From assembly GCF_001542815.1 (NCBI RefSeq), contig NZ_CP006992.1:1679501-1743500 (forward strand): DNA of 64,000 nucleotides. The letters are read 5' to 3'. The notes under the pieces were generated by a model. The model did no database searches. It was not told the DNA's origin and saw nothing but the letters and a program-made list of their open reading frames with translations. Shown here one piece after another: positions 1-64,000 of this stretch; position 1 is the first letter of the stretch; each line of letters begins with the position of its first letter. The stretch comes from Methylobacterium sp. AMS5 (GTDB lineage Bacteria; Pseudomonadota; Alphaproteobacteria; Rhizobiales; Beijerinckiaceae). The position numbers and the translations under genes are program-made.

Positions 1-535
1 GCGCCATCTCGGCGCCCGCCCAGGCATCATCGGTCACGACGGTCCGCACCCAGTCCGTAGTCGCCGGGGAGTTCAGGGTGACGACCGGCACCCCGAAGCG
101 CGAGAGCGCCTGCACGACCTCCGGCTCGGTAACCGGCAGCGAGCTCAGGATCGCGTCGACCTGATAGCCCGCGAGCAGCTCGACCGCAGAGCCCAGCGCC
201 CACTCGTCCTCGACCTGCACCAGCATGACCTGGCGGCCGGTTCGCTGCAGGCCGGCCGTGAAGCTCTCCAGGGTCATGGCGTGAAACGGGTTGGACAGCG
301 CGCCCACTGCTACGGCGACGATGTCCGAACGACCGGTCATCAGCGAGCGCGAGAGAAGGTTCGGCCGATAGCCAAGGCTCTCGGCCGCGGCGAGGACCTT
401 GGCCCGCGTTGACGGCGAGGCGACGCTGCCGGGCGTGAACGTCCGTGACACCGCCGATTGCGAGACGCCGGCCAGACGCGCGACCTCGACCGACGAAGGT
501 GGACGCTTCCGAGTCACCGGCCCGACCTCGCTCAT
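1..535 (-). CDS. LacI-family transcriptional regulator, N-terminal part (runs off the left edge)
   Basis: This is the 5' part (178 codons) of a LacI/GalR-type repressor, and the rest lies outside the window. The N-terminus shows the family helix-turn-helix and hinge: VEVARLAGVSQSAVSRTF, then SPSTRAKVLAAAESLGYRPN. The start of the periplasmic-binding-like effector domain follows, with GRSDIVAVAVGALSNPFHA and later SSLPVTEPEVVQAL. Such proteins bind a sugar or derivative and repress neighbouring catabolic genes. The ATG at 533-535 gives the expected short lead before the HTH. The gene is divergent from the GH15 enzyme at 745, with about 210 bp between them containing a TGCATA/TATGCA inverted repeat. 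The effector is unknown, because the ligand-binding domain is incomplete here. Confidence 0.9.
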   Translation of the reverse strand, partial: MSEVGPVTRKRPPSSVEVARLAGVSQSAVSRTFTPGSVASPSTRAKVLAAAESLGYRPNLLSRSLMTGRSDIVAVAVGALSNPFHAMTLESFTAGLQRTGRQVMLVQVEDEWALGSAVELLAGYQVDAILSSLPVTEPEVVQALSRFGVPVVTLNSPATTDWVRTVVTDDAWAGAEMA

Positions 536-575
536 AGGCACTGCCTCCGACGCAGCCCTTTTCCGTGCGCCGGGC

Positions 576-589
576 TGCATAGGTATGCA
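576..589. promoter_or_regulatory. Inverted repeat, candidate LacI-type operator
   Basis: TGCATA-GG-TATGCA is a perfect 6+6 inverted repeat centred about 48 bp upstream of the LacI-type start codon, in the divergent promoter region shared with the GH15 gene. LacI-family sites are usually palindromes of 14-20 bp, so autoregulation is plausible. Assignment is by position and symmetry only. Confidence 0.35.
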
Positions 590-744
590 ACTGATGCTGC
601 GATGCACTGTTGTCGAGGTACGCGCCGCCGATCGGCAGGCACTCCTCGCCCTTCTCCTCGCCCTTCTCGGCCCAAAGCCCGCCCCATGCCCAAGAACTGA
701 AGCCGCCCGAAACCATCGCACGAGCACGGGACCCTAGCAGCACC

Positions 745-2601
745 ATGAGCAAACGGACGAACGGCGGGCGAGACTTCGCCGGGGACTGCAATGGCGCCGG
801 CTCGGACGGCGCCCGCTTGCCGGGCTCGGACTTCCCGATCCAAGACTACGCCGCATTGGGCGACGGGCGCTCCGTCGTCCTCGTGGCGCCGGATGGTGCC
901 GTCGCGTGGTGGTGCGTGCCCGAGATGGACTCGCCCCCGCTCTTCGACAGCCTCCTCGACCCGCAAGCCGGCGGCTTCTTCCAGGTCGAGGCAGAGGGTG
1001 CCAAGGTCATCGAGCGGCGCTACCGCCGGGACAGCAACGTACTCGATACCGTGCTGGCCTCGGGCACGGGCCGGGCGCGTCTGACCGAGTCGCTCAACAG
1101 TTCCACCGCCGGCCGCCTGCCCTGGTGCGAGTTCGCCCGCCGCATCGAGGTCCTGTCGGGTACGATGACGTTCCGCGTCCGCGCAGTGTTCGGCACGCGC
1201 GGCGACACGGCCTCGCCCTGGCTTCAGCCGAACCCGAACGGCTGCGTCTTCCACGTCGGGCCGGTGCTCGGGCTGTTCCGGTGCAGCGACAACGTCCGGG
1301 TCACCGAGGAGGATGACCGCACCATCGCCGCCACCGTGACCCTCGCCGAGGGCGAGCGCGCGACCGTGGCGTTGCTCGCAGGTGAGGACGAGCCGCTCGG
1401 AGTGCCGACGATGGAGGAGATCGACCATCGCATCGACGTCAGCGACGAGGCTTGGCGGCGCTGGGCCGAAGGGCTGCGCTACGACGGCCCGCACCGCGAC
1501 GAGGTCCGCCGCAGCGCGCTCGCGCTGAAGCTCCTCCTCTACTCGCCGAGCGGCGCCATCGCCGCGGCAGCCACGACGTCCCTGCCCGAGGGCATCGGCG
1601 GGGAGAAGAATTACGATTACCGCTACGCCTGGATCCGGGATGCAGGTTACTCGGTGAACGCCTTCCTGCGGGTCGGCGCGATGCCGGAGGCCAAGGCGGC
1701 TTTCTCCTGGCTGATGAAGCGCCTCGACCAGCACGGTCCTCGGGTGCTCTACACCCTGTGCGGCGAGGTCGGACCGGACGAGCGGGCCCTGGAGCTGCCG
1801 GGTTACCGCGCCTCGCGCCCGGTCCTGGTCGGCAACGCCGCGGCTCTACAGCACCAGCACGGCATCTACGGCGACATCTTCGAGACGGCGGCCCTGTTCG
1901 TGGCCGATGGCAACATCCTCGACCAAAGAAGCGCCACCGTGCTGTCGGCGCTCGCCGACCAAGCCGCCGACCGCTGGCGCCAGAAGGATGCCGGCATCTG
2001 GGAGCTGCGAGAGCCTCAGCACTACACGATGTCGAAGATCAGCGCCTGGCAGGGGCTCGCACGCGCCGTCGAGCTTGCCGAGGCCGGACACCTGCCCCCG
2101 ACCTGCGTGCCGCGCTGGACGCGCGAGCGCGACCGCATCGCGGCCTGGATCGAGGAACATTGCTGGTCCGAAGCACGCAAGGCCTTCGTGCTCCATCCTG
2201 GCACCGAGCGGCTCGACGCGTCGCTGGCGCTGGCCGTCCGCTTCGGCTTCGACGGCCGGGACAGGCTGTCCTCGACGCTCGACGCGATCCGCGAGGAGCT
2301 CGGACGCGGGCCCTTCCTCTACCGTTACTCCGGGGCCGAGCGGGAGGAAGGCGCGTTCCTGGCCTGCTCGTTCTGGCTGGCGGAGGCGCTGGCAGAGCTC
2401 GGGCGGCAGGAGGAGGCAGAGCAGGTCTTCACCGGCACGATCCGTGCTCTGCCTGCAGGGGTCGGCATCCTGAGCGAGATGGTCGACCTGAAGACCGGTG
2501 ACTTCCTCGGCAACACGCCGCAGGGTCTCAGTCACCTCGCCCTGATCCATGCCGCCTGCACGCTGCGCGGCGACCGGACCCGCCCTGTCAGAGCGGCCTG
2601 A
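745..2601 (+). CDS. Glycoside hydrolase family 15 protein (glucoamylase/trehalase-like)
   Basis: Predicted cytosolic alpha-glucosidase of the GH15 class (618 aa). Family members hydrolyse glucose from starch-type glucans or split trehalose by inversion. The N-terminal beta domain starts with FPIQDYAALGDGRSVVLVAPDG, the usual opening of bacterial GH15 proteins. The (alpha/alpha)6 catalytic barrel shows YRYAWIRDAGY near residue 300 and ends with EMVDLKTGDFLGNTPQG followed by LSHLALIHAA, the region of the second catalytic acid. No signal peptide is seen. The ATG at 745 was chosen because the homologous part begins soon after it. The frame is open further upstream to 610, but that extension lies over the LacI promoter region and looks non-coding. 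The substrate (trehalose or a glucan) cannot be decided by eye. Confidence 0.88.
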   Translation: MSKRTNGGRDFAGDCNGAGSDGARLPGSDFPIQDYAALGDGRSVVLVAPDGAVAWWCVPEMDSPPLFDSLLDPQAGGFFQVEAEGAKVIERRYRRDSNVLDTVLASGTGRARLTESLNSSTAGRLPWCEFARRIEVLSGTMTFRVRAVFGTRGDTASPWLQPNPNGCVFHVGPVLGLFRCSDNVRVTEEDDRTIAATVTLAEGERATVALLAGEDEPLGVPTMEEIDHRIDVSDEAWRRWAEGLRYDGPHRDEVRRSALALKLLLYSPSGAIAAAATTSLPEGIGGEKNYDYRYAWIRDAGYSVNAFLRVGAMPEAKAAFSWLMKRLDQHGPRVLYTLCGEVGPDERALELPGYRASRPVLVGNAAALQHQHGIYGDIFETAALFVADGNILDQRSATVLSALADQAADRWRQKDAGIWELREPQHYTMSKISAWQGLARAVELAEAGHLPPTCVPRWTRERDRIAAWIEEHCWSEARKAFVLHPGTERLDASLALAVRFGFDGRDRLSSTLDAIREELGRGPFLYRYSGAEREEGAFLACSFWLAEALAELGRQEEAEQVFTGTIRALPAGVGILSEMVDLKTGDFLGNTPQGLSHLALIHAACTLRGDRTRPVRAA

Positions 2602-2852
2602 TGATCCTTGTTGATCTGCCTGGATCCGCTCCGCTCGACGCCGAGGCGGCGGAAGCGGTCGCGCCGGCCGTGGCCGTTCCGGGGGTCAACCCAGCCCCGG
2701 TCCTCGCCGCGCTGGCAATCGGCGGATTCAAGCCGTCTCCGGGGCCGGCCTCTGCTTGGCTCAACCGCTGCCGGAGACCGGCCAAGGAATGGGGTCAAGA
2801 AATGGGGCCAAGGAATGGGAATGCCGCAACGACGATTCGATGCACGGCCTGC

Positions 2853-4271
2853 TCAAGGACCGGCTTGGCTGGAACGTCTGCAAATTCCGAGGATGGATAG
2901 GCGGGCTTGGTCGAGCAGCATGAGGTCGTCGAATAGAAGGCGACGGTCGTGCTTCACCAAGCGGCCTCCGACCATGACGGTTGCAACATCCTCCGGTCGG
3001 GCCGAGTAGACGAGGAGCGCCGACGGATCGCCGCCCTTGAAACCCGCGAGGTTCCAGGTGTCGAGCCGAACGATCTGCAGGTCGGCCGCGCGGCCCGGCA
3101 CGAGGGTGCCGATCTCCGCATCGAGGCCCATCGCCCGCGCCCCGCCAACCGTCGCCAGTTCCAGGAGCCGGCGGGGCGAGACGGCCGTCTCGTCACGCGC
3201 GGCGCCGGCCTGGGTGAGCGCGGCGAGGCGCATGAGGGCGAACATGTCGGTGGAGCCGGCCAGCGCACTTCCATCGATGCCGAAGCCGAGGCGCCGGATC
3301 CCGGCGAAGCGATCGATCCGGGTCAGGCCGTAGCCGACCCGGTGCTCGGTCAGAGGCGTGACCACGAGGCCGGCGCCGGCCTCCTCCAGCGCGGCGAGCT
3401 GGTCGTCCCGGGCGTCGGTCGCATGGATGACCTGCAGGCCCGGCCGAAGCATCCGCCGGGCGATCAGGGCGTCGAACATCGCCTCCGCCCGTCCCGGTAC
3501 CGTGCCGCTGACATGGACCTGCACCGGCAGCCCGAGCCGGCGGGCCGCCTCCCATTCCCCCTGCTTGATCGCCCAGGCCCGCGCGTCGTCGAGATCCTGC
3601 GGCAGGCGCCAAGCGAGGCCGAGAGAGAGGCGACCGCCGGCCGAGCGGTCCGCCCAGCCCCGCTGCCATTCCTCGACATGGGCGAGATCGATCGGGGCCG
3701 CCGCGGTCTTGCTCGTCATCCCGTAGAGCAGCCGCGCCCGGATCTGCGCGTCCCGCAGCGCCCGGAGGCCGGCCTCCGCGTGTTCGCGGTCGCGCACGGC
3801 GTCGAAGAAGTCGGCCGTCGTGGTGATGCCGGAGGCCAGACTCTCCACGGCGCTCAGCAGCATGCCGATATAGGTGTCCTCCGGCCTGTAATGCGCCGAC
3901 AGCCGGTTGGTGACGGGAAAGAACGCGGTCTCGGGCGTGTTGCCGTAGAGACCCCGCATCTGGCTGATCGCGCCATGGGTGTGGGCATCGACGAAGCCCG
4001 GCAGGACCACCGCGCCCGCCGCCTCGACGATGTCGGCGCCCTCCGGAGCCGGCAGGCCGCGTCCGATCTCGGCGATACGCCCGTCGCGAACGAGGATGTC
4101 GGCCCCGGGCAGGTCGCCCCGCACGGCATCCATCGTCATGACGTAGCCGCCGCGGATCAGGATCACGTTTCCGGGCGGGGGCCCTCCGGGCGTGGCCCGG
4201 GCCGCCGCATCGGACGAGGCGCCCGCCAGCACGGCGCCGTACATCGCTTTCCCGAGGTCGCGCCGACTCAT
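2853..4271 (-). CDS. Amidohydrolase family protein with Tat-type leader
   Basis: A metal-dependent amidohydrolase of the cytosine/guanine deaminase and s-triazine hydrolase branch (about 472 aa). The metal-site signatures are in order: GFVDAHTHG near residue 97, VQVHVSG (His near 250), QVIHATDA (His near 285) and GFGIDGSAL (Asp near 330). The N-terminus MSRRDLGKAMYGAVLAGAS has a twin arginine followed by a short Ala/Gly-rich stretch, suggesting Tat export. That is unusual for this mostly cytosolic family. The ATG at 4271 has AGGA eight bases upstream; an in-frame ATG at 4277 is the alternative. The gene stands alone, convergent with the GH15 gene and divergent from the SemiSWEET gene. The substrate is unknown; the C-terminal GTLVPGRAADLQIVRLD is typical of the superfamily. 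Confidence 0.85.
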   Translation of the reverse strand: MSRRDLGKAMYGAVLAGASSDAAARATPGGPPPGNVILIRGGYVMTMDAVRGDLPGADILVRDGRIAEIGRGLPAPEGADIVEAAGAVVLPGFVDAHTHGAISQMRGLYGNTPETAFFPVTNRLSAHYRPEDTYIGMLLSAVESLASGITTTADFFDAVRDREHAEAGLRALRDAQIRARLLYGMTSKTAAAPIDLAHVEEWQRGWADRSAGGRLSLGLAWRLPQDLDDARAWAIKQGEWEAARRLGLPVQVHVSGTVPGRAEAMFDALIARRMLRPGLQVIHATDARDDQLAALEEAGAGLVVTPLTEHRVGYGLTRIDRFAGIRRLGFGIDGSALAGSTDMFALMRLAALTQAGAARDETAVSPRRLLELATVGGARAMGLDAEIGTLVPGRAADLQIVRLDTWNLAGFKGGDPSALLVYSARPEDVATVMVGGRLVKHDRRLLFDDLMLLDQARLSILGICRRSSQAGP

Positions 4272-4488
4272 CGCCATCGTCCTGACGAACCCTCCCCGGA
4301 TCTCCGCCCGATGCGAGATAGGTCATCGATGACCGCTGCATCATCGCCGGGTTCGACAGGGTGTCTTTCCGTTTCGGACAGTTCGGCCGGTCGCCACGGC
4401 GCGTTAATGCGAGGCACCGCGCGACGGCGGCCATCGCCGACCATCGCCGACCGCGGCGGGCGGTTCTTCAAGCGAAGAGGGGAGACTT

Positions 4489-4785
4489 TTGAGTTCGGAC
4501 GCACACGTCATCAACCGGGCTGCCAGCGTCGGCGCGAGCGACCGCTTCGTGCGCTGGCTCGGCTGGATCGCGACCGTCACCGGCGTCCTGATGTTCGTCT
4601 CCTATCTCGACCAGATCCAGCTGAACCTCGCCGGACAGAAGGGCTCGGTCATTCAGCCGCTCGCCACGGTGGTGAATTGCGGGCTGTGGACGACCTACGG
4701 CGCCCTGCGCCGGGATTGGCCGGTCTCCTTCGCCAACGCCCCCGGAATCGTCCTCGGAGCCGTCGCCCTGATCACCGCGGTCTGA
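4489..4785 (+). CDS. SemiSWEET-family sugar transporter
   Basis: A 98-residue membrane protein of the bacterial SemiSWEET family, three-helix half-transporters that dimerise to move sugars across the inner membrane. Helix 1 (WLGWIATVTGVLMFVSYL) is followed by a short loop with QIQLNLAG. Helix 2 carries the conserved proline/asparagine pattern (QPLATVVNCGLWTTYGAL), and helix 3 is APGIVLGAVALITAV. The start is TTG at 4489. It is supported by GAGGGGAG ending about five bases upstream, and no better ATG exists near the conserved region. Length is normal for the family (about 90-100 aa). The gene is monocistronic and divergent from the amidohydrolase. The sugar is unknown. Confidence 0.9.
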   Translation: MSSDAHVINRAASVGASDRFVRWLGWIATVTGVLMFVSYLDQIQLNLAGQKGSVIQPLATVVNCGLWTTYGALRRDWPVSFANAPGIVLGAVALITAV

Positions 4786-4819
4786 CGGGCCGGCCCGGCA
4801 CTCGTCTTCAGCGCGCGCG

Positions 4820-5863
4820 TCAGGCGGGTTTCGCCTCGGCGAGTCCGGGCTCGGCGAGGCGAGGCTCGGCGAGTTTAGGCTCGGGACGGCGCCGCACGGC
4901 GTCGATGCGCGGCTGCAGCTTCGCCAGCGCCGCAGCCTCGAACAGGCCGAGATCCGCGCTCTCGGCCAGGGACGTCGTCATCTCGTCTTCCATGAAGGCG
5001 ATGAAGGCGCGAACCCGCCGGGGCTGGTGCAGACGCGCCGGGTAGACGATGCGGACCCACCGATCCGTCCCACCCCACCAGTCCGGCAGGATGCGCACGA
5101 GGCGCCCGGTCCGCACGTCGTCGGCCACGTCCCAGGCCGCCTTCATCGCGATGCCGAGATCCGCCAACGCGCCGACATGGCAGATCTCGCCGTCATTGCC
5201 GCCGGCCACGGAGCGGATCGGGATCTCGACCGATTCCTCGCCGCGCCACAGCCGCCACTGGCTCGGCGCCGGATCGCCCACCGTCAGGCAGGCATGGCCG
5301 GCGAGGTCGAAGGGATCGCGCGGCGTACCGGCCTTCGCGAGATAGGCCGGGGAGGCGCACAGAACGCGCGCGTCCGGCACGAAGGCGCGGGCGATCAGGC
5401 GGCTGTCGGCGAGGGGCGCCTGCCGCATGGCCACGTCGATTCGGCGCTCCACGAGGTCGAGGACGTCGTCGCTGGTCAGGATCTGGACCGAGATGTCGGG
5501 GTGGCGGGCGAGGAAGCGGGGCAGGCGCGGCGCGATCTGCCGCTGCGCGAAGCCCGCCGTGGCCGTTACGCGGACGACGCCGCTGGCACCGTCGCCGCAG
5601 ACCTCCTCCGCCGCCTGGATGGCGTCGAGCGCCATCCGGCAGCGCCCGAGGAATTCCTGGCCCTCCTCGGTCAGGCCGAGCTGGCGCGTCGTCCGCTGGA
5701 GCAGGCGGACGCCGAGCTGCGCCTCCAGGCGCTTGAGTCGCTTGGAAACCACGGTGAGCGAGACGTCGAGTTCCTGCGCGGCACCGGACAGGCTGCCCGC
5801 CCGCATGATGGCGTCGAAGACGCGAAGATCGTCGATGCTGTCGAGCCGCCCCATCCGGCGCAT
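4820..5863 (-). CDS. LysR-family transcriptional regulator with repetitive C-terminal tail
   Basis: A LysR-type regulator of about 347 aa. The N-terminal winged helix reads DDLRVFDAIMRAGSLSGAAQ, then VSKRLKRLEAQLGVRLLQRT. The effector domain begins around residue 95 (GVVRVTATAGFAQRQIAPRL) and contains RRIDVAMRQAPLADSRLIAR, as in the CrgA/AaeR-like branch. The start MRRMGRLDSIDDL at 5863 fits the family; an upstream in-frame ATG at 5920 would add 19 residues without similarity to the HTH. The C-terminus is odd: after the fold ends it runs through KLAEPRLAEPGLAEAKPA, a LAEP repeat encoded by tandem GC-rich repeats. The divergent Gfo/Idh/MocA gene at 6138 is a possible target. Confidence 0.88.
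   Translation of the reverse strand: MRRMGRLDSIDDLRVFDAIMRAGSLSGAAQELDVSLTVVSKRLKRLEAQLGVRLLQRTTRQLGLTEEGQEFLGRCRMALDAIQAAEEVCGDGASGVVRVTATAGFAQRQIAPRLPRFLARHPDISVQILTSDDVLDLVERRIDVAMRQAPLADSRLIARAFVPDARVLCASPAYLAKAGTPRDPFDLAGHACLTVGDPAPSQWRLWRGEESVEIPIRSVAGGNDGEICHVGALADLGIAMKAAWDVADDVRTGRLVRILPDWWGGTDRWVRIVYPARLHQPRRVRAFIAFMEDEMTTSLAESADLGLFEAAALAKLQPRIDAVRRRPEPKLAEPRLAEPGLAEAKPA
4832..4887. repeat. Imperfect tandem repeat, about 15 bp, coding for a LAEP tail
   Basis: Four imperfect copies of a unit containing GGCTCGGCGAG lie at the 3' end of the LysR-type gene. They translate on the minus strand to EPKLAEPRLAEPGLAEAKPA. Copy number could vary by slippage without changing the frame, because the unit is about 15 bp. 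Confidence 0.6.
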
Positions 5864-6137
5864 TAGAGCGCCGGTTCTCGCACTATCAAGAGATTGCGAG
5901 GACCCGTGCCTTAGATTCATATTTGATCGTCAGCGAAATCGCTCTGCTGCGGCCGGGAACGGTCGAATCCCGCCATTCTTGCCTATGGGCGCAATCAGCC
6001 TTGCCGGATCGAGGGGGAGCGGATCGCCACCCGGTCTGTTTTCGATTCATGCGCTGACGGAAGGCGTGGCCGCATCGCGGCCGCCCGGCATGTCCTGACC
6101 CTTCGTCAGCCCGTCCCGCCCACGGATAAAGTTCTTC

Positions 6138-7295
6138 ATGACCGGCACGACCTTCCCCCGCCCCGTCCAGGGCAAGACCGTCCGCTACGCCTTCGTCGGC
6201 CTGGGCGACATCACCCAGGAGGCGATGCTGCCCGGGGTCCGCCACACCGGCAATTCGGAGGTCACCGCCCTCGTCACCGGCAATCCCGAGAAGGCGCGCC
6301 GGGTCGGTGAGCAATACGGCGTCACCGACACCTACGGCTACGATGAGTTCGGCACGCTGCTGGCCTCGGGGACCATCGACGCGATCTACCTCGCCACCCC
6401 GAACTGGCGCCACGCCGAGTTCGCGATTCCCGCCCTCAAGGCCGGCATCCACGTGCTGGTGGAGAAGCCGCTCGAGATCTCGAGCGAAAAATGCCGGGAG
6501 ATCATGGCGGTGCAGGCCGCCTCGTCGGCCAAGCTGATGGTCGCCTACCGGCTGCATTTCGAGCCGGCGACGCTCGACACCATCGGCCTGATCCGCTCCG
6601 GCGCGCTCGGTGAACTCCTCACCTTCACCTCGACCTTCACGCAGATGGTCTCGCCCGAGAACCATCGGGCGAAGAGCGGCGTCGAGGCCGGCCCGATCTT
6701 CGACATGGGCCCGTATACGATCAACGCCGCCCGCTACGTGTTCGGCGACGAGCCGACCGAGGTGGTCTCGGCCGTCGGCGTGCGCCACCCTGAGGCCGGG
6801 TTCGGCGACTTCGACGACACCGTCGCGGTCACCCTGCGCTTCCCCGGCAATCGCCTCGCGCAGTTCGTGCTGTCCTATTACGGCAGCGTGCTCGACACCT
6901 ACGCGGTCGTCGGCACCAAGGGCAGCGTCGAGGTCAATCCGGCCTACATGTACGGCAAGCCGCTGGAGCGGACGGTGACCATCGGCGACGAGAAGCACCA
7001 CGACAGCTTCAAGAACACCGACCATTTCGGCGGCGAGCTGAAGTACTTCTCGGATTGCATCCTGAACGGCACCGACCCCGAGCCCGATGCCGAGGAGGGC
7101 TACGCCGACCTGCGGGTGATCGAGGGGATCCTGAAGGCTCTGGAGAGCGGCGGCCCGGTGCGGCTCGAGCCGTTCGCGCGCACGAAGCGCATCAACCTCT
7201 CGGGACAGCTCCAGCAATTGCCGGCACAGGCTCCGCCCGATCTCGTTGACGCGTCCAACCCCGGCCGGGGCAAGGACAAGTCTCCGCTGAACTGA
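6138..7295 (+). CDS. Gfo/Idh/MocA-family oxidoreductase (glucose-fructose oxidoreductase-like)
   Basis: An NAD(P)-dependent sugar or polyol dehydrogenase of 385 aa. The Rossmann segment RYAFVGLGDITQEAMLPGV starts near residue 16. The signature YLATPNWRHAEFAIPALKAG and the catalytic-type HVLVEKPLEIS (EKP motif) lie near residues 95-120. The C-terminal alpha/beta domain includes GPIFDMGPYTINAARYVFG, resembling glucose-fructose oxidoreductases rather than myo-inositol dehydrogenases. No signal peptide is visible, so the protein is probably cytosolic. It is divergent from the LysR-type gene. A strong GC-rich hairpin follows at 7332-7376. The substrate is unassigned. Confidence 0.9.
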   Translation: MTGTTFPRPVQGKTVRYAFVGLGDITQEAMLPGVRHTGNSEVTALVTGNPEKARRVGEQYGVTDTYGYDEFGTLLASGTIDAIYLATPNWRHAEFAIPALKAGIHVLVEKPLEISSEKCREIMAVQAASSAKLMVAYRLHFEPATLDTIGLIRSGALGELLTFTSTFTQMVSPENHRAKSGVEAGPIFDMGPYTINAARYVFGDEPTEVVSAVGVRHPEAGFGDFDDTVAVTLRFPGNRLAQFVLSYYGSVLDTYAVVGTKGSVEVNPAYMYGKPLERTVTIGDEKHHDSFKNTDHFGGELKYFSDCILNGTDPEPDAEEGYADLRVIEGILKALESGGPVRLEPFARTKRINLSGQLQQLPAQAPPDLVDASNPGRGKDKSPLN

Positions 7296-7331
7296 AGGCG
7301 CGGCGGGCCGAAGCCGTACCGAAAGAACCGA

Positions 7332-7376
7332 GGCCGGGCCGGGCCGGGCGTGACCGACGCCCGGTCCGGCCCGGCC
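7332..7376 (+). terminator. Long GC hairpin downstream of the Gfo/Idh/MocA gene
   Basis: A 20-bp stem with one mismatch (7332-7351 against 7357-7376) and a 5-nt loop GACCG. There is no T-run after it, so it is not a classical intrinsic terminator. It could stabilise the 3' end or act with Rho. Confidence 0.45.
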
Positions 7377-7457
7377 GCTCCCGTTTCGTCACCCCCCGCT
7401 TGGCCCGGACCGGCGCCGCCGGTCGCGACGAGGCTTGGCGCTTGCAAGCGATCCACC

Positions 7458-8705
7458 ATGACCCTGACCGAACCGACCGAGAACCGCCCCACGGATCCCG
7501 AGGCCGCCGAGGAGATACGTCCGGTGCGCGCCGCGCCGGGGCGCCACCCGACTCTCGTCCTGCTCGCGCTCGCGGTCGGGGGCTTCGCCATCGGCACCAC
7601 GGAATTCGCCGCGATGAGCCTGCTGCCGGCCTTTGCTCCCGAACTCGGCATCGATGCGCCGACGGCCGGACACGTCATTAGCGCCTACGCTTTGGGCGTG
7701 GTGGTCGGCGCCCCCCTGATCGCCGTCCTGGCCGCGCGCTTCGCCCGCCGGACCCTGCTCGTCGGCCTCATGCTGCTGTTCGCCGTCGGCAACGCCCTCT
7801 CGGCGCTCGCGCCGGATTACGGCTGGATGCTGGCCTTCCGCTTCATTGCCGGGCTGCCGCACGGGGCCTATTTCGGCGTGGCCTCTCTGGTCGCCGCCTC
7901 GCTCGTGCCGCGGGAGCGCCGGACGCAGGCGGTCTCGCGGGTGATCCTCGGCCTGTCGGTGGCCACCATCGTCGGCGTGCCGCTCGCCAACGGCATCGGG
8001 CAGGTCGTCGGCTGGCGCTGGAGCTTCGCCCTCGTGGCGGCGCTCGCCACCCTCACGGCGATCCTGGTCCAGCTCTTCGCTCCCCTCGGCCGGCCCGTCC
8101 AGGGTGCCAGCGCCCTGCGCGAACTCGGTGCCCTGAAGCGGGGGCAGGTCTGGCTCACCCTGATGACCGGCGCCATCGGTTTCGGCGGCCTGTTCTCGGT
8201 CTACACCTATCTCGCCTCGACCCTGCTCGAGGTCACGCACGCCTCTCCCGTGGTGATCCCCGCGGTGCTCGCGGTGTTCGGCCTCGGCCTGACCGCCGGA
8301 ACCTTCGTCTGCGCCTGGGCCGGCGACCGGGCCCTGATGCCGGCGATCGGCCTCACCCTGCTGTGGGGCGCCGGCGCGCTCGCCCTCTATCCCCTCGCGA
8401 CCGGGAACGTCTGGACCATGGTGGCGGCGGTGTTCCTGATCGGCTCCGGCGGCGGCCTGTCGAGCCTGCTCCAGGCTCGGCTGATGGACGTGGCCGAGGA
8501 TGCGCAGACGATGGCGGCGGCCCTGAACCATTCGGCCTTCAACACCGCCAACGCCCTCGGACCGTGGCTGGCCGGCCTCGCGCTGGCGGCCGGATACGGC
8601 CTGCCGACGACGGGCGTGGTCGGCATGGGCCTCGCCCTCTCGGGCTTCGCCATCTGGGCGGTGTCGTACCTGCTGGATCGCCGGGCCGTTGCGGTGCGGC
8701 GCTGA
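7458..8705 (+). CDS. MFS transporter, DHA1-type efflux permease
   Basis: A twelve-helix major facilitator of 415 aa, AraJ/sugar-efflux-like. Helix 1 contains LALAVGGFAIGTTEFAAMSL, typical of the DHA1 sugar-efflux and drug-efflux group. The loop 2-3 motif A region reads GAPLIAVLAARFARRTLLVG, and helix 5 includes RVILGLSVATIVGVPLANGI. The ATG at 7458 follows a short leader and precedes a 35-residue polar N-terminus. The frame is open further upstream, but that sequence spans the hairpin and is Pro/Arg-rich, so it was rejected as coding. Probable role is export of a sugar or small drug across the inner membrane; substrate unknown. It lies in the same direction as the oxidoreductase but behind the hairpin. 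Confidence 0.9.
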   Translation: MTLTEPTENRPTDPEAAEEIRPVRAAPGRHPTLVLLALAVGGFAIGTTEFAAMSLLPAFAPELGIDAPTAGHVISAYALGVVVGAPLIAVLAARFARRTLLVGLMLLFAVGNALSALAPDYGWMLAFRFIAGLPHGAYFGVASLVAASLVPRERRTQAVSRVILGLSVATIVGVPLANGIGQVVGWRWSFALVAALATLTAILVQLFAPLGRPVQGASALRELGALKRGQVWLTLMTGAIGFGGLFSVYTYLASTLLEVTHASPVVIPAVLAVFGLGLTAGTFVCAWAGDRALMPAIGLTLLWGAGALALYPLATGNVWTMVAAVFLIGSGGGLSSLLQARLMDVAEDAQTMAAALNHSAFNTANALGPWLAGLALAAGYGLPTTGVVGMGLALSGFAIWAVSYLLDRRAVAVRR

Positions 8706-8945
8706 CCGGAACCGGCCTTCTTCGGTTAAAGAGCGTTGCGCCCCGCGCCCGGCCTCGCCCACGAAACGTCGCGGACGAGATCCGACGAGATCGGGCAATC
8801 ACCGTCCTCACCGCATCGTCGGCATGACGAAGTCGGCGCCGGCGCGGTCGGGCAACGGGAGGCGGTGCGGGCGGGGACCGGCATCGGCATCCTGCACGAC
8901 TTCGCCGCCGCCGGGCTGCCCGACCGCGTGCGCATCCTGGAAGGT

Positions 8946-9157
8946 GCTAGAGCCGTACCCGACCTGATTGCATCAGGTCGGCGTCTCTCGCGCATCGTGC
9001 TGGATATCGGATCCAGCACGATGCGCTCGGCTTTTGTTTTTACATCATCTTTTTCCGAAAGCCGGAAACCACCTTTCGGGATGATGCTCTAGGCCTCTGA
9101 TTTGATGCGCATTCTTTCGGCGAACCGGCTTCCACTTCGTCGAAATGCGCTCTATGC
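8946..9157. repeat. Mosaic of palindromic dispersed repeats (REP/MITE-like) in a 446-bp intergenic region
   Basis: The region between the MFS gene and iolE holds four hairpins in a row: 8959-8967/8973-8981, 8991-9005/9011-9025 (15-bp perfect stem), 9043-9061/9073-9086 (stem with a bulge) and 9107-9113/9144-9150. The sequence style (T-rich spacers, GCTCTAG-type ends) resembles the short palindromic intergenic repeats I associate with Methylobacterium and other Rhizobiales. The last repeat runs into iolE and supplies its stop codon (9152-9154). The remaining part, 8706-8945, shows nothing I recognise. Genome-wide copy number could not be tested here. Confidence 0.7.
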
Positions 9158-10168
9158 GAGCCCGGACAGGGCCAGCTCCGCGAGCGGGAACAGCGTCGCT
9201 GCGGGCGATTGCGATGGGGCGTTGCGGGGCGAAGGCGCTCCGACCGCTGCGCGGGCGAGCGACCCCGTCCATGTCGTCAGGCCCGCACCGATCGCCTCCC
9301 GACGCACGGTCTCCAGCCCGATCCGACCGTAGATGCGCGGATCGGCGATCTGGGGATCCTGCTCCGCCTCGACGATCAGCCAGCCGCGATACTTGATGTC
9401 GGCGAGTGCGCGGAGCACAGGGCCGAAGGCGAGGCTGCCGTCCCCCGGCACCGTGAACATCCCCGCCAGGACGCCGTCGAGGAAGCTGCCTCCCGCGGCC
9501 TCGACGGCGGCGAAGGCCGGTGGGCGCACATCCTTGCAGTGGACATGGGCGATCCGTTCCGGATGTTCGCGGATCAGCGCGACCGGATCGATCCCGCCCA
9601 ACACCGCGTGGCCGGTATCGAGCACGAGGCCGACATGGCTCGGGGTGTGGGCGAGCATCGCGCTCAGGTCGGTCACGCTCTGGACCGCGGTGCCGAGATG
9701 GTGGTGGTAGGCCAGCCGGAAGCCCTCGCGGGCCAGGTACTCGGACAGGTGCGTCAGCTCCCGGCCGAAGCGGCGCCAGCCCGCCCAGTCCAGCACCGGC
9801 CGGTGGGCCAGGGGCACGCGGCGCAGGCCGTGGATGGAGGTGGAGCATTCGGCGGCGATGAAGACGTCGCATCCCATCGCCCTCAGCAGCCGAAGATGCG
9901 GCTGGAGCGCCTCGATCTCCGCCTCGGCATCGACGGTGAGCAGGCTGCTGGCGTACCAGCCCGCGGCCAGGGCCAGCCCGGACGGAGCCAGGAGGGCCGA
10001 GAGTGCCGCGGGCTCGCGGGGGAAGGCGCCGCCCAGTTCGATCCCGTCGTAGCCGATCGCGGCGGCCTCGTGGAACATCCGCTCCAGCGGTGTCCCGGCC
10101 CCGAGTTCGGGCAGGTCGTCGTTGATCCAGGCGATGGGGCTGACCCCGAAGCGGATACGCTCAGACAC
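9152..10168 (-). CDS. iolE: Myo-inosose-2 dehydratase-like sugar isomerase/dehydratase
   Basis: An IolE-type TIM-barrel protein of 338 aa from the AP-endonuclease-2-like superfamily. IolE dehydrates 2-keto-myo-inositol to the cyclohexane-trione-type intermediate that IolD later hydrolyses. Diagnostic segments are GVSPIAWINDDLPELG at the N-terminus, GYDGIELGGAFPRE, HVHCKDVRPPAF around residue 220, SFLDGVLAGMFTVPGDG and IVEAEQDPQIADP near 275-290. The start overlaps the upstream transporter gene by 8 bp, implying translational coupling. The C-terminus is about 35 residues longer than I expect and ends inside an intergenic repeat, so a few terminal residues may be repeat-derived. Confidence 0.85.
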   Translation of the reverse strand: MSERIRFGVSPIAWINDDLPELGAGTPLERMFHEAAAIGYDGIELGGAFPREPAALSALLAPSGLALAAGWYASSLLTVDAEAEIEALQPHLRLLRAMGCDVFIAAECSTSIHGLRRVPLAHRPVLDWAGWRRFGRELTHLSEYLAREGFRLAYHHHLGTAVQSVTDLSAMLAHTPSHVGLVLDTGHAVLGGIDPVALIREHPERIAHVHCKDVRPPAFAAVEAAGGSFLDGVLAGMFTVPGDGSLAFGPVLRALADIKYRGWLIVEAEQDPQIADPRIYGRIGLETVRREAIGAGLTTWTGSLARAAVGAPSPRNAPSQSPAATLFPLAELALSGLA

Positions 10169-11594
10169 GGGCGCCTCCCGCGGACAGCTCCGCCTCGATC
10201 GATTCCAGGCTCCGATCCCGCGTCTCCGGCAGCCAGCGCGCCGTGAAGACCACCCCGAACAGGCAGCAGCCGCCGAACAGGAAGAAGGTCGCGAAGTCGA
10301 GGGTCTGCACGACGGGCAGGAAGGCGAGCGAGATCAGCGCGTTGGTGAGCCACAGAACCGCGACGCTCGCGCCGATCATCAGCCCGCGCACCCGCAGCGG
10401 GAAGATCTCCGACATCATGATCCAGCTCACGAGCTGGATGGTCCCCTGCACGATCGCGAGGAAGCCGAACATGCCGACGGTCAGGAGGTAGGGCCGGGCC
10501 GGGTTGTCGAGCGGCACGACGATGCCGATCACGCCGATGAAGACGTGCAGCGCCGTCGCGCAGCCGAAGCCGAGGATCAGCATCGAGCGGCGTCCGACGC
10601 GGTTGACCACCATCACGCCGACGAGCATCGCCACGATGCTGATCAGGCCGTTCAGCACGTTGAAGATCAGGGCCGTGTTCCGGGTGAAGCCGGCCTGCTC
10701 AAGGACTTGCGTCCCGTAATACATCACCGAGTTGATGCCGGTGAGCTGCGCGAGCGCGGCCAGCCCCATGCCGACGAAGAGCAGGCGCACCAGCCAGGGC
10801 TCCGCCACGAGGTCGCGCCAGCTGGTCGAGCGCTTGACCGCGTCGAGCCGCGCGAGGACGCGCACCTCTTCCATCTCGGCCTGGGCGCGGGCCTCGGAGC
10901 GGATCGTGCGCAGCACGTCCAGGGCTTCGGGGGAGCGGCCCTGCGCCATCAGCCAGCGCGGGCTCTCGGGCATCCGGCGCATCCCGAGGAACAGGACGAC
11001 GGCGGGCAGGAGCGCGACGGCGAGCATGATGCGCCAGACGTGCTCGTTGCCGCCCAGCACGTTGCCGATGACGGCGTTGAACAGGAAGGCCAGGAACTGG
11101 CCGGACACGATCATGATGTCGTTGCGGCCGATCATGCTGCCGCGCTGCTCCGCCGGGGCGACCTCGGAGAGGTAGACCGGCACCGTGACCGACGCGCCGC
11201 CGACCGCGAGGCCGAGCACGACGCGGAAGACGATGAGGATGTCGTAGGTCGGCGCCAGGACGCAGCCGAGCGCGCCGACGAAGAACAGGGCGCCGAGGCC
11301 TGTGATGGTGACCCGCCGCCCGATCCGGTCCGAGATCCGCCCGCCGGCCAGGGCGCCGAGGGTCGCGCCGATCAGCAGGCTGAAGGTGACGAACCCCTCT
11401 TGGAGCGGCGACAGGCCGAAATAGTCGGCGATGTAGGACAACGCCCCGTTCAGCACGCCGGTGTCGTAGCCGAACAGCAACCCGCCGAAGGTGGCGATCA
11501 CGCCGATCAGGCTGAGGCGGGCGGTGTGACGACCCTTGCCGAGTTCCGGCAGATCGAGGGCGACCGTGTCCGGCGCCATGGTTCCATGGGACAT
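10161..11594 (-). CDS. MFS sugar/inositol transporter (IolT-like)
   Basis: A sugar-porter-family MFS importer of 477 aa with twelve helices. It carries the classical sugar-porter signatures: LLFGYDTGVLNGAL in helix 1, GGRISDRIGRR after helix 2, PESPRWLMAQGR after helix 6, QLTGINSVMYYGT in helix 7, NRVGRR after helix 8 and PETRDRSLESIE at the end. The family includes myo-inositol, xylose and galactose proton symporters. Position between iolE and further catabolic genes favours inositol or a related polyol. The start MSHGTMAPDT at 11594 is followed closely by helix 1. The 3' end overlaps iolE by 8 bp. Confidence 0.9.
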   Translation of the reverse strand: MSHGTMAPDTVALDLPELGKGRHTARLSLIGVIATFGGLLFGYDTGVLNGALSYIADYFGLSPLQEGFVTFSLLIGATLGALAGGRISDRIGRRVTITGLGALFFVGALGCVLAPTYDILIVFRVVLGLAVGGASVTVPVYLSEVAPAEQRGSMIGRNDIMIVSGQFLAFLFNAVIGNVLGGNEHVWRIMLAVALLPAVVLFLGMRRMPESPRWLMAQGRSPEALDVLRTIRSEARAQAEMEEVRVLARLDAVKRSTSWRDLVAEPWLVRLLFVGMGLAALAQLTGINSVMYYGTQVLEQAGFTRNTALIFNVLNGLISIVAMLVGVMVVNRVGRRSMLILGFGCATALHVFIGVIGIVVPLDNPARPYLLTVGMFGFLAIVQGTIQLVSWIMMSEIFPLRVRGLMIGASVAVLWLTNALISLAFLPVVQTLDFATFFLFGGCCLFGVVFTARWLPETRDRSLESIEAELSAGGARV

Positions 11595-11709
11595 GTGCTC
11601 GTTCCTCCCCGGTGTGGTTTTTGTCGGCTTGTCGTCGCGGCCCGAGGTCGGCGGCCCGAGGTCGGCGGCCTCGGGCGGTGGCCGGAGGCCGCGTTCTCAG
11701 GCGGCGTCC

Positions 11710-12534
11710 TCAGGCAGCGTGGCGCCCGCCATCCACCGGGAGCGCGGCTCCGGTGATGAAGGCCGAGTCCGGGCTCGCCAGGAACAGCACCGCCAGGGCG
11801 CAGTCGCGGGCGGAGGCGAGCCGGTTCATCGGCTGGCGGGCCCGGAGCATCGCGTAGTGGGCGGCCGGATCGGGCTGCGCCTCGGCGTGCTCCCAGGTCA
11901 TCGGCGTATCGATCACGCCGGGACAGACCGCGTTGACGCGGACGTTGAACGGGGCCAGCTCCACGGCCAGCGCCCGCGTGACCCCCGTCATGCCCGCCTT
12001 GGAGGCGGTGTAGGCGACGGCACCGCCCAACCCCTTCAGCGAGGTGATCGACGCCATGTTGACGATCGATCCCTGCCGCGCCTCGCACATGGCCGGCGCC
12101 AGGAGGCGGGTGAGCTGCACCGCCCCGTTCAGGTTGAGTTCCACCGTCGACATGAAGTTGTCGGGGGTGGTCTCCGCCAGGGAGCCGCGGATCGTGGCGC
12201 CGGCATTGTTGACGAGGACGCCGACGCGGCCCCCGCCGACGGCCTGCGCCTGCTCGGCGAGGCGCTCCAGATAGGCGAGGTCGGTGACGTCCCCGGGCAG
12301 GACGGTGGTGCGGGGGCCGAGTTCGGCGGCGAGCGCTTCGAGGCGGCCGGCGGTGAGGCCGTTCAGGACGACGTGGGCACCCTCGGCGTGGAGGATGCGG
12401 GCCGTCTCCGCCCCGACGCCGCTGCCGGCGCCGGTGATCACGGCCGTCTCGCCCGCGAGCCGGTCCGACGGGCGGTGCGGCGGCGCGTAGCTCAGGCCCT
12501 CGCGCAGGCCGTTCGCAGGAGTGGGGCTCGCCAT
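11710..12534 (-). CDS. SDR-family oxidoreductase
   Basis: A classical short-chain dehydrogenase of 274 aa. The cofactor motif TGAGSGVG is at about residues 34-41, NNAG near 109, and the catalytic set includes Ser in NMASITSLKG and YTASK near 165. The C-terminus LPVDGG is the usual end of the fold. It begins 2 bp after the enolase-superfamily gene stops, so it is in the same operon. It probably oxidises a hydroxyl of the polyol or sugar acid handled by the cluster; substrate specificity cannot be read from sequence. Confidence 0.92.
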   Translation of the reverse strand: MASPTPANGLREGLSYAPPHRPSDRLAGETAVITGAGSGVGAETARILHAEGAHVVLNGLTAGRLEALAAELGPRTTVLPGDVTDLAYLERLAEQAQAVGGGRVGVLVNNAGATIRGSLAETTPDNFMSTVELNLNGAVQLTRLLAPAMCEARQGSIVNMASITSLKGLGGAVAYTASKAGMTGVTRALAVELAPFNVRVNAVCPGVIDTPMTWEHAEAQPDPAAHYAMLRARQPMNRLASARDCALAVLFLASPDSAFITGAALPVDGGRHAA

Positions 12535-12536
12535 GG

Positions 12537-13745
12537 TCAGGCTCCCTTCCGGCTCGTGCGCGCCGACCATTCGGGGCGCTTGCGGACCTCTTCGGGGATC
12601 GTGACGCCGTGGCCGGGCCGGTCGGCCGCGGTGAGCCAGCCGTCCTCGATCAGCGGCAGGCCCTCGCTCACCTCGCGGTACCAGCCGTGATAGAAGGCGC
12701 GGACGAATTCCTGGAAGATCGCGGTCTCGGCGTGCAGGGCGACATGCGCGCCGGCGGCGAGCCCGATCGGGCCGGTGCAGTCGTGGGGCGTGAACGCGCG
12801 CTGGTAGGTGGCCGCGAGGTCGGCGATGCGCCGCAGCTCGGTGACGCCGCCGGTCCAGCACGGGTCGGACATGATGATGCCGACCCCCGTGCGTTCGAGG
12901 ATCTCGCGGTAGGGGTAGCGCGAGCCCTGGGTCTCGCCGACGAGGACCGGGATCGTCGTCGCGCGGCAGACCTCGTCGATGGCGCGCAGGTTGTCGAGCT
13001 TGACCGGGTCCTCGATCCACATCGGCTGGTACTGCTCGGCGGCCCGGGCGATCTTGCTCGCCACCGGCACGGTCCAGCGCGCGTGCATCTCGAGGGCGAC
13101 CTCCATCTCGCCCTCGAAGGCCTTGTGGATGCGGGCGAGGGGCGCGAGCGCCGTGCGCAGCTCCGACGCGGAGATGTGCAGCCCCTGGTTCACCACCGAG
13201 ATGTCGTCGAGCGGCCAGATCTTCATGTGGCGCACGCCCTCGGCGAGCAGGCTCTCGGCGAGCCGCTCGGGCTCGTTCATGAAGCCCCAGAGGTCGTCGT
13301 AGGGGTCGCGCACGAAGTCGCCGGTATATTGCCGCCCGGCCACCGCCGCGGCCCGCACGTAGTTCGGGCCGCCGCAGGTGTTGTAGACCCGGATCCGCTC
13401 CCGCGAGCGGCCGCCGAGGAGCTGCCACAGCGGCAGGCCCGTGCGGTGGCCGAGCAGGTCCCACAGGGCGATGTCGATGGCGGCCGCACCCCGGGTCTCG
13501 GCGCCGATGCCGGAGCGGCCGCGCTGGCGGAACAGCGTCGTCCAGTGCCCGGCGATGTCGCCCGCATCCTTGCCGAGCAGGTAGTCGGCCGCGCCCTCGT
13601 GGATGTAGGATTCCACGGTCTCGGCCAGCGAGAAGGTCTCGCCGAGGCCGACGACGCCGTCGGCATCCTCGATCTCCACCCACAGCAGGTTCGGCTGCAG
13701 GGCGCTGCGCAGCGTCGAGACGCGCGTGATCGTCGTACCCTTCAT
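12537..13745 (-). CDS. Mandelate racemase/muconate lactonizing (enolase) superfamily enzyme
   Basis: An enolase-superfamily protein of 402 aa, likely a sugar-acid dehydratase or cycloisomerase. The N-terminal capping domain contains LLWVEIEDADGVVGLGETF. The barrel shows AAIDIALWDLLGHRTGLPLW, RHMKIWPLDD (the K-containing strand, here KIW rather than the KxK of mandelate racemases), then metal-ligand candidates in EMHARWTVP, WIEDPVK and VGETQGSRY. HDCTGPIGLAA lies towards the end. The KIWP form occurs in sugar-acid enzymes of this superfamily, but I cannot name the substrate. The start ATG is 12 bp after the iolD stop, so the two are co-transcribed. Confidence 0.88.
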   Translation of the reverse strand: MKGTTITRVSTLRSALQPNLLWVEIEDADGVVGLGETFSLAETVESYIHEGAADYLLGKDAGDIAGHWTTLFRQRGRSGIGAETRGAAAIDIALWDLLGHRTGLPLWQLLGGRSRERIRVYNTCGGPNYVRAAAVAGRQYTGDFVRDPYDDLWGFMNEPERLAESLLAEGVRHMKIWPLDDISVVNQGLHISASELRTALAPLARIHKAFEGEMEVALEMHARWTVPVASKIARAAEQYQPMWIEDPVKLDNLRAIDEVCRATTIPVLVGETQGSRYPYREILERTGVGIIMSDPCWTGGVTELRRIADLAATYQRAFTPHDCTGPIGLAAGAHVALHAETAIFQEFVRAFYHGWYREVSEGLPLIEDGWLTAADRPGHGVTIPEEVRKRPEWSARTSRKGA

Positions 13746-13756
13746 GATCCCCTCCC

Positions 13757-15631
13757 TCAGACGAACCAGCGGTGCTTCGCGGCGGCCGCCTCGAAGGCGG
13801 CGCGGGTCTCGCGCAGGCCCTCGGGCGCATCCGCCTGCGGAATGCCGAACTCCCACCACGCGCCGTTCTCGATCGGCAGCGGTGCGTCCTCGACATGCGC
13901 CGCGATCAGGAAGGGCCGGTCGGAGCGGCGTGCCTGCTCCAGGGCATCCCGCAACTCGGCGCGGCTGTGCACGTCGAGGCCGTCGGCGCCCAGCGAGCGG
14001 GCGTTGGCGACGTAGTCGATCGCGAGCGTCTCGCCGGTCAGGTTGCGGGCGTCCCCCTCGCGGCGGCGGAACTGCGTGCCGAACTCCTCGCCGTAGGAGC
14101 CGAGCTGGTGGCCGCGGATGCACTGCCAGCCCCGGTTGACCACCACCACGATCGTGAAGGCGAGGCCCTCCTGGATCGCCGTGACGATCTCGGTGGTGTT
14201 GCCCATCAGGAAGGTGCCGTCGCCGATGAGCGCGAGGATGCGGCCCTTCACCGTGCCGGCCATCGCCGCGCCGAGGGCGGCCGGGATCTCGTAGCCCATG
14301 CAGCTGAAGCCGTATTCCATGTCGACCGGGGCATCGCTGCGGCTGTCCCAGATGGTGTGGGCCTGCCCGATCGCCGTCGAGGAGGAGAACACCACGCGGT
14401 CTTCGCGGCGGGCGGCGTCCTTGATCTCGGCGACCGCCTCGTAGCCGGTCATGCGGGGATTCTCGGTCCCGACGATCTCGCCGACCCGCGCGACATGGCG
14501 CAGGATCGCCCGGTCGGCGCGGTCGCGCCATTCGGCCGGGGCGGTATGGCCCTCCAGGGCCGCCGCGAGCCCGTCGAGCCCGGCCCTTGCGTCCGCCCGC
14601 AGCGCCAGCGCGCCCATCTTGCGCAGGTCGCGCTCGGCGAGGTTCAGCGTCACGAAGTTCACATCGGGGTTCTGGAACAGCGTGTGCGAGCCGGTGAGCG
14701 TGTCCGACAGGCGGGTGCCGACGGCGAGCACGAGATCGGCCTCGGTCGCGAGTTCGTTGGCGGCCGGCGAGCCGATGAAGCCGACGCCGCCCGCGTTGAG
14801 GCGCGCCTCCCGGCCGGCGCCGCGGCCCGCGAAGCTCTCGACCACCGGGATGCCGCAGGCGTCGGACAGGGCGGCGAGGCTCGCCTCCGCCTCGGAATAG
14901 CGGACACCGCCGCCCGCGATGATGAGGGGCTTGCGCGCGGCCCGCACCCGTTCGGCGGCGGCCGCCAGGGCGGTCTCGGAGGGCGCGAGCCGCTCGAGGT
15001 CGTGGACGCGCCGCTCGAACAGCGCCAGGGGGAAGTCGAACGCCTCGCCCTCGACATCCTGGCAGACCGCCACGGTCACGGCGCCGGCCTGGCCGTGGTC
15101 GAGCAGCGCGGCGGTGGCGTGCGGCAGGGAATGGATGATCTGCTCGGGCCGCGTGATCCGGTCGAAGAAGCGGCTGACCGGACGCAGGGTGTCGTTGACG
15201 GTCATGTCGTAGCTGCCCGCCATCTCCAGCCCCTGCAGGATCGGGCCCTGACGGCGGCTGGCGAAGACGTCGCCCGGCAGGAGCAGCACGGGCACGCGGT
15301 TGAGCGTGGCGGTGCCGGCGCCGGTGACGAGGTTGGTGGCGGCCGGCCCGATCGAGGCCGTCACCGCCAGGGTCGAGGCGAGGTTGTGGGCGCGGGCATA
15401 GCCGATCGCCGCATGGACCATCGCCTGCTCGCTCTTGCCCTGATGGTAGGTCAGCCCGCCCGCGCCGGTCGCGAGGGCGTGGCCGAAGCCGCTGGCGTTG
15501 CCGTGGCCGAAGATGCCGAACACGCCGCCGATGAGCGGCCGTTCGCGTCCGTCGCGCCGGGTGTGCTGGGCCGCGAAGTAGCGCAGGATCGCCTGGGCGG
15601 TCGTCAGCCGGATGGTCTTCTGTCGGGTCAT
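13757..15631 (-). CDS. iolD: 3D-(3,5/4)-trihydroxycyclohexane-1,2-dione hydrolase
   Basis: A thiamine-diphosphate enzyme of 624 aa that opens the cyclohexane-dione ring in myo-inositol catabolism. The N-terminal pyrimidine-binding domain has GGVFGIFGHGNASGFGHAL and TYHQGKSEQAMVHAAIGYA, where the Glu is the conserved activator. The C-terminal pyrophosphate domain has the GDG...N motif (LIGDGTFLMGN to VVNRGW near 470-500) and FSCMGYEIPAALGAAMAG. Length and segments fit IolD rather than acetolactate synthase. It is the third gene of a minus-strand operon that starts with the M24 hydrolase; the gap from that gene's stop is 46 bp. Confidence 0.92.
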   Translation of the reverse strand: MTRQKTIRLTTAQAILRYFAAQHTRRDGRERPLIGGVFGIFGHGNASGFGHALATGAGGLTYHQGKSEQAMVHAAIGYARAHNLASTLAVTASIGPAATNLVTGAGTATLNRVPVLLLPGDVFASRRQGPILQGLEMAGSYDMTVNDTLRPVSRFFDRITRPEQIIHSLPHATAALLDHGQAGAVTVAVCQDVEGEAFDFPLALFERRVHDLERLAPSETALAAAAERVRAARKPLIIAGGGVRYSEAEASLAALSDACGIPVVESFAGRGAGREARLNAGGVGFIGSPAANELATEADLVLAVGTRLSDTLTGSHTLFQNPDVNFVTLNLAERDLRKMGALALRADARAGLDGLAAALEGHTAPAEWRDRADRAILRHVARVGEIVGTENPRMTGYEAVAEIKDAARREDRVVFSSSTAIGQAHTIWDSRSDAPVDMEYGFSCMGYEIPAALGAAMAGTVKGRILALIGDGTFLMGNTTEIVTAIQEGLAFTIVVVVNRGWQCIRGHQLGSYGEEFGTQFRRREGDARNLTGETLAIDYVANARSLGADGLDVHSRAELRDALEQARRSDRPFLIAAHVEDAPLPIENGAWWEFGIPQADAPEGLRETRAAFEAAAAKHRWFV

Positions 15632-15677
15632 GGGCGGATTGCCTTTCCTCTGGGTGGGGATCGGTTCGGATGGGGGA

Positions 15678-16811
15678 TCAGGCCGGGAGGCGGATCGGGG
15701 CGTCGCGCGGCTGCGCGGCCAGCGGGACGGCGGCGTCGGCGCCGACGACGAAGCTCTTCTCGACCTGCACGGAGGTGCCGTCGGCGAAGTGCCCGCCGGC
15801 TTCGAGGTTCACCACCATGCCGGGGGCGAGCACGGCATCGACCGGGTAGGTGCCGAGGCCGTCGCTCAGCACGGCGTCGCTCGGCGGCCCGAGCAGCGGC
15901 CATTCGCGGATGCCGAGGCCGAGGCCGTGCCCCTGCGCGACGAGGCCCGGGATCCGCCGCGCCTCGTCCTGCATCGCCGCCCAGGCCGAGGAAGCGGGCC
16001 GGCCCGGCCGCAGGGCGCGCTCGGCCGCCGCCAGCGCGGCGAGCGCGCCGGCGTGACGCTCGCGGTCGGCGGCCGTGAAGCCGGCCCGCGTCAGCGTCGT
16101 GCCGGTATCCGAGTAGTAGCGGCCACAGCGGGCACCGGCATCGAAGAAGAGGGCCGTGACGGGTTCCGGCGGCCTCGCGGCGTCGCACACGCCGCCGCCG
16201 GGCGCTCCGAAGACCAGGTGGTCGAAGTCGCAGTCCCGCTCCGCCAGGGCGACGCGGAACACGGTCCGCAGCGCCCGCGGATCGGCGTCGGCGGTCCAGG
16301 CGGCGAAGACGGCTTCCATCGCCGCCTCGGTGGCGGTCGCGGCCTCCCGCATCGTCCGGAGCGCCGCTTCGGTCTTCACCGCGCGCAGGCTGCGCAGCCA
16401 GAGCGAGGCGTCCCGGGTCGCCACCGGCTCCAGGCTTCGGGCGAGGCCGCGGCCGGCCCCGTCCCATTCCACACCGATGGTGCGGCCGGCGAGGCCCATC
16501 TCGGCCAGCAACAGGGACAGCGCGGCGTCGGCGTCGGCGGCCGAGCAGGCCCGGCCGTACAGCACGAGGCTGTCCGGCGCCGCCGCCTCGGCCGCCATCC
16601 GGGTGACCGCACGCGCCGCCAGCCCGACGCGACCGTCCCGGGTGAGGACGGCGTATCCGGCCTGGAAGGCGGCGTCGCCCGCGGGGCCGCCCATCCAGCC
16701 GCGCATCCGCTCGCCCAGCCACGTGAGATGGCCCGAGAGCAGAAACACGCTCTCGGGCGTCGTCGCGACGACGGCCTCAACGTCCCGTTCGCACAGATGC
16801 TCCGGTGTCAT
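15678..16811 (-). CDS. M24-family metallopeptidase/creatinase-fold hydrolase
   Basis: A pita-bread-fold M24 protein of 377 aa. All five metal ligands can be placed: Asp in FFDAGA, Asp in YYSDTGTT, His in QGHGLGLG, Glu in VNLEAGGHF and Glu in VQVEKSF. The N-terminal creatinase-like domain includes SGHLTWLGERMRGWMGG. M24 proteins include Xaa-Pro dipeptidases and C-N hydrolases, and in a polyol cluster the true substrate may not be a peptide. It is the first gene of the operon, with the divergent promoter region immediately upstream. Confidence 0.87.
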   Translation of the reverse strand: MTPEHLCERDVEAVVATTPESVFLLSGHLTWLGERMRGWMGGPAGDAAFQAGYAVLTRDGRVGLAARAVTRMAAEAAAPDSLVLYGRACSAADADAALSLLLAEMGLAGRTIGVEWDGAGRGLARSLEPVATRDASLWLRSLRAVKTEAALRTMREAATATEAAMEAVFAAWTADADPRALRTVFRVALAERDCDFDHLVFGAPGGGVCDAARPPEPVTALFFDAGARCGRYYSDTGTTLTRAGFTAADRERHAGALAALAAAERALRPGRPASSAWAAMQDEARRIPGLVAQGHGLGLGIREWPLLGPPSDAVLSDGLGTYPVDAVLAPGMVVNLEAGGHFADGTSVQVEKSFVVGADAAVPLAAQPRDAPIRLPA

Positions 16812-16822
16812 GTCTCCTCCCG

Positions 16823-16841
16823 CACTCCGTTCGACGGAGTG
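16823..16841. promoter_or_regulatory. CACTCCG/CGGAGTG inverted repeat next to the M24 start
   Basis: A perfect 7-bp inverted repeat with loop TTCGA lies 12 bp upstream of the M24 start codon, in the leader of the minus-strand operon. It could be an operator or an mRNA hairpin near the ribosome binding site. Function is unproven. Confidence 0.3.
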
Positions 16842-16848
16842 ACTGGCT

Positions 16849-16862
16849 GTTCATATTTGAAC
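16849..16862. promoter_or_regulatory. Candidate IclR-type operator, copy 1
   Basis: GTTCA-TATT-TGAAC is a perfect 5+5 inverted repeat in the AT-rich divergent promoter between the M24/iolD operon and the aldolase/IclR genes. A near copy lies at 16977-16990. Short palindromes of GTTC...GAAC style are known for PobR/PcaU-like IclR members, and an IclR gene is two genes away. Confidence 0.45.
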
Positions 16863-16976
16863 TAGCGTTTCTGAGTAAGACTGCTAAAACAACCGGATCA
16901 ACAGTGCAACCCCTGATTTGTTGGCGGATCGATATTGCATTCTCGATGTCAGGGTGCTTCATATCGAAAACACGCA

Positions 16977-16990
16977 GTTCAGATATGAAT
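16977..16990. promoter_or_regulatory. Candidate IclR-type operator, copy 2
   Basis: GTTCA-GATA-TGAAT matches copy 1 in the outer half-sites with one difference and sits 17 bp upstream of the aldolase start. A weaker TTCATATCGAA is at 16958-16968. Two copies flanking a divergent promoter suggest common control of both operons. Confidence 0.4.
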
Positions 16991-17007
16991 TAATGGAGAC
17001 GCGGAAG

Positions 17008-17778
17008 ATGGTGGGCACCAAGCCGATGCCGTTCGGGGAACTGGTCCGATCGGGCACGACCTACGGCACCTTCGTCGGCCTCGGTTCGACGGTCGCGGCG
17101 GAGGTCTGCGCGCTGGCGGGCTTCGACTGGCTGCTGTTCGACCTCGAACACGGGGCGGGCAACGAGCGCGACCTGATCGGCCAGATCGCCGTCGCCAGGC
17201 GCCACGGCGTCGGCACGGCGGTGCGCGTCGAGACGCCGACGCGCATCCGCTGCGGCCGCGTGCTCGACCTCGGCGTCGAGGCGGTGATGGCGCCCCGGCT
17301 CGACAGCGCCGAGGAGGCGGCGGCATTCGTCAGCCACCTGCGCTACCCGCCGCAGGGCGACCGCGGCGTCGCGACCTACCACTCCGCCGCCGCCTTCGGC
17401 CTCGATCCCGACTATCTCGGCCGTGCCAACGACGCCGTGGTGGCGATCGTGCAGATCGAGACGCAGCCGGCCCTGTCGGACGTGGAGCGCATCGCCCGCA
17501 CGCCCGGCGTCGATGTCCTCTTCGTCGGGCCGCGCGACCTCGCCGCAGCCCTCGGCACCACGCCCTCCCTCGACGCGCCCGACTTCGCCGCCGCCCTGCG
17601 CCGCGTGGTCTCCGCCTGCCGCAGTGCCGGCATCGGCGCCGGCGTGCTCGCGGGCGACGCGGCCAGCGCCGCGCGCTACGTCCAGATGGGCTTCGCCTTC
17701 GTCGGGATCGGCTCCGATTCCGCCTTCATCGCCCAGGGCGGGCGGCAGGCGATCCGGGCGGCCAAGGCGTTGACGTGA
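17008..17778 (+). CDS. HpcH/HpaI aldolase family protein
   Basis: A class II pyruvate-type aldolase of about 256 aa (HpaI, GarL, RhmA family) that splits 2-keto-3-deoxy sugar acids or related 4-hydroxy-2-oxo acids to pyruvate and an aldehyde. The sequence has GFDWLLFDLEHGAGNE at the N-terminal strand, VQIETQPAL near 145 (metal-binding Glu) and VLFVGPRDLAAALG near 170 (metal-binding Asp). The ATG at 17008 has GGAG nine bases upstream; in-frame starts at 16993 and 16918 lack a visible ribosome site and would cross operator copy 2. It leads the plus-strand pair with the IclR regulator. As an aldolase it could take the linear acid made by the opposite operon. Confidence 0.9.
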   Translation: MVGTKPMPFGELVRSGTTYGTFVGLGSTVAAEVCALAGFDWLLFDLEHGAGNERDLIGQIAVARRHGVGTAVRVETPTRIRCGRVLDLGVEAVMAPRLDSAEEAAAFVSHLRYPPQGDRGVATYHSAAAFGLDPDYLGRANDAVVAIVQIETQPALSDVERIARTPGVDVLFVGPRDLAAALGTTPSLDAPDFAAALRRVVSACRSAGIGAGVLAGDAASAARYVQMGFAFVGIGSDSAFIAQGGRQAIRAAKALT

Positions 17779-17823
17779 GGCGCCGTCTCGGCGAGGTCGA
17801 TCCTCGACGACGGGGAGTTGCCG

Positions 17824-18705
17824 ATGCAGTCCGACGAGAAGCTCAAGTATAGCGCCCCGGCCGCCGCCTGCGCCGCCGACCTCCTGCTCGCCCTCGCGCG
17901 GGCGGACGGCCCGATGACGCTGGCGGCGCTGATCGAGCGGACGACCTATTCGCGCTCGCTGCTCTACCGCACCCTCAAGACCCTCGGCACCCGCGGCTTC
18001 GTCGTCGAGGAGGCTGCGCCCGGGATTTCGGGGAGCCTGCACTACCGTCTCGGCTCGGCCGCGGCGGAGATCGGCGGCGCCTACCAGAGCAACGTCCCGT
18101 TCGAGGAGAGCATCCGCTCCGCCCTGCGCGCCCTGGCGCAGCGGACCGGCGAGAGCGCGAGCGTGGCGACGATCGAGGGCGAGGACGTGCTCTACGTGAT
18201 GCGCGAGGAGGGGCGCTACTCCGTGCTCGCGGTCTCGCGGGTCGGCAAGCGGCTGCCCGCCCACGCCACCGCCATGGGCAAGGCCCTGCTCGCCCGGTTC
18301 GACGACGGGGAGATCCGCGCCCTCTACGGGCGGGGCGAACTCCGGCGCTTCACCGGGAACACGATCACCGATTCCGGCGCCCTCCTGCGCAACCTCGCCG
18401 AGGTCCGCCTGCGCGGCTACGCGGTCGAGCATTCCGAACTGGTCCAGGGCCGCTGCTGCATTGCCTTCACGCTCCAGGCCGGCCCCGGTCCGGGCGACCT
18501 CCTGGGGATCAGCCTCTCCACCACGGAGGCGCGGTTCGAGGTCGAGCATGACGCGCTGATCCTGGAGGTTCTCTCCACGCGCGACGCGCTGCTGGCGGAC
18601 CTGAGCCGGCGCCGGGTGCCGGGAGACCGGAAGGTCGCGCGCGACCTCACCGCCTCCCTCGGTGCGATCTCGCGCCGGTCGGTGCCGGCGGCGGCCGGCA
18701 CCTGA
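17824..18705 (+). CDS. IclR-family transcriptional regulator
   Basis: A 293-aa IclR-type regulator. The N-terminal winged helix spans about residues 10-70 (MTLAALIERTTYSRSLLYRT, then LKTLGTRGFV). The effector domain follows with ALRALAQRTGESASVATIEG, RLPAHATAMGKALLA and RGYAVEHSELVQGRCCIA, all positions typical of the family. The ATG at 17824 has GGGGAG six bases upstream. It starts 45 bp after the aldolase stop and so is probably in its operon. The paired GTTCA/TGAAC motifs upstream of the aldolase are the obvious targets, implying control of both divergent operons. Confidence 0.9.
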   Translation: MQSDEKLKYSAPAAACAADLLLALARADGPMTLAALIERTTYSRSLLYRTLKTLGTRGFVVEEAAPGISGSLHYRLGSAAAEIGGAYQSNVPFEESIRSALRALAQRTGESASVATIEGEDVLYVMREEGRYSVLAVSRVGKRLPAHATAMGKALLARFDDGEIRALYGRGELRRFTGNTITDSGALLRNLAEVRLRGYAVEHSELVQGRCCIAFTLQAGPGPGDLLGISLSTTEARFEVEHDALILEVLSTRDALLADLSRRRVPGDRKVARDLTASLGAISRRSVPAAAGT

Positions 18706-18712
18706 ACCCGGA

Positions 18713-20419
18713 TCAGCCGCGGGCCGGAAATCGGCGCTCCTGGGTCGCGCCGGCATCGTAGCGGAGCGGCGAGCGGAAGGTCATGAACTCGACCCAGGTG
18801 CCCCACGGCATCCGGCCGAACCACAGCTGGTTGCCCGCCCCGGTCTCGCTGAGGCCGAGGTCGTTGGGGCCTTCGAGCAGCGTCCCGCCCGCGGCCGCGA
18901 ACCGCTCCGTCGCCAGGGCGATGTCGTCCACGAACATGCTGAAGTGGTTGAGCCCGATATCGTTGATCCCCGCCGCCTCGGTGCGGGCGATCCCCGTGAG
19001 CTGGAACAGCTCGATGTTGGCCCCGTCGCCGAGGCGCATCTGGCAGGCGCCGCGCATGGTCGCGGTCTCCGGCAGGCCGTTGATCCGGCCGACATCGGCG
19101 GCCGTGAGCGGCGCGTCCGTCAGCTTGAGGTGGCGGTAGAGCACCGTCGCGCCGAACGCCTCCTCGAGGAAGCGGATCGCCGCCTCCATGTCCGGCACCG
19201 TCATCGCGACGTGCTCGATGCCGTGGATGTTGGACAGGCCCCGCGGCGGCGAACGGCCGGTTACCGCGTCGCCGAGGCGGATGCCGGCCAGCTCCCGCGG
19301 TAGTTGCAGGGCGAGGACCTGCCAGGGCGCCCGCGTGCGGTCGTCGCCCCCGGTGCCGGAGGCGAGGTTCTCGAGCTGGGAGGCGGGGACCAGCAGGCGG
19401 CGCTGCCCGTCGATGCAGATGGCGTCGGGCGAGGCCAGCCGGTCGTCCTGCACCAGCGTCAGCATCCGCCCCTGCGGCGTCAGCACGGCGATCCGGCGGT
19501 TCTCGGCGTCGGACAGGTAGAGGTTGCCCAGCGTGTCCATCGCCGTGCCGCCGATGGTCGGGATCTCGGCGATGGTCTGGATCGCCGACGCGAGGTCGGC
19601 ATCGGTCAGGCTCTCGTCGGTGAGCAGGGCCGTCGCGATCCGGCGGACCGGCCCGGTCGGCGTCGCCCAGTAGAGCCAGGCCCCGTCGGCATCGAGTTCG
19701 ATCATGTCGCTGGCGACCGCGGGCCGGCGGCCGTCGGCATCGGCCAGGATGCGGCCGCCCTGCCCCTTCTGCGCCGCGCCCTCGGGCTTGCGCAGAAGCG
19801 GGTGGCCGGAGAGGCGGCGCAGGGTCCGGTTCGCCGCCAGATCGTGGACGATGATGCCGCCGAGCCCGGAATCGGTGACGTAGAGCATGTGGTCGTGCAG
19901 GCGCAGGTCGTTCATCGTCGCGCCGGCCGGCAGGATGTCGTCGCCGAAGCGGAGCACCGCGAGCACGGTCCCGGTGCGCGGATCGAGGCGGACGATCTTC
20001 TGCCCGCCCGGCACGGCACGCTCGCCCACGGCCCCCTGATCGACGACCCACAGCGTCCCGTCGTTGAAGACGTGGACGGCGTTCACCATGACGAAGGCCG
20101 ATTGCCCGTCGCCGCCCTGGCTCCACGCGTTCCACGCGCCACCGGGGAACGGCGACAGCGCCCCGTCCTGTTCGACCCTGACGAGCGAGGGGGTCTCTCT
20201 GTGGTCGGGGAAGCGCGGCAGGCCGAGGAACAGGGTGCCGTCCGGGGCGGCGGCGACGCCGTTGCACAGCCAGCGGGACTGCGCCGCGAGCGTGAGGACA
20301 GGCGTCGGCGCGGAGGCGGCACGCGCCGCCTGTGCGGTGGTCATCGACATGGGGGGCAGAACTCCGCTGGCGGCAAGCACGGCAAGCGCGGATCGACGGG
20401 TGAAATGCGGCGGCAGCAT
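18713..20419 (-). CDS. Major-royal-jelly-like beta-propeller fused to a VOC (glyoxalase-fold) domain, Tat leader
   Basis: A two-domain protein of about 568 aa. The leader HFTRRSALAVLAASG has a twin arginine and hydrophobic stretch, suggesting Tat export. Residues about 50-380 read as a propeller of the MRJP/yellow type: RFPDHRETPSLVRVEQDG, VDQGAVGE, GGQKIVRLDPRTGTVL, HMLYVTDSGLGGIIVHDL, GTAMDTLGNLYLSDAENRRI. From about residue 397 a VOC domain begins: GIEHVAMTVPDMEAAIRFLE, FGATVLYRH, then NHFSMFVDDIALATERFAAAG and TWVEFMTFRS. Metal-ligand candidates are the His of EHVAMTV and the Glu of WVEFMTF. The ATG at 20419 lies close to the Tat motif; a GTG at 20440 is an alternative. A second VOC gene sits 102 bp upstream. 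Function is not known. Confidence 0.8.
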   Translation of the reverse strand: MLPPHFTRRSALAVLAASGVLPPMSMTTAQAARAASAPTPVLTLAAQSRWLCNGVAAAPDGTLFLGLPRFPDHRETPSLVRVEQDGALSPFPGGAWNAWSQGGDGQSAFVMVNAVHVFNDGTLWVVDQGAVGERAVPGGQKIVRLDPRTGTVLAVLRFGDDILPAGATMNDLRLHDHMLYVTDSGLGGIIVHDLAANRTLRRLSGHPLLRKPEGAAQKGQGGRILADADGRRPAVASDMIELDADGAWLYWATPTGPVRRIATALLTDESLTDADLASAIQTIAEIPTIGGTAMDTLGNLYLSDAENRRIAVLTPQGRMLTLVQDDRLASPDAICIDGQRRLLVPASQLENLASGTGGDDRTRAPWQVLALQLPRELAGIRLGDAVTGRSPPRGLSNIHGIEHVAMTVPDMEAAIRFLEEAFGATVLYRHLKLTDAPLTAADVGRINGLPETATMRGACQMRLGDGANIELFQLTGIARTEAAGINDIGLNHFSMFVDDIALATERFAAAGGTLLEGPNDLGLSETGAGNQLWFGRMPWGTWVEFMTFRSPLRYDAGATQERRFPARG

Positions 20420-20521
20420 AGGGAGGCAAACGGGAGGCACAATCGATAGTGGCTGGCCGCGGGGGCAAGGGACTCTTGCGTCCTCGGCGAGAGTCCGGAT
20501 GAGGACGAGCGCGGCGGGCCG

Positions 20522-20953
20522 CTACGTATCCTGCGCTTCGAGCGGGACTTCGGCGAAGATGCCCGTATCCGGCTCGACGAACTCGATCGTGTTGCCCTCC
20601 GGATCGGCCACGAAGAGCGTGCCGATCCCGAAATCGAGCGGGTCGCCGGCATCGGTCACGGCGTGGGTCTCGTATTCGAGGCTTGCCATGTACGGCGTCA
20701 CGCCCTGGCGCAGCAGCGCCGCCGCGGTCTCGCGCAGGCTCTCGACCTCCAGCGCGAAGTGCTGCTCGATCCGGCCCGAGGCGGGCGCGTCGGGCGACGG
20801 CATCAGGTGCACGACGAAGCCGTTCCCGGCCCGCAGCCAGTTGGTCTTTGTCGGATGCGCGTCGAGGCCGATCACCTCGGTATAGAAGCGTCGCATCGCG
20901 TCGAGGTCGTGGGCGGCGATCGCCGTGTGATGCAGGCGCGTGACGCGGATCAT
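20522..20953 (-). CDS. VOC-family protein (glyoxalase/bleomycin-resistance fold)
   Basis: A small VOC protein of about 143 aa with two babbab modules. RLHHTAIAAHDLDAMRRFYT with VIGL forms the first, and EQHFALEVESLRETAAALL followed by DPEGNTIEFVEPDTG forms the second. Likely metal ligands are His in LHHTAIA, His in EQHFALE and Glu in TIEFVEP. The ATG at 20953 has AAGAGG about seven bases upstream; a further in-frame ATG at 21013 adds only an Ala/Gly-rich stretch. It is in the same orientation as the propeller-VOC gene and may be co-transcribed. Dioxygenase, isomerase and lyase roles are all possible. Confidence 0.85.
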   Translation of the reverse strand: MIRVTRLHHTAIAAHDLDAMRRFYTEVIGLDAHPTKTNWLRAGNGFVVHLMPSPDAPASGRIEQHFALEVESLRETAAALLRQGVTPYMASLEYETHAVTDAGDPLDFGIGTLFVADPEGNTIEFVEPDTGIFAEVPLEAQDT

Positions 20954-21420
20954 GGCTATCCTCTTCGCAGGCGCGGCACCCGAGGCCCGCAGGTGACCGG
21001 CCGCCGCGCTCAAGGGCCGCGCGCAAGGGCGCTTCGACCGTCAACGGCCCGGCGCCGCGCCGGTCTCTCGCCGACAGGGCCAGGCTGTCTTGCCGGGCGG
21101 GAGGGGGAAGCGATGCGCCGACCTCGGATTTCTGCCGGCGCGGAGAGACACCGTGTCCGTTTCGGAAAGAGACCGCCGCGCAAGCTTGATTTATAGATAT
21201 GCTAATTCAACGAGAGATCAGCAATTCGAGCGCGGCGTGAGATTTCGATAGTCATCGAGCGTGCTGCCAATGCTGCACGCACGCATGTCCGCAAGAATTG
21301 TGTGGCGACCCGACTTGTCGCTCGCATGGGGCCGCACCGCGGTGCCGGCCGATAGGCAGTCGCGCGTCACGATCTCAAAACCAAGCGCATGTCGATCGAA
21401 GTGTCGGCGCCGGGGGGAAT
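20954..21420. other. Intergenic promoter region, no gene seen
   Basis: This 467-bp divergent region separates the VOC gene from the dehydrogenase operon. It contains an AT-rich patch at about 21185-21230 and otherwise no open frame with coding character or recognised repeat. Confidence 0.5.
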
Positions 21421-22131
21421 ATGAACAGAAGGCAGATACTCGCCTCGATGGCGGCCCTTGCCGGCAACGCCTCCACCGCGCAGGCTGCGGAACTCAGCGG
21501 CGAGATGCCCTGGGAGCCCGGTCAGGCGAACGTTCCGCCGCTGCCCGATTCCGGGTCGGAGCGCTTCGTGTTCTTCACGCCTGCGGAAGCCGAGGCCGTG
21601 GGCGCCATGGCCGACCGGATCATCCCGGCGGACGACCTGAGCGTCGGCGGCCGGGAGGCGGGCTGCGTCCGCTTCATCGATCGTGAACTCGCCGGCCCCT
21701 ACGGCCGGGCGGCGACGCAGTACCGCCTCGGCCGCTTCGTCAAGGGAACCGCCGAGCAGGGCATCCAATCCCCTCTCGCCCCGGCCGACCGCTACCGGCT
21801 CGGCCTCGCCGCCCTCGATCGCCACTGCCGCGCGGCCCACGGCAAGGGCTACGCGAGCCTGCCCCCGGACGAGCAGGACAAAGTCCTCTCGGCGATGGAG
21901 GCCGGAACGCTCGACCTCGGCGAGGTCGATGCGAAGGAGATGTTCGAGCAGATCCTGCAGAACGTCCGCGAAGGCTTCCTCGCCGACCCGCTCTACGGCG
22001 GCAACAAGGATCTCGTCAGCTGGCGGATGCTCGGATTTCCCGGAGCACAGTACGATTTCCGCGATGTCATCGACTTGAAGGGAAAGAAGCTCGACTTCGT
22101 TCCGGTCAGCATGATCGACAAGTCCCTTTGA
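21421..22131 (+). CDS. FAD-dependent sugar/alcohol dehydrogenase complex, small subunit (gluconate 2-dehydrogenase subunit 3 family)
   Basis: The 236-aa small (gamma) subunit of a membrane-linked FAD dehydrogenase. MNRRQILASMAALAGNAST is a Tat-type leader; in these complexes the small subunit carries the flavoprotein through the Tat pathway by hitch-hiking. The body matches the family: FFTPAEAEAVGAMADRIIPA, then GCVRFIDRELAG and FLADPLYGGNKDLVSWRMLGFPGAQYDF. The ATG at 21421 follows GGGGGAAT. It is the first gene of a three-gene operon with the GMC flavoprotein and a tri-haem cytochrome c. The substrate could be gluconate, 2-ketogluconate, glucose, fructose or another polyol. Confidence 0.9.
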   Translation: MNRRQILASMAALAGNASTAQAAELSGEMPWEPGQANVPPLPDSGSERFVFFTPAEAEAVGAMADRIIPADDLSVGGREAGCVRFIDRELAGPYGRAATQYRLGRFVKGTAEQGIQSPLAPADRYRLGLAALDRHCRAAHGKGYASLPPDEQDKVLSAMEAGTLDLGEVDAKEMFEQILQNVREGFLADPLYGGNKDLVSWRMLGFPGAQYDFRDVIDLKGKKLDFVPVSMIDKSL

Positions 22132-22167
22132 TTTCTGCCCCTTGATCGTTCCGAAAGCTGTCGTCCG

Positions 22168-23940
22168 ATGACCAATGTTCGTCCAAAAGCCGATGCCGTG
22201 ATCGTCGGTCTCGGCTGGTGCGGCTCGCTCATGGCCGAGGAGCTGACCCGGGCCGGCCTCGATGTCGTCGCCATCGAGCGCGGCCCCTGGGTCGAGACGG
22301 CCGTCGATTTCCCGCCCTCCGTCGATATGGACGAACTGCGCTGGGACACCCGGCGGGCGATGCTGCTGCCGCCGGCGATCGAGACCATCACCTTCCGCAA
22401 CGACCCGACCCAGAAGGCGCTGCCCGCGCGGGACTGGAACTTCAACGAGTGGGGCTACAATGTCGGCGGGTCGGGCACCCACTGGGCCGGCATGGCGTGG
22501 CGCTTCCTGCCGTTCGACTTCCAGCCCTACAGCATGACCGTCGCGCGCTACGGCGCCGAGCAGCTCCTCGACGGCCTGATCGTGCAGGATTGGGGCGTCA
22601 CCTACGACGACCTCGAACCATTCTACGACCGGTTCGAGAAGATCGCCGGCGTGTCCGGCAAGGCCGGCAACCTCAAGGGCGAGAAGATCCCCGGCGGCAA
22701 CATCTTCGAGGGGGCGCGCTCGGACGAGTATCCGCTGCCCCCCCTCAAGACGACCCGCCTGACCGACCTGTTCACCGAGGCCTCGGCCAGCCTCGGCTAC
22801 CATCCCTTCATGGTTCCGGCGGGCCAGACCTCGGGGGCCTACACCAACCCGCTCGGCGTCCGGATGGGGCCCTGCACCTATTGCGGCTACTGTCTGTATT
22901 ACGGCTGCGGCAACTGGTCGAAATCGACGCCCAACAACTGCGTCGTCCCGGCGCTGATGCAGCGCAAGAACTTCAGCGTGCTGACCGAATCGACGGTGCT
23001 GCGCGCCAACCTCGCCCCGGACGGGACCACCGCCACCGGCGTGACCTACGTCGACAAGGACAACCGGACCTGGGAGCAGCCGGCGGACATCGTCGTCTTC
23101 TCCGCCTTCCAGATGCAGAACGTGCGGCTGATGCTGCTCTCGAAGATCGGCAAGCCCTACGATCACGCGACCGGCGAGGGCGTCGTCGGCCGGGCCTACA
23201 GCTTCCAGACCGTGTCCGGCGCCAACATCTTCTTCGAGAACGAGTACCTGAACCAGTTCATCGGCGCCGGCGCCCTCTCGGCCCAGGTCGATGACTTCAA
23301 CGGCGACAACTTCGACCATACCGGGATGGGCTTCATCGGCGGCGCCGGCATCCTCGTCGTCTCCCGCGGCGCCCGCCCGATCGGCAATGCCGACTTCCTC
23401 CCGCCCGGAACGCCCCGGTGGGGCAGCGCGTGGAAGAAGGCCTACACCCACAGCTTCCAGAACGGGACGTTCCTGTTCGGCCAGGGCACGAGCTTCGCGC
23501 ACAAGGACGCCTATCTCGACCTCGATCCCGAGTACAAGGACATCCACGGCCTCCCGCTCCTGCGGCTCACCTACGACTACAACGAGAACGACCGCCGCTC
23601 GGCGAAGCTGATCGAGGACAAGAGCGTCGAGATCGGCCGGAAGATGGGAGCGAAGGTCGTCGTCGGCACGAACGCGACCAACCAGCACGCCTCGCCCTAC
23701 CAGCTCGCCAGCGACCACACCAATGGCGGCGCGGTGATGGGGCTCGACCCGAAGACCAGCGCGCTCAACCGTTTCCAGCAGAGCTGGGACGTTCACAACG
23801 TCTTCGTCCTCGGCGCGTCGTCCTTTCCCAACAACGCCGGCTACAACCCGACCGGAACGGTCGGCGCCCTGACCCTCTGGACTGCGAAAGCGATCATCGA
23901 GACTTATCTCGACAAGCGCGGTCCGCTGGTGGCGAATTGA
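22168..23940 (+). CDS. GMC oxidoreductase, FAD-containing large subunit of the dehydrogenase complex
   Basis: The 590-aa catalytic subunit. The FAD-binding beta-alpha-beta motif is ADAVIVGLGWCGSLMAEEL near residues 9-27, and GGSGTHWAGMAWRF near 100-113 is typical of the gluconate dehydrogenase/FAD-GDH group. A cysteine cluster at about C236, C239, C242 and C247 (GPCTYCGYCLYYGCGNW) matches the region that holds an Fe-S cluster in bacterial FAD-GDH and fructose dehydrogenase large subunits. The C-terminus has NNAGYNPTGTVGALTL with the active-site region. There is no leader of its own, consistent with export together with the Tat-bearing small subunit. It starts 36 bp after that gene and is followed after 1 bp by the cytochrome gene. 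Confidence 0.92.
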   Translation: MTNVRPKADAVIVGLGWCGSLMAEELTRAGLDVVAIERGPWVETAVDFPPSVDMDELRWDTRRAMLLPPAIETITFRNDPTQKALPARDWNFNEWGYNVGGSGTHWAGMAWRFLPFDFQPYSMTVARYGAEQLLDGLIVQDWGVTYDDLEPFYDRFEKIAGVSGKAGNLKGEKIPGGNIFEGARSDEYPLPPLKTTRLTDLFTEASASLGYHPFMVPAGQTSGAYTNPLGVRMGPCTYCGYCLYYGCGNWSKSTPNNCVVPALMQRKNFSVLTESTVLRANLAPDGTTATGVTYVDKDNRTWEQPADIVVFSAFQMQNVRLMLLSKIGKPYDHATGEGVVGRAYSFQTVSGANIFFENEYLNQFIGAGALSAQVDDFNGDNFDHTGMGFIGGAGILVVSRGARPIGNADFLPPGTPRWGSAWKKAYTHSFQNGTFLFGQGTSFAHKDAYLDLDPEYKDIHGLPLLRLTYDYNENDRRSAKLIEDKSVEIGRKMGAKVVVGTNATNQHASPYQLASDHTNGGAVMGLDPKTSALNRFQQSWDVHNVFVLGASSFPNNAGYNPTGTVGALTLWTAKAIIETYLDKRGPLVAN

Positions 23941-23941
23941 G

Positions 23942-25285
23942 GTGACGACCGTGACCTTGCTCCTGCGCACCCTCCTCGCCACCGCAGCGCTCTCGCTCTG
24001 CCTTCCCCTCGGGAGCGTCGCCTCGGCCCAGTCCGAGCCGGCACCGATCCAGACGAAGGACGTCGACGCGCCCAAGGTGGTGGAGGCGCCGAAGACGGAG
24101 GCCGACCCCGCCATCGAGCGCGGGCGCTACATCGCGGTGGCCGCCGACTGCGTGGCCTGCCACACCAATCCGAAGAGCGGGAAGCCGTTCTCCGGCGGCT
24201 ACGCCCTGGAGACCCCGTTCGGCACGCTGCTGTCGAGCAACATCACCTCCGACCCGGAGACCGGCATCGGCCGCTGGACCGAGGCGGAGTTCACCCGCGC
24301 CCTGCGCGAGGGGCTCGGGAAGGAGGGGCAGCACCTGTATCCGGCGATGCCGTACACGAGCTACACCAAGATGTCCGATCGCGACGTCCACGACCTGTGG
24401 CTCTACATGAAGACCGTGCCGCCGGTCCGCAACGCCGTCGTCACCAACCAGCTTCCGTTTCCCTTCAACATCCGCGCCCTGCTGATGGGGTGGAACCTGA
24501 TGTTCTTCGAGCAGAAGCGGTTCCAGCCGAGGGCCGACCGGTCCGCCGCCTGGAACCGCGGCGCCTATCTCTCCGACGCGCTTGCCCATTGCGGCGCCTG
24601 CCACACGCCGAAGAACGTCCTCGGCGGCGACAAGACGAGCAAGGCCTATCACGGCGAGGTCCTGCAATCGTGGTACGCCCCCGACATCACCACGAGCAAG
24701 ACCGGCGGCATCGGCGACTGGTCGAAGGACGACATCGTCCAGTATCTCAAGATCGGCAGCAACCGGATGGCGGTCGCCTCGGGGCCGATGGCCGAGGCGG
24801 TGACGAACTCGACCCAGCATCTGAGCGACGCCGATCTCGCCGCGGTCGCCGACTATCTCCAGTCGCTGCCGCCGAGCCCCGCGACCGAGGCGAGGCGCGT
24901 CGCCGCCCCCGATCCGGTCATGGCCCAGGGCAAGCGCGTCTTCGACGCTCAGTGCAAGGCATGCCACGCCTCCGACGGAACCGGAATCCGGCACATGACG
25001 CCGAGCTTCCCCGGCAACACCGCCGTGCAGTCGCACGAGGTCGCCGGCATCGTCCGGACCGTGCTGGCGGGCGCACGCGGCGCGATCACGGCTGAGAATC
25101 CGACGGGGGCGGCGATGCCGTCCTTCGCCTGGAACCTGTCGGACCAGCAGATCGCCGCGGCTCTGACCTACATCCGCAACAGCTGGGGCAACGCCGCGCC
25201 GCCGGTCACCACCGAGGCCGTCGCCGCCACCCGCAAGGCCCTCAACCTCAACGCCGTCGGGCGCGCGCCCCACCCGGTCCCGTGA
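23942..25285 (+). CDS. Tri-haem cytochrome c subunit of the dehydrogenase complex
   Basis: A 447-aa periplasmic cytochrome c with a Sec signal peptide ending near residue 29 (GSVASAQ). Three haem-attachment sites are visible: CVACH at 70-74, CGACH at 217-221 and CKACH at 338-342. Axial Met candidates are HLYPAMPYTSY, SNRMAVASGPM and AAMPSFAWNL. This layout is that of membrane-bound gluconate, sorbitol and alcohol dehydrogenase cytochrome subunits, which pass electrons to ubiquinone or a terminal oxidase. The GTG at 23942 begins one base after the large-subunit stop, indicating coupled translation. A second GTG at 23951 is possible. Confidence 0.92.
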   Translation: MTTVTLLLRTLLATAALSLCLPLGSVASAQSEPAPIQTKDVDAPKVVEAPKTEADPAIERGRYIAVAADCVACHTNPKSGKPFSGGYALETPFGTLLSSNITSDPETGIGRWTEAEFTRALREGLGKEGQHLYPAMPYTSYTKMSDRDVHDLWLYMKTVPPVRNAVVTNQLPFPFNIRALLMGWNLMFFEQKRFQPRADRSAAWNRGAYLSDALAHCGACHTPKNVLGGDKTSKAYHGEVLQSWYAPDITTSKTGGIGDWSKDDIVQYLKIGSNRMAVASGPMAEAVTNSTQHLSDADLAAVADYLQSLPPSPATEARRVAAPDPVMAQGKRVFDAQCKACHASDGTGIRHMTPSFPGNTAVQSHEVAGIVRTVLAGARGAITAENPTGAAMPSFAWNLSDQQIAAALTYIRNSWGNAAPPVTTEAVAATRKALNLNAVGRAPHPVP

Positions 25286-25666
25286 GGGGCGGCGCCCGAC
25301 GCATGGCCCCGCGCGAAAGGCCGGCTGCACCGCCGCGCTCACAGCGGATGAGGTCGGGAGCGGACGTTTCGCGAACCGCCCTGTACCTCCAGGGCGAGCC
25401 GTGCTCGCGCGCGGAGCCGGTAGAGAACGACACCCGCGGGATCGGCCGCACGAGCGGGAGAAGTTGAGGCCAGAGCCTCCGCTTCGTCTCGGCCGTCACC
25501 TGCGCCCTGCCCCGCGCCGCCTCGCTCCGAATCCTTCCGCCTGCGGGTTGATCGGCGCGAAGTAGACGGTCAATGCTTCGCAAATATAATTTATTGAGCG
25601 GAATAATTCCGTTTTCATCGCGCTATTACTGAGAATCCACCAATCAAACTGCGGGTGTTCAAGTCT
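25286..25666. other. Intergenic region without a supported gene
   Basis: About 380 bp between the cytochrome and porin genes. The open minus-strand frame here is Arg-rich with no recognisable fold and crosses the 3' end of the cytochrome gene. The last 100 bp are AT-rich (TAATTTATTGAGCGGAATAA) and are a likely promoter for the porin. Confidence 0.45.
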
Positions 25667-27103
25667 ATGTCGCCCCTAAAAAGACGGCTTCTCGCCACGC
25701 TGTCAATCGCCGCCGTGCCGCTGATGAGCGCCGCGCAGGCCGAGCCCGGGCATGGTTCCCGCGCACGATCCCGGCACGCCCCCGCGGCGGGAGGGGAGGC
25801 ATCTCCGGGCGTCGTCCCGACCGCGTCGCGTCCCTCGACGGCGGATTCGTCCCGGCCGGCGCCGCCCGGCAGCCTCGACACGCAGGCCGCCGCGCCCACC
25901 TGGGGCGTGCTGGGCAACTTCGGAGGCCTGCGCGACGACCTCTTCCGCGCCGGCATCCGCACGGACGGCAGCTTCGATTACCAGACCTCGACCAACATCC
26001 AGGGCGGCCCCTACCAGTCCCTGCGCGGCGCCGGACAGCTCGCCCTGCGCGCCGCCGTGGACATGGACCGCTTTGCCGGCCTCGCGGGCGGCACCTTCAA
26101 CCTCGCCCTGACCTACCGCTTCGGTCGCGGCCTCACCGCGGACCAGCACCTTAACGTGCTCCAGCAGACCGAGGAGATCTTCGGCCGCGGCCGCTTCCCG
26201 CGGCTAACCCAGCTCTCCTACACCCAGCGCTTCGGCGAGTTCGTCGATCTCAAGTTCGGCCGCCTGCCCGTCAGCGCCGACTTCGCCGGCTTTCCTTGTG
26301 AGTTCCAGAACCTGACGTTCTGCGGAAACCAGCCCGGCAACCTTGTCGGCAATTATTGGTACAACTGGCCCGTCTCGCAATATGCCGCCCGCCTGCGGCT
26401 CGGCAATCTCGACACCGGCTACCTCATGGCCGGCGTCTACCAAGTCAATCCGCGCGACCTCGAGAACGGCTTCAACTTCGACCCGACCGGTGCCGCCGGT
26501 GCGCTGGCCATCGTTGAGGCCGCCGCCTTCCCGACGCTCCCGCCCTTCACCTATCGCGGCAGCTACACGGTCGGCGCGTGGTACCAGACCGGCGGCGGCC
26601 CCGACCTCTTCCTCAACCGCGACGGCCTGCCCCTGGCGTCGGCCGGCGGGCTGCCACTCGCAAACCGCGACCGCAGCGGTCTCTACGGCGTGGCCGTGCA
26701 GGAACTCTACCGGCCCGATCCCGGCAACCCGCTGCGCAACCTCTCCGCCTTCGTCCGCGTCACGCTGGCCAACTCCTCGACGTCGCTCATCGACAGGCAG
26801 GAGACCATCGGCCTCGTCTACAAGGGCTTCTGGGCCGAGCGGCCCTTCGATTGGATCGGCGTCGGCATCGGCCAGTCACATGCCAGTCGGGCCCTGGCGC
26901 AGAGCGTCCAGATGGCCAACCTGCTCGATGGTGGCGTCCGCGCGCTCCCCGGATACGAGCGCGCGTTGGAGGTCTTCTACAGCCTCGCCCTCTCTCCCGA
27001 CGTGGTGGTCCGGCCCAACATCCAGTTCATCAACCGTCCCGGCGGCGTCGGCGGGCGGGACGACATCCTGGTCTTCGGCGTCAAGAGCGGCGTCACGTTC
27101 TGA
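25667..27103 (+). CDS. OprB-family carbohydrate porin
   Basis: An outer-membrane carbohydrate-selective porin of 478 aa. The signal peptide is [20 protein letters not shown] with cleavage after SAAQA. A Pro/Ala/Ser-rich linker of about 45 residues follows before the barrel. Barrel segments typical of OprB include [58 protein letters not shown] and [19 protein letters not shown] near the C-terminus. It ends GVKSGVTF, with an aromatic last residue as expected for BAM-assembled barrels. A GTG at 25655 in frame is an alternative start. It probably lets sugars into the periplasm for the upstream dehydrogenase or for the binding protein downstream. Confidence 0.9.
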
Positions 27104-27213
27104 CCCGGACAGGCATGGGGCCAGCGCAGCAATGCGGCCCGCGCCGACGCAAACGCCCCGCCCTTCCACGATCAAACTCCATTCGGACCCGTCCTCCTCA
27201 AAGGTTCGCCGCC

Positions 27214-28920
27214 ATGCCGATCAGCAAGAGAATTCGCTCGATCAATCTACGATCCATCAAGTCGAAAATCATCGGTACGTTCGCGATCCTGGTTGTGTTG
27301 TCCGGCCTGACCGGCGGCTTCGCGATCCTCAAGGTCGATCAGGTCTCGGCGATCGGCGCGGCGCTGGCCCGTCAGGTCGAGGCCGTGACCTTGCTGGGCG
27401 ACCTCGCCCGGCTCAGCCAGCAGCTCCGTGCGCTGACGGCGCTGCAGCACTACAGCCCGAACGAGACGCAGCGCAGCGCCTATGCGCGGGAAGCCGAGGA
27501 GGGCCGCGTCGCCTTCTCGAAGGCCTGGGGCGACTACGCGACCCTGATCGAGGGCGCGCGCGAGACCCAGCTCGCCGAAACCCTGCGTAACGCGTGGCAG
27601 CACTTCCTGGCGATCGAAGAGGAGATCCTCATCCTCGACCGGGCCGGCCTGAACGAGACCGGAACAGCTGTGCTGCAGGGTGACATGCTCTCGGAGGCCG
27701 CCAACTTCTACACCGCGGTGCGGGCCGTGCAGGCCTATCGTCAACAGGAGGTCGAGATCGCCACGGCCGCCGCCCAGGAGATCCGCGCCTCGGCCCGCTT
27801 CTGGATCGTCTCGGCCTTGGCCTGTCTGCTGACGCTCTGCACGCTGGCCGGCTGGCTTCTGACGATGACGATCTCCCACCCGATCGGGCGCATGACCGGC
27901 GTGATGGGCCGGCTCGCGGATGACGACATCGGCGTCGAGGTCCCCGATCAGCGCCGCTCCGACGAGATTGGCCTGATGGCAGCCGCGGTTCAAGTCTTCA
28001 AGGACAACATGATCCGCAACAAGGCTCTCGAGGCCGAAGTGGCCGCCCAGCGCGCCGGGGCGGAGGCGCAGCGCCGGACCGCCATGCGCGAGTTGGCGGA
28101 CGCATTCGACCAGTCGGTCGGCGGGATCGTCACGGCCGTCTCCTCGGCGGCCGTTCAGATGCAGACGACCGCCCGCCACCTCTCGGTGTCGGCCGAGGCC
28201 ACCTCGGTGCGCGCCGTGGCGGTCTCCGCGGCGGCCGAGGAAGCCTCCGTCAACATCCATTCGATCGCGGGCGCTGCCGAGGAACTCGATGCCTCGGTGA
28301 CGGAGATCGGCGTCCAGGTCGAGCGCTCCTCGGCGATGTCGCAGGCCGCCGTTCGGGAGACCGAGGGAATGACTGCGCTGGTGCGCGAGCTGACGGGCGT
28401 GGCCGCCAGCATCGGCGACGTCGTCGACACCATCGCCGGCCTTGCGGGCCAGACCAACCTGCTGGCGCTCAACGCCACGATCGAAGCGGCGCGGGCCGGG
28501 GAAGCCGGCCGCGGCTTCGCGGTCGTGGCCACGGAGGTCAAGGAACTCGCCAACCAAACCTCCCGTTCGGCCAGCGAGATCACGGCCAAAATCGAGGCGA
28601 TCCAGTCCTCGACGGGACGGACCGCCACGGCCATCGATGGCATCTCCGCCTCGATCCGCTCGATCAACGAGACGGCGACCGCCATCGCGTCGGCCATCGA
28701 GGAGCAGGGGGCGGCGACGCGCGAGATCGTTCAGGCCATTGCCCAGGCCTCGAGCGGCACCGGCGAGGTGACCGCCAACATCTCCGGCGTGGCGAGCAAC
28801 GTCGAGGAAACCGGGACCGGCGCCGCGCAGGTTCTGAGTGCCTCGGGCGAACTCGCCCAGCAATCCGATCTGCTGCGCCGACAGGTGCAGTCGTTCCTCG
28901 ACACCGTCCGTGCCGCCTGA
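27214..28920 (+). CDS. Methyl-accepting chemotaxis protein
   Basis: A transmembrane chemoreceptor of 568 aa. TM1 is at about residues 15-37 ([18 protein letters not shown]), followed by a periplasmic four-helix-bundle-like sensor of about 150 residues, and TM2 at about 191-213 ([19 protein letters not shown]). HAMP follows with [20 protein letters not shown], then the signalling domain whose tip includes [18 protein letters not shown] and [13 protein letters not shown]. The C-terminus ends [14 protein letters not shown] with no pentapeptide methyltransferase tether. The ATG at 27214 gives the expected N-terminus. It is followed after 26 bp by a sugar-binding protein, so the two may form a sensing pair. 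Confidence 0.93.
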
Positions 28921-28946
28921 CGTCCGCGCTTCCACCGAGGCTTGCC

Positions 28947-29870
28947 ATGAAGCAACTCACCAGATCCCTGCCCGCCGCCCTGCTGCTGATCGCTCTCGCC
29001 GCACCGGCCGCCGCCGAAACGAAATTCACCCTCTTGATGTCGGAGGTGGGCGATCCCTTGCTCGACAGCCTGCAGGCCTCCGTCCTCAACACGGCCACCT
29101 CCAAGTTCTCCGCCTCGGTCGATGTGGCGCAGGCGGCCGGTAACGGGGGAACCCAAGTGGTCCAGGGTCGGGCCGCCCTCGACGCGAAGCCGACAGCCCT
29201 GATCGTCAATCCCGTCGACGACGCCAGCGCCAGGACGATCACCGAGATGGCCGCGGCGGCCGGGATTCCGGTGGTGTTCGTGAACAAGCGCCCGAGCGGT
29301 CCGGTGGCCCATAGGATGGCGATCGTCAGCGCGAACCACCTCGTCGCAGGTCGGGTTCAGATGCGATTGCTCGCGCAGGGTCTCGGGGATCGCGGCAACG
29401 TGGCCATACTGCGCGGCAAGGACAGCGACAACGCCGCCCAGGAGCGCACCGCCGGCATGAAGGAGATCCTCGGGCAACGGCCGGGGCTGAAGCTCCTGGC
29501 GGAGGCGAGCGCCGATTGGAGCCGGCGGCGGGCGCAGGATCAGGTGACGGCATGGCTGCGCAGCGGCCTGAAGCCTGACGCCATCGCCGCCAACAACGAC
29601 GAGATGGCGCTCGGTGCGGTGGCCGCCCTCAAAGCGGCCGGCCTGTCGGGCAAGGTCTTGGTCGGCGGCGTCGACGGAACCTCGGACGGGATTGCGGCCG
29701 TGAAGAGCGGCGAATTGTTGGTCAGCGTCCTTCAGGATGCGCCGATGCAGGGGGCCCAGGCGGTGAACGATGCCGTGAAGCTCGCCCGCGGAGAGTACGT
29801 GCAGCCCTACGACTGGGTGCCCCATCGATTGATCCTGCCGACGCGCGGCGACTTGGCAAACGGACGATGA
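28947..29870 (+). CDS. Periplasmic sugar-binding protein (RbsB-like), no transporter genes adjacent
   Basis: A 307-aa type I periplasmic binding protein with a Sec signal peptide (MKQLTRSLPAALLLIALAAP, cleaved near AAAAE). The fold markers are ALIVNPVDDASARTITEMAA, AGIPVVFVNKRP, GNVAILRGKDSDNAAQERTA, PDAIAANNDEMALGAVAALK and GKVLVGGVDGTSDGIAAVK, all typical of ribose/galactose-type binding proteins. No ABC ATPase or permease follows. The gene sits 26 bp behind the chemoreceptor, so its role may be to present a sugar to that receptor, as RbsB and MglB do to Trg. It could also serve a transporter elsewhere. Confidence 0.88.
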   Translation: MKQLTRSLPAALLLIALAAPAAAETKFTLLMSEVGDPLLDSLQASVLNTATSKFSASVDVAQAAGNGGTQVVQGRAALDAKPTALIVNPVDDASARTITEMAAAAGIPVVFVNKRPSGPVAHRMAIVSANHLVAGRVQMRLLAQGLGDRGNVAILRGKDSDNAAQERTAGMKEILGQRPGLKLLAEASADWSRRRAQDQVTAWLRSGLKPDAIAANNDEMALGAVAALKAAGLSGKVLVGGVDGTSDGIAAVKSGELLVSVLQDAPMQGAQAVNDAVKLARGEYVQPYDWVPHRLILPTRGDLANGR

Positions 29871-30162
29871 CGTGTGCAGTTCATAGAATCGAAACCAAGC
29901 CAAGGCGTTGCGTTATCTGAGGGTCTGTGACTCTTGACCCCGATTCGCCAGATTGGCCGCGCCGGGCGAAAGTTGTCGATGCGATCGCCTTCTACCGGGC
30001 GCAGGAATTCGAACGCTGTTGGCCGATCAACATCGCCGATCGGCTATCGGTCAGGTCGGATCACCTCCATCGCGGCTGAAGCGCGAACGATCTCCCGATC
30101 GCCCACGCAGGTCGCGATGCCAATCGTCGATTGAACCGCGCCGGGTTTCCCGGCAACTGTAA
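29871..30162. other. Intergenic region with one short unassigned frame
   Basis: A 292-bp gap before the IS110 remnant. A 50-codon plus-strand frame (29927-30079, starting MTLDPDSPDWPRRAKVVDAI) is open, but I recognise no family and see no clear ribosome site. It may be a fragment of a gene broken by the insertion. Confidence 0.35.
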
Positions 30163-30879
30163 TCACGCAACGGTGGCGGGATCGTAATCGGTGCCGGTGG
30201 CGAGCATGGCGTTGAGCGTGATGAGGAGCTTGCGCGCAGTCGCGATCAGGGCCGCCTTGGTCGGCTTGCCGGCCAAGGCCAGACGCTCGCGGAACGTGCG
30301 GAAGACGGCGGAGCGGCGCGAAGCCTGGAGCGCCGCGAGATAGAGGATCGTTCGCACGACCGGCCGCCCTCCGCCGATGTTACGCGGGCCGACGCGCTTG
30401 CCGCTGTCACGGGCGATCGGCGCCAAGCCGGCCAAGGCTGCGATGCGGCGTCGGTCGAGTTGCCCGAGTTCCGGCATCTCGGCAATCAGTGTCGCGGCGA
30501 CGATAGGGCCGACGCCCGGCGCAGTCTGGAGCCGGCGGCCGATGGCCTGTGTCTCGGGATCGGCGTCGACCAAGGCGGCCATCAGCGCCTCGACCTTGGC
30601 GATGCGCCGGTCGAGAAGAGCGATCAGGCTGGTGATGTCGGCACGGGCCTGCTTGTCTGTAGTCTGCTGGAGCCGCGTGGCCTCCTGCTTGCGGATCTCG
30701 ACAAGCTGACGGCGGCGCGTCGCCTGGGCCTGGAGCACGCGACGCGCCGCCGTTACCGGCTGCGTGGGTGCCGGTCGCAGCCGGGCACCCAGCTCGGCGA
30801 GCATGCGCGCGTCCACGCGGTCGGTCTTTCCGATTACCCCCATGGCCCGTGCGAAGTCGCGGGCTTGGCGCGGGTTCAC
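30163..30879 (-). pseudogene. IS110-family transposase, 5'-truncated remnant
   Basis: The C-terminal 238 codons of an IS110/IS116/IS902-type transposase. It begins abruptly at NPRQARDFARAMGVIGKTDR, which is internal in intact members (about 100 residues of the DEDD catalytic domain are missing). It retains the KTDRVDA motif, the coiled linker, GVGPIVAATLIAEMPELG and the C-terminal Ser-containing region ARDSGKRVGPRNIGGGRPVV. Upstream of the first codon the sequence switches at about 30880 to the end of an IS5-type transposase on the opposite strand. It should be inactive. Confidence 0.9.
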
Positions 30880-31010
30880 GCGGCTGGCTCAAGCAGCATC
30901 GCCGCATCGCCACCCGCTACGAGAAACGGGCCGCCAACTACCTCGCCATGGTCACGCTTGGCATCACCATGCTCTGGCTCACATGGCTTTGCAGAGACCG
31001 CCAAGGATCG
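30880..31010 (+). pseudogene. IS5-family transposase, 3' end remnant
   Basis: About 43 codons reading WLKQHRRIATRYEKRAANYL then AMVTLGITMLWLTW, the usual C-terminus of IS5-type transposases (the HxRRIATRYxKxAxNYL block). Nothing of the rest is present, because it is cut at 30880 where the IS110 fragment begins on the other strand. The two fragments abut within a few bases. Confidence 0.8.
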
Positions 31011-31463
31011 AATTGCGGCAACAAATTCGACAAGAAAAGGCTCCTTCAAACTATCCAGCGGCATGTCAGCGGTTTACTTTGCAACAAATGTCGCATTCGA
31101 GCTTGAGACAAGTGTCGCAAGTTAGATCGCAGGCCGCTTACTCAAGGCTGCACTCAAACGCATCTTTTTCGAAATTATCGAACAATTTCAAAGCACCCAA
31201 TGCTTCGATGCGCTTCAATCGCTCTCCTGCTTCGACATGGCATGGTGGTTGCGGTGGTGCAGACATCTCCTATTAGCCGCTACGGCTTCATGAGCGAGAA
31301 CGAATAACGATGGCTCTTTAAGGCCGCACTTCCGCAAATAGCCAGACAGATATCGAGTCGGCTTTGGCGTTCGCACCACACCTGCGCGCGATGCATATGT
31401 CGCATGTCGGTGTCAGTCCACTTGCGCCTTGACGTTCGATAATAAAAACATGGGAGGAATAGC
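31011..31463. other. AT-richer intergenic region with a 12-bp direct repeat
   Basis: About 450 bp clearly lower in GC than its surroundings, with no supported gene. ACAAATGTCGCA (31084-31095) recurs as ACAAGTGTCGCA (31108-31119), one full repeat every 24 bp. This could be the end of a lost mobile element. The last part carries the promoter and ribosome site of the truncated aldehyde dehydrogenase. Confidence 0.5.
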
Positions 31464-31643
31464 TTGAATACGCAGGGCGCCCAGGCCAATCAGCAAAATT
31501 CGGCGGCAATCGAGCCGAAGGTTTATACCAATTTCATTGACGGGCAGTTCGCAGCTCCCACCGAGGGTGCGGTCGAAGTCTACAACCCCGCCAACGGCGG
31601 TCTGCTCGCGTTGACGCCTGAGAGTCCGTCCGATAAGTCATGA
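31464..31643 (+). pseudogene. Aldehyde dehydrogenase, 5' fragment cut by an IS5-type element
   Basis: A TTG start with an excellent GGGAGGA ribosome site five bases upstream. The 52 native codons end NFIDGQFAAPTEGAVEVYNP and then ANGGLLALTP, the characteristic N-terminal strand of NAD-dependent aldehyde dehydrogenases. At 31621 the IS5-type inverted repeat begins and the frame stops at 31643 inside the element. The remainder of the gene is not found on the other side of the IS, so sequence has been lost or moved. Confidence 0.75.
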
Positions 31644-32536
31644 TGCTCGCCCGAGCCTTCGGACGAGGATCATGACGGCGGCGGCGTAGAGGAAGGCCTG
31701 GGCCGAGGCGAGGGTCGCTTCCGGGTCCTTCCAGAGGCGTCGGTTGCGGCTGATCCATCCGAAGAAGCGTTCCACCACCCATCGGCGTGGATGCACGGCG
31801 AAGCCGACCTGATCCTTCGGTTTGCGCACGATGTCGATGGTGATGACGGTGGCGGTCGCGGGTCTGTCGCCGGCATAGCCTGCATCGGCGAAAGCTCTGA
31901 CGATGAACGGGAAGGTCCGCCGCGACAGGCGCAGCACCGGTCCAGCCCCATCGCGATCCTGAATGTCGGCGGTCTGCGGATCGAGCACGAGGGCGCGCCC
32001 GTCCGTGTCGACCAGGGCCTGACGCTTGCGGCCCTTGACCTTCTTTCCAGCGTCGTAGCCGCGCGGGCCGCCGCTCTCGGTGGTCTTCACGCTCTGGCTG
32101 TCGAGCACGGCCGCCGTCGGCGAGGCCTCGCGACCGGCCCGCTCCCGGTCGGCCATGACCAGGGCGTGGTTGATCCGCCCGAACAATCCCTCGTCCCGCC
32201 AGCGGCTGAAGTAGCCGAACGTCGTGCTGCGCGGAGGGAGATCCTTTGGGATCAACCGCCATGCGATGCCGCCGCGCAGCACGTAGAAGATCGCGTTCAG
32301 GACCTCCCGCATCGTCCAGACAGGCGGACGACCACGCGAGGCGGGCTCTGGCATCATGGGCGCGCACCGCCCATTCCGTATCCGTCAGGTCGGTTTCGTA
32401 TCGAAGGCGCGCACGGTTATGCTGCCGGCGAGTGGTCGGGGTCCACATGGCACGTCCAGATGAGGCTTCAGCACCCTTCTGGAATCACCGCCATTCCGGC
32501 CACTCAACCCCTGCCGGACGTTATCGGACGGGCTCT
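31621..32536 (-). mobile_element. IS5-family insertion sequence, about 916 bp
   Basis: The ends are AGAGTCCGTCCGATAA (31621-31636) and TTATCGGACGGGCTCT (32521-32536), a 16-bp inverted repeat with one mismatch. It encloses a single IS5-type transposase on the minus strand. The flanks (GACGCCTG on the left, TACCGAG on the right) show no target duplication. Each flank is the 5' part of a different gene pointing into the element, which indicates a post-insertion deletion or inversion rather than a simple insertion. Confidence 0.85.
31638..32448 (-). pseudogene. IS5-family transposase, frameshifted near the N-terminus
   Basis: Starts MWTPTTRRQHNRARLRYETD then LTDTEWAV, the canonical IS5-type N-terminus. 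The frame is then lost and resumes at MMPEPASRGRPPVWTMREVL. The join (near 32354-32365) looks like a 2-bp deletion; two extra bases would give TEWAVIAPMMPEP and a 270-aa protein. The DDE-type segments LDSQSVKTTESGG, ADAGYAGDRPAT and WVVERFFGWISRNRRLWKD remain. Programmed frameshifting occurs in some IS5 subgroups, but no A-rich slippery site is visible here and the position is too early, so inactivation is more likely. Confidence 0.8.
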
Positions 32537-32630
32537 TACCGAGATTGATCTCCTGGGCGATCGCTGGCCCCGCCATCGGGGCCACGAGCAGCCAAGCCAG
32601 CAAGGCGAATTGGCGTGAGATGCGGTCCAC
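32537..32630 (-). pseudogene. Secreted protein, 5' fragment cut by the IS5-type element
   Basis: GTG at 32630 follows AGGAGG with a seven-base spacer. The codons give VDRISRQFALLAWLLVAPMA then GPAIAQEINLGK, a clear Sec signal peptide with cleavage after AIA. Native sequence ends at 32537 where the IS inverted repeat starts, leaving about seven mature residues. It lies 148 bp downstream of the Cys-rich gene on the same strand, so it may be the cut-off last gene of the giant-protein operon. The family cannot be named from so few residues. Confidence 0.6.
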
Positions 32631-32777
32631 AGCGTTCCTCCTGTCTGGTCCAAACTCGCGGCTCGCGGGCGGGAGCGCCTTCGATCGGTTTTCCAACAGT
32701 ACGGCCCCCGAAGCAGGAGCCACTCCCCTCTCGATCGACGCCTTCGCCAAAGCAGAACCCGCTCCCTCCGAAAATGC

Positions 32778-33089
32778 TTAATTCAAACAATCTCCGACAT
32801 AGGTTGCACCGGGGCATTGACTGCTACTGAGACAGCAAAGGGAAGATCCTGAAATTTCATGGACTGATCCTGAGCAATGTATGTACTCGAATTTCGTGTC
32901 ACTGACCCTTCGGCATCCGGACTTGCCCTGGATGGGCCCGCCGTTGGTCGGGCGCGCGCACCAATTGGGACGATTGTCGGTGCCGAGATCGCCACAGGTT
33001 TGAATCGGTACAGTCGCGCCTTGTGCGTGGGCGGCGCCAATCGCAGCGAGGCAGAGGACGATGACGGCAAGCGTGCGGTAACCTGTCAT
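32778..33089 (-). CDS. Small secreted cysteine-rich protein
   Basis: A 103-aa protein with a Sec signal peptide (MTGYRTLAVIVLCLAAIGAA, cleavage after HAQ). The mature part of about 80 residues contains eight cysteines: TCGDL, WCARP, GCRR, HCSG, a CC pair, QCPG and DCLN. That suggests four disulfides in a compact periplasmic or extracellular domain. The ATG at 33089 has AGGAG eight bases upstream; the longer frame to 33191 overlaps the upstream giant gene and was rejected. It starts 53 bp after that gene's stop on the same strand, so it is probably in the operon. I recognise no family. The role could be binding, inhibition or a secreted cargo; none is shown. Confidence 0.7.
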   Translation of the reverse strand: MTGYRTLAVIVLCLAAIGAAHAQGATVPIQTCGDLGTDNRPNWCARPTNGGPIQGKSGCRRVSDTKFEYIHCSGSVHEISGSSLCCLSSSQCPGATYVGDCLN

Positions 33090-33141
33090 GGCGATCTCCT
33101 GTCGGATGTCGGGACGCGAGACTAGGCGGGGACGGGGATGC

Positions 33142-36100
33142 TCACGAAGCTCCTCGTCCCCGTTTGGCAGAATTGTCCGCCTCCGTTGCATGCGGACCTA
33201 TCTCGACGCGGGCGGCGAAGCGCGGGCCCGAGAGCACGAGTTGATCGTCGTTGGGGAAGTCGGCAGCGCCTTCGTCGACAGGCTCCTGCGCGTAGGTCGC
33301 CGGCCGCATCGCATCGATTTCCTCGACGAAGACCACATGCTCGACCTGCGCGTCGTCGAGCGGGTCCGTCGCGAGCCGGAACGTCCCCGTCCAGCACAGG
33401 GATCCCGCCGCCTGTCGATCAGGGTTGGGGAGGACGGCGCAGTCCGGCAGCGGCAGGTGGATGCCCGGAGGCGGGTCAGGGCATGGCTTGTCGGCGTCGA
33501 ACCGCGTCAGGTAGCAGTCGAGTTCGGCCTGGGTCCGGGGGATGAAGGTCCGCTCCGCCCAGGGGTGCCGCTTGCCGTTCCGGATGGTACCATCGGGATC
33601 CGCCAGCCGGGCCGGAGTCTCGACGCCGTCGGGACCGCGCCTGAGCACCGTCATCCGCATTAGCGGGCGCTGGCGCCACCATGAGAGGCGGGCTGCGTCG
33701 TGCCCGTCCGGCTCCGCCGCCGCGTGGAAGGAGCCCGGACCGGTGACCGTCACGGTGACGAGGCCGCGCTCTGTGCGGGACGCCGTAGCCACCACCCGGC
33801 GGCCGGGCATGATCTGCGCCCACTCCACCACGGGCTCCGAGACCCTCAGCACCCTCTCGGCCAGCGGTTGGTAGCGCACGAGGCCGAGGCGGACGAACGG
33901 CGCGGCCACTCCGAGGCCGCTCAACGCGACGTCCGCGTACCAGACCTCTCGGTCGGCATCGAAGCGGGGTCGATAGGTGAGCAGCGCCACCTCCATGGTG
34001 GTTCCGGTTCCGTCAGCGCCCGGCGTCCCGCCCGGGATCGGCATCGTAGCCCGCGGCACGTAGACGACCTCCGCATCGGCGCATGCGAGCGCGTCCCAAC
34101 GCTGCGCCTTCGGAGCGGACGGGCTGTCGATCGGCGCTGTGCCGAGATCCGCGAAGGCATCCGCGGGCATGAGCCAGCCCAGCGGCCCCGGCCCGCTCTT
34201 GATCGGGTCGCGCCCCCAGCGGGTCACGTAGACGCCGCCGGGACCGAGATCGGCGTCGGAGAAGCCCCGCATGTCGATGTCGCGCCGCTGCAAAGCGGCC
34301 AGGTAGTCCGCCCCATCGTAGTCGCGCACGACGGTATCGTGATCTGGGCCGATGCGGTCGCTCAGGATCTCAGGCGGCCAGAGCACCAAGCCGAGCCGCT
34401 CGTTCGCGCCCGAGGTGGCGCCCGGCCGGCGCCAGGTCACGCGCAGCATGGGCTCGCGCACGACCACGGCGGAGCCCGGCCCTCGCGACGCGGGTGTGAT
34501 CCGGGCCGAGGGCGCGACCGTCAGCGGAACGAGCTGGGCCGGCGCCTTAGTGGCCGGGAGAATCACCGTCTGCGCCGTGCCGGTGAGGACCGTCTTCGCG
34601 GCCTCAAGCATCCGGCCGCTCGCGCCGTTCCGGAAGGAGTTGGCGGTGCGCGATCCGACCCGCACGGTCAGCGAGAGGCGGCGCGCCCGCGTGTCGGCGA
34701 GTACGAAGGGGGTCGTCGCCCGCAGCGCCAGCCGGTCCACATTCCCCGCCTTGGCAGCCTGCTCCGCCTTGGCCGCCGCTCGCTGCAGTTCTAGGAGATC
34801 GGAGGACGGCCAGATCCCGGCCGGCGAATCGATGCGCAGCAGGACGGCCTGCTCGCGCTCGAAGGTGACCGAGTCGTCCGGCGCGACGGAGAATCCGTAC
34901 ACGTCGCGGGGGTCCTTGGGCGCGTTCCTGGCCGGGTCGATCGGCCACAGCCCGCGCGCGACTTGATCGAGGCTGCGCTTGCGCTCGTCCGGATCATCGA
35001 ATCGGCCGCCGACGAGGCTCTCACCCTCGGCGACGATCTCGACGAAGCCCGTGGTGGCCGGATCGAACGTGACCGTGCCGGCGATCAGGATCCCCGCCTC
35101 GCCCGGCTCAGGCGCGGGCGGCATCGCCTCCCCGCGCTCCAGCACGGCCGTTCGCGTCGCCGTGCTCAGGCGATGCACGGACAGAACGCCGGTGGGCACC
35201 GAAAGGGGCTGATCGACGGCGTGCACCGTCCGAATAACGATCGAGGCAGCGATCTCCGGCGCGCCCGCCGCCGTCGCCATGGCGTGGACGAATCCGCTGA
35301 CGGCGCGGATCGTCGCGCCCTCGAGCTGCCGCTGGCCGAGCGTCGTGACCGAGCCCGCGCGCACCTTCGCCTCCCTGTCAAGGGCTGCCCGGACCTCGCT
35401 CTCCCCGGCGCCGATCCGGTCGGCGATCGTCCGCGCCAAGTCCTGGCCCGGCTTGCAGGCCTCGCCACTCCCCGGATCGTAGCTGGCGAGGAGCGCCGCC
35501 GTCTCGACGACGTCGAAATGGCGGGCGAGGTTCGTCGCCGTGGGCAGGCACCAGATCACGACGTCGGCCACCGTTCCCGGCGGGAGCCTCACCTCGACCC
35601 GCGAGACGCCGACGCTCACGCCCGCCCGCGGGGTCCCACGCAGCAGGCGTCCGGCAGCGTCGAGGGTAAAGAGGGCAGGGCGCTTCGCGACGGACAACGC
35701 CGCGTCAGCATGCATCATCGTCCCGTCTTCCGCCTCAAGCCCGAGGACGGCGTCGCCCTTGGAGGAGGTCGTGGTCTTAGAGGAGACGGGCTGCGCCACG
35801 AACTCGATTGCGACCGGTCGGACATCCGGGGCGGTCACGCCCCGGGGACGGACTGGAACGACGAGCGGCCTGTCCGCTAGAGGCTTGCCTGCCTCATCCC
35901 GGACTTGGATGACGAGGTACTCCGCCATCGGGTCGGGATGATAGGGCAGCCGGCGCGGCCGGTCGACGGTCCGCGGCCGGAAGACGCTGTCGCCATTGGC
36001 CTTCGGCGAGAAGGGCTGCCCGAAGCCGACGCCGTCGTCGAGGGCCCCGGCCGTCCCTGCATCGAAGGTCCAGACCGGGAAGCCGCCGGCCCGGGCGTGA

Positions 36101-38724
36101 TCGAAATCGACGTCCCTCATCCCGTCGCGCGGTCCCATCCAGGACCCGACCCGCTCGTCCTGGAACGCGATGACGGCCTCGACGGCGGAAAGGGCCTGCT
36201 TGTGCTCGTCGGCGAACGTGGCCGAGACCCCCGGCGGAACGACGACCCGGACGGAGCGCGCATGGGGCGGATCAACCGCCATGGTCCCGTCGGACTGCCT
36301 GCGCGAGCGCAGGATCACCGACGTCCCCGTCTCCCGCAGCCCGTCCCGCACCCCGTCGAGGGGGCGCTCGAGCATCGGCTGGGGCGTCGAGACAAGCGGC
36401 GCCTCAATCCGCTCGTGGCGCAGGTGCCGGCGCGGCCCGGCCGTCTCGTTCGGGATCGCGAGGTGAGGCGCCACGTCATCTCCCAGGCCAGGACCGCCGC
36501 CACGCACGATGCCGCCAGCCAGCACGGCGCGCATGCGCATGTAATAGCCCGCACCGAGCACCAGCCGCGGAATCTGCCATGCCGCTCCGGCGGTCCATCC
36601 GGCTGGCGGCGCGAGCGAATAGGTCTGCGACAGGCGCAGCGGCGCGCAGCCTTCCCTCAGGGCGATCTCGTCCGCCTCGGGATCGATCCCCAGAGGAGCG
36701 CCGAGCCAATTGGCCACGGTCTCGTCGACGTAGGCCCGCTGCCCCTTGCCCTCCGGCTGGAGTCGCGCTGGCAGCACGAGGGTCGCGCCGTCATAGGCCG
36801 CCCGGTCGGCGGCCAGCGGGATCACCTGCGCGAGCAGGCGGCCGAACTCGGTGTCCCGGATCACCGGCTGGGTCACGTCCGATGGGTCGCCGAACGCAAT
36901 CGTGCGGCGGCACAAGTCGCGCCACTCGATCACGCCGCCTTGCTGGACGCCGACGTCGAGGCGGTAACCCGCCGTCAGGTCCGTGGCGTCAACGATCTCG
37001 ACCGCGTCCGGCGCGGTGCGCGAGAGGCTGCGCAGCAAGGCGCCGGTGGCGGCGCGTCGCCGGCCGTGATCAAGCAGCGCGAGCCCCGCCGTGCGCAGCG
37101 TCAGCAACTGGCGGCCCTTCGCATCCGGATCGGACAGGGCCGTCCGCCGGTGGTCCAGAGCCTGACTCAGATCGATCGACGTGACGTCGAAACGGTAGTC
37201 GGCCTTGCACGCCGTCGTCTCGGACGCGGCGAGCGGCAGGTAGCCGTCCACCAACTCGATGGCGCCGCCGATCAGCGCATTCCGATAATCCTCGGGCTTG
37301 GTCGCCTCGAGCGCCGCCTTGATCTCGTCCTGCGTGCACGCGAACACGTCGGGACCGCCTTCGTCCGAGAGGCGGGCCTTGGCGGCAGTCCAGACCCGCC
37401 GCTCCGCACCGAGCGCATCGATCACGCCGGCGAGGAACGCGAAGCGCACCCGGTTCGCAATACCCTCCCGCGTCGCGACGGCCTGGGAGGAGAGGACCAC
37501 CGCCTCGACCTCCTCGATCGGAATCAGCACGTCAACGACGAGATTGAACAGGCGGGCGAGGGACGGCTGCGACTGGATGCCGAGGAGGCGGGCGCGGGCC
37601 TGCTCGTCGATCGGGAGTTGCGGGCACCTGCCGGGCTGCTCCGGCGGCGGAGTCCCGTGCACCGTGGCACTGCCGTGGCGGTCGACTGCGTCGTCGACGG
37701 CCCTGGAGATCTCGTCAATGCGCCTCGTGGCCGCCCGCTCGATGATGCTCGCCGCGGGGCTCGGATCCCGGGGAGAGGCCTTACCGGCCGCGGCGCTGCG
37801 GGCCTGCTCTGCGGCTGCCGCGACGTCCGCGGCGAGCAGCCGCTCCTGCAGCGCCTGCGGCCCGGCCGGCGCGCCTGTCCCTTCGGCACTGGCGTGCCGG
37901 ACGAGGCTCGGCACCGGGCCGGCCCAGCTTGGCCAGCCTCTGCCCCAGTCGAGGGGCTCGAACGGCTCGTAGGCGAGGTTGACCGGCCGCGGGGCGGCGG
38001 CACCCGCCGATCTGGAGGATTTCAGCCGCTCGATCAGGCAGCGGGCGCGCTCCGTCGACAGGACAAGGGCGGCCGCGGCCCGGCCCATCGGGCTCACCGC
38101 GACGGTCTCTGCGGCCGTCCCGCCGGGCTGCATGCCCGACACGCCCGACGCGTCGGGCGGCCCGGCGGGCGGGTTGGCGGGCACCTTCAGCTCTTCGAGC
38201 AACTTCGTACCGCCCGGTTTGATGACCCGGGCAAGGGCCTCCCACTCCTTCGTCTTGTCCTCCGGCTTGTCCGCCGGGGCGAGGAGCTTGCGCCACAGCA
38301 TTCCGATCGCCGTGACGTCGGCCGCGCGCCGGGACTTCCAGCTCGCGATGTCCGGTGGGGAGCCACCCGGAAGGGCGCGGCGGTCGTGGTACATGGCCCG
38401 GATGGCGGGCACTCGCCGCGCCGCGCCGCCATTCGCGCCGGGAGCAGGATGCTCCCGGTCGACAGGCGCGACTATGACGGCGACCGGGCTCCCGCCAATC
38501 TCGGCAAAGTTGCCGATATCGGCGCCGGCGAGGTCGCGCTCGATCAGTTCTGGCCATTGCCGGAGATCGACCGTCCTGCCGATGTTCCGGCGGTCGGGCG
38601 CGACGGGCGAAAGGATCAGCGCCGCGCGCAGGAAGCGGTGCCGAGCCCGCCACACGATTCCGGCCGGCACGATCCGGACACCGACGCCGACGGGAATGGG
38701 GGGATGATTGGTGTCGTCGGGCAT
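33142..38724 (-). CDS. Giant protein of unknown function, 1,860 aa (second gene of the operon)
   Basis: I do not recognise this protein. It begins MPDDTNHPPIPVGVGVRIVP with a GAGGGG ribosome site and no obvious signal peptide, 8 bp after the preceding gene's stop. Residues of about 20-110 look beta-rich. About 170-560 are Ala/Arg-rich and helical (for example AAALVLSTERARCLIERLKS, TRRIDEISRAVDDAVDRHGS). The rest is mostly beta-strand with frequent aromatic and Val/Arg pairs, as in RVTWRRPGATSGANERLGLV and VWYADVALSGLGVAAPFVRL near the C-terminus. There are few cysteines, no transmembrane helix, no RTX or YD repeats and no catalytic motif I can name. Codon use matches the host-like high-GC style. 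It probably works with the other giant protein, since they are translationally close and share similar beta-rich segments. Confidence 0.75.
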   Translation of the reverse strand: MPDDTNHPPIPVGVGVRIVPAGIVWRARHRFLRAALILSPVAPDRRNIGRTVDLRQWPELIERDLAGADIGNFAEIGGSPVAVIVAPVDREHPAPGANGGAARRVPAIRAMYHDRRALPGGSPPDIASWKSRRAADVTAIGMLWRKLLAPADKPEDKTKEWEALARVIKPGGTKLLEELKVPANPPAGPPDASGVSGMQPGGTAAETVAVSPMGRAAAALVLSTERARCLIERLKSSRSAGAAAPRPVNLAYEPFEPLDWGRGWPSWAGPVPSLVRHASAEGTGAPAGPQALQERLLAADVAAAAEQARSAAAGKASPRDPSPAASIIERAATRRIDEISRAVDDAVDRHGSATVHGTPPPEQPGRCPQLPIDEQARARLLGIQSQPSLARLFNLVVDVLIPIEEVEAVVLSSQAVATREGIANRVRFAFLAGVIDALGAERRVWTAAKARLSDEGGPDVFACTQDEIKAALEATKPEDYRNALIGGAIELVDGYLPLAASETTACKADYRFDVTSIDLSQALDHRRTALSDPDAKGRQLLTLRTAGLALLDHGRRRAATGALLRSLSRTAPDAVEIVDATDLTAGYRLDVGVQQGGVIEWRDLCRRTIAFGDPSDVTQPVIRDTEFGRLLAQVIPLAADRAAYDGATLVLPARLQPEGKGQRAYVDETVANWLGAPLGIDPEADEIALREGCAPLRLSQTYSLAPPAGWTAGAAWQIPRLVLGAGYYMRMRAVLAGGIVRGGGPGLGDDVAPHLAIPNETAGPRRHLRHERIEAPLVSTPQPMLERPLDGVRDGLRETGTSVILRSRRQSDGTMAVDPPHARSVRVVVPPGVSATFADEHKQALSAVEAVIAFQDERVGSWMGPRDGMRDVDFDHARAGGFPVWTFDAGTAGALDDGVGFGQPFSPKANGDSVFRPRTVDRPRRLPYHPDPMAEYLVIQVRDEAGKPLADRPLVVPVRPRGVTAPDVRPVAIEFVAQPVSSKTTTSSKGDAVLGLEAEDGTMMHADAALSVAKRPALFTLDAAGRLLRGTPRAGVSVGVSRVEVRLPPGTVADVVIWCLPTATNLARHFDVVETAALLASYDPGSGEACKPGQDLARTIADRIGAGESEVRAALDREAKVRAGSVTTLGQRQLEGATIRAVSGFVHAMATAAGAPEIAASIVIRTVHAVDQPLSVPTGVLSVHRLSTATRTAVLERGEAMPPAPEPGEAGILIAGTVTFDPATTGFVEIVAEGESLVGGRFDDPDERKRSLDQVARGLWPIDPARNAPKDPRDVYGFSVAPDDSVTFEREQAVLLRIDSPAGIWPSSDLLELQRAAAKAEQAAKAGNVDRLALRATTPFVLADTRARRLSLTVRVGSRTANSFRNGASGRMLEAAKTVLTGTAQTVILPATKAPAQLVPLTVAPSARITPASRGPGSAVVVREPMLRVTWRRPGATSGANERLGLVLWPPEILSDRIGPDHDTVVRDYDGADYLAALQRRDIDMRGFSDADLGPGGVYVTRWGRDPIKSGPGPLGWLMPADAFADLGTAPIDSPSAPKAQRWDALACADAEVVYVPRATMPIPGGTPGADGTGTTMEVALLTYRPRFDADREVWYADVALSGLGVAAPFVRLGLVRYQPLAERVLRVSEPVVEWAQIMPGRRVVATASRTERGLVTVTVTGPGSFHAAAEPDGHDAARLSWWRQRPLMRMTVLRRGPDGVETPARLADPDGTIRNGKRHPWAERTFIPRTQAELDCYLTRFDADKPCPDPPPGIHLPLPDCAVLPNPDRQAAGSLCWTGTFRLATDPLDDAQVEHVVFVEEIDAMRPATYAQEPVDEGAADFPNDDQLVLSGPRFAARVEIGPHATEADNSAKRGRGAS

Positions 38725-38732
38725 GCCGCCCC

Positions 38733-41700
38733 TCAGATCGGTTGGCAGGGGGAGAGGCTGGCATCGAAGTAGTCGCGGTAGCCCGTCCAGTCGGCGCGCT
38801 GCGACCGCGAGGCGACCTTGAGGCGCGGCGGCCTCGGAGCTCGGCTTGCGGGCTTCTTGCCGGGCGTCATCGCGGCCCACTCGACGCGGACGAAGGGCGG
38901 CAGGAGGTCGGAGGGAAGCGAGGCCGTTCCCGTTCCCTGCTGCGAGCCCATCTTGGTGCCCTGGTCGCTGCTGACCCGGACCCTGAACTCGATGTCGTCG
39001 ATGCCGAGCGAGAACGAGAAGGTATAGGTCGCCTCGCCCTTGACCGGCCCTCCGCGCCCCTGCTGCTTCAGGCGCACGAAGAGCGAGGTCGAGAAGCCGA
39101 AGCAGGCGATGGAGGCGGAGCCCCGGGCCATGAACGTGCCGCCGAGTTCGGAATCCTCCGCGGTCGCGCCGATTCTGACGTAGAGCCCGAGCGTCACCTG
39201 CCCGTTGCCGCTCAAGGGGCCGAAGCCGAAGGCGAACACGCCGCCATAGTCGAACGAGCACTCGAACGACCTGAAGCCCGACTGCGTGTCCGTGACGAAG
39301 CTGAGATAGCCGCCGCCGCCGAAGATCGTCGAGGAGATCAGGAACGGCGCCTCCGGCCGGCCGATCGAGACCCGGAAGCGGGCCGGGCTGTTCTGGAACG
39401 GCAGCTCCGCGCCAGCGAACAGGACCACGTTCGAGAAGCTCAGGGTGCCGACGCCGAAGCTGCCGAGATTGACCCCGTAGGCCGCCTCGATCCCGGGCTC
39501 CTCCGCCAGGAGCCCGACCTTGAGCCCGCCCCCGCGCGGCGAGAGATAGGCCTGGAGGTCGTCCAGGAACTTCGCGTCCTTGCCGATCTCCGTCCGTCCG
39601 AACCGCACGTCGAAATCCGGTGACCGCCCCGTGCCCGCCGTGAAGGTGAGCCCACGGAAGCCGATAGTCACCGCCTCGAAGATCCCGGGGATCAGGTTGA
39701 TCTTGAACGGGCCGACCGAACCGGTGACCGTGACTTTCGCCGGTGTGGCCGCGTCGAGCAGGTCAACCTCGGCCAGGGTCTGGATCGCGAGCCTCGAGTC
39801 GCCCTCGGGCTTGAGGAAGGGGTTGCCGCCTTTCGGGAGCTCGTCGAGTTCGCCGCCAAGGTCATAGGACAGCCGGGCGCGGGTGGGGATGAGCTCGCGG
39901 ATGCGGGATTCGATCTCGTGACGGAATGCCCGCAGGTCGAGAGCGCGCACGAGGGCGACGCGCAGTTGCGACGCGTCGATCCGGCCGAAGCGCTCGACCA
40001 ACTCGACGAGCGCGGGGGCCGCCCAGATCTGGCCGAGCCCGTCGAGCGCCGCGAAGACCGCGACGGCCTTGCCGTCCTTGGCGGCGTCGCGGGCCTGCTT
40101 CACGAGATCCTGCTCCCGCGCGAGACGATCCTGCTTCGCGCCGCCGACCGTATCGTGGACGACGAAGAGGTCGTCCACGCCGAGCTGCGTCTCGAGGCTG
40201 CGCAGGAGGGTGTCGACGAGCGGGGTCTCGGCCCGAACCTTCGCGACCGCGGCCGCGATCTCGGTCCGGCGCACCGTCACGGCCGCGTAGAACGCGACGA
40301 GGCCGTCGAGCGGCGCCTGAAGGGCCGTGACGATCCCCTTGAGCGCGTCTTGGAGCCGGGCCTCACCCTGCGCCGCCAGACGCGTTAGCAGGTCGAGCGC
40401 GGCCTGCTCGATGACGGCGAGGACCGTCCTGCGAAGGCTCTCGATCCGTGCGGCGACGCCGTCGAGGACGGTCTTCGCCGCCTGCGCGGCATCTGCGAGC
40501 GCGGCGGGCTGAGCCGTGCGGATCCGGTCGGCGGCGGCGTCTAGCCTGTTGGCGAGATCCTTGAGATCGTCCTGTCCGGTTCTGGCGAGCGGGATCGCCT
40601 CGCCGATCTGGCCGGCCGCTGCCTTTAGCTCCCCGGCGACGGCGGGCAACTGCGGCTCCAGAGCGTCCCCCGCCTCCTTCAGGGCGGCCTGGACCCCCGC
40701 GAGCGCATCCGGCGCCTTAACTGCCGTCACGGCCGCGACGGTGCGCACGCCTCCGGCCGCCAAGTCCAGCAGCGCCGCGATCGCCTCCCCGGCCTTCCGC
40801 TTGGCAGTCTGGTCAGCGGCGGCGAGGAGCATGCTTTCGAGAGCCTCGCGCGCCTGCGCGGCCTGCCGGCCGAACGCCATGACGGCGAGCACGAGAAGCT
40901 TCTGTGCGCCTGCGAGGCGACGCATCGCGGCGGGAAGGTCGGCGCCCGAGACGACGCAGCCCGTCTGACCGCCCGCCAGCAGGGCCGAGAGCTCACGACG
41001 GACATCGGCTAAGCCGGCGAGCGCGTCCGCGAGCGCGCCTGCTGTAGCGAAGAGTGCGTCCCGGGCACGCTTTATTGCCTCCTGATCCGAACCGGACGCC
41101 GCCTGCTCCGCCTCCTGCAGCGTCGTCAACGCAGCGAGGGCGGCGCTGCTGAACGTCGCGCTGGCCGTGACCGTGCAGGTGCCGGACCCAGTCGAGGTCT
41201 TCAGGCGCACGATGCAGCCGGCAAGCCTGTCAATGTCGTCCGCGCTCGGGAGGACGGCGTCGGCCGCTCGCGACAGGCCTTGCCGGAGGGCGGCACACGC
41301 AGCGCCGATCTCGCCGATCCGCGCGGACTCGTCGAGCTTGGCGAGGAGCGTCGCCACGGGAGGCAGGAAAGCTCCTAATTCCCGAAGGAAGGCGGCGGGA
41401 TCCTTGAGGAGGGCGTCCCCCGAGAGCATCCGCGCCAACTCTTCGATGCGTGCGGGCGCGGCGCTCAGGGTCCCGGCCCCGAGAGCCTGGAGCAGGGGCG
41501 CGACGGCGGGGGTGATGAACCGCTCCTCGAGCCTGCCCCGGAGCGTCTCTAGCTCCTTGTCTAGCGCGCCGCCGGGGTCGAAGCCGCTGAGGGCGTCCTT
41601 GATCGGCCCGATGGCCGCGGGCAGCTGCGTGTCGGCCAGCCGTGTGACGAGGCGCTTGAGCGCATCTTTCAGATCGGGATCGTCGTCGAGGTCCTTAGCG

Positions 41701-44000
41701 GCGGCCTCGAGCTTCGTCGTGATTGACACCGGCAGCGCAGTGAGACGCGCGCCCAGCGTGTCGACCGGCACGGTGCAGGGATTCGCTACGGCGCCGACGC
41801 ACAGCGCCTCCGCCAAAGCGCCGCGTACGGCCAAGTCCACCTGCACGGACACCTTCGCGCGCAGCGACTCCGCCTCCGCCGGGATCGGCACGGTGACGAG
41901 GAAGCGGCGCACCGCGACGCCCGCCTCCGCGACGAGGGGGGCGACGAGACGCCCCAGCAGCAGGCCGGGGAGCGACTTCAGGTCTTTCGTCAGGCCGCGC
42001 ACCAGGGCCAGGACGGCGTCGAACCGGCTCTTCAGCTCGCGGATGATGCCGAGCTGCTGGTCGGACATTGACGCGAGCGGATCTTGCGCGATCGCGTCGA
42101 GGGTCCGGATCAGCCGCTGCCCGGCCGCCTGCGTGGCGGCGAGGTTCGCCATGAACTCCGCGTCGCTCGTGCCCGCGTTCAGGCACTTCTCGAGACTCCC
42201 GCGCAGCGCCCCGATCGCCTCGCCGATCTGCGGGAAGGCCTTGCCGAGGCTGGCCGTCGTCGATCCGTCTCCGGCCTGCCGCGCGGCGATCTCGGCCCAT
42301 TTGGCCTCAACCGCCGTAATTATGTCCTTGAGCGGCTGGATCACCGTGTCGCGCAGGAGCGCACGCGCCTCCCGCGCGCCCTCCCGCAGCGTCCGCGAGC
42401 CGTAATCCACCACCTCGCGCAGCTCGGGATGCCGGTTTGCGATCTGGCCGACCGCGACCTTCAGCAGGTCCGCTAGGGACACGAGCCCGAGCAGGCGGGC
42501 GTCGTCAGGAAGGATCGCCTTCAACGGATTCCCGGCATCGAACGGGCTCTTGCCGTCGTTGGCGGTGAGGTAGGAGGTAGCGACGGGACGGGCCTCGGGG
42601 GCGGTTTCTCCGGGCGGGAGCGGAGCTGCTCTCGGCGGCGCGGCGTTGACGCTGAGAGGCCCGTAGCGCCGCGAGAGCGCGACGATGTTCATGTTGGGAT
42701 GGGCGACGCCGCCGGCGAGATTGCCCCGGCCCGCGAATTCCAGCTTGTGGACCTCGTCCCGCACGATCAGGAATGCTTCCGGGACGTTCTTCGTCTCACC
42801 GCCCGCAATCGGGTTGTCCTCCCCGAAGCCGGCGCGGACATAGAACGGATCGTAAGCGACCGTCCGCCAGATCGGGCCGCTCCCGGACAGCCGCTCGGCC
42901 TGGGTGAGGCGGCAGGACGCCGCCGCGACGAGCGGATAGAAGGGCGGCTGGTCCCGCCCGATCATCAGGGGGCTGCGGACGTAGTGGTCGTTCTGCGGCG
43001 TGTCCGGATCGCCGGTCCGCGGCGCCGGGCTCTCGCGCCCCTCGGCCTTCACGCTCCACCAAGCGGTCTCGTAGGTGGTGTCGCCGGGAGTGGTTTCGGG
43101 GGCCATGCGCACGGGCTGGCCGCGGCGGTCGAGGTAGCGGACCGGCCCGGTCCCGGCCTTGGCCCCGTCCTCCGGCACCCGGTCGTTGTAGTACCTCACC
43201 ACAGCCCCAACGGTCGCCGGGTCGTTGGCGGCCTGGTTGTCGACGAACAGGAGTGGCAGGCGCAGCGGCACGGCCTCGCCGGCGACCCGCATCTCGAACC
43301 AGACCTCGGCGCCGTCGCGGCCAGCGATCCGGGGCCAGAAGCAGAGGCCGGTGGCGCCGGGCCCGGTGAAGGTCAGCCGCCCGCTAGCCAGGACGTCCTC
43401 GACCTCGAGCGGCCCGCCGGGGCAGTCCGCGGTCCCTCCTAACTCCGCGGCGGGATCCACGAGGTCCGGCGTCGTGAGCGTGAGGATCTCGAGCTCCTGG
43501 CAGGACCAGCGCCGGCTGCGGTTGGGCTGGCCTTCGGCGGGATAGGTCTTGACCGGGTCTGCGACCTTCAGGAACTTGCGCTGGATCAGGACCGCCGTCG
43601 GCGCGCCGTCGCCCGCATCGACGATCAGCCTCTCGGTGAGCTTGACGAGGCTCGCGGTGTGGCCAAGCGGGAACAGGAAGCCCTTATAGACCACCTCGAC
43701 GACGACGTCGCGGCCGAGCACCGTGCGCTGGCGCCAGCGCTCGACCGAGAAGGCATCGAACAGGTTGCCCGCCTTCGTGCGCGCGGCGGCCGGTGGGACG
43801 AAGGTCGTGTCGAGGTTGATCGACCCGCCCAGCGCGCTGAGCGACAGCTCCGTTACCGACAGCGGTCGCGGCTGGTAGATCGCAGTCCAGTCCCGCAGGT
43901 CCTCTCCTGCGAGCTGCCCGTCCCCGGTGGTGCGCTCGATGTCGCGAAGGCGGAAGCCCGGCGGCGGCTCGATCTGGCTGCCCTTCGTATCGAGGCCCCC
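38733..44000 (-). CDS. Giant protein of unknown function, downstream part (about 1,755 aa), frame-shifted from its N-terminal half
   Basis: This frame continues the protein encoded at 47428-44003 and has no good start codon of its own. If one G were added to the G7 tract at 43996-44002, both would join as one 2,898-aa protein. Order in this part: a conserved-looking beta segment (VERWRQRTVLGRDVVVEVVY then KGFLFPLGHTASLVKLTER); more beta-rich sequence to about 42,500; an Ala/Leu-rich helical region of about 870 residues (42,490 to 39,880, e.g. REGAREARALLRDTVIQPLK); then about 270 residues rich in Gly, Phe and Ser with alternating strands (FGGGGYLSFVTDTQSGFRSF, FAFGFGPLSGNGQVTLGLYV), reminiscent of a beta-barrel or lipid-binding beta structure. 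The C-terminus ends DYFDASLSPCQPI. No named family is recognised. Confidence 0.7.
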   Translation of the reverse strand, partial: GGLDTKGSQIEPPPGFRLRDIERTTGDGQLAGEDLRDWTAIYQPRPLSVTELSLSALGGSINLDTTFVPPAAARTKAGNLFDAFSVERWRQRTVLGRDVVVEVVYKGFLFPLGHTASLVKLTERLIVDAGDGAPTAVLIQRKFLKVADPVKTYPAEGQPNRSRRWSCQELEILTLTTPDLVDPAAELGGTADCPGGPLEVEDVLASGRLTFTGPGATGLCFWPRIAGRDGAEVWFEMRVAGEAVPLRLPLLFVDNQAANDPATVGAVVRYYNDRVPEDGAKAGTGPVRYLDRRGQPVRMAPETTPGDTTYETAWWSVKAEGRESPAPRTGDPDTPQNDHYVRSPLMIGRDQPPFYPLVAAASCRLTQAERLSGSGPIWRTVAYDPFYVRAGFGEDNPIAGGETKNVPEAFLIVRDEVHKLEFAGRGNLAGGVAHPNMNIVALSRRYGPLSVNAAPPRAAPLPPGETAPEARPVATSYLTANDGKSPFDAGNPLKAILPDDARLLGLVSLADLLKVAVGQIANRHPELREVVDYGSRTLREGAREARALLRDTVIQPLKDIITAVEAKWAEIAARQAGDGSTTASLGKAFPQIGEAIGALRGSLEKCLNAGTSDAEFMANLAATQAAGQRLIRTLDAIAQDPLASMSDQQLGIIRELKSRFDAVLALVRGLTKDLKSLPGLLLGRLVAPLVAEAGVAVRRFLVTVPIPAEAESLRAKVSVQVDLAVRGALAEALCVGAVANPCTVPVDTLGARLTALPVSITTKLEAAAKDLDDDPDLKDALKRLVTRLADTQLPAAIGPIKDALSGFDPGGALDKELETLRGRLEERFITPAVAPLLQALGAGTLSAAPARIEELARMLSGDALLKDPAAFLRELGAFLPPVATLLAKLDESARIGEIGAACAALRQGLSRAADAVLPSADDIDRLAGCIVRLKTSTGSGTCTVTASATFSSAALAALTTLQEAEQAASGSDQEAIKRARDALFATAGALADALAGLADVRRELSALLAGGQTGCVVSGADLPAAMRRLAGAQKLLVLAVMAFGRQAAQAREALESMLLAAADQTAKRKAGEAIAALLDLAAGGVRTVAAVTAVKAPDALAGVQAALKEAGDALEPQLPAVAGELKAAAGQIGEAIPLARTGQDDLKDLANRLDAAADRIRTAQPAALADAAQAAKTVLDGVAARIESLRRTVLAVIEQAALDLLTRLAAQGEARLQDALKGIVTALQAPLDGLVAFYAAVTVRRTEIAAAVAKVRAETPLVDTLLRSLETQLGVDDLFVVHDTVGGAKQDRLAREQDLVKQARDAAKDGKAVAVFAALDGLGQIWAAPALVELVERFGRIDASQLRVALVRALDLRAFRHEIESRIRELIPTRARLSYDLGGELDELPKGGNPFLKPEGDSRLAIQTLAEVDLLDAATPAKVTVTGSVGPFKINLIPGIFEAVTIGFRGLTFTAGTGRSPDFDVRFGRTEIGKDAKFLDDLQAYLSPRGGGLKVGLLAEEPGIEAAYGVNLGSFGVGTLSFSNVVLFAGAELPFQNSPARFRVSIGRPEAPFLISSTIFGGGGYLSFVTDTQSGFRSFECSFDYGGVFAFGFGPLSGNGQVTLGLYVRIGATAEDSELGGTFMARGSASIACFGFSTSLFVRLKQQGRGGPVKGEATYTFSFSLGIDDIEFRVRVSSDQGTKMGSQQGTGTASLPSDLLPPFVRVEWAAMTPGKKPASRAPRPPRLKVASRSQRADWTGYRDYFDASLSPCQPI

Positions 44001-47000
44001 CCGGCCTTCCAGCGCCCGGCGACGGGCAGGCCGTGCACCGAACTCAGGGCCACGACCTCGTGCCGGTCGTAGGCGTCGAGGCCCGTGAGGAAGCGTTGCC
44101 CCTCGAGTTCGGCAAGGTCGCTGCGCGTCCCGAGCCCGCGCCGGATCGCCCAAGGCTTCCACGGCCCGCGCGGGGGCGAGCCTGGTCCGTCCGCCGACAG
44201 CAGGGCCGCCGGCCGGAAGTCGGGTGACCAGACGGCGCGCACGCCCGCGTCTTCGCCTACGTCGACGAGGCTCGCCGTCCAGAGCGGCCGGACCTCCGCG
44301 CCAGCGGCCCCGGCCGGCGCAATTGCGCGCTGGACGGCGGCAGACGGCGTCTTCCAGGTCGCCGTCTGGGCCGGCGACAGGTGCAGGCGGGCGGGAAGCT
44401 CGAGGGCGGTCTCGAACGGGCCCGGCTCGTGGCGAGACGCCTCGTAGACCTCGGCGAGCCGCTCGGTCGTGCTCACGCGGCTGACGTCGCGGTTCTCTCG
44501 CCCCAGATCCTTGGCGTCGGCGGCACGTGTGGGCCGGTCGGCGCGGGTGAAGCCCTGGAAGGTCAGGATCGCGGCGTCGTCGGCAAGAACCTCGCGCTGC
44601 CAGCGCGGCGGCAGGCGGCCGGAGAGGGGCAGCGCCATGAGCCGTTCCGCCCGGCGCACCACCGCCATGTCCATGCTGGCCCAGTTGGTCAGCCCCTCGA
44701 GCGAGAACGGGATCGCTCCTCCCGCCCGCTCGCCCTCGTGGTCGTCGGGATTGATGCGGAATACGATCCGGCTCGGGCCCGACAGACGTGCCTCGGCGGG
44801 AAGCGGGATCCGCCCCGCGGGGGAGATCGAGTCCCTGACGAACTGCAGCAAGTCCGGACCTAGCAGAACCTTGTTCCGCGTGAGCCACTCGCGACCGCGA
44901 TAATCGGCTGCGGCTGGATCCGGCTTCTGCGCCGTGTCGCCCGCCACCAGCGCCTCGTAGCGCCGGTGATAGGCGTGACGGAAGGCGACGAAGCCGGCGT
45001 CACGACGGTCCTTCTCGCGCAGGATCGCATCCTGGGCGGGCAGGTCCAAGTCCCGATCGGGCTTGCACAGCTCCTCGGGCTTGGAGAGTCCCGCCTCTCT
45101 GAGCACTCGCTGGCGCACGTCCCGCGGCAGCGTCACATCCGGCCAGAGCGGCTCGGGCTCAACCGGGGGCCTGACGAGATCGCGCCAGATCGCCTCGGCG
45201 AGCCGCCGCGCATCCGGATCGAGGAAGGCGGGCCCGGCATAGAGCCGTTGTTCCTTGGGCAGTGTCCGGGCGGCGGCCTCCTCGGCGAACCGCTCGATCA
45301 GCGTCTTGACGGCTGCCCGCTCGCCGGAGACGTCATTGAGGGCCTGAAGGGCCTTACGAGCCTCGATGCGCTGGGAGGCCAGCGTCCCGTCCACCGGGAG
45401 GCCGCGCCACCGCTTCGGCCGGCCAAGGAGCGCCAAGTGAGCTGCGAACGCTTCCGCGTCCTTGGCCGGCACGAGTTCCGGCAACGTGACAGGCTCGGGG
45501 AGTTGGCGGAAGATCGCCTGCTCCAAGACGTGCTGCGGTGGGAACTCCACGGCGAGCAGCGGCCGCCCATCCCGGGACGGGATCGGTCGCTCGCCGGCAT
45601 CGGGCTGCGCCGCCCGGGCCGGCGAGCGACCGCCGCGTGGGGCGAGGCGCGCCTGCGGCCCGCCGGCGCCGCGCCAGGGCAGAGTCAGCACGAGGTCGGC
45701 GAACCGGAACTTGAGCGCGAGCAGGTCGTCGGGCCGGATGACCGTGAGGCGGGCGCGGTCGAGGGCGAGCTCGCCGTGGCTCGGGACCGGACCCGGCAGG
45801 CCGAGAGGTACGACCGCGTCCGCCGAGCCCGGATGCGGCGTTTCGACGAGCGGGATGTGGAAGAACGCTTCCGCGGCGTCGAAGTCGAGCCGGGAGGTGT
45901 GCCGCTGCCGGCGAGGGCTGCCGGGGTCGGCCTCGTCGTGCCGCTCGGGCAGCGGGATCGCCGCATGGGTCAGGGCGAGGCGCGCCGAGAAGCGCCGCAG
46001 CGTGCGGTCGCCCCCCGTATCGGCGGTGACGATCTCGATCGGCTCGACCCGGCCTGGGGAGCCCGGCCGCGGGCTGAGCGGCGGCAGGGCCGCGACGTCG
46101 TAGACGCCAAGGCTCGTCGCGACCCGGTGGTCCTCCGCAACGGGGGCGAAGCGGAGCCGGGTTCTGACCGGCCGGCCCGGCTCGCCCTGGCGCACGATCT
46201 CCATGTCAGCGACCTCGAAGGCCGCGTCCGTGCGCTCGGTCCCGGCCTCACGGGTGACCACCGCCACCGTCCCGATCCGGCCCTTCCGGTTCGCCTGGAG
46301 GATGCAGCCGGCGACGGTCCTCTCCGGATCGCCCCAGTGGCGCAGCCTCGCCTGCAACTCTGCCGCGAGACGCGGTGGAACGGCGTCGTCGAAGCGCACG
46401 CGCACCGCTACCGAGTTGCCGGCGCCGTCGCGGCTGCCGGCGACAAAGCCCAGGACCGGGGCGCGCCCCTGCGGGCGCTCCAGGATCGGAAACGCATCCT
46501 CGGCCTTGATGCCGCCGACGGTCCCGTAGAGGCCGAGCGTGGTGCCCCTTCCGGCCCCCGGCGGCGCTTCCGCGTCGAAGAGAAGCGTGTCCCTCATGGC
46601 ACCGGTGGCCCTGTCCTCGCCCTCTCGGAACAGGCGCCGCACGTCGAGCCGACGGAAGGTCAGGAAGACGTGCAGGATATAAAACTCGCCCGTCGCCCGG
46701 TCTTTCGGTTCCAGGCGCCAGGTGAAGTCCCTGTTGAGTTGCAGGCGGAGCGACCCCCTTCCCTCGATGCGCGGTCCGAACAGGCCTTTGAGCACGGGGC
46801 CGGCGCGGCGCTCGGGGATCTCGGCCAGAAGTCCCGTCAGAGCGGGCGCGTTGGGGTCGTGGGCGAGAAAGGTATTGAGGAGCATCCTCCCGAACGTCAG
46901 GTCATCGCGCCCATCCCACCACCCCGTCGATGAAAGGCGGATTGTCCAGGGCGCCTGCGGCGTCGGGCGCTCGATGACAAACGTCATCGTGAACGTCCGT

Positions 47001-47428
47001 CCCCTCGGGTCGGGCAGCGAAGCGCTGGTGACGGTGAGGGTCCACCGGCCCGGGACGTAGCGGAGTTCCTGGATGTCGCCGCCGTTGCGCGGGACCCTGA
47101 TCCCGGCTTCCTCGGCCTTGCCGGTCAGCTCGATCCGCGGGATGCTCGCGCGGTCGATCGAGAAGGCCGCGCTGTCACCGAAGTCGCGGGTCCGCCAGGT
47201 CAGGTGAACTCGCTCGTTAGCATCGAGTAGAGCCACGGCGTCGCGGCGCTCGGCATCCAGATAGGCGAGTCGGTAATCTGGGGAGGCCTCCTCCTGCGCC
47301 GCTCCGATCGCGCTCGTGGCGACCAAGGAGGCCGCGCCGCCGAGGACTGTGCGCCTCGTGACGCGCGCAGTTGTTGATCGAGCGCACCCAGGCTTCGGCC
47401 TTGTCTTGCCTCCTCCGTCTGCCGTCAT
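43853..47428 (-). CDS. Giant Tat-exported protein of unknown function, N-terminal part (first gene of the operon)
   Basis: The first 1,142 or so residues of the giant protein. ARVTRRTVLGGAASLVATSA is a good twin-arginine signal (TRRTVLG) with a hydrophobic core, cleavage probably near GAAQ, so folded export by Tat is likely. The body is beta-rich (FTMTFVIERPTPQAPWTIRL, GSLRLQLNRDFTWRLEPKDR), with a helical stretch near residues 610-850 (EAFAAHLALLGRPKRW, RRYEALVAGDTAQ). At the G7 tract (43996-44002) the reading frame is lost after GLPVAGRWKAG, and the last 48 or so codons are Arg/Ser-rich out-of-frame sequence. The ATG at 47428 has a G-rich ribosome site; a GTG at 47443 is possible. Not assignable to a family by eye. 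Confidence 0.7.
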   Translation of the reverse strand: MTADGGGKTRPKPGCARSTTARVTRRTVLGGAASLVATSAIGAAQEEASPDYRLAYLDAERRDAVALLDANERVHLTWRTRDFGDSAAFSIDRASIPRIELTGKAEEAGIRVPRNGGDIQELRYVPGRWTLTVTSASLPDPRGRTFTMTFVIERPTPQAPWTIRLSSTGWWDGRDDLTFGRMLLNTFLAHDPNAPALTGLLAEIPERRAGPVLKGLFGPRIEGRGSLRLQLNRDFTWRLEPKDRATGEFYILHVFLTFRRLDVRRLFREGEDRATGAMRDTLLFDAEAPPGAGRGTTLGLYGTVGGIKAEDAFPILERPQGRAPVLGFVAGSRDGAGNSVAVRVRFDDAVPPRLAAELQARLRHWGDPERTVAGCILQANRKGRIGTVAVVTREAGTERTDAAFEVADMEIVRQGEPGRPVRTRLRFAPVAEDHRVATSLGVYDVAALPPLSPRPGSPGRVEPIEIVTADTGGDRTLRRFSARLALTHAAIPLPERHDEADPGSPRRQRHTSRLDFDAAEAFFHIPLVETPHPGSADAVVPLGLPGPVPSHGELALDRARLTVIRPDDLLALKFRFADLVLTLPWRGAGGPQARLAPRGGRSPARAAQPDAGERPIPSRDGRPLLAVEFPPQHVLEQAIFRQLPEPVTLPELVPAKDAEAFAAHLALLGRPKRWRGLPVDGTLASQRIEARKALQALNDVSGERAAVKTLIERFAEEAAARTLPKEQRLYAGPAFLDPDARRLAEAIWRDLVRPPVEPEPLWPDVTLPRDVRQRVLREAGLSKPEELCKPDRDLDLPAQDAILREKDRRDAGFVAFRHAYHRRYEALVAGDTAQKPDPAAADYRGREWLTRNKVLLGPDLLQFVRDSISPAGRIPLPAEARLSGPSRIVFRINPDDHEGERAGGAIPFSLEGLTNWASMDMAVVRRAERLMALPLSGRLPPRWQREVLADDAAILTFQGFTRADRPTRAADAKDLGRENRDVSRVSTTERLAEVYEASRHEPGPFETALELPARLHLSPAQTATWKTPSAAVQRAIAPAGAAGAEVRPLWTASLVDVGEDAGVRAVWSPDFRPAALLSADGPGSPPRGPWKPWAIRRGLGTRSDLAELEGQRFLTGLDAYDRHEVVALSSVHGLPVAGRWKAGGASIRRAARSSRRRASAFATSSAPPGTGSSQERTCGTGLRSTSRDRCR
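43996..44002. repeat. C7/G7 homopolymer tract at the frame break of the giant gene
   Basis: Seven C on the plus strand (seven G in the coding sense). Reading the coding strand with eight G restores GRWKAGGGLDTKGSQIEPPP and one continuous 2,898-aa frame. This is the typical position and type of a phase-variable tract, though an assembly or sequencing length error would look the same. Confidence 0.75.
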
Positions 47429-47844
47429 CGCCGCCCCCACCACCTCTTGGACGACGACTCAGCCGAGGAATCCAAGATGATTAAACTCAAGATTACAAAT
47501 CATTCTCCGCTTGGCTACGGAATTTTTGGGTGATGCAGCCAAGAGAGGATGCAACGAGCAGCCGGACCGTCGGGGGTGGGCGTAACGCGAACATCTGCTA
47601 CAATTGGATGTTGCGACAGATCGAAACGATCACGCACGGACAAAATATGTCATTAATTAAAATCAATACTCGTTAAGGCATTATCTGCAAGTCACCCCGA
47701 AATGGCGGAACAGCGACATCAAATAGGGGTTGGGGATTCTATCCGAGCATAGGCCCTGATTTTTTGAGCGAGGAGAGCTTAGGATCGAACGCCGGATGGA
47801 GCGAGGCGGCTGGCGAAGATAGCCGTGGCCGCTGTCGCTCGACG
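47429..47844. other. AT-rich upstream region of the giant-protein operon
   Basis: About 415 bp with markedly lower GC than the rest of the window, notably ATTAATTAAAATCAATACTC near 47650-47670. No gene is supported. It is the only non-coding stretch upstream of the giant operon and so should hold its promoter; I could not place convincing -35/-10 elements at consensus spacing. Confidence 0.5.
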
Positions 47845-48000
47845 ATGATCAAGGCCGTAGATGTTGTTGCGGCGCTGGCCGGGCCCTGGTCGAATGGCCA
47901 GATTGAGGAGCGAATCACCCGCCTCAAACTCGTAAAGCGACAGGTGTGCGGTCGAGCCGAACTTGATCTGCTTGAAGCACGGCTGAATCACGCTGGGTAA
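47845..48000 (+). pseudogene. ISL3-type transposase, C-terminal remnant
   Basis: The frame ends GPWSNGQIEERITRLKLVKR then QVCGRAELDLLEARLNHAG and a stop. This is the usual end of ISL3-family transposases (WSNGQxEGxxxRLKxLKRxMYGRAxxDLL). Only about 50 codons remain, and no terminal repeat was identified. Confidence 0.7.
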
Positions 48001-48117
48001 GGCCGACGGCACCGAGAGTGCGACAGGCCCAAGAGTGCAAGCAGAAGCACGCGTATTCGCGCATCAGTTATCCGCCACGTCTCAAGCCGAAGACGCAAAG
48101 GAGGCGAATCTCTAAAG

Positions 48118-49771
48118 CTACCTATCGAGAGGCACAATCGTACCCTGTCGCAACGCCTCGCCGAATGTCTTCGTCTCGTGTTCATAGGCAGCAAACACTG
48201 CCTCCGTCCAAAGGCGCATTCCCTTCATCTTCAAGGGAATGCGTTGTGCTTTGCTGTAATGGAGGCGGGTGACCGCCATCATGCGATCCGCCATCTTCGC
48301 GTCCGTCTTGCGGTCGTCGGCGTGCGCCAGGATTGCCGAGCCCGCACCGCCCATCTCCTCCTCGTCGAGGAAGGTCGCGAGCGACCGCCGGACATCGTGG
48401 GGAGTCCATTCTTCGATCCCGTACTTTGCGAAGAGGCTGTCGGACGTCGTCCGCGAAAACCCGCTTCGCGGCGTCGGTCGACGGCCCGTCCGGCGCTGGG
48501 TCTCGGCTTTGGGCCTGCGCTTGTAGCGGACACCGCGAAGTCGTCGCAGCAGTCCTTCCACTCCCGCGCTGCTGACATGTCCGACGCCCTGGCCGCTCGG
48601 AAAAAGCCACCGGCTCTTTCCGCCTTCGGCATAGGACCGGTACGCCTCAAGGATCGCGATCCCCTTCTCCGGGACCGGAAGAGCGTGCGGCCGCCGGCTT
48701 CCGAGCACGCTTTTCATCTCGTCGGCGGTCCAGTTCAGCGTCCGCCAATCAGGATCCGGTTCGGCAAGATCGAAGATGCGGTTGGCTGGAGTTCCAACGA
48801 GTTGCGCGATCCTCTGGGCGGTCAGCACGATGGCCCACAGCGCTCCAACTGTGCCGGCGGCGACCTGGCGGCGTAGTGTCCCGTAGATGCTCGACCAGCA
48901 CCAACGTGCGCGCGAGGTCGGAGACGGTCGGCGATCTCTCCACCGATCCCGTCTTATGCCGGAACTTCCAGCGCGACCACCACGCGACCTCGTCACCCTT
49001 GAAGCCACAGTAACCCGACCGTTCGCAGAGCGCCCATTCCATCATCGCCTTCGTCTGGCAGACCGTCCGCCAGATCATCGACTTCGGCATTCCAGCGCTC
49101 TTCATGCGCGCCTCCGCGGCGGTAAAGTCAGCGAGGCAGAGCTTCGGCACCTCTACCGCTTCCAGTGCCTCAAAGGCGGGGTTGTGCAGTATCGCCGCGT
49201 ACTGGGACACCCAGCGGGGGGACATGTCCGCGGTTCTCTCCTCGATGAATGCCTTGCGCAGGTAGTGGAAGGTCCAGACGTCTCCGGTCATGGGCACCTC
49301 GGGACCGTTGAAGGTCCCCTCTTCGTCGATCCACGCCTTATTGTTCGCGTAGTAAAACGCCTCGCCTCCGCGGGCGTCGAGGACGCCCCTCATCACCTTG
49401 ATGTACGTACGGCCGTCCGACTTCAGCCGGTCGACCTGGGCGGCGCCACGGCATAGTTCGCGGGCAATGGAGAGGGAGGTGTCCTGGACACTCCCAAGGC
49501 GGAACGTCCTGAGTCGGCCGCGAAGGAACCAAGTCGCCGACTTGGGTCGCAGGCGCAGCACGAGCCCAGGTTCGCTCGCGTCCCTCCACTCGATCATCGT
49601 TCCTTTAAGACGGCCGCCATCGACGTATCGCTTGGCCTGCACCACGATGTCGTTGGTCATCACCACGGTCACGCTCTCGAGAGGCATTACGACCTTCGTT
49701 CCGTCGCCCGCTGCCGGAAGCCGGACAGGGGGGCAGGGCTGGAACCGTACCTTCGTTTCGCCCTCGCTCAT
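48118..49771 (-). pseudogene. Tyrosine-type site-specific integrase, frameshifted
   Basis: An integrase of about 551 codons in two frames. The N-terminal half starts MSEGETKVRFQPCPPVRLPA and holds the SAM-like core-binding domain through PTVSDLARTLVLVEHLRD. The catalytic half continues as TLRRQVAAGTVGALWAIVLT then AQR (first Arg), WTPHDVRRSLATFL (HxxR), the ILAHADDRKTDAKMADRM region and VTRLHYSK (Tyr candidate). The join at about 48,875 is consistent with loss of one AC unit: CGG GAC ACA CTA would give RDTL. The two halves are otherwise undamaged, so the break is recent. It lies 148 bp from the tRNA-Gly 3' fragment, the normal place for an island integrase. Confidence 0.85.
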
Positions 49772-49918
49772 CGGTGCCTCCGTACAACGGGCCCCGTACA
49801 ACAGAATGCTACGGGATACGCCCCCTCATACAATCGCTAAACACATGAAGATCAACGACTTGAAGCCGATAAACTTGTCTCGATTTAATTCGCCTAAACT
49901 CCGGATCTCGATCGACTC

Positions 49919-49969
49919 TGCTTCCCAAGCTGAATGTCGTCGGTTCGATCCCGATCGCCCGCTCCACCA
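49919..49969 (+). other. Attachment site: 3' half of a tRNA-Gly(CCC) gene
   Basis: The sequence has the anticodon loop TTCCCAA, a TPsiC arm with GGTTCGATCC, the acceptor strand CGCCCGC, discriminator T and an encoded CCA (49964-49966). No D-arm or 5' acceptor strand (GCGGGCG) precedes it. The 5' side of the anticodon stem (TCTGC against GCTGA) carries a mismatch, as expected where the tRNA identity ends. This is the typical product of integration into a tRNA 3' end. The orientation puts the island to the left, between this copy and an intact plus-strand tRNA-Gly gene further left that is not in the window. Confidence 0.8.
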
Positions 49970-50112
49970 AATCCCCGATCAAAGCAATGCGTCGGCCAGT
50001 TCTTCGAGGACGCTGCCCGGAATCCGGTCGTGCCTTGCACGACCTCTGTACCATCCCTCAGCGCAGCGCTCTGTCGCTCCCGGTCGTCAAGGCGGAAGAC
50101 GCAGACTGAAGG

Positions 50113-50420
50113 TGGAACGGCGCATCAACGGTCTCAGCGTGATCGATGCGCTGGCTGACGCGATGTGCCTGGGCGGCATCCCCGAGCACATCGGCGGCGA
50201 CGATGGTCCTGAGACGATCTCGAAGGCGCTGCGCAAGTGGGCGCCAAGACGGGGCCGCAGATCCAGGACATCGCGCCGGGCGCGCCGCGGGAGGACAGGT
50301 CTTGCGAGAGCTTCGACGGCAAGCTGCGCAACGAGTGCCTGCGACAGGAGATCGTCTGCTCGCCGAAGGCGGCACAGGCCGTGGTCGCTCTTTGGCACAA
50401 CACCTGCAGCCGTGCCCGGA
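50113..50420 (+). pseudogene. IS3-family transposase (OrfB) remnant, frameshifted
   Basis: Two frames together give an IS3-type integrase core fragment: SVIDALADAMCLGGIPEHIG then GDDGPETISKALRKW in the first. After a shift near 50,237 the second reads VGAKTGPQIQDIAPGAPRED then RSCESFDGKLRNECLRQEIV. The DNGPE and CESFNGKLRDE-type blocks are diagnostic. Both ends are missing. The 143 bp before it, after the attachment site, show nothing recognisable. It ends directly in front of the NCS2 permease gene. Confidence 0.8.
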
Positions 50421-50439
50421 TGTTCGGAGCATCTCCCCC

Positions 50440-51840
50440 ATGGTGTTGATGGCGTCTTCCCCGCCGGATTCCGCGTCCGAGATCGAAGGTCGGGTGGCCC
50501 TTAGGCCCGAGGAACGGGTTCCCCCCGCGGCCCTCGGTCTGCTCGGGCTGCAGCACGTGCTCGTGATGTATGCGGGCGCCGTGGCGATCCCGCTCATCAT
50601 CGGCCGGGCGCTCAACTTGCCGCCCGAGCAGGTGGCCATGCTGGTCAGCGCCGACCTGTTCGCCTGCGGGATCGTCACGCTGATCCAGAGCTGGGGCCTG
50701 CCCGGCATCGGCATCCGCATGCCGGTGATGATGGGCGTCACCTTCGCGGCCGTCGGCCCGATGCTCTCCATGGGCACGAACCCGGCGATCGGCCTCACCG
50801 GCATCTATGGCGCCGTCATCGCCTCCGGCCTGTTCGGCCTCGTCGCCGCACCGGTGATCGGACGCCTCCTGCCGCTGTTCCCGCCGGTCGTGACCGGCAC
50901 CATCATTCTGGTCATCGGCATCTCGCTGATGCGGGTCGGGGTGAACTGGGCCGCCGGCGGCCTTGGCAACCCGAACTACGGCGCCCCCGTCTATCTCGGC
51001 ATCGCGGCCTTCGTGCTCTGCGCGATCCTCGCCATCACCCGCTACGCCACGGGCTTCGTCGCCTCGGCCTCGGTGCTGATCGGGATCGCGCTCGGCATGG
51101 TGCTGGCCGGCTTTGCCGGGCTGGTGGAACTCGACCGTGTCGCCGCGGCGCCCTGGTTCGACATGGTGCGCCCCTTCGCCTTCGGCTGGCCGAGCTTCGA
51201 TCCGGTCTCGATCGTCACCCTGTGCCTGGTGATGATCGTCGTGATGATCGAATCGACCGGGATGTTCCTGGCCCTGTCGCAGATCACCGCCGACCCGGTC
51301 GACGAGCGGCGGCTGACGCGCGGCCTGCGCGCGGACGGGCTCGGCACCGTCATCGGCGGCATCTTCAATACCTTCCCCTACACCTCGTTCTCGCAGAATA
51401 TCGGGCTCGTCGGCGTCACCGGCATCCGCTCGCGCTGGGTCACGGTGGCCGCGGGCTTCATCATGCTCGGCCTCGGACTGGTCCCGAAGCTCGCAGCCCT
51501 GGTCGAGGCCGTGCCGCCATGCGTGCTCGGCGGGGCCGGCCTCGTGATGTTCGGCATGGTCGGCGCGACCGGCACGCGCATCCTCGGCGGCGTCGATTTC
51601 GCGCGCAACCGCAACAACCTGTTCGTTGTCGCGGTCTCGGTCGGTTTCGGCATGATCCCGCTCGTCGCGCCGAACTTCTTCAAGCAGATGCCGCACGCGC
51701 TGCATCCGCTACTGGAATCGGGCATCCTGCTCGCTGCGATCTCGGCGGTGGGGCTGAACCTGTTCTTCAACGGATTCGGCGACAGGGCGGAATCCCGTGA
51801 GGCGGCGATCCGTCAGGCCGAGGTGGCGCAAGCCCACTGA
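50440..51840 (+). CDS. NCS2-family nucleobase permease (uracil/xanthine type)
   Basis: A proton-coupled nucleobase transporter of about 466 aa with around 13-14 helices. Family signatures include LLGLQHVLVMYAGAVAIPLI in TM1, GIGIRMPVMMGVTFAAVGPM (the TM3 region), ESTGMFLALSQIT (the NCS2 motif region with the key Glu) and FNTFPYTSFSQNIGLVGVTG. The match is closest to xanthine/urate-type members. The ATG at 50440 has GGAG ten bases upstream; ATG 50449 is equally possible. The sequence before the start is IS3 debris, so the native promoter may have been replaced. It converges with the ureide-hydrolase operon and fits import of purines or their breakdown products. Confidence 0.9.
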   Translation: MVLMASSPPDSASEIEGRVALRPEERVPPAALGLLGLQHVLVMYAGAVAIPLIIGRALNLPPEQVAMLVSADLFACGIVTLIQSWGLPGIGIRMPVMMGVTFAAVGPMLSMGTNPAIGLTGIYGAVIASGLFGLVAAPVIGRLLPLFPPVVTGTIILVIGISLMRVGVNWAAGGLGNPNYGAPVYLGIAAFVLCAILAITRYATGFVASASVLIGIALGMVLAGFAGLVELDRVAAAPWFDMVRPFAFGWPSFDPVSIVTLCLVMIVVMIESTGMFLALSQITADPVDERRLTRGLRADGLGTVIGGIFNTFPYTSFSQNIGLVGVTGIRSRWVTVAAGFIMLGLGLVPKLAALVEAVPPCVLGGAGLVMFGMVGATGTRILGGVDFARNRNNLFVVAVSVGFGMIPLVAPNFFKQMPHALHPLLESGILLAAISAVGLNLFFNGFGDRAESREAAIRQAEVAQAH

Positions 51841-51886
51841 CGTCACCGCGGGCCCGTCGCAATCGATCAGGCCCCCGGCCGCCGGG

Positions 51887-52294
51887 TCAGAGGGCGCTCG
51901 CGTCCCCATCGGTCGCGTCGTCGATGACGCTGACATGGGCCGCCACCACCTTCCATCCGTCGGGAAAGCGCAGCCAGGTCTGGCTCTGGCGTCCGACGCG
52001 GCCGGGGGCCGCCTCGCGCCGGAACAGCGTCATCGCCACGGCGCAGTCGCGGCCGAAGGTGGTGATGACGGTGCCCGAGAGGTCGCGGGCGAGGCCCTGC
52101 GAGGGCCGCGCCCGGCGGAAGGCGCGGATCGCGTCCATGCCGTAGAGGTTCTCCGCCGCGCCGTAGCGGATCGTGCGGGGATCGTCGTGGAACAGCCGTT
52201 CGAGCGTCGCGACGTCGTTGCTCACGAGCGCCGCCTCGTAGAGCGCGAAGACCCCCTCGACCTCGGCCTTCACCGCGGGATCGTCGATGATCAT
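51887..52294 (-). CDS. hpxZ: HpxZ/AtzH-like protein (DUF3225)
   Basis: A 135-aa NTF2-like cone-fold protein of the DUF3225 family. Two related roles are known: HpxZ in oxalurate breakdown and AtzH, a 1,3-dicarboxyurea deamidase in cyanuric-acid catabolism. Diagnostic segments are VFALYEAALVSNDVATLERL, RTIRYGAAENLYGMDAIRAF and RQSQTWLRFPDGWKVVAAHV. Its start overlaps the amidase stop (ATGA, 52291-52294), so the two are translationally coupled. It is the last gene of the AtzG-AtzE-HpxZ operon. The choice between oxalurate and carboxybiuret substrates is open. Confidence 0.88.
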   Translation of the reverse strand: MIIDDPAVKAEVEGVFALYEAALVSNDVATLERLFHDDPRTIRYGAAENLYGMDAIRAFRRARPSQGLARDLSGTVITTFGRDCAVAMTLFRREAAPGRVGRQSQTWLRFPDGWKVVAAHVSVIDDATDGDASAL

Positions 52295-53706
52295 CGCGTG
52301 TCCTCCACTGCCGCGACCGGCGCCCGGACCGCGCCCTCGCGTTCGAGGTGATGCGCCACCCGCAGGCAAAGCGCCTCGTTCCAGGGCGCGGCGATGACCT
52401 GCACACCGAGCGGCAGGCCGCCGTCGAGCCAGACCGGCACCGCGGCCACGGGCAGGCCGATGAACGAGATCGGCTGCGTGAACACGCCGATATTGGGCCG
52501 CACCGGCATTTCGACGCCGTCGAGGACGAAGGTCGTCTGGCCGGAGCGCGGTGCCCGGACCGGCGTGCTCGGCGCGAGGATCACATCGACCTCGCGGAAC
52601 AGCGCCAGCACAGCGTCGCGATACCAGCGGCGGAACAGCTGCGCCCGCTCGACGAAGGGGGCGGGCAGCATCGCCCCGGCGATGAGCCGGTCGCGCACCG
52701 CCGGATCGAAATCGCCGGCCCGGCCGCGCAGCCGGTCGAGATGCAGCGCGGCGCCCTCGGCCGCGGTGATCAGGTACGCCGCCGCCCGTGCGCGGGCCGC
52801 CTCCGGGATCGCAATGCTGCGGCGCGCGCCCAGCGCGCGGGCGACGTGCGCGACGGCGGCGAAGGCGTCCGGGTCGCCCCCTTGCGCGAAGTAGCCTCCG
52901 GCCACCGCGATGCGCAGATCGGCGACGCCCCGGAAGAGGTCCGGCGCCGCAGGCTCGGCCGGGCGGGGCGCCATGGCGGGGTCCTCGGGATCGGGGCCCT
53001 GCATCGCGTCGTAGGCGAGGGCGAGATCGCGGCTCGAGCGCGCCATCGGGCCGAGATGATCGAGGCTGCCGACGAAGGGGAAGCTCCCGGCCCGGCTCAA
53101 CCGCCCGTAGGTGGGCTTGAGCCCGAAGCAGCCGCAGAAGGCGGAGGGCACGCGGATCGAGCCGTTGGTGTCCGAGGCCAGTGCGACCGGCACCAGGCCG
53201 GCGGCCACCGCCGCGCCCGATCCGCCGGACGAGCCGCCGGACATGTAGCCGAGGGCGTGCGGATTGCGGGTGTTGCCGTCGTGGATGTTCTCGCCGGTGA
53301 AGTCGTAGGCGTACTCGCCCATGCCGAGCGTCCCGACCAGGATGGCGCCCGCCGCCTCCAACCGCCGGACCAGGGCGGCGTCTCGGGAGGCCGGCGCCCG
53401 CTCGCGATTGATCCGCGAGCCCGCCCGCGTCGGAAGCCCGGCGACGTCGAACAGGTTCTTGACCGCAAACGGCACTCCGGCCAGGGGGCCGAGCCTGTCG
53501 CCCCGAGCCTGCGCGGCGTCGAGGTCCGCGGCGCGGGCGGTGGCGCGCTCGGCCAAGCGCTCGGTGAAGCTGTTCACCGCCGGGTCGATGCGGGCGATGC
53601 GATCCAGCGCGGCGGCGACCACGTCGCGGGCGCTGACCGTCCCCGCCGATACGGCCCCGGCAATGTCGGCGGCCGGGGCGCGGCTCCAATCCGTCGTCGC
53701 GCTCAC
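52291..53706 (-). CDS. AtzE-family amidohydrolase (amidase signature; HpxY/1-carboxybiuret hydrolase-like)
   Basis: A 471-aa amidase-signature enzyme. The catalytic Ser-cisSer-Lys set is visible as Lys83 in [14 protein letters not shown] and the serines of [20 protein letters not shown] near 157-163, with the nucleophile expected in [18 protein letters not shown]. AtzE needs the small partner AtzG, and the gene for it lies directly upstream with a 4-bp ATGA overlap (53703-53706). In Klebsiella-type hpxXYZ clusters the same trio acts on oxalurate; in cyanuric-acid degraders it acts on 1-carboxybiuret. The location beside a purine permease and nucleobase genes favours purine-ring breakdown here. 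Confidence 0.9.
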
Positions 53707-53906
53707 GCCGTGTAGACCGGCGCCGCCTCGGCGGTGTCGGGCAGCGGGAACCCACCGACGAGCGCTGCCGCCGCGTGGAGCACCCGCAGGTTGGCGACGA
53801 CCGACCCGGTCCAGGCCGGATCAAGGGTGAGGCCCAGCAGGGCTGCCGCCGCGGCGGCGTAGGTGTCGAGATCGGGCGTCGGCGTCTCCGCAGCGTGATC
53901 GGTCAT
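53703..53906 (-). CDS. AtzG-like small subunit (DUF4089)
   Basis: A 67-aa helical protein: a polar N-terminus, then LDTYAAAAAALLGLTLDPAW, VVANLRVLHAAAALVGGFPL and [13 protein letters not shown], the usual AtzG/HpxX pattern. AtzG forms an Asn/Gln-tRNA-transamidosome-like heterotetramer with AtzE and is needed for its stability. The ATG at 53906 has GAGG six bases upstream; longer in-frame starts at 53912 and 53981 are less likely. It overlaps the amidase by 4 bp. Confidence 0.85.
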   Translation of the reverse strand: MTDHAAETPTPDLDTYAAAAAALLGLTLDPAWTGSVVANLRVLHAAAALVGGFPLPDTAEAAPVYTA

Positions 53907-54007
53907 CGGCATCCTCGGGGATCGGGCGCTTCGTGGCCGGTCCGGTGCAATGGCCGCGCCACTCCGGCGGGGCCCGCCCACGGCGCGTTCCGCCGTTCAG
54001 GAGCGGC

Positions 54008-54688
54008 TCACGCTTGGCCGAGGGCGGCGGTCACCGCGGTGGAGCGCGAGACCCAGCCGAAGATGCCGCCCTGGGCCTTGATCATGGCGAGGCCCGCCTC
54101 GTGAAAGGCCGGAATGTACGAGCCGCAGGCATCGGCGACGACGACGCAGCGATAGCCGCGGTCGTTGGCCTCGCGCACGGTGGTGTGCACGCAGACTTCC
54201 GTCGTCACGCCGCAGACGATCAGGGTCTCGATGCCGCGTTCCTCCAGCAGGGCCGCGAGCCCGGTCGCGTAGAAGGCACCCTTGCCCGGCTTGTCGATCA
54301 CCGGCTCGCCGCCGAGGGGGGCCAGTTCGGGGACGATGTCGTGGCCGGGCTCGCCGCGGATCAGAATGCGGCCCATCGGGCCCGGCTCGCCGATGCGCGC
54401 CGTCGGCGCGCCGCGCTCCAGCTTGGCCGGCGGGGCGTCCGAGAGATCGGGCGCGTGTCCCTCGCGGGTGTGGATGACGAGGAGGCCGGCCGCGCGCGCG
54501 GCGGTCAGGACGGCGCGGGCGGGCGGCACCGCGGCGGCGAGCAGCGAGACGTCGTTGCCCAGGCTCTCGCCGAAGCCGCCGGGTTCGAGGAAGTCGCGCT
54601 GCATGTCGATGACGACGAGGGCCGTCCGGGCCGGATCGAACGGCAGGGGTGCGGGTTCGGCGTCGAGAAGGGGCCGCGGGGCGGGCAT
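54008..54688 (-). CDS. Isochorismatase-like cysteine hydrolase (biuret amidohydrolase-like)
   Basis: A 226-aa cysteine hydrolase. The catalytic triad is visible as Asp28 in [16 protein letters not shown], Lys136 in [14 protein letters not shown] and Cys166 in [20 protein letters not shown]. The [12 protein letters not shown] block and the [20 protein letters not shown] segment resemble biuret hydrolase (BiuH) and ureidoacrylate hydrolase types more than true isochorismatases. It starts the minus-strand run that continues, after a 101-bp gap, with AtzG, AtzE and HpxZ. A carbamoyl or ureido substrate is likely. The product of the amidase could feed it or be fed by it. Confidence 0.88.
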
Positions 54689-55195
54689 GGGCTACCTCGG
54701 AGCGATCGCGCGGGGCCGTAGGCCGGAGCGCGTCCGGGCCGCCGCGATGATGGCGCTCGGCTCCCGAAAAATCGTGCCCGATCATCGTCTCCGATGCACG
54801 AAGTGTCGTCAGGCTGGCGCCGGGCTGTGCATCCGGCGGCGGCATACCGTCGGCTCCCGTCGCATCGCGCGAATGGCCGTGCTCGCAAACGGCGTCCACT
54901 CCGCGGTCCTGCCGGCATCATGTTCATGACATGCGCAGCATGAGCGGATGGTGGGCGGCCTGGAAAAGGTTCCATGGGGGCCCCGTCGCGATGAAGGCTC
55001 GTCCGCCAGCGCCTGCCGGCTGTAAAAAGGAGTCCTGATCCCGGCCATGCACTGGCGACCCAGCCCGGCAAGTCCGAGAATGTGTTGCGGATTTGTGACT
55101 TGTGCTGCCGCGCCGGCGCCGAGGGCCGCGGCCTGCATTGTGTTGGCACCCCCGTTGCTGCCGCCCGATCCACGGAAGGTCCGGGAGAACGAAGA
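54689..55195. other. Divergent promoter region, no gene seen
   Basis: A 507-bp region between the cysteine hydrolase and the outer membrane protein gene. No frame with coding character on either strand and no clear terminator or repeat. GGGAG at 55182-55186 is the ribosome site of the next gene. The region should contain the promoters of both divergent operons. Confidence 0.5.
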
Positions 55196-56191
55196 ATGTC
55201 GGTTCGAGGGCTTGCAGCGGTTGCGCTGTCGCTATTCACGGTCGGTACGGCGGTTGCGGCCGATCTCGGGGAGAAGCGGGCTCCCGAGGCGGTGGCCGCG
55301 AAGGAAGTGCCGTTCTTCCTCTTCGCGGACACGCAGGTCAGCTACCGCTACCAATTCCCGACCGTCACGCCCGGCATCCAGATCCAGCGCCCCGACGGCA
55401 GCTTCCGCTCGCGCGAGGCGCCCAAGCACATCCTCAACATCTCGCACGCGGATGCCTGGGCCTACGGCACGAACTTCTTCACCCTCGACATCCTGAAGTC
55501 CGGTTCGCAATTCCCCGCCGGCACGACCAACGCGCCCGGCGGCATTCCGACCTTCGCCGATTACGGAAACACCGAAGCCTACGGCCTCTACCGCGGCACG
55601 CTCAGCCTGAACGCCCTGACCAACACCAAGGCCTTCATGGTACCGGGCATCGTCAAGGAGGTGTCGCTCTCCTTCGGCTTCGACGCCAACTCGCAGAACG
55701 ACGCCTTCGGCTCGAAGAAGCGCGACGTCGTCGGCGGCCTGAACTTCGCCTTCGACGTGCCGGCCGGCTTCCTGAACCTGTCGGTCCACGCCTACAAGGA
55801 ATGGAACCGCAACGGCTTCAACACGCAGCCCGACCGCGACCAGAGCTTCAACACGGTCCCCGAATTCGAGATCGTCTACAGCCTGCCGCTGACCTTCACC
55901 GGCCTGCCGCTGACGCTGGCCGGCTTCAACAACATCGTCCTGCCCAAGGGCCGCGGCATCAGCAACAACCCCGCCGCCTTCGCCTTCAACCCGCCGCGCG
56001 GGCTGGAATTCCTGTCGCGCACCAACCTCGTGCTCGATCTTGGCAAGCTCGTCTACGATCAGCCCAACAAGGTCGATGTCTTCATCGGCTTCCAGTACTG
56101 GCTGAACAAGTTCGGCAATCAGGAGACGGCGACTTTCAAGGGCACCGAGGAAAAGAGCTTCCTCGCCGGCGTCGCCTTCCACATCTTCTGA
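55196..56191 (+). CDS. Outer membrane channel protein, Tsx-like
   Basis: A 331-aa outer membrane beta-barrel with signal peptide MSVRGLAAVALSLFTVGTAV (cleavage after AVAA). Strands alternate throughout, e.g. FFLFADTQVSYRYQFP, HADAWAYGTNFFTLDILKSG, FLNLSVHAYKEWNRNGF and DVFIGFQYWLNKFG. It ends FLAGVAFHIF with a terminal Phe, as barrel proteins do. The pattern fits the nucleoside-specific channel (Tsx) superfamily, though the match is judged by strand pattern and context rather than by a firm motif. It directly precedes the 8-oxoguanine deaminase and a BMP-type nucleoside transporter, which supports nucleoside or nucleobase uptake across the outer membrane. Confidence 0.75.
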   Translation: MSVRGLAAVALSLFTVGTAVAADLGEKRAPEAVAAKEVPFFLFADTQVSYRYQFPTVTPGIQIQRPDGSFRSREAPKHILNISHADAWAYGTNFFTLDILKSGSQFPAGTTNAPGGIPTFADYGNTEAYGLYRGTLSLNALTNTKAFMVPGIVKEVSLSFGFDANSQNDAFGSKKRDVVGGLNFAFDVPAGFLNLSVHAYKEWNRNGFNTQPDRDQSFNTVPEFEIVYSLPLTFTGLPLTLAGFNNIVLPKGRGISNNPAAFAFNPPRGLEFLSRTNLVLDLGKLVYDQPNKVDVFIGFQYWLNKFGNQETATFKGTEEKSFLAGVAFHIF

Positions 56192-56215
56192 TCCCCGACA
56201 GGAACACGAGGCCGG

Positions 56216-57580
56216 ATGATGGAACCGAGCGCCCGCCCCCGCCGTCTCTGGCTCCGCGATCCGTTGGCAATCCTCGCGGACGGGGCCGGCGGCGGGCTCG
56301 TGGTGGAGGGTACCCGCATCGCCGAAGTGGTGGCCGCGGGCGCCCGGCCCGCCCACCCGGTCGATGAGACGTTCGACGCCTCGCGCCACGTCGTCATCCC
56401 CGGCCTCGTCAACACGCATCACCACTTCTTCCAGACGCTCACCCGCGCGCACCCGATCGCGATCAACAAGCCGCTCTTTCCCTGGCTTCAGGCGCTCTAC
56501 GGGATCTGGCCGAGGCTGACGCCGGACGCCTTCCGGCTGGCGACGCGGCTCGCCTATACGGAACTGCTGCTGTCGGGCTGCACCACGGCGGGCGACCACC
56601 ATTACCTGTTCCCGCGAGGGCTTGAGGCGGCCGTCGACATCCAGGTCGAGGAGGCGCGCAGCCTCGGCATCCGCGCCTTCGTCACCCGCGGCTCGATGAG
56701 CCTGTCGGAGAAGGACGGCGGCCTGCCGCCCGAGACGCTGGTGCAGGACGACGACACCGTCCTGGCCGACAGCGAGCGGGTGCTCGGCCTGTTCCACGAT
56801 CCCGCGCCCGGCGCGATGGTGCAGATCGGGCTCGCCCCCTGCTCGCCCTTCAACGTCACCAAGCGGCTGATGCGCGAGAGCGCGGCCCTGGCCGAGCGCC
56901 ACGATTGCCGCCTGCACACCCATCTCGGCGAGACGCTCGACGAGAACGCCTTCTGCCTGGAGGCGTTCGGGCAGCGCCCGGTCGATTATCTCGAAGAGGT
57001 CGGCTGGATGGGGCCGCGGGCCTGGCTCGCCCATGGCATCCACTTCAACGACGAGGAAGTGAGGCGCCTCGGCGCGGCGGGCGTCGGCGTGTGCCATTGC
57101 CCGACCTCGAATATGGTCCTCGCCTCGGGCCAGTGCCGGACCTGCGAGCTGGAGGCGGCGGGTTCCCCGGTCGGCCTCGGTGTCGATGGCTCGGCCTCGA
57201 GCGACAGCTCGAACCTGATGGAGGGCGTGCGCCACGCCCTGATGATCAACCGCCTGACCTACGGCGCCGAGGCGGTGACCCATCTCGACGCCCTGCGCTG
57301 GGCGACGGAGGGTTCCGCCGCCTGCCTCGGGCGCAAGGATATCGGCCGGATCGAGCCCGGCCGCGAGGCGGATCTGGCCTTGTTCACCCTCGACGAACTC
57401 CGCTTCTCCGGCGCCCACGATCCGCTCGCGGCGCTCGTGCTGTGTGGGGCTCACCGGGCCGATCGGGTGATGGTGGCGGGGCGCTGGCGGGTGATCGACG
57501 GGCAGCCCCTCGGCCTCGAGACCGGGCGCCTGCGCGAGGAGCACGGCCGGCTGGCACGCACCCTGTTCGGAACGGCGTGA
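56216..57580 (+). CDS. 8-oxoguanine deaminase-like amidohydrolase
   Basis: A 454-aa metal-dependent deaminase of the AtzA/TrzN/8-oxoguanine deaminase group. Metal ligands in order: H68 and H70 in GLVNTHHHFFQT, His in LHTHLGETLDEN (with the catalytic Glu), His in WLAHGIHFNDEE, and Asp in GLGVDGSASSDSSNL. CHCPTSNMVLASGQC is also typical. These enzymes deaminate 8-oxoguanine to uric acid or related purines. The start is ATG 56216, 24 bp after the porin stop. The stop overlaps the next start (TGATG at 57578-57582), so translation is coupled to the ABC ATPase. It has no export leader, unlike the related protein at 2853. Confidence 0.9.
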   Translation: MMEPSARPRRLWLRDPLAILADGAGGGLVVEGTRIAEVVAAGARPAHPVDETFDASRHVVIPGLVNTHHHFFQTLTRAHPIAINKPLFPWLQALYGIWPRLTPDAFRLATRLAYTELLLSGCTTAGDHHYLFPRGLEAAVDIQVEEARSLGIRAFVTRGSMSLSEKDGGLPPETLVQDDDTVLADSERVLGLFHDPAPGAMVQIGLAPCSPFNVTKRLMRESAALAERHDCRLHTHLGETLDENAFCLEAFGQRPVDYLEEVGWMGPRAWLAHGIHFNDEEVRRLGAAGVGVCHCPTSNMVLASGQCRTCELEAAGSPVGLGVDGSASSDSSNLMEGVRHALMINRLTYGAEAVTHLDALRWATEGSAACLGRKDIGRIEPGREADLALFTLDELRFSGAHDPLAALVLCGAHRADRVMVAGRWRVIDGQPLGLETGRLREEHGRLARTLFGTA

Positions 57581-59196
57581 TGGCGGCCGCATCCGCTGTG
57601 CCGGGTCTGCGGGAAGGCCCGACCCCGCTCTTCGGGGCCTACGGCATCGTCAAGCGCTTCGGCGCCTTCACCGCCAATGACGGCATCGATCTGGAGATCC
57701 GCGCCGGGGAGATTCACGCCCTGCTCGGCGAGAACGGTGCCGGCAAATCGACCCTGATGAAGATCCTCTACGGCCTCCTGGAGCCGACGGAAGGCGTCGT
57801 CACGCATCAGGGCGACATCGTGCGGCTGGCGAACCCCGAGGCCGCGCGGGCGCTCGGCATCGGCATGGTCTTCCAACACTTCTCGCTGTGCGAGAACCTG
57901 ACGGTCGCCGAGAACATCGCCCTCGTCATGCCCGCCGGGCTGACGGGCCGGGCGCTGGCGGAGCGGATCGCCCGGCTGGGCAAGGATTACGGCCTGCATC
58001 TCGATCCCGCGCGGCCGGTCTGGTCGCTCTCGGCCGGCGAGCGCCAGCGCATCGAGATCGTGCGCTGCTTGCTCCAGAACCCGAAGCTCGTGATCCTCGA
58101 CGAGCCGACCTCGGTGCTGACGCCGGGCGAGGCGGAGGTGCTGTTCTCGGTGCTGGAACGCCTGCGCGACGAGGGCCGCGCCGTGCTCTACATCTCCCAC
58201 CGGCTCGACGAGGTGCGCCGCCTCTGCACCCGGGCGACGATCCTGCGGGGTGGCCGGGTCGTCGGCGCCTGCAATCCGCAGGCGCAGACCGCTCGCTCGC
58301 TCGCCGCGATGATGGTCGGCACGGGGGTGAGCGAGGTGCGGCCGAAGGCGGCCCGCGCGGGCCGCGCCGAGCGCCTCGTGCTGGAGCGTCTGTCGCTGCC
58401 CGCGCCCGGCCTGCACGGGACGCCGCTGCGGGACATCGCGCTCTGCGTCGCGGGCGGGGAAATCCTCGGCATCGCCGGCATCGCCGGCAACGGGCAGGCG
58501 GAGCTGTTCGACGTCCTGTCCGGCGAGAGCCGGGCCCCGGCGGCCGGGGCCGTGCGCCTCGACGGCCGGGCGGCGGGCCAGCTCGGCGTCAATGCCCGGC
58601 GCCGGCTCGGAGCCGCGTTCGTGCCCGAGGAGCGCAACGGCCACGCCGCCGTCCCATCCATGACGCTGTCGGAGAACGCGCTGCTCTCCCGCCACGCCAC
58701 AGCGCCACTCACTTGGCTGGGCCTGCTGCGGCTTGGCGCAGCGCGGGCGCTCGCCCGGCGGGTGATCGACGCCTTCGACGTGCGCGGCGCCGGCCCGGAC
58801 CCGGCGGCCGGCACGCTCTCGGGCGGCAACCTGCAGAAATTCGTGGTGGGGCGCGAGATCCTGGCCGAGCCGGGCATCCTCGTCATCAACCAGCCGACCT
58901 GGGGCGTCGATGCCGCCGCCGCCGCCCATATCCGGCAGGCCGTGCTCGATCTCGCCGGCCGCGGTGCCGCGGTGATCGTGATCAGCCAGGATCTCGACGA
59001 GCTGTTCGAGATCGCGGACTCGATCGCCGTCCTGCATGCCGGCGCGCTCTCGCGGCCCGTCCCGACCGCTGCGACCAGCCGCGCGGCCCTGGGGCTCCTG
59101 ATGGGCGGGGCCGGCGAGCCGGAGCCGCAGTCCGGCGAACCACAATCCGACGAACCTTCGACACCTGCGATCCGAACCGCCGCGCCGGTGCATTGA
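57580..59196 (+). CDS. ABC transporter ATP-binding protein, two-domain (BMP-type nucleoside/nucleobase importer)
   Basis: A 538-aa fused ATPase with two nucleotide-binding domains. Domain 1 has the Walker A LLGENGAGKSTLMKILYGLL, signature SLSAGERQRIEIVRCLLQNP and Walker B KLVILDEPTS. In domain 2 the Walker A is GIAGIAGNGQAELFDVLSG (lacking the usual GKS/T, typical of the second half of such proteins), the signature is LSGGNLQKFVVGREILAEP and the Walker B is LVINQPTWGVD. This pattern is that of the sugar/BMP-type ATPases (YufO/NupA-like). It is followed by two permeases, with no binding protein in this set. ATG 57580 overlaps the deaminase stop by one base. Confidence 0.92.
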   Translation: MAAASAVPGLREGPTPLFGAYGIVKRFGAFTANDGIDLEIRAGEIHALLGENGAGKSTLMKILYGLLEPTEGVVTHQGDIVRLANPEAARALGIGMVFQHFSLCENLTVAENIALVMPAGLTGRALAERIARLGKDYGLHLDPARPVWSLSAGERQRIEIVRCLLQNPKLVILDEPTSVLTPGEAEVLFSVLERLRDEGRAVLYISHRLDEVRRLCTRATILRGGRVVGACNPQAQTARSLAAMMVGTGVSEVRPKAARAGRAERLVLERLSLPAPGLHGTPLRDIALCVAGGEILGIAGIAGNGQAELFDVLSGESRAPAAGAVRLDGRAAGQLGVNARRRLGAAFVPEERNGHAAVPSMTLSENALLSRHATAPLTWLGLLRLGAARALARRVIDAFDVRGAGPDPAAGTLSGGNLQKFVVGREILAEPGILVINQPTWGVDAAAAAHIRQAVLDLAGRGAAVIVISQDLDELFEIADSIAVLHAGALSRPVPTAATSRAALGLLMGGAGEPEPQSGEPQSDEPSTPAIRTAAPVH

Positions 59197-59258
59197 ACCC
59201 CTGCCGGACCCGATCCCCCTACGTGCGAGAGCCGAGCCAGGAATGAACGGGATGCGCG

Positions 59259-60350
59259 ATGCGCCTTGATCTCCTCCCCCGCGCGCGCCGGTCGCCCTGG
59301 CTCGACCTGCTCGCGCCCGCGCTCGCCTTCCTCGCCGCGGTCCTGATCGGCGGGATCGCGGTGGCGGCCCTCGGCGTCCCGCCGGAACAGGCCTTCCTCA
59401 CCTATTTCGTTGCGCCCTTGAGCGAGGTCTGGTCGCTGCAGGAGGTCGCGCTGAAGGCCGCGCCGCTCGCCCTGATCGCGACCGGTCTCGCCTTTTGCTA
59501 CCGCGCCAACCTGTGGAACATCGGGGCGGAGGGCCAGTACGTGGCCGGCGGCCTCGCAGGCGGCTGGGTCGCGGTCGCCGCGCACGGTTTCCAGGGGCCC
59601 ACCTTCTGGATCCTGCCCGCGATGCTGCTCGCCGGCACGTGTGCCGGCATCGCCTATGCGATGATCCCGGCGCTGCTGCGGGTCAGGCTCGGCGTCTCGG
59701 AGATCCTGACCAGCCTGATGCTCGTCTACGTCGCGCAATTGCTGCTCGACTACATGGTGCGCGGGCCCCTGCGCGATCCGCAGGGCTACAACTTCCCGCA
59801 AAGCGTCGGCTTCGAGGACGCCGCCCGGCTGCCCTTGCTGATGGAGGGCGAGTCGCTCCATGCGGGCGTGCTGATCGGCCTTCTGGGAATCGTGCTGGCG
59901 GCCCTCGTCCTGGCGCGCACCCTGTTCGGCTTCGAGGTGCGCGCCGTCGGCGCGAGCCCGCGGGCGGCGCGATTTGCCGGCTTCTCGGATGCGCGCCTGA
60001 CGCTCTCGGTCTTCGCGATCTCCGGCGGCGCGGCGGGTCTTGCCGGCATCTGCGAGGTGGCCGGGCGGATCGGCCAGCTCCAGCCCGAGATCTCCCCCGG
60101 TTACGGTTTCACCGCGATCATCGTCGCCTTCCTGGGGCGCCTCAGCCCGCCGGGCATCCTGCTTGCGGCGCTCGTCATCGCCCTGACGACGATCGGCGGG
60201 GAGGGGGCGCAGATCGACCTGAAGCTGCCGCTCGACCTGACCCGCGCCTTCCAAGGGCTGCTGCTCTGCCTCGTGCTCGGGGCCGATGTGCTCACGCGCT
60301 ACCACGTTCGGATCGTGCCGGGCGGCGCGAGCACGCGGGTGACACCATGA
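59259..60350 (+). CDS. ABC transporter permease (BMP-type, first permease)
   Basis: A 363-aa inner-membrane permease of the BPD_transp_2 type with about nine to ten helices. FLTYFVAPLSEVWSLQEVAL then KAAPLALIATGLAFCYRANLWNIGAEG is the family's N-terminal signature, and GVSEILTSLMLVYVAQLLLD and GFTAIIVAFLGRLSPPGILL follow. It forms a heterodimer with the next permease (the pair is NupP/NupQ-like). The stop overlaps the next start (ATGA at 60347-60350). Confidence 0.92.
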   Translation: MRLDLLPRARRSPWLDLLAPALAFLAAVLIGGIAVAALGVPPEQAFLTYFVAPLSEVWSLQEVALKAAPLALIATGLAFCYRANLWNIGAEGQYVAGGLAGGWVAVAAHGFQGPTFWILPAMLLAGTCAGIAYAMIPALLRVRLGVSEILTSLMLVYVAQLLLDYMVRGPLRDPQGYNFPQSVGFEDAARLPLLMEGESLHAGVLIGLLGIVLAALVLARTLFGFEVRAVGASPRAARFAGFSDARLTLSVFAISGGAAGLAGICEVAGRIGQLQPEISPGYGFTAIIVAFLGRLSPPGILLAALVIALTTIGGEGAQIDLKLPLDLTRAFQGLLLCLVLGADVLTRYHVRIVPGGASTRVTP

Positions 60351-61273
60351 GCCTCGACATCGTCCAGATGGTGCTCGTCACGGTGCTGGCGGCGGCCACC
60401 CCTTTGATCCTGGCCGCCATTGGCGAACTCGTCGTGGAGCGCGCCGGCGTGCTCAATCTCGGCGTCGAGGGCATGATGGTGTTCGGCGCGGCCGCCGGCT
60501 TCGCCGTCGCCACCGAGACCGGATCGACCGGGCTCGGCGCCCTCGGCGGGGCCGGAGCGGGCCTGCTGCTCGCCGCGCTGTTCGGCGTTCTCACCGTGGG
60601 GCTGGCGGCCAATCAAGTCGCCTCGGGACTGGCCCTGACCATCCTCGGGCTGGGGCTCTCGGGCCTCGTCGGCGCCGGCTATGTCGGGATGAAGCGCGAT
60701 CCGGCGCCCCATCTCCACCTGCCCGGCTTCACCGACCTGCCGGGGATCGGCCGGCTGCTGTTCGGACAAGACGCCTTCGTCTACGCGGCCCTCCTCCTCG
60801 TCGCGGGGGTGTGGTGGTTCCTCTGGCGCACCCGCGCCGGGCTGACGCTGCGCGCCATCGGTGACGATCACACCGCGACCCACGCCCTCGGGCTCAAGGT
60901 GCGCAAGGTCCGTTTCCTCGCCGTTCTGTTCGGCGGCGCCTGCGCCGGGCTGGCGGGTGCCTACCTGTCGCTGGCCTACACGCCGTTCTGGGCGCCAGCG
61001 ATGACCGCGGGACGGGGCTGGATCGCGCTCGCGCTCGTGGTCTTCGCCTCCTGGCAGCCGCTGCGGGTGGCCGCGGGGGCGTTGCTCTTCGGCGGGGCGA
61101 CCGTGCTTCAGCTCCACGCCCAGGCCGCGGGTCTCGGCCTGCCCGGCCAGTTGCTCTCGGCGGCCCCCTACCTCGCTACCATCCTGGCGCTGGTCCTGCT
61201 GTCGCTCGGCCGGCGCCGGGGCGGCTCGCTGGCGCCGGCCGCGCTCGGCCGCGTCTTCGCCCCGAGTCGATGA
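60347..61273 (+). CDS. ABC transporter permease (BMP-type, second permease)
   Basis: A 308-aa permease, partner of the preceding one. TPLILAAIGELVVERAGVLN then LGVEGMMVFGAAAGF is diagnostic for the second permease of nucleoside/BMP systems. Later LRAIGDDHTATHALGLKVRK is the loop contacting the ATPase. The C-terminal ILALVLLSLGRRRGG closes the last helix. The operon pauses here: a 151-bp gap precedes the next binding-protein gene. Confidence 0.92.
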   Translation: MSLDIVQMVLVTVLAAATPLILAAIGELVVERAGVLNLGVEGMMVFGAAAGFAVATETGSTGLGALGGAGAGLLLAALFGVLTVGLAANQVASGLALTILGLGLSGLVGAGYVGMKRDPAPHLHLPGFTDLPGIGRLLFGQDAFVYAALLLVAGVWWFLWRTRAGLTLRAIGDDHTATHALGLKVRKVRFLAVLFGGACAGLAGAYLSLAYTPFWAPAMTAGRGWIALALVVFASWQPLRVAAGALLFGGATVLQLHAQAAGLGLPGQLLSAAPYLATILALVLLSLGRRRGGSLAPAALGRVFAPSR

Positions 61274-61424
61274 GGCGTGCCGCCCCGGAGGATGGTTGGC
61301 GCGAAAGGATGCATGGGCGGACGTCTTTTTGGGCGCATCATCCGATTCGACAGGATTTTCCCTGACGGTTGATCGGAGTTTCGGTGCTGAAACTTTGCTC
61401 TTTTCTCCGCCTGGAACCGGGTCA

Positions 61425-62579
61425 ATGCTGGCCAAGATTGTGCAGCCGGCCTTGAAAGACGGATCACGCCTCGTGTCAGCCCATTCTTTCTCCCGCAGGC
61501 ACCTGCTCGGCGGTGCGGCCGCCCTCTCGCTCGGCGCGCTGCCTTTCGGCCGCGCCCGGGCCGCCGGCCCGCTCACCGTCGGCTTCATCTATGTCGGGCC
61601 GAAGGACGATTACGGCTACAACCAAGCCCACGCCCAAGGGGCTGCCGCCCTCAAGGCGATCCCCGGCCTCCAGGTCGTCGAGGAGGAGAACGTCCGCGAG
61701 ACCACCGACGTCCAGAAGTCCATGGAGAGCATGATCAACCTGGACGGGGCGGGTCTCATCTTCCCGACCTCCTTCGGTTATTTCGACCCGCATGTGCTGA
61801 TTGAGGCCAAGAAGAACCCGAAGGTGCAGTTCCGCCATTGCGGCGGCCTCTGGACCGAGGCGAACCCGAAGAACGCCGGCTCGTATTTCGGCTACATCGC
61901 GCAAGGGCAGTACCTGAACGGCATCGCCGCCGCCCACGCCTCGAAGTCGAAGCGTCTCGGCTTCGTCGCCGCCAAGCCGGTCCCGCAGGTGCTCAACAAC
62001 GTCAACGGCTTCCTCCTCGGCGCGCGCAGCGTCGACCCGTCCATCACCCTGCAGGTGATCTTCACCGGCGAATGGTCGCTCGCGGTCAAGGAGGCGGAGG
62101 CGACCAACGCGCTCATCGACGGGGGCGCCGACGTGATCACCTGCCACGTCGACGGCCCCAAGGTCGTGGTCGAGACCGCCGCGCGGCGCGGGGCCTTCGT
62201 CTGCGGCTACCACGCCGACCAGTCGGCGCTCGCCAAGGACAAGTACCTGACCGGCGCCGAGTGGAACTGGGCCTCGATCTACAAGGGCTTCGTCGCCGAC
62301 ATGCAGGCGGGCAAGGCGCCCCCGAACTTCGTGCGCGGCGGCCTGCCGGACGGATTCGTGAAGATGAGCCCCTACGGGCCCGCGGTGTCCGAGGCGGCAC
62401 GCCGCAACGCCGACGCGGTCAAGGCCGAGATGATGAAGGGCGGCTTCGCCATCATCAGGGGCCCGCTCAAGGACAACAAGGGCAACGAGATCGCCGGCCC
62501 CGGCACGGCCCTGGCCGAGAACGCGATCGAGCTGGAGAAGACCAACTACCTCGTCGAGGGTGTGAAGGGCTCGGCCTGA
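61425..62579 (+). CDS. BMP-family substrate-binding protein (nucleoside/purine type) with Tat leader
   Basis: A periplasmic binding protein of the BMP/PnrA family (about 384 aa). SFSRRHLLGGAAALSLGALP is a Tat-type leader, with maturation near RARAAG. The mature part has TVGFIYVGPKDDYGYNQAHA, then GAGLIFPTSFGYFDPHVLIE, GGADVITCHVDGPKVVVETA and VCGYHADQSALAKDKYLTGA, all typical of BMP lipoprotein-like purine receptors. Unlike classic BMP proteins it has no lipobox. ATG 61425 was taken because it gives a normal leader; a GTG at 61473 is nearer the Arg pair and possible. It may serve both flanking permease sets. Confidence 0.88.
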   Translation: MLAKIVQPALKDGSRLVSAHSFSRRHLLGGAAALSLGALPFGRARAAGPLTVGFIYVGPKDDYGYNQAHAQGAAALKAIPGLQVVEEENVRETTDVQKSMESMINLDGAGLIFPTSFGYFDPHVLIEAKKNPKVQFRHCGGLWTEANPKNAGSYFGYIAQGQYLNGIAAAHASKSKRLGFVAAKPVPQVLNNVNGFLLGARSVDPSITLQVIFTGEWSLAVKEAEATNALIDGGADVITCHVDGPKVVVETAARRGAFVCGYHADQSALAKDKYLTGAEWNWASIYKGFVADMQAGKAPPNFVRGGLPDGFVKMSPYGPAVSEAARRNADAVKAEMMKGGFAIIRGPLKDNKGNEIAGPGTALAENAIELEKTNYLVEGVKGSA

Positions 62580-62683
62580 TGCGGCCCCCGCCGTCGCGCG
62601 GTGCGGGCGAGCCTGCGCATCGGGGTGGGGCGGTGAGGACGGCCTGGCACGGTTTCTGCCGCTCGGCGGGCGAGGACTGAGCG

Positions 62684-63841
62684 ATGGCCGCTGACACCAC
62701 CGCCCCTGCACGGCCGCTCGTGGAGAGCACCGTGAGCAGCCCGGACCATCCGCCGGCCTCGCTCCAGGCCCGGGCCTGGCTCGCGCGCCGGGCCGAGGCC
62801 CTGGCGATCCCGATCGGAGCGGTCATCGCCGGCTTCCTGCTGTTCTCCCTCTTCCTCCTCGCCCTCGGAAAGAGCCCGCTCGCTTTCCTCGACCTCGTCT
62901 GGCGCGGCGGCTTCGGCTCGCCCTTCGCCCTTCAGAACAGCCTGCAGCGTGCCGCGCCCCTGCTGCTCGCCGCGCTCTGCGTGGCTCTGCCCGCCCGGCT
63001 CGGACTCGTGGTGATCGGCGGCGAGGGCGCGATCGTGCTGGGAGGCGTCGCCGCGGCGGCTGCGGCGCAGCCGCTCCAGGGTTTTCCACCGATGCTCGCG
63101 GTGCCGCTGATGGCACTCGCCGCGGCAGGGGCCGGGGCGGCCTGGATCGGCGCCGTCGGCGCGCTGCGCGCCTATCGCGGCGTCAACGAGACCATCGCGA
63201 GCCTGCTGATGTCCTACATCGCGATCGCGCTCTCGAACCACCTGATCGAGGGCCTGCTGCGCGACGCCGGCAGCCTCAACAAGCCCTCCACCTGGCCGAT
63301 CGGCGAGGCGTTCGCTGTCGGCCCCATGCCGGGCCTGGAGGTTCACTGGGGCCTCGGCATCGGCATTCTCGCCTGCCTGGCCGCCTACGGGCTGACCGAG
63401 CGCACCACGATCGGCTTCGCCGCGCGCATCGCGGGCGGCAACGTGCGGGCCGCGCAGATTCAGGGATTGCCGGTCGGGCGGCTCGTCGTCGGCTTCACCG
63501 CGCTCGGCGGCGCCTGCGCGGCGCTGGCCGGCTTCTTCGAGGTCGCGGCGGTGCACGGCAACGCCAACGCCTCGCTCAATGCGGGCTTCGGCTATACCGG
63601 CATCCTCGTCGCCTTCCTCGCCCGCCACAATCCCCTGGCGATCCTGCCCGTGGCCTTCCTGCTCGGCGGCATCGAAGCCTCGAACGGGCTGATCCAGCGC
63701 CGGATGCAGCTGCCCGACGCCACGGTCCTCGTGCTCGAAGGGCTGCTCTTCCTCGTCGTGCTCGTCAGCGAGACGCTCTACGGGCGCTTCAAGCTGTTCA
63801 GCCCGCATCTCTGGGCCGAGAAGCGCGGAGCGGCGTCGTGA
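62684..63841 (+). CDS. ABC transporter permease (second BMP-type system, first permease)
   Basis: A 385-aa permease of the same family as 59259, with GKSPLAFLDLVWRGGFGSPF, LQRAAPLLLAALCVALPARL then GLVVIGGEGAIVLGG, and GVNETIASLLMSYIAIALSN. It is only distantly similar to the first permease (59259), so it is a separate system rather than a recent duplication. The polar N-terminus of about 40 residues before TM1 is longer than usual. It follows the binding protein after a 104-bp gap with no ATPase between them. Confidence 0.9.
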   Translation: MAADTTAPARPLVESTVSSPDHPPASLQARAWLARRAEALAIPIGAVIAGFLLFSLFLLALGKSPLAFLDLVWRGGFGSPFALQNSLQRAAPLLLAALCVALPARLGLVVIGGEGAIVLGGVAAAAAAQPLQGFPPMLAVPLMALAAAGAGAAWIGAVGALRAYRGVNETIASLLMSYIAIALSNHLIEGLLRDAGSLNKPSTWPIGEAFAVGPMPGLEVHWGLGIGILACLAAYGLTERTTIGFAARIAGGNVRAAQIQGLPVGRLVVGFTALGGACAALAGFFEVAAVHGNANASLNAGFGYTGILVAFLARHNPLAILPVAFLLGGIEASNGLIQRRMQLPDATVLVLEGLLFLVVLVSETLYGRFKLFSPHLWAEKRGAAS

Positions 63842-63863
63842 GAGCCGGTAGGGGGCCGACGGA

Positions 63864-64000
63864 ATGAGCGACGATCTCGGCCTGGGAACCGTGCTGCTCG
63901 CCGTGATCGGCGGGGCGATCCGCGTCTCGACGCCGTTCCTGTTCGTGAGCCTCGGCGAGACCATCACCGAGCGCTCGGGACGCATCAATCTCGGGCTGGA
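63864..64000 (+). CDS. ABC transporter permease (second BMP-type system, second permease), 5' part
   Basis: The first 45 codons of a second permease: MSDDLGLGTVLLAVIGGAIR then VSTPFLFVSLGETITERSGR and INLGL. The TPFLFVSLGE...RSGRINLGL block is the same signature as at 60347, so identity is clear despite truncation by the window edge. GGGGG upstream at 63851-63855 may be its ribosome site. Confidence 0.88.
   Translation, partial: MSDDLGLGTVLLAVIGGAIRVSTPFLFVSLGETITERSGRINLGL

Follow-up and report, generated by a model that had tools for sequence, protein, structure and literature searches.

In Tat hitch-hiker export, a redox subunit without a leader crosses together with a partner that bears the twin-arginine motif, and in polymorphic effector systems conserved large parts lie beside variable effector genes. 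Tat cargo is described in passages of PMC6708511 as "up to 150 kDa". Here we analysed a window of 64,000 nucleotides from Methylobacterium sp. AMS5 that holds two giant genes, A and B. Our results show that A/B is a two-gene unit of unrelated bacteria, in which the slot behind B varies.

Layout and decay of the operon in the window

The initial annotation had described a single-strand operon composed of a giant with a Tat leader, a second giant, an 8-Cys protein and a truncated secreted stub. This layout was borne out on the minus strand, and the region reads as follows:

43990..47443, minus strand: giant A, upstream frame, with the twin-arginine leader (TRRTVLGGAASLVATSAIGAA) and the N-terminal third; boundary at ~43990
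38733..44030, minus strand: giant A, downstream frame, with the conserved core, the helical middle and the beta-rich C-terminal domain; boundary at ~44030
33142..38724, minus strand: giant B, 1,860 aa, 8 bp behind A and by eye without a leader
32778..33089, minus strand: predicted small secreted protein with 8 Cys, 103 aa
32537..32630, minus strand: stub of a further secreted gene, N-terminal and signal-peptide-like, the rest truncated by an insertion sequence (IS)
31621..32536, minus strand: insertion sequence with inverted-repeat ends AGAGYCCGTCCGATAA
48118..49801, minus strand: broken tyrosine-recombinase (phage integrase) remnants, upstream of the giant A/B operon
30166-30879: IS110-type transposase, a neighbour of the giant operon

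The GC content by codon position of A and B peaks at 0.87-0.89 in one position, which supports that both are coding sequences. The strong coding bias claimed initially is seen in the two giants, but the values of the 8-Cys gene are flat (0.54/0.58/0.58).

As assembled, giant A carries one frame break and its pieces lie in two frames. The upstream piece corresponds to residues 1-1110 of the database protein P0013 (99.91%, gapless) and the downstream piece to residues 1110-2864 of the same protein (99.94%, gapless), while M. podarium has an open relative of 2,917 aa. Since P0013 spans both pieces and the M. podarium relative is open, intact copies of A exist. At the other end of the operon the secreted stub (32630-32537) runs directly into the IS, which starts at 32536. 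The inverted repeats of this element agree at 15/16 bases, the 4 bases flanking it differ between the two sides, and its far end sits inside the start of a truncated plus-strand gene, which we take to be aldehyde-dehydrogenase-like. This position of the far end suggests that a rearrangement took away the 3' end of the operon. Judging from the frame break in A and the IS-cut 3' end, the copy in the window is probably inactive.

The integrase remnants match PF00589 (E 2.6e-4) and PF13356 (E 1e-4), both under the curated cut-off. Together with the plasmid-borne copies described below, they make delivery of the operon by a genomic island plausible, as had been proposed, but the comparison of synteny with five genomes of the same genus showed no empty site, and the flanks are not unique.

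Spread of the A/B pair and family searches

The search for A-like proteins returned 1,260 relatives, and our set of A loci (n=81) includes three near-duplicate pairs (L004/L011, L027/L028 and L033/L034). B lies directly downstream of A on the same strand in 71 of the 74 loci with enough room to be testable, across many phyla, and both genes occur in the identical 5 of 398 genomes. For 54 loci, the correlation between A and B distances is r=0.957, and permutations reached at most 0.18; shared ancestry contributes to the correlation. The host range of the pair goes from Chloroflexota to Streptomyces and includes conjugative plasmids, and A and B together span roughly 2,400 to 5,500 residues across the family. 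Among 72,556 plasmid records A was found in 15 and B in 7, and plasmid pC of the soil symbiont Sinorhizobium meliloti LMB1 carries an intact pair; in the family, presence is limited to 1 of 40. B had no match among 50,697 phage records, and one locus was matched in viral contigs. One of the five genomes with both genes, G308, is apparently that of locus L010.

Clustering of recurring neighbours brought out no constant gene beyond A and B, and the most widespread cluster covers 6 loci. Hence, the neighbourhood check suggested initially did return giants that co-occur, but of the three-gene unit anticipated across unrelated hosts only A and B are conserved and the third gene is not fixed.

The initial annotation could name no family for either giant, and our searches agree: neither the pieces of A nor B fit a family of Pfam, NCBIfam, PHROGs or PADLOC. 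There was no match above the curated cut-off in Pfam or NCBIfam, where RTX, Rhs, Tc toxin and NRPS/PKS domains were not found, and in PHROGs the 8-Cys protein and both giants were without a match at E<=0.1, A being searched in pieces. Distant A members gave sub-threshold Pfam matches only, and 25 B proteins gave one match in all, to an unrelated family (E 0.05). We rejected as noise Baculo_PEP_C for the helical middle of A (E 7.3e-5; 23.3 bits against a cut-off of 38), DUF5650 for B (E 0.12), the weak NCBIfam matches in A and the only two PADLOC matches of the helical middle (E 0.02-0.05). When compared with PDB sequences, the A profile gave 44 matches at E<=1 (best 2.4e-5), all of them within profile positions 927-1199 of the helical middle and belonging to coiled coils, helical bundles and viral fusion proteins; with the B profile there was no match. 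A fold search of BFVD with the A model returned nothing at E<=0.001, no tail or baseplate proteins are annotated in six A/B plasmid stretches of 30-34 kb, and a literature search with narrow terms found no description of the pair or its domains. The conserved pair is thus nameless in every family library used here.

The beta-rich C-terminal domain of A could suggest an envelope device for the transport of lipids or polymers, in which its amphipathic sheet would form a membrane barrel or a lipid groove. We consider this improbable: Foldseek TM-scores by query length are ~0.1 for the model of this domain and its pLDDT is mostly 55-86, a Tat substrate would need to insert the barrel after folding, and the domain is retained in a Streptomyces plasmid homolog, whose host has no outer membrane.

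The Tat leader and the slot behind B

In the window, A shows a twin-arginine motif followed by a hydrophobic stretch near its N-terminus. Across loci, a Tat motif with a hydrophobic core is present in 48/77 A, 1/69 B and 40/679 other ORFs; among database proteins, the motif is found in 23/29 long A, 47/120 short A and 0/8 B. It is absent from 29/77 A loci, a few of which are fragments, and from 73/120 short A proteins. A TatA-like ORF lies within ~1.2 kb of A in 7/81 loci, two of the seven being near-identical, and the four such ORFs that we tested all match PF02416. The masses of two A proteins (P0013, 306 kDa; P0014, 315 kDa) fall outside the 150 kDa range given for Tat substrates in the passage of PMC6708511 cited above. 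The export proposed initially is supported by the leader of A, and the product may be a surface or periplasmic assembly, but many short-form A proteins have no recognisable leader.

We then compared the first ORF behind B with distant ORFs, defining long and short forms by a locus span over or under 12 kb (L076, with a doubled A, was counted as long). A same-strand ORF of at least 90 aa within 300 bp of B was present in 24/34 long and 19/39 short loci, three members of near-duplicate pairs being left out. By a home-made rule for secretion, and with ORFs from a simple script that may include false ones, this ORF looks secreted in 15/24 long-form loci compared with 22/172 distant ORFs (Fisher p=3.8e-7); short-form loci showed no enrichment (4/19 and 30/187).

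Pfam searches with hand-picked downstream proteins identified a lysozyme, C70, M10, M35 (twice) and YkuD, and 4 of the 10 had no match; a trypsin and a lysozyme-M23 protein were also found near A/B. Lysozyme, protease and L,D-transpeptidase genes therefore recur near the pair, the M35 and lysozyme types in different hosts, although many loci, including that of the window, have no recognised enzyme behind B, and by eye the lysozyme of L004 and the transpeptidase of L037 have no clear leader. A lysozyme and an L,D-transpeptidase of different hosts have a short segment in common (E 2.5e-4 and 3.9e-4), whose query was excised after the likeness had been noticed and, used alone, had no plasmid match. 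A protein of L109 that by eye resembled a zinc phospholipase C was not counted, since its VWA7_N match is sub-threshold and a PDB match is absent. Secreted hydrolases are common in genomes. Our broad Pfam comparison of downstream and distant ORFs (63/88 downstream and 63/88 sampled control ORFs, out of 265) settles nothing either way: ordinary families abound among the downstream ORFs and the controls include a lytic transglycosylase, with at least 25 families in each list.

The 8-Cys protein has nine Cys in total, eight of them after the leader. It had no Pfam match, a best PDB match of E 0.28 and none in plasmids. A relative is present in just one other fetched A/B locus, L040 of Leisingera (48% identity, 8/8 mature Cys kept), where its ORF lies 21 bp behind that of a putative trypsin-like protease. 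This arrangement, seen in L040 only, could be that of an effector with an adjacent immunity protein, and the 8-Cys protein may be an inhibitor- or immunity-like accessory.

These neighbours can be read without a weapon, if A/B works outside the cytoplasm as a scaffold or harness that serves degradative enzymes of the host itself, in nutrient scavenging, cell-wall remodelling or biofilm. Proteases, phospholipases and lysozymes are equally typical exoenzymes, and in the model the core of B consists of Ig/FN3-like domains strung in chains, which are common in scaffolds. We find this unlikely, given that the patchy presence (5/398 genomes; 1/40 in the family) and plasmid carriage fit an accessory trait better than a housekeeping role in nutrition and that simple exoenzymes would not be expected to have an inhibitor-like partner such as the one beside the L040 protease.

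Using the L037 transpeptidase as query, we came upon a homolog that lies 43 bp behind another pair of giants, X/Y, which is located on rhizobial and beta-proteobacterial plasmids; in B. japonicum the adjacent giants are annotated with 2,787 and 2,704 aa. The match to L037 is confined to the last 120 residues, outside the short segment mentioned above. M23, M12 or M48 genes lie 1-3 kb downstream of X/Y in 3 of 6 other plasmids. X/Y matched no Pfam family. It resembles A/B in its two adjacent giants with hydrolase or transpeptidase genes behind them, but the sequences of the two pairs have no significant similarity.

It could be argued that the enzymes are there by chance, as in any gene-rich island, and that A/B has an unrelated extracytoplasmic role, which the lack of enrichment in short forms, the many loci without a recognised enzyme and the indecisive Pfam comparison would fit. 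This seems very improbable when set against the long-form enrichment, the recurrence of M35 and lysozyme types across different hosts and of the 8-Cys protein in L040, and the second giant pair found by a cargo-led search. A defence of the envelope against phage or plasmid entry, with a periplasmic trap whose enzymes attack incoming particles, would account for the dpdE-H genes annotated near A/B in A. vitis, for an N-6 methylase with WYL and an HsdR-like gene near A/B plasmid loci, and for AbiEii and Avs1c around X/Y. Plasmids and islands often carry such genes, this adjacency was seen without a control, and PADLOC yielded only the two noise-level matches, so that we regard defence as quite improbable.

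Proposed role and comparison with known systems

Our preferred reading, held tentatively and with less than even confidence, is that A/B is a Tat-exported heterocomplex with swappable hydrolases used against competing bacteria. A (~306 kDa) and B (~198 kDa) would be obligate halves of one large heterocomplex. Since the Tat leader is on A and B has none, B may fold onto A in the cytoplasm and cross as a Tat hitch-hiker, and in some hosts an extra TatA would come from a gene next to the pair. Once outside the cytoplasm, the complex may provide small enzymes with a scaffold or with a particle for their delivery. These enzymes (lysozyme, M23, M35, M10, C70, trypsin-like, L,D-transpeptidase) would be encoded mostly in the exchangeable slot behind B and sometimes accompanied by a Cys-rich inhibitor-like partner; antagonism toward competing bacteria would be the likeliest use. 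It is from sequence that we infer the physical A-B complex, the hitch-hiking, the delivery and the antagonism. A bolder version, which we find rather doubtful, would be a new class of delivery machine: an A/B particle of about half a megadalton, built in the cytoplasm and leaving it in one piece by way of a specialised Tat pore that has a TatA of its own, bringing swappable enzymes that degrade cell walls or proteins against other bacteria, with a common cargo pool used by two or more unrelated pairs of giants, A/B and X/Y among them. If A and B truly cross Tat jointly, the size range described for folded-protein export needs revision, and if the downstream enzymes are cargo, the loci would provide a new delivery architecture and a ready catalogue of effectors and possible inhibitors.

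Among folds, a bacterial alpha-2-macroglobulin ranks first for the core of B (Foldseek E 2.5e-7), which is likewise modelled with beta-sandwich domains in chains, with TM-scores near 0.1. The CxEQ thioester motif of alpha-2-macroglobulin is found in 0/25, 0/31 and 0/8 aligned B rows, and some bacterial alpha-2-macroglobulins lack it as well. A/B resembles the heterodimeric redox enzymes exported by Tat in that one subunit has the leader and its adjacent partner does not, but no redox domain was matched in Pfam or NCBIfam, and the pair totals ~500 kDa compared with the "up to 150 kDa" in that passage of PMC6708511. With T6SS, extracellular contractile injection systems and toxin complexes, A/B shares large conserved parts, variable lysozyme, protease and transpeptidase genes and a possible inhibitor partner; however, the family searches with the A pieces and B turned up none of the tail, baseplate, VgrG, Rhs or Tc families of these delivery systems, and export of A/B appears to be through Tat.

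The giant operon and its relatives

We confirmed that the minus-strand operon proposed in the initial annotation at window 47443-32537 is present as described. Its components, as read from the open reading frames and followed by the adjoining insertion sequence (IS), are:

Giant A, minus strand: split over two reading frames, with the junction near 44 kb
Giant B, minus strand: 1,860 residues, starting 8 bp behind A
8-Cys protein gene, 32778-33089, minus strand: secreted, 103 aa, 8 mature cysteines, behind B
Truncated secreted frame, minus strand: 94 bp, behind the 8-Cys gene, entering the IS
Insertion sequence, 32536-31621, minus strand: ends agree at 15/16 bases

The two pieces of A matched consecutive parts of a single 2,864-aa database protein without gaps (99.91% and 99.94%), and an open 2,917-aa relative occurs in Methylorubrum podarium. 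GC by codon position marked A and B as coding; unlike them, the 8-Cys gene has a flat profile, as if this sequence had been acquired separately. Beyond the IS the start of a plus-strand gene is likewise cut, so that the element connects two truncated genes, and the four bases flanking it differ between its two sides, a sign of IS-mediated rearrangement. Since genes are cut on both sides, such a rearrangement probably removed the operon's 3′ end. The window copy of A/B is probably dead; intact relatives are numerous.

The claim that neither giant belongs to a nameable family also held, as neither the two pieces of A nor B nor the 8-Cys protein had a match at curated cut-offs in Pfam, NCBIfam, PHROGs or PADLOC. 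Among 25 B proteins, Pfam gave one match, at chance level. A sequence search of the PDB returned helical matches in the middle of A (best 2.4e-5) and none with B.

To follow the distribution of A we scanned one genome per species; 92 stretches were confirmed and the best 80 of these retained, giving 75 A loci. Their hosts include Alpha- and Betaproteobacteria, Desulforhopalus, Geobacter, Chloroflexota, Ignavibacteria, Chlorobiota, Armatimonadetes, Acidobacteria and Cyanobium, and a large share of them are metagenome bins, whose names may be wrong. Annotated plasmids of Agrobacterium, Sinorhizobium, Streptomyces, Ruegeria, Rhizobium and Diaphorobacter contributed six more loci, for a total of 81. 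At least 3 kb behind A was available in 74 of them, and B lay there on the same strand in 71 (the misses being L047, L052 and L069), which bears out the expected co-occurrence of both giants. Within the phylum, A was found in 5/398 genomes and B in the same five, our own genome counted; the five other genomes of the genus listed in that scan had neither, and among 40 genomes of the family B was found in our own only. A-A and B-B protein distances correlated at r=0.957 (54 loci), which demonstrates co-inheritance rather than contact. The pairing of A and B is firm.

At least 1,260 A-like proteins were found among 7,998 candidates scored. Proteobacteria and Occallatibacter have a long form (~3,000 + 1,900 aa), other Proteobacteria and the remaining phyla a short one (A ~1,100-1,700, B ~1,250-1,600), and some pairs are of intermediate size. 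A from a Cyanobium record (L073) is 76% identical to that of a bin named Geobacter (L056), which means either recent transfer or a mis-binned contig.

Enzymes beside the giant pairs

The ORF next behind B was secreted-looking in 15/24 long-form loci, compared with 22/172 distant ORFs from the same loci (p=3.8e-7); short-form loci showed no difference (4/19 vs 30/187). Pfam matched all but four of ten hand-picked downstream proteins, and two of six further picked neighbours, the other four being without match:

L004, behind B: Phage_lysozyme
L006, behind B: Peptidase_C70
L009, behind B: Matrixin
L010, behind B: Aspzincin_M35
L080, about 2 kb behind B: Aspzincin_M35
L037 (short-span locus), behind B: YkuD
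L080, upstream of A: zinc phospholipase C
L081, about 0.8 kb behind B: patatin

B is followed by a trypsin-like and a lysozyme-M23 protein in one proteobacterial genome, and another has a reprolysin-like gene upstream of A. These enzymes were chosen by eye and therefore illustrate how varied the neighbours are, not how frequent. A wider Pfam comparison decides nothing: among the 25 families listed for each side, downstream ORFs gave M35 twice and C70 once amid many ordinary families, and control ORFs one lytic transglycosylase. The lysozyme (L004:23708-24484) and the transpeptidase (L037:12432-13085), from different hosts, share a short FFPxGIxKI-type segment (E 2.5e-4 / 3.9e-4), a possible docking tag judging from these two sequences. 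Overall, long forms make a good case for a cargo link, which is unproven in short forms.

The Cys-rich protein had been proposed as a third co-occurring gene. This stood for one locus, Leisingera L040, which has its own A and B and encodes the sole clear relative among the fetched loci (48% identity, all 8 mature cysteines retained). There a secreted-looking protein with a trypsin-type LTAAHC motif (by eye) and a DegQ-like match (E 8.4e-4) is encoded 21 bp ahead of the relative; both ORFs are upstream of A and run against the direction of A and B. The natural reading is that the 8-Cys protein is a putative inhibitor or immunity protein, and the enzyme may have been encoded by the fourth gene that the window has lost.

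A plasmid search with the L037 transpeptidase returned one record, from Bradyrhizobium japonicum, whose enzyme is 51.7% identical across the last 120 residues of L037 and lies 43 bp behind two adjoining giants of 2,787 and 2,704 aa:

X/Y giant pair, L115:6004-22481, B. japonicum plasmid

Pfam assigned no family to X or Y, and their similarity to A or B was not significant. X was matched in 11 plasmid records; in six further ones that we read (L116-L121) it is annotated at 3,577-4,041 aa, and three of the six have genes for M23, M12 or M48 peptidases at 1-3 kb downstream, the other three no obvious peptidase gene there. Thus 4/7 of the rhizobial and beta-proteobacterial X/Y plasmids read have peptidase or L,D-transpeptidase genes downstream, which hints that giant pairs with exchangeable enzymes are a more general arrangement. 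Separately, defence genes (dpd, an N-6 methylase with WYL, HsdR-like, AbiEii and Avs1c) are annotated near giant pairs on plasmids L077, L112, L113, L119 and L120, the loci from which this list was drawn.

Predicted structures and export

Fold comparison was mainly of A's last domain and the B core, and the structural matches were too weak for family assignment. The AlphaFold model for a short-form A of 1,173 aa (72 rows, pLDDT 75) ends in a large sheet with amphipathic strands that aligns to outer-membrane barrels; a membrane barrel is doubtful because a Streptomyces homolog retains this domain. The B core model (1,060 residues, 31 rows, pLDDT 80) aligns to chains of Ig/FN3-like domains. We propose that A/B is an exported heterocomplex working outside the cytoplasm with swappable enzymes, most likely directed against other bacteria; rival readings see it as an exoenzyme scaffold, a defence of the envelope or a transport device.

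Window A starts with a clear twin-arginine leader. Defining the Tat signal as RRx[FLVIM] followed by a hydrophobic stretch without charge, we found it at the loci in 48/77 A, 1/69 B and 40/679 other ORFs, and among database proteins in 23/29 long A, 47/120 short A and 0/8 B. Short A proteins without it are chiefly beta-proteobacterial and rhizobial; the Tat leader of long-form A is strongly supported. Judged by eye, window B has no Sec leader, and hitch-hiking on A would be its simplest route across. In 7/81 loci (two of the seven near-identical) the pair has a TatA-like ORF no more than about 1.2 kb away, and all four tested against Pfam were PF02416; our own genome has two PF02416 matches, both distant from the operon. 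A review gives 150 kDa as the upper size of Tat cargo (PMC6708511), whereas the computed masses are 198 kDa for B and about 306 kDa for A alone.
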